From: a virus
Strand: one strand, 5' to 3'
DNA: 25,849 nucleotides
Virus record (IMG/VR): IMGVR_UViG_3300030012_004560
Location: 55,639-81,487 of that record
In this document: positions 1 to 25,849 of the stretch, in pieces
Layout of the letters: each line of letters begins with the position of its first letter
Numbering within the stretch: the first letter of the stretch is position 1
The notes under the pieces: model-generated
Seen by the model: the letters and a program-made list of their open reading frames with translations, nothing else
Database searches by the model: none
Told to the model about the DNA's origin: nothing
Translations under genes and position numbers: made by a program

Positions 1-50
1 ACTTCGTTTCTATCCATATCTCCGCCAAATCTTCCTTGTCCATCATTCAT
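1..50 (-). CDS. 5' end of a gene running off the window (hypothetical)
   Basis: An ATG at 50-48 opens a frame beginning MNDGQGRFGGDMDRNEV that continues past base 1. The start overlaps the stop of the upstream nuclease gene as TAATG, the coupling used throughout this window, so the start is believable. Only about 16 codons are visible. No function can be given. Confidence 0.5.
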   Translation of the reverse strand, partial: MNDGQGRFGGDMDRNE

Positions 51-448
51 TAGTAATCACCCCATACTTTTATTTTTTTTCCACCATGATATTCCACAGC
101 ATGTCCTTCAGTTATTAATTGAGTATTAACATTAACTAAAGTTATCCCTTCTGTGGCTACAGGAGATAAATGTTCTACAAACACAGTGGCTAACGCCCTT
201 CCATATTTTCCTAATCCTGATACTTTTAGTATACAGTGGTTATCATTATATAATAATATTTCTTGCAGTCTAGCTTTAGCTGCAAGACCACGTTCTTTCT
301 CTTCTAGGTCCCTAGTGCGTGATTCAGGGGTATTAATTCCTTCCATTCGTACTCTTATTTTTTTAAGAGTATGAAATCCTAGGTCAATAGTGCAATCGAT
401 AGTATCACCGTCAACTACTCTATTTACGACTGCATTATATTCGTACAT
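50..448 (-). CDS. Staphylococcal nuclease-like (SNase) endonuclease
   Basis: This 132-aa protein has the full set of thermonuclease-family motifs. VVDGDTID at residues 11-18 carries the Asp pair that binds the metal. RMEGINTPE at 34-42 supplies the Arg and Glu equivalent to R35 and E43 of staphylococcal nuclease. GKYGRALA at 80-87 carries the second catalytic Arg, and NTQLITEGHA is the conserved C-terminal helix. The Asp40 equivalent is Asn (GINTPE), a variation I believe is common in the family. There is no signal peptide, so it probably acts in the cytoplasm, for example on host DNA or DNA intermediates; that role is inferred. It follows the holin-like gene directly, with the final A of the TAA shared at 448. 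Confidence 0.88.
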   Translation of the reverse strand: MYEYNAVVNRVVDGDTIDCTIDLGFHTLKKIRVRMEGINTPESRTRDLEEKERGLAAKARLQEILLYNDNHCILKVSGLGKYGRALATVFVEHLSPVATEGITLVNVNTQLITEGHAVEYHGGKKIKVWGDY

Positions 449-678
449 TATTTCTTAGCAAATTTCTCTAACCCTGCTATGCCAAAGCTACCTAAGGTTA
501 CTACTACAAATGAATTATAAATCAATTCGTTAATAACAAGGTCTTTACCGAAATAGCCTGTTGCTAAGTCTACGAATGCAAATAAAGTCATAATTGCAAA
601 TGCTGCGAATCCGACTACAGATTTTTCGTTAATGTCGTTTTCGTCTTTAAAAATGTTTTTAAATTCTTTTAATGCCAT
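448..678 (-). CDS. Small two-helix membrane protein, holin-like
   Basis: This 76-aa protein has a charged N-terminus of about 20 residues (KEFKNIFKDENDINEK). Two predicted transmembrane segments follow, at roughly residues 22-44 (VVGFAAFAIMTLFAFVDLATG) and 52-71 (LIYNSFVVVTLGSFGIAGLE), and it ends in Lys-Lys. Size and topology fit a class II holin, which would permeabilise the inner membrane at lysis. No sequence motif proves this, so a small membrane protein of other function is possible. It sits between the beta-barrel gene and the nuclease gene. Confidence 0.5.
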   Translation of the reverse strand: MALKEFKNIFKDENDINEKSVVGFAAFAIMTLFAFVDLATGYFGKDLVINELIYNSFVVVTLGSFGIAGLEKFAKK

Positions 679-689
679 AATTTTGTGTT

Positions 690-1733
690 TTAAATTATTC
701 TATAATTAAAACCGACTGAGAAATCATGCCATACACGATTCCAGTATTTGTGATATTTTCCTTCAGAAAATAATCCTAATCTTTTATTTACTTGCCACCC
801 TAAAATTAGACCACCTGTGTAGTCAAACCAAGTATTACCATCAACAAAGTTAGTATATGAATATTCATTTTTAGCACTTACGTGAAGTGGTAATACACTA
901 GCCCAAGAGTGAAACCAAAATGATTTAGTATAATGGTAATAATCATATCCTAATACTAATGAGTGGTTCCATTGGTATGGTAGTAAAGCTCTTTCTTGAT
1001 CAACATATTCACTTAACACATTAGGAAGTGCTACTGCGTTCCATACTATATTATTTTCAGCAACTACATCACCATTAGGATTAACCCATTCACCTTCAAA
1101 ATTAGTACCGTAGCCCTGTTCAACAGCTATATTTGTAAAATCAGCTCCCGTTAGTTCAGATAAGGGATCAAATCCATAGGGTTCAGAAAAACGTTGTACT
1201 AAACCAATATTTAAAGAAAATTCTTTTGCTATATTATATCTATAGCGTTGGGATGCTTCAAAATATCTTAAATCGGCAAACCCATCTTGCACATATTCTA
1301 CTTTTACTATCCAGTGATCGTGAACGTATCTTAAAAAGTGTTGTTGGTCTACAAATTTACTTCCTTGTTGTCTCTTATAATCAAATTCAAATAAATATTC
1401 TAAACCTTCTACATTACCTACTGTAGCAGCATCTGAAACAGATGTTTCAGTACCATTATAAAATACGTTTTTTCTATTTTCATAGTCTAAACGAGCAATT
1501 TTTCTAACACCAAAAGCTAAAGTGTAATCAAAGGGAGTAGATACAATACTTTCTTCTAGAATACCTGTAGAAGGGTTTATTGAGTACAAACTTACATCTG
1601 CCAGTGAGTTATTACCTGTTACTGCCGTGTAAAAAGTAGCAAACTTAAGTTGTTTTTGACCCCACTCTTTAAGTTGTTGGGATTGTGCTAAAAAAGGCAC
1701 ACAACATAATAGGGTAATTAAAAGCTTTTTCAT
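690..1733 (-). CDS. Exported outer-membrane beta-barrel-like protein
   Basis: The 347-aa product begins with a clear signal peptide (MKKLLITLLCCVPFLAQSQ, cleavage after about residue 19). The rest is rich in alternating aromatic and polar residues, as in beta strands (HFLRYVHDHWIVKVEYVQDG, WNHSLVLGYDYYHYTKSFWF). It ends in an aromatic amphipathic strand, FSVGFNYRII, typical of the last strand of an outer-membrane barrel. No family was recognised. Its ATG overlaps the stop of the 1269-aa T9SS cargo gene (ATGA), so the two are probably translated together. It could alter the surface of the infected cell, for example by excluding superinfecting phage; this is inference. Confidence 0.6.
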   Translation of the reverse strand: MKKLLITLLCCVPFLAQSQQLKEWGQKQLKFATFYTAVTGNNSLADVSLYSINPSTGILEESIVSTPFDYTLAFGVRKIARLDYENRKNVFYNGTETSVSDAATVGNVEGLEYLFEFDYKRQQGSKFVDQQHFLRYVHDHWIVKVEYVQDGFADLRYFEASQRYRYNIAKEFSLNIGLVQRFSEPYGFDPLSELTGADFTNIAVEQGYGTNFEGEWVNPNGDVVAENNIVWNAVALPNVLSEYVDQERALLPYQWNHSLVLGYDYYHYTKSFWFHSWASVLPLHVSAKNEYSYTNFVDGNTWFDYTGGLILGWQVNKRLGLFSEGKYHKYWNRVWHDFSVGFNYRII

Positions 1734-4700
1734 TGTTTAACGATTTTTTTAGTAAACTGGAGATCGTTGTAGGTAAGGATTAGGTTATAAATACCTGCTT
1801 CATACTTACTTAAATCAATTTGTTGTACATTATTATTTTGGTATATAGGTTGTCCTATAGCGTTATATAATGTAGCATTAACATTTAAACTACTTGCTAT
1901 AGTAATTATGTCTCTTGTTGGGTTAGGGAATACAGTAATTTGAGTTTCACCAAATTCTTCTACATTAGTTACTGTATTTTCATCGCAATAATTGTATAAA
2001 GTTTGACAACCATCAACCCATTCATTATTACAGCAACTTGGACTAACATCAATCACCCAAGCAAAACAAGAACTTTCTAAATCTAATAAATTATAAGTTT
2101 CTACTACTGGATCAATACAGTTAGCATATACTGTTTCACAGGTACCATTGTCCGTGTTTGCTAATTCATCATAGTTAGCAGCCTGAGGGTCTGTGCAGCC
2201 ATATACTACTTCAATGCAACTAAAGTCTTCAGTATTAGCTTCTGGGTTATAATTAAATGCTGAGGGGTCAGTACATCCTTCAACTACCTCTATACATGTG
2301 CCGTTATCAGCATTTGCTAATTCGTTATAGTTAAAAGCAGTTGGGTCAGTGCAACCATAAATTGCATCTATACAACTACCGTCTTCAACATTAGCTAGTT
2401 CATTATAATTAAGTGCTAAAGGATCCATACATCCTTCAACTACTTCTTCACATGACCCATTGTCAGTATTAGCATCAGCATTATAGTTTAGAGCAGTTTC
2501 ATCTAAACACCCAAATATTATTTCTTCACAAGATCCATTATCTGTGTTAGCTAATTCATCATAATTAAATGCTGTAGGATCAGTACAACCAAATACTTCA
2601 GCTTCACAAGTGCCATTATCAGTATTAGCTTGAGGGTTATAATTAATAGCTTCTTCATCTGTACAACCTTCAACTACTGATTCACAACCAACATTCGTAT
2701 TAGCTAATGGATTGTAATTAAATGCTGTTTCATCAGTGCAGCCAAATACTACGTCTACGCAGGTTCCATCATCTGTATTAGCCAGTATATTAAAATTAAA
2801 TGCTTCAGGATCTGTACAACCCTGTATAACAGATTCACACCCCACATTAGTGTTAGCTAAAGGATCATAGTTAAAAGCTAATTCATCTGTACAACCATAT
2901 ACAAATTCTATACACGAACCATCATCTGTATTTGCATTAACATTGTAGTTAAATTGAGTGGGATCCATACAACCATAAACAAAGGGTTCACATGGATTAT
3001 TTACATCTTCAGTATTAGCATCTGGGTTATAGTTAAATGCTGTTTCATCTAAACAACCATATATAAAGGGTACACATAAATTATTATTAGTATTTACATC
3101 TACACCATCTATCCCTGTTAATGGGTTACCAACTCCATCATTATCATAATCATTATATGTATATGAATTAGGGTTTAAACAACCATATACAAAAGGATAA
3201 CATGAACCATCGTCTGTATTGGCATCTGGGTTGTAATTAAATTGATTTGATTGTGTACATCCTTCTACTATATCTTCACATGAATTATCATCAGTATTTG
3301 CTTCTATATCATAATTAAATGCTGTTGCATCTGTACAACCAAGCACAAATGGTATGCAAGAGTCATTATTAGTATTAGCTAATGGATCATAATTAAATGA
3401 TGTTTCATCAATGCAACCAAATATTACTGGTATGCAACTATTATTATCTGTGTTAGCTTCCGGGTTGAAGTTAAACATAGTATTATCTGTACACCCGTAA
3501 ATAAAGGGTTCACATTCTCCCGGGTCTGTAGCTAAAATATTAAAGTTATATTGTGATGGATCTTGACAACCTATAACTTCTAATTCATCACAAACTCCAT
3601 CTCCATCTAAGTCGCTATTACATTGGTTATTACAATCATAATACTCAATATTATAAGTACATGAGGATAACGTGTTAGCATTTTCATCATAGTTACAAGC
3701 GGTTTCGTCAGTACACCCTTCAACTATTGGTATACATGTTTCTAAACACTGCCCCATTCCGGAGTACATAAATGGAGAAAATCTTATTGGATTAAGAATA
3801 GGATTATCACCCCCAAATACTACTACTTCACCTGAGGGACTAAGTATTTCAAACCCACATTCATTAGCAAAGAAAGCAGATAAAGGATCTGTATAGAAAA
3901 ATGCTTTTATTAATTCGTTAGAATTAAAATCTATTTCTGTTGTAAATAATGCCTCTCCAGGGGGTACTGTAAATGGTCCATAATAGTCTTCACCCTGTAT
4001 TACCATTAAGAATGAACCTCCCCATCCATTAGCACTTAGGTCTGTTAAATTTAATGTATGTGAGCAATTTGAAAATTGTTCTGCTGTATTAGCATTTTCA
4101 TCATAATTTATAGAATTTTCATCTATACATCCATAAATTTTTTCGGTTAAGCAAGAACCATCATCAAAAACAGCTTCTGGGTTATATTCTAGATAATTGT
4201 CATCCATACAACCTTCAATAGGTAAATCATCACAATCCCCAGTATTTCCATTAGCCATTGCATTAAACCCAAAATTGCCTACTCCACTAGCAATAGTATC
4301 ACATGCCGTATATACTATCCATTCTCCATCAATTCCACCCCATTGAGAGCCTCCAAGACCATCTCCGTATGAATCAAATATTCTAAAAGTAAAATTTGTA
4401 TTATCAGCTACACATGCTGTATGTGTAACTGTTGTTCCCATTGTTAAACCATCATACTCTCCTTCTAAAACTTCCATAACTACTTGATCTTCATTCCAAT
4501 TAGTTATTAAATTCCAGCTAGTTTCTTGGGGGTATTGATCTACTGTAATTTCTACTATAAGTTCTACAGAATCTACTCCACATGATGTTGTATCTAAAAC
4601 AAAATACTGGCATGGAGGTGGGCCCGGAATTCCAGGGGCAAATTCAGTAACTGCTGCTGGGTTGTAGTTTAGTGCAGTTGGGTCCATACATCCAGTAACT

Positions 4701-5539
4701 AATATACAACTCCCATCATTTGAGGTTGCTTCGGGGTTGTAATTTATAGCTAGTGGATTATTACACCCATAAATGTATTCACAAGGATTAATTTCCCATG
4801 TATCTTCTGGGTATAGATCTGTAAATAATGCACCTACTTGCATTGTATCAAATAGGTTACCATCAGCTAAAGTAGGATCAGTTACCACATATATCATTGC
4901 TACCCCTGCATTGCAGTTGTTTGGGGTAGAGGTACCATCTATATAGTAAGTAAAACCATCTACTGTAATTTCAGTGCCTATTGCAAATGCAGATTGATTT
5001 TCATTGAAATAATCTAAATCTATTCCAAAATAGTTATAATTACTAGGGTAAAAGGGATTACAAGATGTTGGTGCTATTTGACCATTATAAATCTCATTAG
5101 CTTCTGGGTTATAATTTAGTGCAGTTTCATCAGTGCAGCCATATACAGGTGGAGGAATTTCGCAAGGACCTAAAGTAAAAATATATTCCGCAATAGAATC
5201 TCCAAATTCTAAATTTTCAATTATAAGGCCTTCACACTCATTTCCTAAAGTAAAATAACCAGCACCAAATCCACAACAAATACCATCGCCAAAATCATCT
5301 GTGATAGTAAAAGTGTATTCTACCCCAGATTCTAGAAATAATGTTTGTTCTATAGTATTATTAATGTACTCAGGGGACCCATAATTAGGACTAGTAATTA
5401 GGGGAATAGTATCTTGAGTTAAAGTCCAAGAAGTTTCTCCTGGGTATTGATCAAATTGAATAAAAAGGTCTAGGTATGTTGGCTGAGCCAAACCTGTTAA
5501 ACCAATAAGAAATAAAAAGGGAGTTAATAAATGTTTCAT
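1730..5539 (-). CDS. Giant GC-T-D repeat surface protein with T9SS type A sorting domain
   Basis: The 1269-aa protein has a signal peptide (MKHLLTPFLFLIGLTGLAQ) and a first domain with YPGETSW and GDGICCGFG motifs; a second copy of that domain type lies near residues 325-430 (YPQETSW, DSYGDGLGG). About 24 units of roughly 30-40 residues follow, each built on GC[TMIL]D..A.NYN..AN.D.GSC, plus one degenerate last unit (NCIDPVVETYN). The final 70 residues are a T9SS type A sorting domain (VFPNPTRDIITI, YNAIGQPIY, YEAGIYNLILTYN, KKIVKQ). Such a protein is expected to cross the inner membrane by Sec and the outer membrane by T9SS, then be released or surface-attached. The paired Cys in each unit suggest disulfides and the acidic AN.DDG segments suggest calcium binding; both are inferred. 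Confidence 0.88.
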   Translation of the reverse strand: MKHLLTPFLFLIGLTGLAQPTYLDLFIQFDQYPGETSWTLTQDTIPLITSPNYGSPEYINNTIEQTLFLESGVEYTFTITDDFGDGICCGFGAGYFTLGNECEGLIIENLEFGDSIAEYIFTLGPCEIPPPVYGCTDETALNYNPEANEIYNGQIAPTSCNPFYPSNYNYFGIDLDYFNENQSAFAIGTEITVDGFTYYIDGTSTPNNCNAGVAMIYVVTDPTLADGNLFDTMQVGALFTDLYPEDTWEINPCEYIYGCNNPLAINYNPEATSNDGSCILVTGCMDPTALNYNPAAVTEFAPGIPGPPPCQYFVLDTTSCGVDSVELIVEITVDQYPQETSWNLITNWNEDQVVMEVLEGEYDGLTMGTTVTHTACVADNTNFTFRIFDSYGDGLGGSQWGGIDGEWIVYTACDTIASGVGNFGFNAMANGNTGDCDDLPIEGCMDDNYLEYNPEAVFDDGSCLTEKIYGCIDENSINYDENANTAEQFSNCSHTLNLTDLSANGWGGSFLMVIQGEDYYGPFTVPPGEALFTTEIDFNSNELIKAFFYTDPLSAFFANECGFEILSPSGEVVVFGGDNPILNPIRFSPFMYSGMGQCLETCIPIVEGCTDETACNYDENANTLSSCTYNIEYYDCNNQCNSDLDGDGVCDELEVIGCQDPSQYNFNILATDPGECEPFIYGCTDNTMFNFNPEANTDNNSCIPVIFGCIDETSFNYDPLANTNNDSCIPFVLGCTDATAFNYDIEANTDDNSCEDIVEGCTQSNQFNYNPDANTDDGSCYPFVYGCLNPNSYTYNDYDNDGVGNPLTGIDGVDVNTNNNLCVPFIYGCLDETAFNYNPDANTEDVNNPCEPFVYGCMDPTQFNYNVNANTDDGSCIEFVYGCTDELAFNYDPLANTNVGCESVIQGCTDPEAFNFNILANTDDGTCVDVVFGCTDETAFNYNPLANTNVGCESVVEGCTDEEAINYNPQANTDNGTCEAEVFGCTDPTAFNYDELANTDNGSCEEIIFGCLDETALNYNADANTDNGSCEEVVEGCMDPLALNYNELANVEDGSCIDAIYGCTDPTAFNYNELANADNGTCIEVVEGCTDPSAFNYNPEANTEDFSCIEVVYGCTDPQAANYDELANTDNGTCETVYANCIDPVVETYNLLDLESSCFAWVIDVSPSCCNNEWVDGCQTLYNYCDENTVTNVEEFGETQITVFPNPTRDIITIASSLNVNATLYNAIGQPIYQNNNVQQIDLSKYEAGIYNLILTYNDLQFTKKIVKQ
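2138..3718 (-). repeat. Tandem coding repeats, about 19 GC-T-D units in the 1269-aa gene
   Basis: This is the densest part of the array (units 6-24, counted from the N-terminus). Units start with a GC pair and end with a Cys, joined by linkers such as EVVEG, PFVYG or EVVFG. The C-terminal units (low coordinates) are the most regular and the N-terminal ones the most diverged. That pattern fits recent tandem duplication near the 3' end. Unit 12 carries an insertion of about 15 residues (DNDGVGNPLTGIDGVD). Confidence 0.85.
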
Positions 5540-5904
5540 TAAAATTTGCTCATTATGATTTCGTCTATGGATTCTTGCACCTCTTCACGAGTTGCCTCCA
5601 TCGTCATCATAATGTTAGCCTGAAACCTCGCTACTTCTTCTCCGTCTTCTAAAACGAGAATGGTAGGTACAACAACTATCTTATAATCTTGTGGTAAACT
5701 TGGGTCAGCCATTATATCTACTGTTGTAGTAGAACAATCCGTTAATTCATCTAACCAAGTTACTTCATTTGCAGCATTAAATTTAGCGTTGAATTGTACA
5801 ACACATAAACCATCGTTGCATAATTTTGTTTTTTCTTCTAAAGGGGGGTTACTTGCATTAGTACTAACAAGTAAAAATAATAATATTGAAACTAAGTACT
5901 TCAT
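5539..5904 (-). CDS. Exported thioredoxin-fold protein lacking the CxxC active site
   Basis: The 121-aa product has a short signal peptide (MKYLVSILLFLLVSTNAS). It then follows the thioredoxin pattern: a VVQFNAKF strand, where classical thioredoxins have the strand leading to WCxxC, and a VVVPTILVLEDGEEVARF block with the hallmark cis-proline. The active-site position reads NAKFNAANEVTW, so no CxxC is present. The only cysteines near the start are LCNDGLC at about residues 28-34. A redox role at the usual site is therefore unlikely; a binding or chaperone role, or disulfides made by the other cysteines, is possible. It abuts the giant Cys-rich cargo gene, sharing base 5539, so it may assist that protein's folding (inference). 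Confidence 0.65.
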   Translation of the reverse strand: MKYLVSILLFLLVSTNASNPPLEEKTKLCNDGLCVVQFNAKFNAANEVTWLDELTDCSTTTVDIMADPSLPQDYKIVVVPTILVLEDGEEVARFQANIMMTMEATREEVQESIDEIIMSKF

Positions 5905-5905
5905 A

Positions 5906-6190
5906 TTATTTTAAATCGTCAATTTTTTCTTCAAGACGTATTATTGAAGATTTAATCTCTTGCACGTCTTCTTGAGTTGACATAATTGTTTGACGGACTA
6001 GTTGGTCCTTCATATCAAACTCCATTCTTGTAATTTCAGGGTCAGGGGGGAGGGGTAGTTCTTTCGCTTCAGCTATGTCAGCTTGAAGTGTGAACCACAT
6101 CCCAATTAGGGAGGCCATTGCTAACCCTATTCCTCCGAGGGTCTTTATACTTACTGTAAAACCAGTATCTTCATTTAACTCTTTTGCCAT
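5906..6190 (-). CDS. Membrane-anchored coiled-coil protein (spanin- or holin-like candidate)
   Basis: In this 94-aa protein a short cytoplasmic tail leads to one transmembrane helix at about residues 14-36 (IKTLGGIGLAMASLIGMWF). A proline-rich stretch follows (ELPLPPDPEI) and then a helical coiled-coil tail with regular hydrophobic spacing (DVQEIKSSIIRLEEKIDDLK). I recall similar short proteins in marine phages. The layout resembles an inner-membrane spanin or a lysis accessory protein, but no partner outer-membrane spanin lipoprotein is adjacent. Function is unproven. Confidence 0.55.
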   Translation of the reverse strand: MAKELNEDTGFTVSIKTLGGIGLAMASLIGMWFTLQADIAEAKELPLPPDPEITRMEFDMKDQLVRQTIMSTQEDVQEIKSSIIRLEEKIDDLK

Positions 6191-6249
6191 ATATAGATTA
6201 CTTTCATTAAATTAACAGCAACCTATTTTTCAAAAGACGTTAATACATA

Positions 6250-6423
6250 TCAATCTAAATCATCAAACTGAATATCTCCAAAATCAGCATCGTAATCTAT
6301 AACAGATTCTATATCATCTACCAACCCAGTTATGGCATCATATACTTCTGTTATGCTCATTTCTTCATATTCGATTGAATCTTTGATTGATTCTAACCGA
6401 GTAATTATAGTACTTGCGTCCAT
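6250..6423 (-). CDS. Small acidic hypothetical protein (57 aa)
   Basis: An ATG at 6423-6421 opens a 57-codon frame, MDASTIITRLESIKDSIEY..., that ends in DIQFDDLD and a TGA at 6252-6250. It is strongly acidic, mostly helical by appearance, and has no Cys or membrane segment. It fits the gap between the VWA gene (stop at 6459) and the TM/coiled-coil gene (start at 6190). The family is not recognised. Confidence 0.6.
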   Translation of the reverse strand: MDASTIITRLESIKDSIEYEEMSITEVYDAITGLVDDIESVIDYDADFGDIQFDDLD

Positions 6424-6458
6424 TATTAGTATTTTTACAGAAGTACATATGTAACTAT

Positions 6459-8192
6459 TTAAGAAACCTTAATAGTATTATCTAATAGTAGGTTATTTAT
6501 AGTTTTAGAAATAGCTTGTACGTTATCTACATCTATAAATCTAGCCGTTTTTCCATACATGGTATGAAAGGCATTTTTAGATTCATTTTTACGGTCCCAA
6601 GTATCTTCAACATAATAACTTAGAACACCAATATTTTCTTTTATACATTGATTAATTACCTTTTTAGTATGGTTAATCGCCGTACTAAAATTATACCTCA
6701 TATCATTAATGTTAGGTAAACCATCTGATATATTAAGTAAATATACTTCATTATAATAATTTACTTCTGGTAATTCTTTTCTAACTTGATCTAAACAAAT
6801 ACCCTCTGGGGTCATTCCACTAGTAGTTAAATTACTAAACTTATAAAGATCCTTATATGAGTTTTTTTTAGAATTAAAGGCATAAGCCAATACACAGCGC
6901 TCTGTATTTTTAGTACTATTAAAAGTACCTCTTAAAGAGATTTCTACATCAAAGTTTTTTAAATTACAAGCGGCGTATGCTATAGCTACTGCTGTTTTAA
7001 CTGTTTGATGTAATTTAGCCCCTCTCATACTACCACTTAAGTCTAAAGAAATATGAAGGAAAGTATGTTTAAATTCTTCCTTTTCAATTCTATAAAAAAT
7101 ATCTTCATTGTAAGGAGCGGAATATAGCTTTTTAAAATTTAGTTTTCCTCTCTTTAAATTATCAAATATCTCAGTTTTAATGTTATTTCGGGTTTGTAAT
7201 CGCTTTAGTAGTTTTTTACCCATAGCAATACCTTTAATAACAGACTCTTTATTATGGTCAAAAGGAGATTTGAAGTAATCTTCCCAATCGTCTGTAACGA
7301 TAGTATTAATTTTAACTCCTGCTTTAACTTCAGAGGGTTTAATCTTAGTGTTTGAGTAAGCTAATTTATTAACTTGTTCTTTTATTTTTTTATGAACTCG
7401 TTTTTTCCTATATTTGGAATCAATAAAATTCTTTTGGCGGTCTACCTGCTCTCGAGTTTTATATTCTTGATTTGTCAATTGTCGCTCACCACCTTCTTCT
7501 TCTTTTTCTGTTTGAATATATGGTTTAATTATATTATAAACCCCAACAGCTATTTCTACACTGTCCGTAGTAGATTTTAATCTACTAATGTTTTTAATGT
7601 CGATTAAATCGAATACCTCCTTTAATCCAGGTAAGGCGTCCAAGTTAGAATTACGATTAAATATATTAATTATTCTAAAGAAATATGCATCCCAAGTTGG
7701 CACTACAAATATATCTTTTTGTAGATTTTCATCTACTATAGGACAATAAAAAGACTTTTTATATAGTTCTTCATAATAATACTGATATCCGGGAGCTGAT
7801 TTATAAACATAATCATCTATACGTTTATCTTCAATAAAATTAACTAAAGTAAATACATTATCATGGTCTTCTTCTGGTACTTTATGTACTCTTTTTAAAA
7901 CAGTTCCTTTATTTTTATTAAGATATTCAAAATCTGTTAATAAAACGTGTGAAGCTTCATGAAGAGCTAAACCAACTGTGTAATCTATTGTATCTTCTTT
8001 TAAATTTGACGCAATATAAACAGTTTCTCCATCAGTCATTGAGTCACCTGACGTAGCATACTCTACAGGGATATCTTTTCCTGTTAAAATTTTTACAAAA
8101 TTAGTTATTCCTCTTTGCACTTGTGACAAAAAGATAGGATCTTCATCATCGAAATGTTGAAGATCCATCCAATACGCTGCTCCTTTTTGCAT
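6459..8192 (-). CDS. Zincin-like / von Willebrand factor A (MIDAS) fusion protein
   Basis: The 577-aa protein has two parts. The N-terminal part carries a metallopeptidase-like HEASH motif (H78, E79, H82), followed by NFIEDKRID at 117-125. That matches the N..ED.R arrangement seen in CobT-like and VWA-linked zincin proteins and could supply the third ligand. A basic, helical linker spans about 225-345. The C-terminal VWA domain has a complete MIDAS: DLSGS at 383-387, a threonine in TTSGMTPEG, and ISDGLPN. In bacteria such proteins often work with a MoxR-type AAA ATPase; none is visible here, so a partner may lie outside the window or come from the host. The substrate is unknown. A promoter lies just upstream at 8209-8237. 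Confidence 0.82.
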   Translation of the reverse strand: MQKGAAYWMDLQHFDDEDPIFLSQVQRGITNFVKILTGKDIPVEYATSGDSMTDGETVYIASNLKEDTIDYTVGLALHEASHVLLTDFEYLNKNKGTVLKRVHKVPEEDHDNVFTLVNFIEDKRIDDYVYKSAPGYQYYYEELYKKSFYCPIVDENLQKDIFVVPTWDAYFFRIINIFNRNSNLDALPGLKEVFDLIDIKNISRLKSTTDSVEIAVGVYNIIKPYIQTEKEEEGGERQLTNQEYKTREQVDRQKNFIDSKYRKKRVHKKIKEQVNKLAYSNTKIKPSEVKAGVKINTIVTDDWEDYFKSPFDHNKESVIKGIAMGKKLLKRLQTRNNIKTEIFDNLKRGKLNFKKLYSAPYNEDIFYRIEKEEFKHTFLHISLDLSGSMRGAKLHQTVKTAVAIAYAACNLKNFDVEISLRGTFNSTKNTERCVLAYAFNSKKNSYKDLYKFSNLTTSGMTPEGICLDQVRKELPEVNYYNEVYLLNISDGLPNINDMRYNFSTAINHTKKVINQCIKENIGVLSYYVEDTWDRKNESKNAFHTMYGKTARFIDVDNVQAISKTINNLLLDNTIKVS

Positions 8193-8208
8193 TTAGTTCG
8201 TTTTTCTG

Positions 8209-8237
8209 AACTAAAGATACGAAAAAGTACTTAAGAT
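8209..8237 (-). promoter_or_regulatory. Promoter for the VWA gene
   Basis: On the minus strand TATCTTTAG is preceded by TTCG and, 20 bases further up, by TTTG. This fits the Bacteroidetes -33 TTTG / -7 TAnnTTTG class closely. The -7 box lies just upstream of the ATG at 8192, giving a short leader. The -33 element falls in the last codons of the L,D-transpeptidase-like gene (its stop is at 8231), so the call extends slightly into that gene. Confidence 0.6.
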
Positions 8238-8842
8238 TCCAAATCGTCTGAATTAATAAGTGTATAAGTAAACGAGTTGCCCCAAATATCTTTTGATCTG
8301 TGACATAAATCCATAAATTCATGCCAATCATCATTTGCGGCTATTACTTGACAACCAGCACTCCACTTATCTATTTGGGTAGAAGCGCGTCCTTCATATT
8401 TAGTAGCTCTGTGGATATTAATACCGAAAATCCCTTTATCAAGATTTTCTTCTAACATATCATAGCAATCATCTAAATTATTATCACGATATACTTGAAC
8501 AGGTTTTACTTGACGTAGAGCTTCATATTTACCTTGGTGAAGACCTATTTGGTGAGATCCTCTATACTGCCCTTCTTTTAAAATAGCAACTCCGGATTCG
8601 TTTAAGATATTTTCAACCCAATGTTTACCAGGATCAGTAGTACATTTATAACAACTCATGTGCCACATCCCATCTACTTTATAGGAAACTGTCATGCAGT
8701 CATCAAATTTATTGGTTACTTCATTTAAGGTTTCACCGTTTCTAACTCCTACTATATTAAGGTTATAGTCACCATTTTCGAACCACTTATAGCCTTTAGC
8801 TTTAACTGTTGATTCAATCTGTTGTCTTGTTGGGCACTTCAT
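8231..8842 (-). CDS. L,D-transpeptidase-like (YkuD-fold) peptidoglycan enzyme, lysin candidate
   Basis: In this 203-aa protein the block FGINIHRA (H144) ... STQIDKW-SAGCQVI (S161, G163, C164) matches the HG...S.GC catalytic pattern of L,D-transpeptidase/YkuD domains. The segment TTDPGKHW and the QYRGSHQIGLH region resemble a family I recall from marine and Bacteroidetes phages. No signal peptide is visible, so it would need a holin or T9SS-independent export to reach peptidoglycan. It may be a lysis enzyme or a cell-wall remodelling factor. Its start lies 29 bases inside the 3' end of thyX. Confidence 0.65.
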   Translation of the reverse strand: MKCPTRQQIESTVKAKGYKWFENGDYNLNIVGVRNGETLNEVTNKFDDCMTVSYKVDGMWHMSCYKCTTDPGKHWVENILNESGVAILKEGQYRGSHQIGLHQGKYEALRQVKPVQVYRDNNLDDCYDMLEENLDKGIFGINIHRATKYEGRASTQIDKWSAGCQVIAANDDWHEFMDLCHRSKDIWGNSFTYTLINSDDLES

Positions 8843-9488
8843 ATTTTAATGCGTTTGATATTATTGGAAATTCCTTAATAAATATACGCTTTATTTCTTG
8901 AGCAACTATTTGAATTTCTTTTTGGGCGTGTCCATCATCTCTTAATTCTAAAAAGTGGATCCAAGAACGAATAGAACCAGTCATATGAATTTTAGTTTTT
9001 GTAGCAAGTGGAAGAACCATACGAGCTTGTTCTCGAGCAACTCCTGCCTCTAATAATCTATTATAAAGAGAATGAGCTGACCGTAAATGGGCTTTTATAG
9101 CTTGGCTAGCAGGATAAGTACAAGTCCCAATAATTGTAAAATCAGGATCAATTACTTCTGTTGAGCTTTGCCTGTTGTCTTCACATTGTGCTCTAAGTTC
9201 AATAGGTTCAAAAATATCCTCTAATTTATTAACATCTTGATAGCGCTGGCTAAATTCCTGGAATGAAAATGATCTGTGTCTAATTAATTGAATGCCAATT
9301 GCTTTACTAGTTTCAATTTCAAAAGTTACAGTACCATGTTCAAATGGGGACCAATGCTTATGCTTAATAAGGTAATTGAGGAGCCCTTCAGGTTTAGCTT
9401 TTTTGTCTTTACGTGAGCTAGAAACACGTGCTACCTCTACAATGTGGTCTTCAGCGTTTGGAGTAACATTTAATAAAGTAACTTTCAT
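8814..9488 (-). CDS. thyX: Flavin-dependent thymidylate synthase ThyX
   Basis: The 224-aa enzyme makes dTMP from dUMP using methylenetetrahydrofolate, FAD and NADPH. The ThyX signature RHRxxSxxExSxR is present as RHRSFSFQEFSQRY at residues 70-83. The C-terminal half has AREQARMVLPLAT and the conserved W.hF..LR....AQ.EI block (SWIHFLELRDDGHAQKEIQ). Length is normal for the family. It supplies thymidine nucleotides for phage DNA synthesis independently of host ThyA. It overlaps the upstream DUF6435-like gene by four bases (ATGA). Confidence 0.95.
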   Translation of the reverse strand: MKVTLLNVTPNAEDHIVEVARVSSSRKDKKAKPEGLLNYLIKHKHWSPFEHGTVTFEIETSKAIGIQLIRHRSFSFQEFSQRYQDVNKLEDIFEPIELRAQCEDNRQSSTEVIDPDFTIIGTCTYPASQAIKAHLRSAHSLYNRLLEAGVAREQARMVLPLATKTKIHMTGSIRSWIHFLELRDDGHAQKEIQIVAQEIKRIFIKEFPIISNALKYEVPNKTTD

Positions 9489-9649
9489 TTTAATTTATCT
9501 ATTCTATCTAAAATATCATTTGCTTCTTTTTCTAGTCTATCACTTTCTGTTCTGTTAATTCTAGACATTTTGAAGGCTTGTTCTTTTTTTTTGCGGTAAA
9601 GTTCTTCTAATTTTTCTTTTTCCGACTTTTTTTTAAATAAACCAAACAT
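9485..9649 (-). CDS. DUF6435-like (Lacal_2735-type) small protein
   Basis: An ATG at 9649-9647 opens a 54-aa frame starting MFGLFKKKSEKEKLEELY and ending DILDRIDKLK, with its TGA overlapping the thyX ATG. The MFGLFKKK...EKL..LY..K..QAF..S..NR..SD...KEA..IL..I sequence matches a short helical family I recall as conserved in Flavobacteriia chromosomes. Its function is unknown. Its presence in a phage-like operon suggests it was picked up from a flavobacterial host, or that phages maintain the family. Confidence 0.72.
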   Translation of the reverse strand: MFGLFKKKSEKEKLEELYRKKKEQAFKMSRINRTESDRLEKEANDILDRIDKLK

Positions 9650-9650
9650 A

Positions 9651-9839
9651 TTATTCTACATAATAATCAGTTCCAGCATCTTTAGTACGAACGTGTTCCA
9701 TATTATCATATAATTCTTCTTGGAGGTCGTCATCGTCCCAAAATGCATCAGGATCTTCTTCATATAATTTACATTGTTCTTCTGTCAGTTCCACTGCATA
9801 GTAGTGGTAATCTGTTTCTATTCTGATTAATTTTGCCAT
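9651..9839 (-). CDS. Small acidic hypothetical protein (62 aa)
   Basis: The frame MAKLIRIETDYHYYAVELTE... is very acidic (DDDDLQEELYD) and rich in Tyr, with no signal peptide or Cys pair. The ATG at 9839 overlaps the upstream stop as TAATG, which supports the start. No family was recognised. A DNA-mimic or inhibitor role is possible from composition alone but untested. Confidence 0.6.
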   Translation of the reverse strand: MAKLIRIETDYHYYAVELTEEQCKLYEEDPDAFWDDDDLQEELYDNMEHVRTKDAGTDYYVE

Positions 9840-10309
9840 TACTCTTTTATATTAAAATAATCAAAACGAATAGTTGAAGGATTTTTAAGATAAAGCATAA
9901 CCCATTTACCATAGTAACGGCATTCACCAGATTCCCACCATTCCCATTTTCCTGTTTCGTTATTTTTAGATAAAATATCTACTTTAAATGAGCCATACTC
10001 TCCAAATTCATCACTAGCTTCAATAATATCACCTAAGTAATTCATAAAGAATTGGGGTTCACCATTAATGTCTTCCATTACAGTACCCCTCATTTCAGGG
10101 CAACCTGGGCAAGGGAAAAAATCTACATTAAAGTGAAATGTCCATTCTACAAAATCACCTCCTGTATAAGTCCATTCGGGATCATCACCAATTACTTGGT
10201 GGTTGCGAACTTGGGTAAAGGTTTTTTGAAATGAACCTTCATCATGGGTATACTGACTAAAGGCTGTAAAATTAGCTGCAGCTAGTAGTGTAAGTAATAA
10301 CTTTTTCAT
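9839..10309 (-). CDS. Exported hypothetical protein with signal peptide
   Basis: I chose the ATG at 10309, giving 156 aa, because it opens a clean signal peptide (MKKLLLTLLAAANFTAFSQ). The frame can be extended 15 codons upstream (MEKQQAFRILIKNKF), but that would bury the signal and run through the promoter-like box at 10323. The mature part has PCPGCPEM, with two Cys, and many aromatic residues (WTYTGGDFVEWTFHFNVDFF), suggesting a small beta-sandwich. No family was recognised. It is the last of the run of exported proteins from the cassette. Confidence 0.65.
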   Translation of the reverse strand: MKKLLLTLLAAANFTAFSQYTHDEGSFQKTFTQVRNHQVIGDDPEWTYTGGDFVEWTFHFNVDFFPCPGCPEMRGTVMEDINGEPQFFMNYLGDIIEASDEFGEYGSFKVDILSKNNETGKWEWWESGECRYYGKWVMLYLKNPSTIRFDYFNIKE

Positions 10310-10313
10310 AAAT

Positions 10314-10529
10314 TTATTTTTTATTAATATACGAAATGCTTGTTGTTTCTCCACTCTCTTCTGGTAAAGGAGGTTGATAAGAAAGAAACGTCATAATGTC
10401 TTGCATATCTATTTGACCGTTATTATTAAAGTCAAACTCAGAAGCATCTGACCCTGGAGTAAGAGCTGTGCCAAATGCTTGAAGCATAAGAAGAAAATCC
10501 ATTATCCAATTTGACCAACTCCAGTTCAT
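10314..10529 (-). CDS. Small dockerin-like / EF-hand protein without signal peptide
   Basis: This 71-aa protein contains one clear calcium-loop motif, DFNNNGQIDMQDIMTFL, preceded by a helix and partial first loop (WIMDFLLMLQAFG). The same arrangement occurs near the C-terminus of the M43 protease (DFDGDGIVGIYDLLMFL then DFNNDLQIDLNDALYLL). It therefore looks like a free-standing copy of that dockerin-like module. There is no signal peptide. The ATG overlaps the stop of the previous gene (ATGA). It may be a remnant of a larger protein or a small calcium-binding partner. Confidence 0.55.
   Translation of the reverse strand: MNWSWSNWIMDFLLMLQAFGTALTPGSDASEFDFNNNGQIDMQDIMTFLSYQPPLPEESGETTSISYINKK
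10323..10340 (-). promoter_or_regulatory. Promoter-like -7 box upstream of the exported gene
   Basis: The minus strand reads TTTCGTATATTAATAA, the TTCGTATATT core used elsewhere in the window. It lies about 15 bases above the ATG at 10309. No TTG is found 19-20 bases upstream, so it is weaker than the other boxes. Confidence 0.4.
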
Positions 10530-10822
10530 CCTTTAAATTTTCTTTTATGTCTTCTCATAAATTTATTATAAGTTATAAGGCGACGACCACTTTTAGGGAC
10601 TCCAAAAGCCATTCTACGATTAGTATTTAATTGTTTAGCACGAATAATCCTGTCTTGAGTTTTTCTAATAAATGGAGTACGAGTATTATATGAAATAGTA
10701 TAATTTACACTATGATTTCCAAATACAATTCTGTCAGATGTTTTACTGTTACCGAAAACATCAGTTTGAGAGAACCCAATAATAGGGCAAATTAAAAATA
10801 AGATTAATAACAATTGTTTCAT
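10526..10822 (-). CDS. Small exported basic protein
   Basis: The 98-aa frame has a strong signal peptide (MKQLLLILFLICPIIGFSQ). The mature protein of about 79 residues is rich in Arg and Lys, especially at the end (FMRRHKRKFKG). The family was not recognised. A basic, exported, unstructured-looking protein could bind surface polysaccharide or nucleic acid, but that is a guess. It overlaps both neighbours by ATGA-type junctions. Confidence 0.65.
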   Translation of the reverse strand: MKQLLLILFLICPIIGFSQTDVFGNSKTSDRIVFGNHSVNYTISYNTRTPFIRKTQDRIIRAKQLNTNRRMAFGVPKSGRRLITYNKFMRRHKRKFKG

Positions 10823-11283
10823 TTTATTATTGTTCTATATGTTAAGTGAAATCCTGCACCATAGGCAAGAGTATACACTGCTGTTTTTTTGAGAAAATGT
10901 TTCCATGAACGTGATTTAGAACTTAAGGCTATAGAAGTTACTATCATTATATCCCTAGAACTAAGCATTGCATGGTAACCATCCGTGGTACCTACTAAAA
11001 TAGTAGTAGAACCAGGAAACCTAGCTCCTTGTAATGGGTCTCCGTTTTTATATTTGTTTTTCCAACTTATTTCGGGATCCCAAAATTGTGTGTTGGCATT
11101 AGGGAAAGTATTTTCAAACTCACTATAATGAAACAGTAAATCTTGAGAAACACCATTAAAAGCTCCTGCTAAAAACATAGTAGACATTGAAGGTATTTCT
11201 TCAATTAATCTAAATTCTCGCTGTTGTCCAAAACAAAGTGTAGAAATTAATAAAAATAACGTTGTAATTAAAATTTTATTCAT
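10819..11283 (-). CDS. Exported/membrane protein of a Bacteroidetes FW-P-SWKNKYKNGDP family
   Basis: The 154-aa product has a signal peptide (MNKILITTLFLLISTLCFGQ). It contains the block QFWDPEISWKNKYKNGDP at about residues 66-83, then GARFPGSTTILVGTTDGYH and a C-terminal hydrophobic region. I recall this motif order (FWNP..SWKNK.KNGDP...F.GSTT....TD..H) from many uncharacterised Bacteroidetes membrane proteins. Function is unknown. Together with the next gene it may form a small envelope pair. Confidence 0.65.
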   Translation of the reverse strand: MNKILITTLFLLISTLCFGQQREFRLIEEIPSMSTMFLAGAFNGVSQDLLFHYSEFENTFPNANTQFWDPEISWKNKYKNGDPLQGARFPGSTTILVGTTDGYHAMLSSRDIMIVTSIALSSKSRSWKHFLKKTAVYTLAYGAGFHLTYRTIIK

Positions 11284-11635
11284 ATTGTTTTAAATAGTTC
11301 CTAATAGTTCTATTATATTTTTTATCTTTTCTATGAAGTATAGCGGCATGGGTTAATTTAGCTATTGAAACTGCTCCAAAAAAGTACCCCATTTGTCTAT
11401 ATGGACCTTGCCCTAGGGTATCAAAATAAAATGATAACCCCGACATTCCTCCTATTAATAAACCCGAAGTAAGATGTGACTGAGCACTATAAGGGGATAC
11501 ATAAAGACCATAGTCTGGATCAATCTCCCAAGTACTTGTAATATCTATATTACTAATATTAGGTTTTTGGTAATTATATTGAGCATTTAAAGTTAAAGGT
11601 AATAAAAGTGTTAAGGTTAATAATAAATTTTTCAT
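11276..11635 (-). CDS. Exported small membrane protein, hypothetical
   Basis: This 119-aa protein has a signal peptide (MKNLLLTLTLLLPLTLNAQ). Two hydrophobic Gly-rich segments (SGLLIGGMSGLSFYF and GYFFGAVSIAKLTHAAIL) could be membrane helices, and the tail is basic (HRKDKKYNRTIRNYLKQ). It overlaps the next gene by eight bases and the previous by four. The family was not recognised. Confidence 0.6.
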   Translation of the reverse strand: MKNLLLTLTLLLPLTLNAQYNYQKPNISNIDITSTWEIDPDYGLYVSPYSAQSHLTSGLLIGGMSGLSFYFDTLGQGPYRQMGYFFGAVSIAKLTHAAILHRKDKKYNRTIRNYLKQYE

Positions 11636-13722
11636 CTAAATATGGTTATGTGTCCTGTTAGTTGTTCTGTAATATTTGGGTCATAACCTGTTGCGTTTAA
11701 TTTATATACATACACTCCATCTGAGACATAATGGGTGCCTCCGGGTCCCCCACCGGTCCAAACTTCATCTATTTTATCAGTCTTCCATACTAATCCACCC
11801 CATCTATTAAATATTTGTAAATCCCAAGTTCTCCAACAGCTAGGATCTGCTATTATAACAGCCCAATAATCATTAACCCCATCATTATTTGGGGTAAAAG
11901 TATTAGGAGCATATAAAGAATCATCACATCCTTCAGGGGGGTAAATACAACTACCATCATCTAAAACAGCAGATGAATTGTAATTAAGAGCTTCAGGATC
12001 AGTACAACCTGCTATATAAGTACAGCTACCATCGTTTATAGTAGCAAATGGATTATAGTTAAGTGCGTTGGGATCAGTACACCCATATACATCATATTCA
12101 CAAGAACCATCATCAATATTGGCTGCCGGATTAAAGTTAAGTGCATATGGGTCAGTACACCCTAAAATATCATAAGTACAACTCCCGTCATTAACAGTAG
12201 CTAAAGGATTATAATTATTGGCTGCTGGATCTGTACATCCTTCGTAAGTACAAGACCCATCGTCAACTTCAGCATTTGGGTTATAATTAATAGCTGTTTC
12301 ATCTGTGCATCCATAAATAGTATAATCACAAGACCCATCGTCCCAATCGGCTGAGGGGTTATAGTTATTTGCTAATGGATCAGTACAACCAAAAATACAA
12401 GTAGCAAAAGCATCTTGATAACATGCTATAGGTTGAAACCAAGTAATGTCTGTTTCTTCCCCATTTAGTTCTAAGAGTCTAATAACTACACCCCCACCAC
12501 CATCACTTGTTATTGGGCTAAATTCTAAAATAGTATCTTCTCCAGGTAATAATTCACCTTCAAAACATTCAATATATTCTTGGTTAAATCCTATTATATC
12601 CCATTCAATACAAAAACTAGTAATAGGAGTATTACCCGTGTTTTCAAACCAAGCTATAGCATCATACCAAGCTAGGGTATCATTGCAATTTAAATTACAA
12701 TCATAATCAATATAGGTTATTTCGTTTATTTCTGGTTCAGTGCATACTTCCCATATAAAATCATCGGGTGCTTGTAATATTAAAACGTTATTAGTAGTAT
12801 CCAATTCGTTAGGATAAACATTATTAATAACAATTTCAATTTTTTCTAAAGGATCGGTTCCTATAGTTAAGCTAGGATCAGCAGGTACATTAGAAAAATA
12901 TTGATGACCTTCGGGGGGAATTGATATCCAGTCAATAAGATCAGAATTATAATCTACAGACCATGCAAATTGATCATTATAATAAAAACTTAAAGTATAT
13001 TCATGCGCCGTACTAAAACCTTGATTATATACGTCTAAACCAGTAAAGTTCCAATACCAAATATCGTTATTATAGCCAGGAAATTGGGTTTCATCCCATA
13101 TATTACAACCTAATTGGAATACACTTTCAGGGCCAAATGTTAAATCTGTAGCACAAAATACATCGTAAATATTATCTAATGGGTTAACATCTGGGTAATC
13201 ATATCCGTTGTCTTCATTGTCAATACACGAATCTTCCCCAGCATCAAAACCATAAATGTCATTTGAGCAGTTAATTTGCCAAATCATTATTTCGATACAA
13301 TCGTCGAAATATCCTAAATCTCGAGCTTCATTGTAACAGACCTCAGCATAAGCGTCACCTAATTGTGCTTCAAATAAGTTAAACGTTAGAGTATCGCCCG
13401 TACTTAAAACACCATCTGGACCCAAGTAAGCATTTTCATCATCCCAAAGTGGGAAATCTGTAATGTAATTTTGTAAAATCCATCCGGGGTAGTTATTCTC
13501 AAGACCACATGTAATATTATCAGCTTGAAGTTCTGTTGAAGTAATTCCAAGTATGAATTTAGTAATTATATCGTCTGTAGGATCGTTTGGGTTACACCCA
13601 AACCCATTATGTACAATAATGGTAGTTTCTAGAGTTTCCGGATGAAAATCATAGATTTCTAAATCACATTGTGATATAGCTAAAAATGGTATTAAAGTTA
13701 AAAGTGATAAAATGTATTTCAT
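11632..13722 (-). CDS. GC-T-D repeat protein with CHU_C / T9SS type B sorting domain
   Basis: I start at the ATG at 13722 (696 aa), because it overlaps the stop of the M43 gene as ATGA and opens a signal peptide (MKYILSLLTLIPFLAISQ). The first 440 residues look like beta-sandwich domains. Six GC-T-D repeats follow (GCTDPLANNYN to GCTDPEALNYN, each ending DDGSC or NDGSC). The C-terminal 90 residues are a gliding-motility-type CHU_C domain: APNTFTPNNDGVND, IFNRWGGLVW, WTGG, VSDGVYVYKLNATG, GHITIFR. That domain is the type B T9SS signal, whose substrates are often large and use PorP/SprF-like partners. It shares its repeats with the 1269-aa protein. Confidence 0.86.
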   Translation of the reverse strand: MKYILSLLTLIPFLAISQCDLEIYDFHPETLETTIIVHNGFGCNPNDPTDDIITKFILGITSTELQADNITCGLENNYPGWILQNYITDFPLWDDENAYLGPDGVLSTGDTLTFNLFEAQLGDAYAEVCYNEARDLGYFDDCIEIMIWQINCSNDIYGFDAGEDSCIDNEDNGYDYPDVNPLDNIYDVFCATDLTFGPESVFQLGCNIWDETQFPGYNNDIWYWNFTGLDVYNQGFSTAHEYTLSFYYNDQFAWSVDYNSDLIDWISIPPEGHQYFSNVPADPSLTIGTDPLEKIEIVINNVYPNELDTTNNVLILQAPDDFIWEVCTEPEINEITYIDYDCNLNCNDTLAWYDAIAWFENTGNTPITSFCIEWDIIGFNQEYIECFEGELLPGEDTILEFSPITSDGGGGVVIRLLELNGEETDITWFQPIACYQDAFATCIFGCTDPLANNYNPSADWDDGSCDYTIYGCTDETAINYNPNAEVDDGSCTYEGCTDPAANNYNPLATVNDGSCTYDILGCTDPYALNFNPAANIDDGSCEYDVYGCTDPNALNYNPFATINDGSCTYIAGCTDPEALNYNSSAVLDDGSCIYPPEGCDDSLYAPNTFTPNNDGVNDYWAVIIADPSCWRTWDLQIFNRWGGLVWKTDKIDEVWTGGGPGGTHYVSDGVYVYKLNATGYDPNITEQLTGHITIFR

Positions 13723-15878
13723 TGGCGCCAAGAATTAAGGAATATTTTTTCTGTCGTTATGTTGCCGTCTGACCAGCGTTGTACAACTAGATAAATTCCC
13801 GGGACTAACCTTCCTTTATCATTTATTCTGCGACCTGTAAGGTCAAAAATTAAGGGTGATCCTACTTTACAAAGACCGTAGATGTCTGTATTAAATCTCT
13901 CGTCCTCAAAATCTATTTCAGTTACATTGGTCATGTAATCCATTACCCATCCAGGAGGAGTACCTAATATATTTTCTCCTGTAAAGCAATCAGTACCATA
14001 TATATTTAATAAATATAATGCATCATTTAAGTCAATTTGTAAATCATTATTAAAATCAAATTCATTACAATCATCTAATTGACCAGAAGGGGTTGCTAAA
14101 AACATTAGTAAATCATAAATACCAACAATCCCATCACCATCAAAATCACCTTCACAACCTTCAGAAGGACAGTAAATAGTACAAAAATCAACTTCTAAAA
14201 TACTACCATAATTTAATTCGGTAGGGTCTGAAAGTTCAAATGTTAAATTATTATTTACTATTATATTAATAAATGCATCATAAGAATTATCACAAATACC
14301 ATCATTATCAAAATCAAAACCACACATACCATCACCGGCAGTATCAGTAATAATAAAAGTATAACACCCATCAGGCAAACATGTAGCTTCTATAAAATTT
14401 ATTTCCTGTGAAAATACGGGATAATCTCCCCCTTCAAGTACTAGTTCACCATTTTCATCTATTATTTCCCAATTAACCTCATTTGACCAGACATCTGGGC
14501 TTATAACTACCTCTAACCAATTTTGTTCAGTAACCTCAACTACTTGAATAAGAGTATTATTACTTAAAAACTCATCAAGATCATAAATCGCTTCACATTC
14601 AATAACACCATCTCCTAATACAAAATCAGTGAAAGGAATTATTATAAATTCACCTGCTCCAATAGTTGGTACTTCATATGGTACTCCATTTACTAATAAA
14701 GTAACATTTTCAGCAGGTTCTCCACCAAAATTATTAACCTTTACATTAAAATCTATAGTTTCTAAACACCAATCTGAGGGAGTTGAAATAGCAGTTACGG
14801 CAACATCTTTAGAATTAGGAGATTGACATGAAACATTATTAATATTAACTAAGTAATCTAACTCTGTATAAATTTCGTGTCGCATTCTCTCGATTTGGTT
14901 TTGAGTAAATGCGGTTTTACATGCTTCATAAGTATAATCCATATAATTTTCTACCATAGCATCGGGGCATACAGGAGAATCACAACCCTGATTTGTAGCA
15001 GTAGGTGGTGTATCAGGAACTTGGTCACCATAAGTACATGGGTTAGGTTCTGGTTCACAACTACCACCGCCTGCTCCTATAGATACTCCAAAAGTATGAT
15101 ATAGATTTAAAGCATGGCCAATTTCATGTGTCCAAGTACCATTTAATTCTCGGCCGAACTTACCAGTATTTAAACCAGTAACGTTGTATAAACATACTGG
15201 GCCGTAACGATAACCAGTTGCTCCTGTGCCTAATGATCCTACAAATGAATAACCTTGGACACCTCCACCCCCATCATTTCCATTAATTTCAGAAACAACA
15301 TAGCAGTTAAAGTATTTATCTTCTGGCCAATGAAATAGGTTTTTTATATAAGAATCACTAATACCATTAGCAAATGTATCACTAGCTACACCATTTAGTG
15401 CATAGGATTCACCATCATTTGTTAAGTTACTACAATCATACCTATTAATTCCATCAGTTGGGTTATTGTCAGGATCACGAGCCGCTAAACAAAACTCAAT
15501 TTTTGCATCTTTTACTAATGATAATTCATATTCATCATACTCATCAGTTAAAGCCGCTAAAGCCTCAACGTCACCTCTAAAACGGTGGTTAAGATTTTCA
15601 ATACAACTAAGAATCCGTTCATCAGATATGTTAGTTACTTCGCCTACTGCTTCTCCTAGATGGAGAATATGAAATACTACAGGTATAGTGAGTACTTGTG
15701 CGGTGTCTAAATTAATTTCAGGTGCAGCACACGCTATTCTACTATTGTAAGTCTCAAGTAGGAATGGATTTCTTATTAAAAGTTGGTCCGTTCCGCATTG
15801 TTCTTGCGCAAAAATATTAAAGGAGAGAAAAAAGCTAGCAAAGACCGCTAGCAACCTTAGAACATTTACCATTTTCAT
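13719..15878 (-). CDS. Secreted M43 (pappalysin-like) metalloprotease with dockerin-like and T9SS C-terminal regions
   Basis: The 719-aa protein has a signal peptide to about residue 25 (ending NIFAQ). The catalytic domain (about 60-340) holds HEIGHALNLYH at 251-261, giving the three zinc His and the catalytic Glu. DTPPT and the Met-turn region NYMDYTYEAC near 311-320 are typical of M43. A CARDB-like beta domain follows, then a domain shared with the 1269-aa protein (DGCYTFIITDTAGDGMC). Two dockerin-like calcium loops come next (DFDGDGIVGIYD, DFNNDLQIDLND). The end (FDLTGRRI, LVPGIYLVVQRW, EKIFLN) fits a diverged T9SS type A domain. It is likely exported and could degrade surface or matrix proteins. 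The start could also be the ATG at 15872. Confidence 0.88.
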   Translation of the reverse strand: MKMVNVLRLLAVFASFFLSFNIFAQEQCGTDQLLIRNPFLLETYNSRIACAAPEINLDTAQVLTIPVVFHILHLGEAVGEVTNISDERILSCIENLNHRFRGDVEALAALTDEYDEYELSLVKDAKIEFCLAARDPDNNPTDGINRYDCSNLTNDGESYALNGVASDTFANGISDSYIKNLFHWPEDKYFNCYVVSEINGNDGGGGVQGYSFVGSLGTGATGYRYGPVCLYNVTGLNTGKFGRELNGTWTHEIGHALNLYHTFGVSIGAGGGSCEPEPNPCTYGDQVPDTPPTATNQGCDSPVCPDAMVENYMDYTYEACKTAFTQNQIERMRHEIYTELDYLVNINNVSCQSPNSKDVAVTAISTPSDWCLETIDFNVKVNNFGGEPAENVTLLVNGVPYEVPTIGAGEFIIIPFTDFVLGDGVIECEAIYDLDEFLSNNTLIQVVEVTEQNWLEVVISPDVWSNEVNWEIIDENGELVLEGGDYPVFSQEINFIEATCLPDGCYTFIITDTAGDGMCGFDFDNDGICDNSYDAFINIIVNNNLTFELSDPTELNYGSILEVDFCTIYCPSEGCEGDFDGDGIVGIYDLLMFLATPSGQLDDCNEFDFNNDLQIDLNDALYLLNIYGTDCFTGENILGTPPGWVMDYMTNVTEIDFEDERFNTDIYGLCKVGSPLIFDLTGRRINDKGRLVPGIYLVVQRWSDGNITTEKIFLNSWRQ

Positions 15879-15910
15879 TACGTATATACAAAACTAAACG
15901 CTAGTTTCGA

Positions 15911-15940
15911 CGATAAATATACGAAGTCACCAAGTACTAT
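15911..15940 (-). promoter_or_regulatory. Promoter-like box upstream of the M43 gene
   Basis: The minus strand reads ACTTCGTATATTTATCG, matching the -7 core TTCGTATATTTA of the window's other promoters. It lies about 35-45 bases above the ATG at 15878. No TTG occurs at the usual 19-base spacing, so use of this box is less certain. It would drive the whole exported cassette. Confidence 0.45.
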
Positions 15941-15988
15941 GTGTCACCGCACGTGACGACATAATTACAGAGAATTATTGTAAATGCG

Positions 15989-16129
15989 TTATTTCTTGCA
16001 AATCTTGCTACTCGCGTAATCCTGTAGAATACATGGTATCCACGCATGTATTAACAACGCTATACCGCACGTTGTTGCATGGTACCAATGTTTCCAATAT
16101 GACATGCGAGCACGTTTAAGGTGTTTCAT
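15989..16129 (-). CDS. DUF6356-like small membrane protein
   Basis: The 46-aa frame starts MKHLKRARMSYWKHWYHA, continues CGIALLIHAWIPCIL and ends YASSKICKK. The pattern HL....MSYW.H...A.....LLIHA..P......S..I matches the short one-helix family I recall as DUF6356, found in bacteria and phages. The function of that family is unknown to me. Its ATG lies 14 bases inside the upstream lipoprotein gene. Confidence 0.65.
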   Translation of the reverse strand: MKHLKRARMSYWKHWYHATTCGIALLIHAWIPCILQDYASSKICKK

Positions 16130-16235
16130 GGCAACATTCGTGTTGGTCTGCATATGCTGCACACACTTGTTGATTTTGTTTACATCCTGTAATAATACAC
16201 AATAATAATGCGATGAGCAGTGCTTTTTTTCTCAT
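16116..16235 (-). CDS. Very small lipoprotein
   Basis: The 39-aa product MRKKALLIALLLCIITGCKQNQQ... has a textbook lipobox (IITG-C, Cys at residue 18) and only about 22 mature residues with three more Cys. Its ATG overlaps the stop of the preceding gene (ATGA). Small lipoproteins of this size in phages are often outer-membrane spanins or superinfection-exclusion factors. Either is possible. Confidence 0.6.
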   Translation of the reverse strand: MRKKALLIALLLCIITGCKQNQQVCAAYADQHECCHETP

Positions 16236-16402
16236 AATATATCGCGTTGTTTTAATTGTTTTACGGCGTTCACATCGAGTGCGCCCATAGACGCTAGTTT
16301 GCGCAATAACTGGCGCGTACTTTCGCTATTACCGTCGAATACTAACGTATAATTGCCGTTGAAATCTTCCGACCTGAATGATATAAATGGTTTCATGTTC
16401 AT
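16232..16402 (-). CDS. Small hypothetical protein (56 aa)
   Basis: The frame MNMKPFISFRSEDFNGNYTL... ends in LKQRDIL. Open, coding-like codons continue upstream of this ATG for about 25 residues (KGSRLEILEKKVDRASAVF) to a TAG, but no ATG, GTG or TTG start is present there. So either the ATG at 16402 is the start or an unusual start is used. Base use is rich in CG, unlike most of the window. The family was not recognised. Confidence 0.5.
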   Translation of the reverse strand: MNMKPFISFRSEDFNGNYTLVFDGNSESTRQLLRKLASMGALDVNAVKQLKQRDIL

Positions 16403-16503
16403 AAATACCGCAGAGGCTCGATCAACTTTTTTTTCTAAGATTTCGAGTCGCGATCCTTTTGGTTTTTGGTTAAATGGGTATAACTAAGATGCGCATTATA
16501 TTT

Positions 16504-16538
16504 GTATATACAGTCGACCCAAGAGATATACGGTCGAT
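16504..16538 (-). promoter_or_regulatory. Two tandem GTATAT boxes resembling the promoter core
   Basis: The minus strand carries ATCGACCGTATATC (16538-16525) and TCGACTGTATATAC (16517-16504), 21 bases apart. Both resemble the TCGATCGTATATT core of the early-type promoters. They lie about 100 bases above the 56-aa gene at 16402 and just past the hairpin block. They may be promoters or binding sites for the same factor. Confidence 0.35.
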
Positions 16539-16555
16539 GATTATGAACATATAAT

Positions 16556-16660
16556 AACCGCGCGCCGACGCCGGGCCATCGACGGCACGCGGTTGTGGCG
16601 CGGGCGGGGCAATATCAAACCGCTATCGGCCCGATATCGCCCCGACCCTATCCTAGGGTC
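16556..16660 (-). ncRNA. GC-rich block of three hairpins: structured RNA or 3' UTR/terminator
   Basis: Starting four bases past the stop codon at 16664, the minus-strand RNA would fold into three stems. The first, 16660-16644, is a 7-bp stem (GACCCTA/TAGGGTC, 3-nt loop). The second, 16643-16606, has 11 pairs (GGGGCGATATC with GATATTGCCCC). The third, 16594-16556, has 12 pairs (AACCGCGTGCCG with CGGCGCGCGGTT) and is followed by TTATTATAT. In the second and third stems the one non-Watson-Crick position is G-U in the minus-strand RNA but A-C in the plus-strand RNA, so the minus strand is the folded product. It could be an RNA element or a strong terminator. Confidence 0.55.
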
Positions 16661-16663
16661 AAA

Positions 16664-17002
16664 TTAACCCTGTTCCGCAACCAATTTCAAAGCTGCCTCA
16701 CGCAATGCGATCTGACGTGCGGAATTTGGATTCACCGGGCGACCGCGCTTAACAACACCTCCATTCGCCGCAGCGCGTTCTGCTTGTGCAATCAACCGCT
16801 GCTGGCGAGCGCTGTTGGGATTCACCGGGCGGCCGGTTTTCTTACCAGGCGCCGTTGCCAAGCGCTTTTGACGTGCGCTATTTGGATCAACCGGGCGACC
16901 CAATTGTGCCTTGTTGCTGAATTGAACATTGAGTGACTTGAGCTCTGCGCTCGGGGTGAACATTTTGTTCTTCATATTGAATTGAATTGTGTTGTTTGAC
17001 AT
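16664..17002 (-). CDS. Triple GRPVNPNSARQ-repeat protein (AT-hook-like)
   Basis: The 112-aa protein from the ATG at 17002 begins MSNNTIQFNMKNKMFTP. It carries three copies of GRPV[DN]PNSARQ plus 2-3 residues, at about residues 35-48, 57-70 and 87-100, separated by basic or Ala-rich linkers. The GRP core flanked by basic residues resembles an AT-hook, and I recall similar repeats in other Bacteroidetes phage proteins. DNA binding is therefore plausible. I prefer this start because a promoter box lies at 17033-17064. A longer in-frame version starts at 17140 next to a second box. GC content and CG-rich codons are well above those of its neighbours. Confidence 0.7.
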   Translation of the reverse strand: MSNNTIQFNMKNKMFTPSAELKSLNVQFSNKAQLGRPVDPNSARQKRLATAPGKKTGRPVNPNSARQQRLIAQAERAAANGGVVKRGRPVNPNSARQIALREAALKLVAEQG

Positions 17003-17032
17003 CTGAATTAATTTTCCTTTCTTGCTTGCGCC

Positions 17033-17064
17033 GTAAATATACGACTGAACATTCAAGTTACACG
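17033..17064 (-). promoter_or_regulatory. Promoter box, inner, for the GRPVNPNSARQ gene
   Basis: The minus strand has GTG, then exactly 19 bases containing TTGAATGTTCAGTCG, then TATATT. The ATG at 17002 lies about 33 bases past TATATT, preceded by AAGAAAGGAAAATT. This leader is longer than those of the other copies. Confidence 0.6.
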
Positions 17065-17144
17065 CGTCCCTACCTCGCTCATTTTTTTCAATCGATCCCA
17101 TTTGATCAATGTTCTGCGCTTTCGTGACTTGCAACTTCATATCG

Positions 17145-17175
17145 TGAATATACGACTGAATTTTCAGTAAACAAG
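17145..17175 (-). promoter_or_regulatory. Promoter box, outer, for the GRPVNPNSARQ gene
   Basis: The minus strand has TTG-N19-TATATT with the conserved CTGAAAATTCAGTCG inside the spacer. The next ATG (17140) is only 6 bases past TATATT, so a message starting here would be nearly leaderless for the 158-aa form, or would read through to the ATG at 17002. Confidence 0.6.
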
Positions 17176-17330
17176 TATCAACGCCAGCAGCATTTATTCA
17201 GCGAGCCACGTTCGATCACCGTATTTAGGGAGCCACATTTATTCAACAACAATTTATTTGGATATCACAATAAGAGGCTCGTGTAAGGAAATTTGGCGTT
17301 CGTGTAATTATTACGTACGGCAATTCAAAA
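17176..17330. other. Non-coding spacer, no gene seen
   Basis: No convincing reading frame is present on either strand. The only structure I see is a pair of short direct repeats: CATTTATTCA at about 17192 and again at about 17235, and GAGCCAC twice between them. Together with the iterons it forms a gene-free stretch of over 300 bases between 17141 and 17446. Confidence 0.4.
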
Positions 17331-17440
17331 TACTACAAATACGAGACATCAACGTGACACCTACGGTCCCTACTACAACAGCGAGACCTACAAACATTTG
17401 TCCTACTACAACAGTGAGACACATACTACAAAACTGAGAC
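17331..17440. repeat. Four iteron-like 17-bp direct repeats
   Basis: The plus strand carries four copies of TACTACAAnnnnGAGAC, at 17331-17347, 17371-17387, 17404-17420 and 17424-17440. Start-to-start spacings are 40, 33 and 20 bases. The eight left and five right bases are identical in all four; only the central four vary (ATAC, CAGC, CAGT, AACT). They end seven bases before the stop of the Zn-ribbon gene. The arrangement resembles iterons or an operator array bound by a repeated protein. Spacings are not regular enough for CRISPR, and the units are too short. Confidence 0.6.
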
Positions 17441-17446
17441 AGTACG

Positions 17447-17641
17447 CTAAAACACGTCGTCCATATCGTGATCCCAACGTGCGTCATTCGGGTGACCACA
17501 TTTACAACACTCAACCACGTGCGGCGCATCACGTAGTATCATCAACGTATCGTTATCACTGTTACCACATTCGCTACACGTAAACCAAGATGGAACATAC
17601 ATAGTTTCCATTGCAGTGTCAATTTTCTTTCCTATCATCAT
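17447..17641 (-). CDS. Small zinc-ribbon protein
   Basis: The 64-aa protein from the ATG at 17641 has two Cys pairs, CSEC at about residues 22-25 and CKCG (preceded by another Cys) near 46-49, forming a probable zinc ribbon. The tail is acidic (DHDMDDVF). Its start lies inside the 3' end of the upstream 30-aa gene. Small zinc ribbons in phages often bind nucleic acid or RNA polymerase; which applies here is unknown. The iteron array begins just beyond its stop. Confidence 0.6.
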   Translation of the reverse strand: MMIGKKIDTAMETMYVPSWFTCSECGNSDNDTLMILRDAPHVVECCKCGHPNDARWDHDMDDVF

Positions 17642-17711
17642 CAAATGTTACATTATTAAACACAGCACACAAGCAACAAAATGCTATAACAAAAGCGATT
17701 AACGTATTCAT
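17619..17711 (-). CDS. 30-aa membrane peptide
   Basis: The frame MNTLIAFVIAFCCLCAVFNN followed by VTFDDDRKEN has one hydrophobic helix and a charged tail. Its ATG overlaps the stop of the preceding 25-aa frame as TGATG, which argues that both are translated. It is too short for a family call. Confidence 0.4.
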   Translation of the reverse strand: MNTLIAFVIAFCCLCAVFNNVTFDDDRKEN

Positions 17712-17788
17712 CAAATTGTGTTATCAAACAACAAACTAACAGTGGCAGCAACTGCCATCACAATCAACATCACAGTCAAGTTCATCAT
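17711..17788 (-). CDS. 25-aa membrane peptide
   Basis: The frame MMNLTVMLIVMAVAATVSLLFDNTI is almost entirely one hydrophobic helix. Its start overlaps the stop of the gene above (CAATGATG), and its stop overlaps the start of the gene below. Evidence is positional only. Confidence 0.38.
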   Translation of the reverse strand: MMNLTVMLIVMAVAATVSLLFDNTI

Positions 17789-17967
17789 TGCTGCTTCAAT
17801 TTTGCAATTTGACATTGATCATACCATTGCACAGCGGCAATGTCAATTGATTCATCCTGCGTAACAAATCCGTTGTCACGAGCATTGATTAACTGATTCA
17901 AACAATCACTACGCTGCTCAACTGGAACGTTAGCGATGTTGAATTTGGGGTTCATGATATCAATCAT
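17785..17967 (-). CDS. Small hypothetical protein, first gene of a five-frame operon
   Basis: I start at the ATG at 17967 (60 aa, MIDIMNPKFNIANVPVEQRSD...). The longer frame from 18000 would begin inside the promoter box, and this ATG follows a CAAAACAAAAAA leader exactly as in the sister genes. The sequence is helical, with no membrane segment and no recognised family. It heads the chain 17967-17447. Confidence 0.6.
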   Translation of the reverse strand: MIDIMNPKFNIANVPVEQRSDCLNQLINARDNGFVTQDESIDIAAVQWYDQCQIAKLKQQ

Positions 17968-17978
17968 TTTTTTGTTTT

Positions 17979-18008
17979 GAATATACGACTGCATTTTCAC
18001 TTATCAAG
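17979..18008 (-). promoter_or_regulatory. Early-type promoter, copy at 17979
   Basis: TTG-N19-TATATT on the minus strand, with GTGAAAATGCAGTCG in the spacer. The ATG at 17967 is 12 bases past TATATT. The -33 half lies within the last codons of the upstream gene (stop at 17997). Confidence 0.7.
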
Positions 18009-18470
18009 CTTCGAAGTAAAACCTTTGTAAATTTGAACAATCGCTCTTCGAGGGTCATCATCACTAAAACTAGCTAAGCAACCAATCATCCTAGCAACAC
18101 AATCTGAACTGCAGTATCCAAATACTTGATCAATGTGTCCACCTTGTGCATCAAACATTTCCTGATCGTACTCATCAGTGTCGTGATTAAATGGAACTAA
18201 ATTAAACAATGGCTCATCATCACGACCCCAAATCATTACCTCAGCATCGTCAGTACCAAACACTTTGTAATTCATTGTGTCATTCCGATCCATTTGTCTC
18301 CGAATGTTCATATCGGAAATGTAATTACCAGGTCCGTACTGAACACTGATCCGGTAACCATTAATGTTCATTGCAAAACCCTTGTTGAGGTAACTTTCAA
18401 AATCTGTTTCGTTATTTGTGAAACGGTACGTCATGACTTGCTCTGCGGTTTTGAATTTCAAATCTTCCAT
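17997..18470 (-). CDS. Hypothetical protein (157 aa)
   Basis: A globular soluble protein, MEDLKFKTAEQVMTYRF..., with no signal peptide or membrane segment. Notable stretches are SVQYGPGNYISDMNIRRQ, an acidic middle, and YCSSDCVARMIGCLASF with three Cys. The family was not recognised. The start is fixed by the promoter at 18484 and the leader CAACCAAAAAAAGG. It stands alone in its transcription unit before the next promoter. Confidence 0.65.
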   Translation of the reverse strand: MEDLKFKTAEQVMTYRFTNNETDFESYLNKGFAMNINGYRISVQYGPGNYISDMNIRRQMDRNDTMNYKVFGTDDAEVMIWGRDDEPLFNLVPFNHDTDEYDQEMFDAQGGHIDQVFGYCSSDCVARMIGCLASFSDDDPRRAIVQIYKGFTSKLDK

Positions 18471-18483
18471 CCTTTTTTTGGTT

Positions 18484-18514
18484 GAATATACGATCGAATT
18501 TTCAACTTACAAGG
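18484..18514 (-). promoter_or_regulatory. Early-type promoter, copy at 18484
   Basis: TTG-N19-TATATT on the minus strand, spacer TAAG then TTGAAAATTCGATCG, which is the consensus. The ATG at 18470 is 14 bases past TATATT with an A-rich AAAAAAAGG leader. Confidence 0.75.
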
Positions 18515-18530
18515 ATCCCAATTTACCTTT

Positions 18531-18767
18531 TTAATTTAAGGTAGCCAACATTTCATGTTGCATATCAAGAATCACTCCATCGTCCTCCATAAATGCAAAT
18601 TCAGGGTACTCATCCTCAAGCAGTGGTTTTTCATACCACTCTGCACTTAACCATTCCCTCATCCCGCGTAGGCACTCTACATTAACATCCATCCCTACAA
18701 ACAGCGCTTGCCATTTCATTGGATCGTTGCTTTGCAAGTAATCTAAAACATGGTAAAACGACTTCAT
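18531..18767 (-). CDS. Hypothetical protein (78 aa)
   Basis: The frame MKSFYHVLDYLQSNDPMKWQAL... starts at the ATG at 18767, which overlaps the upstream stop as TGATG. It is acidic, with several Trp (REWLSAEWYEKP) and no Cys pair. No family was recognised. It is the second gene of a two-gene unit. Confidence 0.6.
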   Translation of the reverse strand: MKSFYHVLDYLQSNDPMKWQALFVGMDVNVECLRGMREWLSAEWYEKPLLEDEYPEFAFMEDDGVILDMQHEMLATLN

Positions 18768-19027
18768 CACACTACCTTGATGAACTGTTCAACATTTTTT
18801 GGAAGGCAAAACAACTTACCCTTGGTGGGATGAACCAAGCTATCCAAATCTTTGTCAAAGTGCTTCGTAGCACCTTTGCTGTTAAACACAACACTCATTG
18901 CACTGAACGGAACATATGTTTTACGTCCCATCTTAAACACTTCACTTTGATTCAGTGTAATCAAAGTGCGCGACATTTCCTTTGCGCTCATTTTTGTTTT
19001 TGTAACGATGTTCAACTTGAATCCCAT
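18767..19027 (-). CDS. Hypothetical protein (86 aa)
   Basis: The frame MGFKLNIVTKTKMSAKEMSRTLI... is basic and soluble, with GRKTYVPFSAMSVVFNSKG and KLFCLPKNVEQFIKVV segments that look like a small alpha/beta fold. The start follows the promoter at 19043 and its leader CCCAAAAAAAGGAA. No family was recognised. Confidence 0.6.
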   Translation of the reverse strand: MGFKLNIVTKTKMSAKEMSRTLITLNQSEVFKMGRKTYVPFSAMSVVFNSKGATKHFDKDLDSLVHPTKGKLFCLPKNVEQFIKVV

Positions 19028-19042
19028 TTCCTTTTTTTGGGT

Positions 19043-19073
19043 TAATATACGATCGAATTTTCAGGTTACAAGT
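19043..19073 (-). promoter_or_regulatory. Early-type promoter, copy at 19043
   Basis: TTG-N19-TATATT on the minus strand, spacer with CTGAAAATTCGATCG. The ATG at 19027 is 16 bases past TATATT. Confidence 0.75.
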
Positions 19074-19081
19074 TTCTAAGT

Positions 19082-19300
19082 TCAATTCGTAAAGAAGGTA
19101 TACTCAACTTCCTCATTCACTTCATCTACTACAATTTGAATGCCACCAGTATTAGTGACATGACTAACCCCTGTAAGTTCGCCTTCATGGGGCATCAACA
19201 TGAATTCGTTTAGATAGTAAGTAGTTTCACCTACCATAAAATAAGCATCACCCTCTTGATCAAAGCTAATGCTAGCAGTTTCCGTTTCAAGCAATTTCAT
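19082..19300 (-). CDS. Hypothetical protein (72 aa)
   Basis: I start at the ATG at 19300 (MKLLETETASISFDQEGD...), which overlaps the upstream stop as ATGA; a TTG two codons earlier is less likely. The sequence is acidic and beta-rich (GDAYFMVGETTYYLNEF, GGIQIVVDEV). No family was recognised. It is the last gene of the unit headed at 19962. Confidence 0.6.
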   Translation of the reverse strand: MKLLETETASISFDQEGDAYFMVGETTYYLNEFMLMPHEGELTGVSHVTNTGGIQIVVDEVNEEVEYTFFTN

Positions 19301-19443
19301 CGACAAATCCTATTGATCAAAATTCTAGCCATAACTACTTCTGTATTGCACTCATCACAACACACTCCTTCATTATGCAGTGGTGCAGGGTTATTACCAT
19401 ATTCACCTGCATCACCACCACACATTACACATTCCTTACCCAT
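19297..19443 (-). CDS. Small zinc-finger-like protein (CxxCG ... CCxxC)
   Basis: The 48-aa frame MGKECVMCGGDAGEYGNNPA... has two Cys pairs: CVMC at residues 5-8 and CCDEC at 28-32, with a YGNNPAPL linker. This looks like a treble-clef or ribbon zinc site, and I recall close relatives (YGNN.AP....G.CC..CN) in other marine phages. It overlaps both neighbours by 4-8 bases. The role is unknown. Confidence 0.68.
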   Translation of the reverse strand: MGKECVMCGGDAGEYGNNPAPLHNEGVCCDECNTEVVMARILINRICR

Positions 19444-19657
19444 ATGGCACTTCATTTACAGTGTTGATAATTACAGTACACATGTGATCCAAAATTTTAT
19501 CCCTAAACCCATCGCTATCCCTCATTGCATCTAGGTATCCAACTGTTCCGACTACTTTTTCATCAATATCAGGCATCAGATTTACATCTTCAAATACCTG
19601 CAGCAAATTGATTTGCAATTGCTCTTTCAATTGCTTAAGCATTTCATTTTCCTTCAT
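19436..19657 (-). CDS. Hypothetical protein (73 aa)
   Basis: The frame MKENEMLKQLKEQLQINLLQVF... has a helical N-terminus and an acidic middle (MPDIDEKVVGTVGYL). An internal ATG at residue 6 is an alternative start. The first ATG overlaps the upstream stop as ATGA. The stop runs eight bases into the zinc-finger gene. Confidence 0.6.
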   Translation of the reverse strand: MKENEMLKQLKEQLQINLLQVFEDVNLMPDIDEKVVGTVGYLDAMRDSDGFRDKILDHMCTVIINTVNEVPYG

Positions 19658-19962
19658 GCTTCAAATGTTACTTCAGTTTCAACTTCATTCACAACACGCT
19701 TGGTACTATCCATATTGATAATGTAACGGCAACGATCAGTAAACTCCTGCTTTGACAATTTGCTACCGTGTGATGTCAAATTATCCATAGGCAACTCAGT
19801 ACCATGCTTATAACCAACTTGTAAATTGCTCAACGCAAGCGGAATGCCATTTGAAGCAGTGCCTGTGAAGTAATGATATTTGATTGCACCGTCCTTCAAT
19901 TCACAAATCAAAGTTGACTTATTTGACATACCGTCTTCGAGGTGGAAATGGAAAATTTTCAT
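19654..19962 (-). CDS. Hypothetical protein (102 aa), head of a four-gene operon
   Basis: The frame MKIFHFHLEDGMSNKSTLIC... is soluble and beta-rich in its first half, with no recognised motif. The start is set by the promoter at 19975. Genes at 19962, 19657, 19443 and 19300 overlap one another and must be one message. Confidence 0.62.
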   Translation of the reverse strand: MKIFHFHLEDGMSNKSTLICELKDGAIKYHYFTGTASNGIPLALSNLQVGYKHGTELPMDNLTSHGSKLSKQEFTDRCRYIINMDSTKRVVNEVETEVTFEA

Positions 19963-19974
19963 TTGTTTTTTATT

Positions 19975-20007
19975 TGAATATACGATCGAACCTTCAATTT
20001 ACAAGGG
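19975..20007 (-). promoter_or_regulatory. Early-type promoter, copy at 19975
   Basis: TTG-N19-TATATT on the minus strand, spacer with TTGAAGGTTCGATCG. The ATG at 19962 is 14 bases past TATATT (leader CAAATAAAAAACAA). Confidence 0.75.
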
Positions 20008-20547
20008 TCAAACAATCTCTCCAAACATATTTTGAAAACCAAGTGACAACCTCATCTTATTAGAATTGTCAGCTTTGTCAAATGCACTAACGAGTGCTTG
20101 CTTAAAGCTACCATGCTTACCTTGACGGCACTCCTCAAGGTGAGCAAGTTGCAAGTCACGTTCATTTATTGCTGTTTCCTCTTCAATCAATTTTTCCACA
20201 TCATCAATCTGATGAAACGCATATGCAAAGCTCTCAGTGAACTCATTGTTGTCAACCATGCTCTGAGCCTTTTCCAATGTGATGTTTTTATAAAACTCCT
20301 CACCATTGGCAACAATCTGCCAACGCAAATCGTCATAGCTATCGTCACTCACACCTGTAACATCAAACAACTGCTTGTACAGTGCACTACATTTGCGGCG
20401 AGCAAATGATTCAACCTTTCGCATTCCATCAAGCGACAAACCTGATTCACTGGTCAAATACAATCCTGCTCCTTTATGACCACGCTTATTAAAGTTCATA
20501 TCTTCAATAACCTGCCACATTACACTTTCCATTACTACGTCCATCAT
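20008..20547 (-). CDS. Hypothetical protein (179 aa)
   Basis: The largest gene of the early-type block: a helical, acidic, soluble protein beginning MMDVVMESVMWQVIEDM. No catalytic motif or metal site is evident (single Cys residues at RRKCSALY and EECRQG). The start could be either of two adjacent ATGs (20547 or 20544) after the leader AAACCAAAAAAAA. It is alone in its unit. The function is unknown. Confidence 0.62.
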   Translation of the reverse strand: MMDVVMESVMWQVIEDMNFNKRGHKGAGLYLTSESGLSLDGMRKVESFARRKCSALYKQLFDVTGVSDDSYDDLRWQIVANGEEFYKNITLEKAQSMVDNNEFTESFAYAFHQIDDVEKLIEEETAINERDLQLAHLEECRQGKHGSFKQALVSAFDKADNSNKMRLSLGFQNMFGEIV

Positions 20548-20559
20548 TTTTTTTTGGTT

Positions 20560-20592
20560 TAATATACGATTGAATCCTCAAGTTACAAGGGG
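20560..20592 (-). promoter_or_regulatory. Early-type promoter, copy at 20560
   Basis: TTG-N19-TATATT on the minus strand, spacer with TTGAGGATTCAATCG. The ATG is about 13 bases past TATATT. Confidence 0.75.
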
Positions 20593-20597
20593 CTCAA

Positions 20598-20783
20598 TCA
20601 ATTTCCTTGAATCTTAAAACCAATAGTCGCAGGTGGATTTGCTTTTGCCGCTAAGTAATTAACTTGATCCTGCCTATTTTGAATCATTACTTTACTTGCT
20701 TCCAACAATTCAACGTCAAACTCATCGTTGACCCAATCAATAAACAGTTTTGTAAGTAGTTTTGACTTAATTTTATCAATCAT
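20598..20783 (-). CDS. Small hypothetical protein (61 aa)
   Basis: I start at the ATG at 20783 (MIDKIKSKLLTKLFIDW...), inside the last codons of the upstream gene; an ATG two codons earlier (20789) is equally possible. The longer frame from 20861 would overlap that gene by over 80 bases and is unlikely. The protein is helical and basic at its start. The family was not recognised. Confidence 0.55.
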   Translation of the reverse strand: MIDKIKSKLLTKLFIDWVNDEFDVELLEASKVMIQNRQDQVNYLAAKANPPATIGFKIQGN

Positions 20784-21207
20784 TACCATACGGGGCTTCG
20801 TTAAACGTCTCAATATTATTAACTCGATCCAAAATGTCTTGAACCAATTCAGTTTCACCATTCATATTTTCAACCAATACTAGTGGATCTTGACGCATTG
20901 CAGGATTCTCAACAATTTCATACAGGTAATCTTCACCACATTTCCCATAATCGTCTTCAGTATTCAAATAAACACGACCATCACCTGAGTATTCCTTTAA
21001 TTCAAACACAATTGAACAAACCAAATCGTTAAAACCATTAAACTGTTTACCTTGTCCTGCACGCAAGCCATTTACAATTTTACCACTATCACAAATTTCA
21101 ATTAATTTAGCACCCAATCCTTCAGGGTAACCATCATAGTGGTGATAAATATTTGCAATGAAGTTACCATCGCTGTCGCTGATTTTAATACTAGCTCGTG
21201 TTGCCAT
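20776..21207 (-). CDS. Conserved phage protein, MATRASIKISD family
   Basis: The 143-aa protein begins MATRASIKISDSDGNFIANIYHHYDGYPEGLG and continues with KIVNGL and a C-terminal acidic half. The pattern M.TRA.I...D..G.FIANIY.H.DGYP.GLG is one I recall from uncharacterised proteins of many phages and some bacteria. Its role is unknown. The start follows the promoter at 21220 and its leader AAAATAAAAAAAG. Confidence 0.7.
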   Translation of the reverse strand: MATRASIKISDSDGNFIANIYHHYDGYPEGLGAKLIEICDSGKIVNGLRAGQGKQFNGFNDLVCSIVFELKEYSGDGRVYLNTEDDYGKCGEDYLYEIVENPAMRQDPLVLVENMNGETELVQDILDRVNNIETFNEAPYGND

Positions 21208-21219
21208 CTTTTTTTATTT

Positions 21220-21252
21220 TAATATACGATCGAATTTTCAGATTACAAGGGG
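21220..21252 (-). promoter_or_regulatory. Early-type promoter, copy at 21220
   Basis: TTG-N19-TATATT on the minus strand, spacer with CTGAAAATTCGATCG. The ATG at 21207 is 13 bases past TATATT. Confidence 0.75.
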
Positions 21253-21257
21253 CTAAA

Positions 21258-21665
21258 TTAAACTCCCCTCACACGGTAAAAACTATTTATTGAATGTCCT
21301 TCAAAAATAGGATCCCTAAAGCCGTTTTCGCTACCCCAAATTTCAACATGGTCTGTTCTGGGTGTAACAGTCCAAATAACATCACCTGTTTCTCTATCAC
21401 AAATACGGAAATCGTCACGCAACGGTCCTACCATTGGGCAATTATTCTTGAAAAACACATAGTGCTTATCCAAATCAATGTCCATTTTTTTAGCAAAGCG
21501 ACGTGACGCTCTAAATAGAGTGTTCGCTTTATTTTTCAATGATGAATTTTTACAAAACCAATCATAAAAATTGTAGCAGTCGCTTTCAGTTCCATCTGAA
21601 TCAAGGTAACGACCATCACTAAACGCTTTGAATTGCTCACGCAATGTTACACTTCTTTTACTCAT
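21258..21665 (-). CDS. Hypothetical protein (135 aa)
   Basis: The frame MSKRSVTLREQFKAFSDGRY... has a basic helical N-terminal half (SLKNKANTLFRASRRFAKKM). A beta-rich C-terminal half follows (FRICDRETGDVIWTVTPRTDHVEIWG). No catalytic motif was recognised. It overlaps the preceding gene by ATGA and ends just before the promoter at 21220. Confidence 0.62.
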   Translation of the reverse strand: MSKRSVTLREQFKAFSDGRYLDSDGTESDCYNFYDWFCKNSSLKNKANTLFRASRRFAKKMDIDLDKHYVFFKNNCPMVGPLRDDFRICDRETGDVIWTVTPRTDHVEIWGSENGFRDPIFEGHSINSFYRVRGV

Positions 21666-21817
21666 AGCAAATCTTCACTTATTTCTACACAAAGTTGAAT
21701 TAATTTTTGGCGATACTCTTCATCGCGGTCATTTTGCGCTTCATAGCGAATATGTTCCGAACAATCGATAAGATCGTGAAACGTATTTTCGAAGCGACAG
21801 TAACTCATGTTGCCCAT
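21662..21817 (-). CDS. MSYCRFEN-type conserved small phage protein
   Basis: The core MSYCRFENTFHDLIDCSEHI...LIQLCVEISEDLL resembles a short family I recall from T4-like and other phages (MSYCRFENT...DL.DC). I list the ATG at 21817 (51 aa, MGNMSYCRF) because it overlaps the upstream stop as TAATG; the ATG at 21808 gives the typical family start. Two or three Cys are conserved in position. The function is unknown. Confidence 0.65.
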   Translation of the reverse strand: MGNMSYCRFENTFHDLIDCSEHIRYEAQNDRDEEYRQKLIQLCVEISEDLL

Positions 21818-21996
21818 TAGTCGTTCAGTTTCAAAGTGTGAGTAATGTTTTCAACAATGGTGGGAATGTAATTATCACCAAAAATAGGATTGTTACCCTT
21901 TGCTCGGATACGTTCGTTTTCCTCTTCTTGTTGCAACATAACTAATTTCAACCCTGTGCTAATAATCGCTTTTTCAAATTTTGTTAATTTACCCAT
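21817..21996 (-). CDS. Small hypothetical protein (59 aa)
   Basis: The frame MGKLTKFEKAIISTGLKLVM... is a helical, charged protein with EEENERIRAKGNNPIFGDNYIP in the middle. It heads the 21996-21258 unit, right after the promoter at 22010 with leader AAAATAAAAAAGG. The family was not recognised. Confidence 0.62.
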   Translation of the reverse strand: MGKLTKFEKAIISTGLKLVMLQQEEENERIRAKGNNPIFGDNYIPTIVENITHTLKLND

Positions 21997-22009
21997 CCTT
22001 TTTTATTTT

Positions 22010-22040
22010 AATATACGAACGAATTTTCAATCTTCACGGG
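22010..22040 (-). promoter_or_regulatory. Early-type promoter, copy at 22010
   Basis: GTG-N19-TATATT on the minus strand, spacer with TTGAAAATTCGTTCG. The TGA stop of the upstream gene (22029-22027) lies inside the spacer, so gene end and promoter are interlocked. The ATG at 21996 is 13 bases past TATATT. Confidence 0.7.
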
Positions 22041-22197
22041 TCAAAAAATGATTTTCAAAAAGGTGTTGATCAAGATGCTTAACATTAGCTTCTAATTCAT
22101 CAGTAGTCATGGCTTGAAGTAATTCATCCAAAATTGACTCAACACCAACGTGTTCAATCATTTCATTCAGTATGTCAAACAATTCGTTTCTCATCAT
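22027..22197 (-). CDS. Small acidic hypothetical protein (56 aa)
   Basis: The frame MMRNELFDILNEMIEHVGVES... is helical and acidic. Its double ATG overlaps the upstream TGA (ATGATG). No family was recognised. The stop codon falls inside the next promoter. Confidence 0.55.
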   Translation of the reverse strand: MMRNELFDILNEMIEHVGVESILDELLQAMTTDELEANVKHLDQHLFENHFLTRED

Positions 22198-22295
22198 CCA
22201 TTAATTTCATTGTAAGCCAAATCAGCGGCTTGTTCAACTGTGTAACCATCTTCCAGCAACTGCTGGAACAATTCATCCATTTGGTCGTCGATCAT
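22194..22295 (-). CDS. 33-aa hypothetical protein
   Basis: The frame MIDDQMDELFQQLLEDGYTV... ends AADLAYNEING. It resembles a UBA-like or coiled helix pair (LLEDGYTVEQAADLA). Overlapping stops and starts on both sides (ATGA) support translation. Too short for more. Confidence 0.48.
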   Translation of the reverse strand: MIDDQMDELFQQLLEDGYTVEQAADLAYNEING

Positions 22296-22522
22296 CTTCC
22301 AAAAATTTTATACAATTTCAAAACAAAACTAGTTGTGTCAAACTTAATCCCCACTTTGTCAGCATAATTAAGCAAAGTAGTAGCAGAATTAACTGTCAAA
22401 TCGCCTACAACATAAGCACTTTGCAAGTTATCAATAATGTGCTGTGTAGTATTGGGGTAACTTTCCATATCCTCATTAAGCAACTGGCGTACTTCGGGGT
22501 CCAAATCTTTCAATAAACTCAT
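22292..22522 (-). CDS. Hypothetical protein (76 aa)
   Basis: I start at the ATG at 22522 (MSLLKDLDPEVRQLLNEDM...), preceded by AAAAAGGAA, rather than nine codons earlier inside the upstream membrane gene. It is a helical, acidic, soluble protein with no recognised family. Confidence 0.6.
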   Translation of the reverse strand: MSLLKDLDPEVRQLLNEDMESYPNTTQHIIDNLQSAYVVGDLTVNSATTLLNYADKVGIKFDTTSFVLKLYKIFGR

Positions 22523-22529
22523 TTCCTTT

Positions 22530-22703
22530 TTATTTACCTGGGGCACCATTTAATGCCCAAATCCAACCAACAACCAATAGAACAAGAACAGTTACAACTC
22601 TAAATGTAAATGACTTGCTGAAAAACCACTGGTAAAACAACAAATACAACAAACCACCCAATATAAGGGCTAACCAATCGGTATCTTTGAAATCTTTACT
22701 CAT
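22530..22703 (-). CDS. Small two-helix membrane protein (57 aa)
   Basis: The frame MSKDFKDTDWLALILGGLLY... has two hydrophobic segments, about residues 10-27 and 34-51. It ends in NGAPGK. The size would also suit a holin or a small inner-membrane effector. The start lies 20-odd bases below the promoter box at 22721. Confidence 0.58.
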   Translation of the reverse strand: MSKDFKDTDWLALILGGLLYLLFYQWFFSKSFTFRVVTVLVLLVVGWIWALNGAPGK

Positions 22704-22720
22704 CGCTTTCTTAATCTTAC

Positions 22721-22753
22721 CCTATAAACATACGAATAAAAGATGAGGACTCA
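22721..22753 (-). promoter_or_regulatory. TTTG-N19-TATGTTTA promoter embedded in a terminator
   Basis: The minus strand has TTTG, 19 bases ending TTATTCG, then TATGTTTATAGGG. The TTTG lies in the loop of the terminator hairpin at 22742-22765, so the end of one unit and the start of the next share the same bases. It drives the membrane gene at 22703. Confidence 0.62.
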
Positions 22754-22765
22754 AAGGTCCTCATC
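22742..22765 (-). terminator. Rho-independent terminator
   Basis: A perfect 9-bp stem, GATGAGGAC with GTCCTCATC, and a 6-nt loop, followed on the minus strand by TTTTATT. The stop codon (22753-22751) of the 54-aa gene lies in the loop. It ends the 23139-22751 unit. Confidence 0.8.
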
Positions 22766-22915
22766 TCCGTATTCACTTCTTACATCCAAAATAAAGGATC
22801 GTTCTTCGTCCTGCTCTAGTAGCGAAATGATTTCTCGTTTTCGCTGTTCGCTTACACCTGAATACAATTCAGTTTTAAGCTCGTTTCGTTGCTCAAAAGT
22901 AAGCAGTCGTTTCAT
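22751..22915 (-). CDS. Small charged hypothetical protein (54 aa)
   Basis: The frame MKRLLTFEQRNELKTELYSG... is helical and highly charged, with repeated ER/KR/DE pairs and no membrane or metal motif. Its ATG overlaps the upstream stop as TGATG. No family was recognised. It ends in the terminator loop. Confidence 0.58.
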   Translation of the reverse strand: MKRLLTFEQRNELKTELYSGVSEQRKREIISLLEQDEERSFILDVRSEYGDEDL

Positions 22916-23139
22916 CAGTCACGCTGATTAATGACGTCTAGCTCTCGATTCAGAGCGCCAGTCACATCAAACGACTTAGCAACCCGCCGGAACACATGAC
23001 TAGCGTCACGGTTAGACATGTTACGAACGATTTCCTCAAGGAGTACTTCGTCGTTTCCAAATACACGACGCATAGCTACCAATTCGTCAAAACGACGACG
23101 GTTTCCTTGTTTAGATGGGGTGTTTGTCTGTTGAGACAT
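22915..23139 (-). CDS. Small hypothetical protein (74 aa)
   Basis: The frame MSQQTNTPSKQGNRRRFDEL... has a polar N-terminus and a helical core (AMRRVFGNDEVLLEEIVRNM, HVFRRVAKSFDVTGALNREL). The fold is unknown. It follows the terminator at 23170, and a TATATAAC sequence just above the ATG could be its promoter -7 element. Confidence 0.58.
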   Translation of the reverse strand: MSQQTNTPSKQGNRRRFDELVAMRRVFGNDEVLLEEIVRNMSNRDASHVFRRVAKSFDVTGALNRELDVINQRD

Positions 23140-23169
23140 GTTATATATCTATTGGTTAAACAATTAAAA

Positions 23170-23188
23170 CTGACTGACCTTCAGTCAG
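23170..23188 (-). terminator. Rho-independent terminator
   Basis: An 8-bp stem CTGACTGA with TCAGTCAG and a 3-nt loop, followed on the minus strand by TTTTAATTG. It lies about 80 bases past the stop of the RadA-like gene. Nothing else is visible in the spacer 23189-23270. Confidence 0.78.
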
Positions 23189-23270
23189 AGGGGAAATTCA
23201 AATTAGTAGTATCGGGAGGGGCGGACCGAGGCCCAGCACCCTCCTTCACTAACAACACAAAACAAAACAA

Positions 23271-24056
23271 TTATACCTGTTCAAAACTATATTGCACGTT
23301 ACCTGAGCGGAACAGTGAGAAGTAAATCTTTTCACCAACATCGCCTCTACGGTTTTTACTAAATGACATGTAACGCAAAGCATCTCGACCGCGGCCATCA
23401 AACTTAAGATGTGCCATTGCAGTGGTCATGTGCTTGATTCGATTTGAACCAGCGAAATCACCACCCTTAGTCATTTGCTGAATATTAATAAACGCAGTGT
23501 GCTTATTACGCTCATTGCCAGCCTTATTATGCTTATCCATCAGATCAAGCAACCACGATTCAGCTTTCTTACGCGTCCAACCATTCTCCTCCTGAACCAT
23601 ATCATTAACCTCAGCCCAACTATCAATCAGCACTACATCAAAACCTTGATCAAGCGACTTTTCAATTGCGCTTTGAGGATTTGAAGCATAATTTTGCATA
23701 AACAAAATCGGAATACGACCAAACTTTGGGTAACGCTTTACGTAACCAAACATATCAATCTCGTTCATTTCACCTGAAACGAACAACACACGCTTGCCCT
23801 TGCTCTGGAAATTAGCAAGCAAATCGAGCAATACAGTACTCTTACCTACACCTGGATCACCAATCACAACAGTATTAGTACCAGGGAAAATACCACCTTC
23901 ATTACTCAAAACACTATCAACGATAGTACCTGTTTTAATAGGTGTAAACAGTGAAGGGTCAAACTTGACATCCTTCATCTGTGTGAATTCGACATTCTCC
24001 AAAGCAATTTTCTTTGGAGTAACAGCATTTTTACGGGGTCGTCCTCGTCCTGCCAT
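23271..24056 (-). CDS. RadA/Sms-like RecA-fold ATPase with N-terminal AT-hook
   Basis: The 261-aa protein opens with MAGRGRPRKN, an AT-hook core (GRGRPRK). The RecA-fold domain has Walker A GDPGVGKST at 66-74, a VSGE segment at 93-96 (as in RadA VSGEES), Walker B DVVLIDS at 140-146, and FAGSNRIKHMT near 201-211, which parallels RadA AG...LEHM. The RadA hallmark KNRxG is present as KNRRG at 234-238. The RadA zinc finger and C-terminal Lon-like domain are both missing. It probably acts as a DNA-dependent ATPase or helicase in phage recombination or replication. A DnaB-type helicase core is the main alternative. Confidence 0.82.
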   Translation of the reverse strand: MAGRGRPRKNAVTPKKIALENVEFTQMKDVKFDPSLFTPIKTGTIVDSVLSNEGGIFPGTNTVVIGDPGVGKSTVLLDLLANFQSKGKRVLFVSGEMNEIDMFGYVKRYPKFGRIPILFMQNYASNPQSAIEKSLDQGFDVVLIDSWAEVNDMVQEENGWTRKKAESWLLDLMDKHNKAGNERNKHTAFINIQQMTKGGDFAGSNRIKHMTTAMAHLKFDGRGRDALRYMSFSKNRRGDVGEKIYFSLFRSGNVQYSFEQV

Positions 24057-24093
24057 AATTAATTTTTTGTTTTGTATTTAACTCTCAAACTTA

Positions 24094-24130
24094 CCTTATA
24101 AACATACGAATGATCTTTAGGTAAGCCAAA
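24094..24130 (-). promoter_or_regulatory. TTTG-N20-TATGTTTA promoter for the RadA-like gene
   Basis: The minus strand has TTTG, a 20-base spacer ending CATTCG, then TATGTTTATAAGG, a close match to the Bacteroidetes class. The ATG at 24056 is about 45 bases downstream, giving a longer leader than the early-type copies. The pairing with the box at 22721 (same TTCGTATGTTTATA) suggests co-regulation. Confidence 0.62.
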
Positions 24131-24138
24131 TTTCTAAA

Positions 24139-24297
24139 TCATTTTTTTGCCGCTGCTAAAGCGTCAAATACAATATTTACAAATTCACCATTAAAACTAC
24201 CTTCCGAATCAGCAATAGGGGTCATTCCACAACCTTTTGCTTTAAGTCCATTGTAAATCTCGTTACATAGGACTACTATGTTTACGTCTTTTGCCAT
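24139..24297 (-). CDS. Small hypothetical protein (52 aa)
   Basis: The frame MAKDVNIVVLCNEIYNGLKA... continues GCGMTPIADSEGSFNGEF and ends in Lys-Lys. It looks like a small alpha/beta protein with two Cys. There is no recognised family. Confidence 0.55.
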   Translation of the reverse strand: MAKDVNIVVLCNEIYNGLKAKGCGMTPIADSEGSFNGEFVNIVFDALAAAKK

Positions 24298-24353
24298 TTT
24301 TTTAACTTACGATTGTGAATATAAGGTAAAAGATTAGGGAAACCAAAAAGCAC

Positions 24354-24602
24354 TTACTTACTTTTTCTATTATCCACCAACTGTCTTCGTACTGATTTTT
24401 TCTTCTTCCCTGCATTACGTTTTTTTACTTCGATGTTAGTACCAAATCTACTAAAATTACCCATACCATCCATGTCCATAACATCATAGGATGTATCTTC
24501 ACGTTGTGCAGGTAGTTTAGAACCATTATTAATATTCCAAATTGTAAAATACATGTAGACAGCAAAAATAACGCTACCTACAATCCACATAGTTACACTC
24601 AT
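24354..24602 (-). CDS. Small membrane protein with a basic tail (82 aa)
   Basis: One transmembrane helix near the N-terminus (MWIVGSVIFAVYMYFTIW) is followed by a polar middle and a strongly basic tail (KKRNAGKKKKSVRRQLVDNR). Its ATG overlaps the upstream stop as ATGA. A cytoplasmic basic tail could bind DNA or acidic lipid. No family was recognised. Confidence 0.6.
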   Translation of the reverse strand: MSVTMWIVGSVIFAVYMYFTIWNINNGSKLPAQREDTSYDVMDMDGMGNFSRFGTNIEVKKRNAGKKKKSVRRQLVDNRKSK

Positions 24603-24766
24603 TCCTTATTAATTTTGTCAATTACCAAATAAAATAACAATAACGTTACAGGCCAATGTGATGTATATAACGCTTCATCTGTATGACCATTCATTCCTAA
24701 TCCTACTGAATAAAATAATGCTGCTAACGCAATTGCTACTGGGGTCCATTTTATAAATTTTTTCAT
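24599..24766 (-). CDS. Small two-helix membrane protein (55 aa)
   Basis: The frame MKKFIKWTPVAIALAALFYS... has hydrophobic segments at about residues 8-25 and 38-50, joined by a polar loop (NGHTDEALYTSH). Its ATG is about 20 bases past the 3' end of tRNA-Leu. It could be a holin-like or unknown envelope protein. Confidence 0.55.
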   Translation of the reverse strand: MKKFIKWTPVAIALAALFYSVGLGMNGHTDEALYTSHWPVTLLLFYLVIDKINKE

Positions 24767-24786
24767 GTTAATTTGTTTTTAATTTG

Positions 24787-24867
24787 TACCCGAGAAAGGG
24801 CTCGAACCTTCACGCCATAGGCACTGGTTCCTAAGACCAGCGTGTCTACCAATTCCACCACTCGGGC
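24787..24867 (-). tRNA. tRNA-Leu (anticodon UAG)
   Basis: An 81-nt type II tRNA: acceptor GCCCGAG with CTCGGGT, discriminator A, D-arm, anticodon stem CTGGT/ACCAG with loop CTTAGGA (anticodon TAG), a long variable arm (TGCCTATGGCG) and T-loop TTCGAGC. CCA is not encoded (CAA follows). It reads CUA leucine codons. Confidence 0.92.
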
Positions 24868-24875
24868 ATACCGCT

Positions 24876-25100
24876 TTACTCAGCGGGTAGTGTTTCCAAA
24901 TGATCAAGTAATTCACTTACAGTAGTAAGCGAATCAATGATTTTTTGGTTGTTGATAAACACACTGTCTGGTACAAACTGTGTAGTATCTTGGGTATAGT
25001 CGTGTTGTACACCCATAATTTCAATTACGTGATCATGCTTATCCTTATTACTGCATGATGCGAGACCCACTAGGGCAAGTGTAAAAAATACCTGTTTCAT
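24876..25100 (-). CDS. Small lipoprotein (74 aa)
   Basis: The frame MKQVFFTLALVGLASCSNKD... has a lipoprotein signal (lipobox GLAS-C, Cys at residue 16) and an acidic mature part (VQHDYTQDTTQFVPDSVF). It ends eight bases before tRNA-Leu. Phage lipoproteins often act in superinfection exclusion or as spanins; nothing here decides. Confidence 0.68.
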   Translation of the reverse strand: MKQVFFTLALVGLASCSNKDKHDHVIEIMGVQHDYTQDTTQFVPDSVFINNQKIIDSLTTVSELLDHLETLPAE

Positions 25101-25258
25101 GATATAGGTTTTTGTAAATGATTTACGGTTAGTATTAATTCTTCTATTTGAGCAATATTAAGCCTATCATATAGACGGTTAACTTGCTTTGATTTCGTGT
25201 CTTTAAAAGGTAATAATAAAATTACCAGTATTAAAAGTCTAATCAGATTCTTTTTCAT
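25097..25258 (-). CDS. Small membrane or exported peptide (53 aa)
   Basis: The frame MKKNLIRLLILVILLLPFKD... has one strong hydrophobic stretch and then a helical polar tail (LYDRLNIAQIEELILTVNHL). Its stop overlaps the ATG of the 74-aa lipoprotein (ATGA), while its start overlaps the upstream lipoprotein gene by 20 bases. Together with the flanking lipoproteins it could form an envelope pair. Confidence 0.5.
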   Translation of the reverse strand: MKKNLIRLLILVILLLPFKDTKSKQVNRLYDRLNIAQIEELILTVNHLQKPIS

Positions 25259-25478
25259 TTGCTTCTTTCTTAGCTAGCTTTGCTGCTATTCGAGCTTCAT
25301 ATTCTTCTCGGTTTTTAATTTTCTTTTCCTTGATTTGTTCTGATACCTTTTCAGGTGCCCAGTCTTCCATAGTTGTTACAGTCGTAAATAAAGTTACTGC
25401 AACACCCAAATTTATTACATCACTTCTTGTAGCACAAGAACTAAGTAATAGTGGTAATATAATTAATAATTTTTTCAT
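25239..25478 (-). CDS. Small lipoprotein (79 aa) starting one base after tRNA-Val
   Basis: The frame MKKLLIILPLLLSSCATRSD... has a clear lipobox (LLSS-C, Cys at about 15). A short hydrophobic part follows (VINLGVAVTLFTTVTT), then a charged helical tail (KKIKNREEYEARIAAKLAKK). Its ATG begins one base after the predicted 3' end of tRNA-Val, so tRNA end processing would leave an almost leaderless message. Confidence 0.68.
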   Translation of the reverse strand: MKKLLIILPLLLSSCATRSDVINLGVAVTLFTTVTTMEDWAPEKVSEQIKEKKIKNREEYEARIAAKLAKKEANEKESD

Positions 25479-25479
25479 G

Positions 25480-25554
25480 TAGTTCCTGCTGGACTCGAAC
25501 CAGCGACCCTCTCGGTGTAAACGAGATGCTCTAAACCAACTGAGCTAAGGAACC
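25480..25554 (-). tRNA. tRNA-Val (anticodon UAC)
   Basis: A 75-nt cloverleaf: acceptor GGTTCCT with AGGAACT, discriminator A, D-arm TAGCTCAGTTGGTTTAGAGC, anticodon stem TCTCG/CGAGA with loop TTTACAC (anticodon TAC), and T-arm GCTGG-TTCGAGT-CCAGC. No CCA is encoded. It reads GUA and probably other GUN codons. Confidence 0.93.
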
Positions 25555-25574
25555 CCCATTCGCCTCACACGCTG

Positions 25575-25647
25575 TGATCCCGGTCGGGCTTGAACCGACG
25601 ACCCACGCCTTAAAAGGGCGTTGCTCTACCAGCTGAGCTACGAGATC
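25575..25647 (-). tRNA. tRNA-Lys (anticodon UUU)
   Basis: A 73-nt cloverleaf: acceptor GATCTCG with CGGGATC, discriminator A, D-arm TAGCTCAGCTGGTAGAGC, anticodon stem ACGCC/GGCGT with loop CTTTTAA (anticodon TTT), and T-arm GTCGG-TTCAAGC-CCGAC. No CCA is encoded. It reads the AAA codons that dominate this AT-rich genome. Confidence 0.94.
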
Positions 25648-25826
25648 AGATCCGCACCCCCGAAGGCGTACTTGCATTGTCCCAATGCCAGAGGGTCATT
25701 TGCTTCGTGCAAATAATCAAAAACGCTACACTTAAGTAGTCGACTATTAATAGCCTTTCCTTGGCCCGTGAGTGATTAGCCTCCGACCAGGTGTTGTGCT
25801 GCTATCTAACCTTCACACAACCAGTG
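25648..25826 (-). ncRNA. Structured spacer between tRNAs, possible RNA element
   Basis: About 180 bases without a convincing gene but with several local hairpins: GCATTG/CAATGC (3-nt loop), ATTTGC/GCAAAT (5-nt loop), a CTATTAATAG palindrome and a GTTGTG/CACAAC stem. It lies inside the tRNA cluster and would be co-transcribed with it. I recognise no RNA family. There is no T-loop motif, so it is not another tRNA. Confidence 0.3.
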
Positions 25827-25849
25827 TAGGGACGGCAGGAATTGAACCT
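25827..25849 (-). tRNA. 3' end of a further tRNA running off the window
   Basis: Only the last 23 bases are visible: part of a T-loop (GGTTCAATTCC), T-stem CCTGC, acceptor strand CGTCCCT and discriminator A. The anticodon lies outside the window, so identity is unknown. No CCA is encoded. Confidence 0.75.

Follow-up and report, generated by a model that had tools for sequence, protein, structure and literature searches.

Does the cluster of exactly spaced promoter modules near one end of this phage contig form a dedicated early set, and if so, what reads their conserved spacer? The window, that is, the whole 25,849-nucleotide stretch analysed here, is the terminal part of an 81.5-kb contig, a partial rather than a complete genome, of a T4-like phage that has a Bacteroidota host and is related to Flavobacterium phage immuto. 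The literature that we searched contains almost no description of how phages take control of the Bacteroidota transcription machinery, which is unusual.

Nine class A modules in the small-gene region

An earlier note on this DNA had reported nine copies of the module, all on the minus strand. All nine are present at the sites it gave, with exact positions shifted by 0–3 bases. We refer to them as class A (the first coordinate on each line is the end of TATATT):

22010..22037, minus strand: copy 1, GTG-N19-TATATT; ATG 13 nt downstream, gene 21817-21996; orthologue in the sister phage G001 (82574), identical 28-mer in G002 (72314)
21221..21248, minus strand: copy 2; ATG 13 nt downstream, gene 20776-21207; orthologue in G001 with 1 change
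20561..20588, minus strand: copy 3; ATG 13 nt downstream, gene 20008-20547
19977..20004, minus strand: copy 4; ATG 14 nt downstream, gene 19654-19962
19044..19071, minus strand: copy 5; ATG 16 nt downstream, gene 18767-19027, 95% identical in G001
18485..18512, minus strand: copy 6; ATG 14 nt downstream, gene 17997-18470
17980..18007, minus strand: copy 7, TGC replacing TTC; ATG 12 nt downstream at 17967
17147..17174, minus strand: copy 8; ATG (17140) 6 nt past TATATT, gene 16664-17140, a 158-aa GRP-repeat protein
17036..17063, minus strand: copy 9, within the ORF begun from copy 8; next ATG 33 bases downstream

A motif search of the whole contig placed the nine copies at contig positions 72.67-77.68 kb, all inside a small-gene region of ~5 kb. 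The rest of the contig held no full match and a single weak one (9834+, 3 mismatches). The objection that the motif might be equally common inside genes genome-wide was addressed by this contig-wide search and did not hold.

Every copy fits the consensus [TG]TG-N5-TGA-N3-T[TG]C-N2-TCGTATATT-N-A. The 19 bases claimed between [TG]TG and TATATT were found in 9/9 copies, the -33 element being TTG in seven and GTG in two. The claim of a conserved spacer had to be reworded: it stands for all nine copies as TGA-N3-T[TG]C-N2-TCG, whereas the literal TGAAAATTCGATCG occurs in just three (21248, 19071, 18512). In AT-rich DNA such as this, [TG]TG-N19-TATATT by itself is no rarity (mean 1.9 and maximum 7 in shuffles of the window, 9 observed). 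With the spacer blocks added, there were 9 matches, and none in any of 100 dinucleotide-shuffled versions of the 81.5-kb contig. The TGA/TTC/TCG block keeps its register with the -7 box and not with the -33 element. At the spacer centre lies a short inverted repeat, TGAANNTTCR, with three fixed complementary pairs; a dyad this short could have arisen by chance. The spacer is not a hairpin or terminator, as its folding energies (mean -2.1 kcal/mol) were no better than those of shuffled sequences.

Selection on the spacer and phage specificity

We compared six orthologous module pairs with G001 at 18 conserved positions; copy 7 fell outside the comparison because the G001 contig stops before that point. 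None of 108 conserved positions had changed, versus 21 of 72 variable positions; at fourfold sites of the neighbouring genes, 44 of 196 (22%) had changed (fourfold against conserved positions, Fisher p 7e-10). Thus, the spacer blocks are under purifying selection. Equivalent modules stand upstream of equivalent genes in G001, and the six class A copies that could be checked remain with their orthologous genes, with no shuffling seen.

These data bear on a rival origin, in which an intergenic cassette with a functionless spacer was recently duplicated or spread by gene conversion. The copies are numerous and have similar flanks, and T4-type PeSLs are known to spread as cassettes (cited in PMC4503421). 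However, orthologous copies retain their own variable letters, and changes fall at variable positions only while fourfold sites have diverged by 22%: the comparison with G001 largely refutes simple duplication and makes this origin highly improbable.

In 395 Bacteroidota genomes, the motif gave 3 matches versus 2 for a control pattern, and matches in GTDB were single and scattered. Because the sampled Bacteroidota genomes show a background level only, the motif is phage-specific, and on the same counts we rejected mimicry of a host regulon. Of the "phage-specific early regulon" proposed earlier, the phage-specific set before small early-type genes stands; its early timing is suggested by the layout. 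Single matches in other contigs (L005-L018) were rejected as true relatives: apart from L004 and L013, they are mostly one recurring sequence across contigs and lack promoter arrays. No class A module was found in L030, where a relative of one early gene is encoded (47% identity).

The -7 box, leaders and translation starts

The Flavobacterium johnsoniae -7 octamer is TAHHTTTG, with T-6 and G-5 nearly invariant (PMC6847099), and spans -12 to -5 (PMC9723704, PMC6847099). Class A modules have A at -5 in 9/9 copies and T at -6 in 1/9. The proposed fit to the Bacteroidetes -33/-7 promoter therefore holds for TTG/GTG, the N19 spacing and TAnnTT, but fails for the TAHHTTTG match at -6/-5.

Seven copies were said to have their ATG 12-16 bases past TATATT, and we measured gaps of 12, 13, 13, 13, 14, 14, and 16. 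Class A leaders are thus predicted to be 6-10 nt long and A-rich, or absent. In F. johnsoniae, 87% of predicted leaders exceed 10 nt (PMC6847099), which puts the predicted class A leaders at the short end of the Bacteroidota range. Translation without Shine-Dalgarno pairing, stressed in the earlier note, is no special trait, since A-rich starts without such pairing are the Bacteroidota norm (PMC6847099). The mRNA from copy 8 is predicted to be leaderless, and its 6-nt distance from TATATT to ATG recurs at two G001 positions (76983 and 73952). From copy 9, an in-frame ATG at 17002 would yield a shorter product.

Class B promoters and a late-type motif

The second promoter class described here, like the leaderless copy, the A at -5 and the immuto array, was absent from the earlier note. 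It is represented by:

22727..22766, minus strand: class B, TTTG-N19-TATGTTTA with a GTAAG start, joined to a terminator hairpin (-16.6 kcal/mol)
24101..24129, minus strand: class B, TTGG, TTG-to-TATGTT spacing 20, TATGTTTATAAGGTAAG; before the ATPase gene 23271-24056
24318..24346, minus strand: class B-like as read from the sequence, TTGG, spacing 20, TATATTCACAATCGTAAG; before gene 24139-24297

In the first of these, the -33 TTG sits in the hairpin loop, an arrangement shared by G001 and G002.

Structural genes use a different, -10-only motif, ATATTTAT. In G000 it occurs 24 times in the sense versus 2 in the antisense orientation, and upstream of 11 of 55 structural-half ORFs versus 0 of 25 early-region ORFs. 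A weak PF04542 match in G000 (E 0.005) led us to a sigma-like family, whose member is encoded at G000 51187-51888; this candidate phage sigma is shared by hundreds of viral contigs and is also encoded, as gp118, by immuto, a cultured relative whose genome is complete. The protein appears to suit late -10-only promoters better than -33/-7 ones.

Given the array in immuto, the separate motif of the structural genes and the phage-encoded sigma-like protein, we propose, at a probability of about 0.75, that this T4-like Bacteroidota phage uses the nine modules as early promoters. They might instead serve a phage-encoded RNA polymerase or phage sigma rather than host sigmaA: A replaces the host G at -5, the consensus is long and contiguous, and a sigma-like protein is encoded. 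We consider this unlikely. The TTG-N19/20-TAnnTT layout is that of the host; the sigma-like protein most resembles, by weak similarity, late-sigma and sigma region 2 types, and the -10-only motif suits it better; and no PF00940 polymerase match was found in the partial contig, although control genomes gave none either.

What reads the spacer

As an early promoter, each module would act as an intergenic control unit for one or a few small genes. The predicted order is an upstream stop codon, ~10 bp, TTG (-34 to -32), the 19-bp spacer, TATATT (-12 to -7), 6 nt to a putative +1, 6-10 A-rich nt, and the ATG. Host RNA polymerase would most likely initiate there through the -33 TTG and the TATATT box, with TCG at -15 to -13 used like an extended -10 element. 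For the TGA-N3-TTC block (-26 to -18), the most likely reader, at a little under even odds, would be a phage-encoded or virion-borne DNA-binding factor. We know of no established sigma contact for TGA at -26 to -24 or TTC at -20 to -18. Such a factor would separate the class A genes from the nearby class B early promoters. More tentatively, it may redirect Bacteroidota RNA polymerase to promoters without the usual TTTG -7 match and so create a dedicated early set. For the activator or altered sigma suggested earlier, no reader was identified: family searches found no DNA-binding protein among the class A genes tested in this partial contig, and late -10-only promoters are the better match for the sigma-like protein. 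As the immuto array lacks a conserved spacer, reading of the spacer is not a general trait of the phage group.

Alternatively, the modules may be intrinsically strong early promoters that need no phage DNA-binding factor: an extended -7 element and contacts within the spacer would let host sigmaA polymerase, possibly after modification by a virion protein, read the spacer directly. T4 offers precedents: its virion protein Alt modifies host polymerase, and its early 'uber' promoters need no such factor. TCG lies where extended -10 elements are, and the block is in register with -7, class B copies with the same block having TTG one base further out. An extra consensus is also found in T4 early promoters (PMC2988021). 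Intergenic sense sites in immuto number 0 for TAHHTTTG and 47 for TAHHTTTA, so that its immediate-early promoters are probably TTTA and read by host polymerase. However, the TGA and TTC positions have no sigma contact that we know of, and the class A -7 box matches the host less well than that of class B, indicating dependence on something else. We regard this alternative as a serious one, though doubtful.

The block may also be an operator, at which a phage repressor bound between -33 and -7 would block polymerase and shut off the early set. The inverted repeat at the spacer centre and the GAAATTTC palindromes at the equivalent position in class B promoters of the related contig G006 are consistent with this idea. 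Yet with three fixed complementary pairs the dyad is weak, we recognised no repressor gene, and sequence cannot separate activation from repression; we judge an operator improbable.

Exact candidate early promoter sequences, a late-type motif distinct from them and a candidate phage sigma make the takeover question directly testable. The class A modules are also candidate short promoters for Bacteroidota genetics.

Comparison with known systems

The proposed spacer factor would be the Bacteroidota counterpart of T4 sigma appropriation, but bound inside the spacer rather than replacing the -33 box. T4 middle promoters have, in place of the -35, a MotA box (TGCTTtA) whose centre is at -30, at a distance of 12+/-1 bp from the -10; class A keeps the -33 [TG]TG in 9/9 copies and has no GCTT there. 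T4-type late (gp55) promoters have a -10-only TATAAATA-type element and no -35, whereas class A has a -33 element.

T4 early promoters (PMC2988021) offer a close parallel: many strong promoters, small early genes, host-type boxes with a phage-specific extra consensus, and late genes carrying another motif. Class A stands before small early-type genes and has a consensus beyond the host boxes, but lacks the excellent match to those boxes (-6/-5 depart from TAHHTTTG); it differs also in its Bacteroidota -33/-7 layout, fixed spacer block and leaders predicted at 6-10 nt or none. T4-type PeSLs, composite cassettes of early promoter and stem-loop (Arbiol 2010, Comeau 2014, as cited in PMC4503421), are likewise repeated between small genes; none of the nine class A copies carries a stem-loop, and within the window only the class B copy at 22727-22766 is fused to a terminator. 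Kayvirus vB_SauM-515A1 has 58 early promoters that add an extension element to the host boxes, and 12 late promoters whose phage-specific -10 motif has been ascribed to a phage sigma; it differs in its sigma-70 consensus and 17-bp spacer, no conserved spacer block being reported in the available text (PMC7698491).

Class A shares with Bacteroidota sigmaA promoters TTG/TTTG at -33, TAnnTT at -12 to -7 and an A-rich start without Shine-Dalgarno pairing (PMC6847099, PMC9723704). The host octamer, however, ends in TTTG and that of class A in TT[ACT]A, and the spacer block does not exceed background in host genomes. Immuto (NC_055915, complete genome, cultured, host Flavobacterium sp. LMO8), a relative by gp23 (54.5%), carries a separate set of ~27-30 -33/-7 modules (TTG-N20-TA[TC]NTTTA), most of which form a single cluster among small genes, immediately ahead of the baseplate genes. 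There, the spacing is 20, the conserved part is the start region TAGGTATCAATAATTAAAAC and not the spacer, and some spacers are terminator-like hairpins, with promoter-terminator fusion in 9 of 27 modules tested. Early promoters of the T4 type were already known; what is new is the fixed spacer element, the 19-bp spacing and the predicted 6-10-nt A-rich leaders.

Results

The earlier note had proposed nine promoter modules on the minus strand, and we found [TG]TG-N19-TATATT in 9 of 9 (class A), all of them within 72.67-77.68 kb of the IMG/VR viral contig (G000), of which the window spans 55639-81487. By chance, the bare pattern is expected about twice in the window; with its spacer blocks it occurred in 0 of 100 shuffles of the 81.5-kb contig. 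The weight-matrix search proposed in the same note, run over the whole contig, added only weak sites. Numbered from the first base of [TG]TG, the modules are invariant at:

Positions 2-3, TG
Positions 9-11, TGA
Position 15, T
Position 17, C
Positions 20-28, TCGTATATT
Position 30, A

At position 16, 8 of the 9 copies have T. Three tRNA genes (Leu, Val, Lys) lie near the early region, at window 24786-25647.

Six modules have orthologues ahead of orthologous genes in a sister phage (G001, an 86-kb contig). None of 108 comparisons showed a change at the 18 conserved positions, a set that was defined on all nine copies in the window, including the six compared, and so is partly chosen for invariance. 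The other 12 module positions had changed at 21 of 72 and fourfold sites of the adjoining genes at 44 of 196 (conserved versus fourfold, Fisher p 7e-10), which shows that selection keeps the spacer blocks. The weight of this sequence test is carried by the agreement with the second phage. Nor do the copies undergo homogenisation: the spacer of copy 4 (GAAGGTTC), for instance, is identical in both phages.

We placed +1 seven bases past TATATT, from the host octamer position (-12 to -5). With this placement, leaders of 6-10 nt are predicted in seven copies and no leader at copy 17174 (ATG at 17140); copy 17063 falls within an ORF. The leaderless 6-nt geometry is matched exactly at two promoters of the sister phage. 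Two minus-strand promoters precede the ATGs at 17140 and 17002, the second promoter lying within the ORF of the first; together they could yield two forms of a GRP-repeat protein, the longer via a leaderless mRNA. At the array's downstream end, window ~17200-17450 is apparently non-coding, with repeated GTCTC..TTGTAGTA-like units, and is possibly a replication origin. An equally odd repeat stretch (ACCCGT/ACCTG) adjoins the array of immuto, a cultured Flavobacterium phage (NC_055915; 160 kb; host Flavobacterium sp. LMO8).

We searched for the motif in host genomes. TGANNNTTCNNTCGTATATT gave 3 matches, versus 2 for a reversed control, in 395 Bacteroidota genomes, a sample that may not include the phage's host. 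TTGNNNNNTGANNNTTCNNTCGTATATT gave 8 matches in all of GTDB, each single, and we looked for a common context among the 8 and found none. Judged by these matches the module motif is not a host motif, with the proviso that the actual host may lie outside the sampled genomes.

Class B promoters, a second early class in the same genomes, have TTTGG or TTTG, a spacing of 19-20, TAT[AG]TTTA and a GTAAG start region. This type is present in many other viral contigs, about a dozen times in one related contig (G006). In class B copies carrying TGAANNTTC, the block is in register with the -7 box and the TTG is shifted by one base. One site in the window joins two elements:

22727-22766, minus strand, promoter merged with a terminator hairpin whose loop contains the -33 TTG; also in the sister phage and in another contig (G002)

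Immuto carries its own set of about 27-30 modules, with spacing 20 and TA[TC]NTTTA; 9 of 27 tested contain a strong spacer hairpin. Its intergenic sense strand holds 0 TAHHTTTG, the host form, versus 47 TAHHTTTA. The contig of a different phage (L030, IMGVR 3300012920_000080) has its own repeated module, AATTCTACTCAGGTAGAAATT, ahead of many ATGs in positions 1-10000, and the class A motif is absent from that stretch.

Among the genes of G000 are T4-type ones for portal (gp20), major head protein (gp23), terminase and baseplate proteins; its gp23 and that of immuto share 54.5% identity. Gene direction is right to left, from the module-bearing small-gene region towards the structural genes. Window loci encoding large phage proteins, with C-terminal domains of type IX secretion (Por_Secre_tail, 6e-9; CHU_C, 2e-16) and an M43 metallopeptidase among them, are:

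1730-5539, minus strand
11632-13731, minus strand
13719-15878, minus strand

The first two have in common a 78-nt (26-aa) repeat in long arrays. These phage genes look made for export by the host T9SS.

The structural genes have a different motif, ATATTTAT, which in G000 occurs 24 times in sense versus 2 in antisense. It is similarly strand-biased in G006 (49 versus 8) and, in a broader form, in immuto (43 versus 6), and it precedes 0 of 25 early-region ORFs. ATATTTAT(A) is a candidate late promoter. TATTTATA is T4 TATAAATA reverse-complemented. Outside the window we found:

G000 51187-51888, minus strand, sigma-like protein of 233 aa, from an unannotated family

It has relatives in at least 597 viral stretches and in immuto, where the protein (78174-78872) is annotated as hypothetical. 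Matches were below cut-off for Pfam Sigma70_r2 (1.3e-4 to 0.005), 0.5 for PHROG late sigma and 0.16 for PHROG sigma factor; a PDB sequence search gave none. The AlphaFold model is moderate (pLDDT 73.9, pTM 0.45). Its Foldseek matches are mainly sigma factors, with poor E-values: the best in PDB (0.041) is not a sigma factor, the best viral one (3.5e-5) is unnamed and the next (2.7e-3) is a named phage sigma. These lines, each weak singly, cumulatively suggest a sigma factor, and we infer that the protein is probably a late-type sigma.

Discussion

In the open-access literature, subscription papers being outside the search, we found no description of early promoters of this phage group. The phage-specific regulon of the earlier note is supported, and the translation without Shine-Dalgarno pairing that it had counted as part of it is the norm in these hosts (PMC6847099). 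For the reading of the spacer, the note had favored an activator or altered sigma; we give nearly equal probability to a factor of the phage and to the polymerase itself as the direct reader. Taken together, the best reading of the modules is as early promoters in a Bacteroidota-adapted programme of the T4 type.
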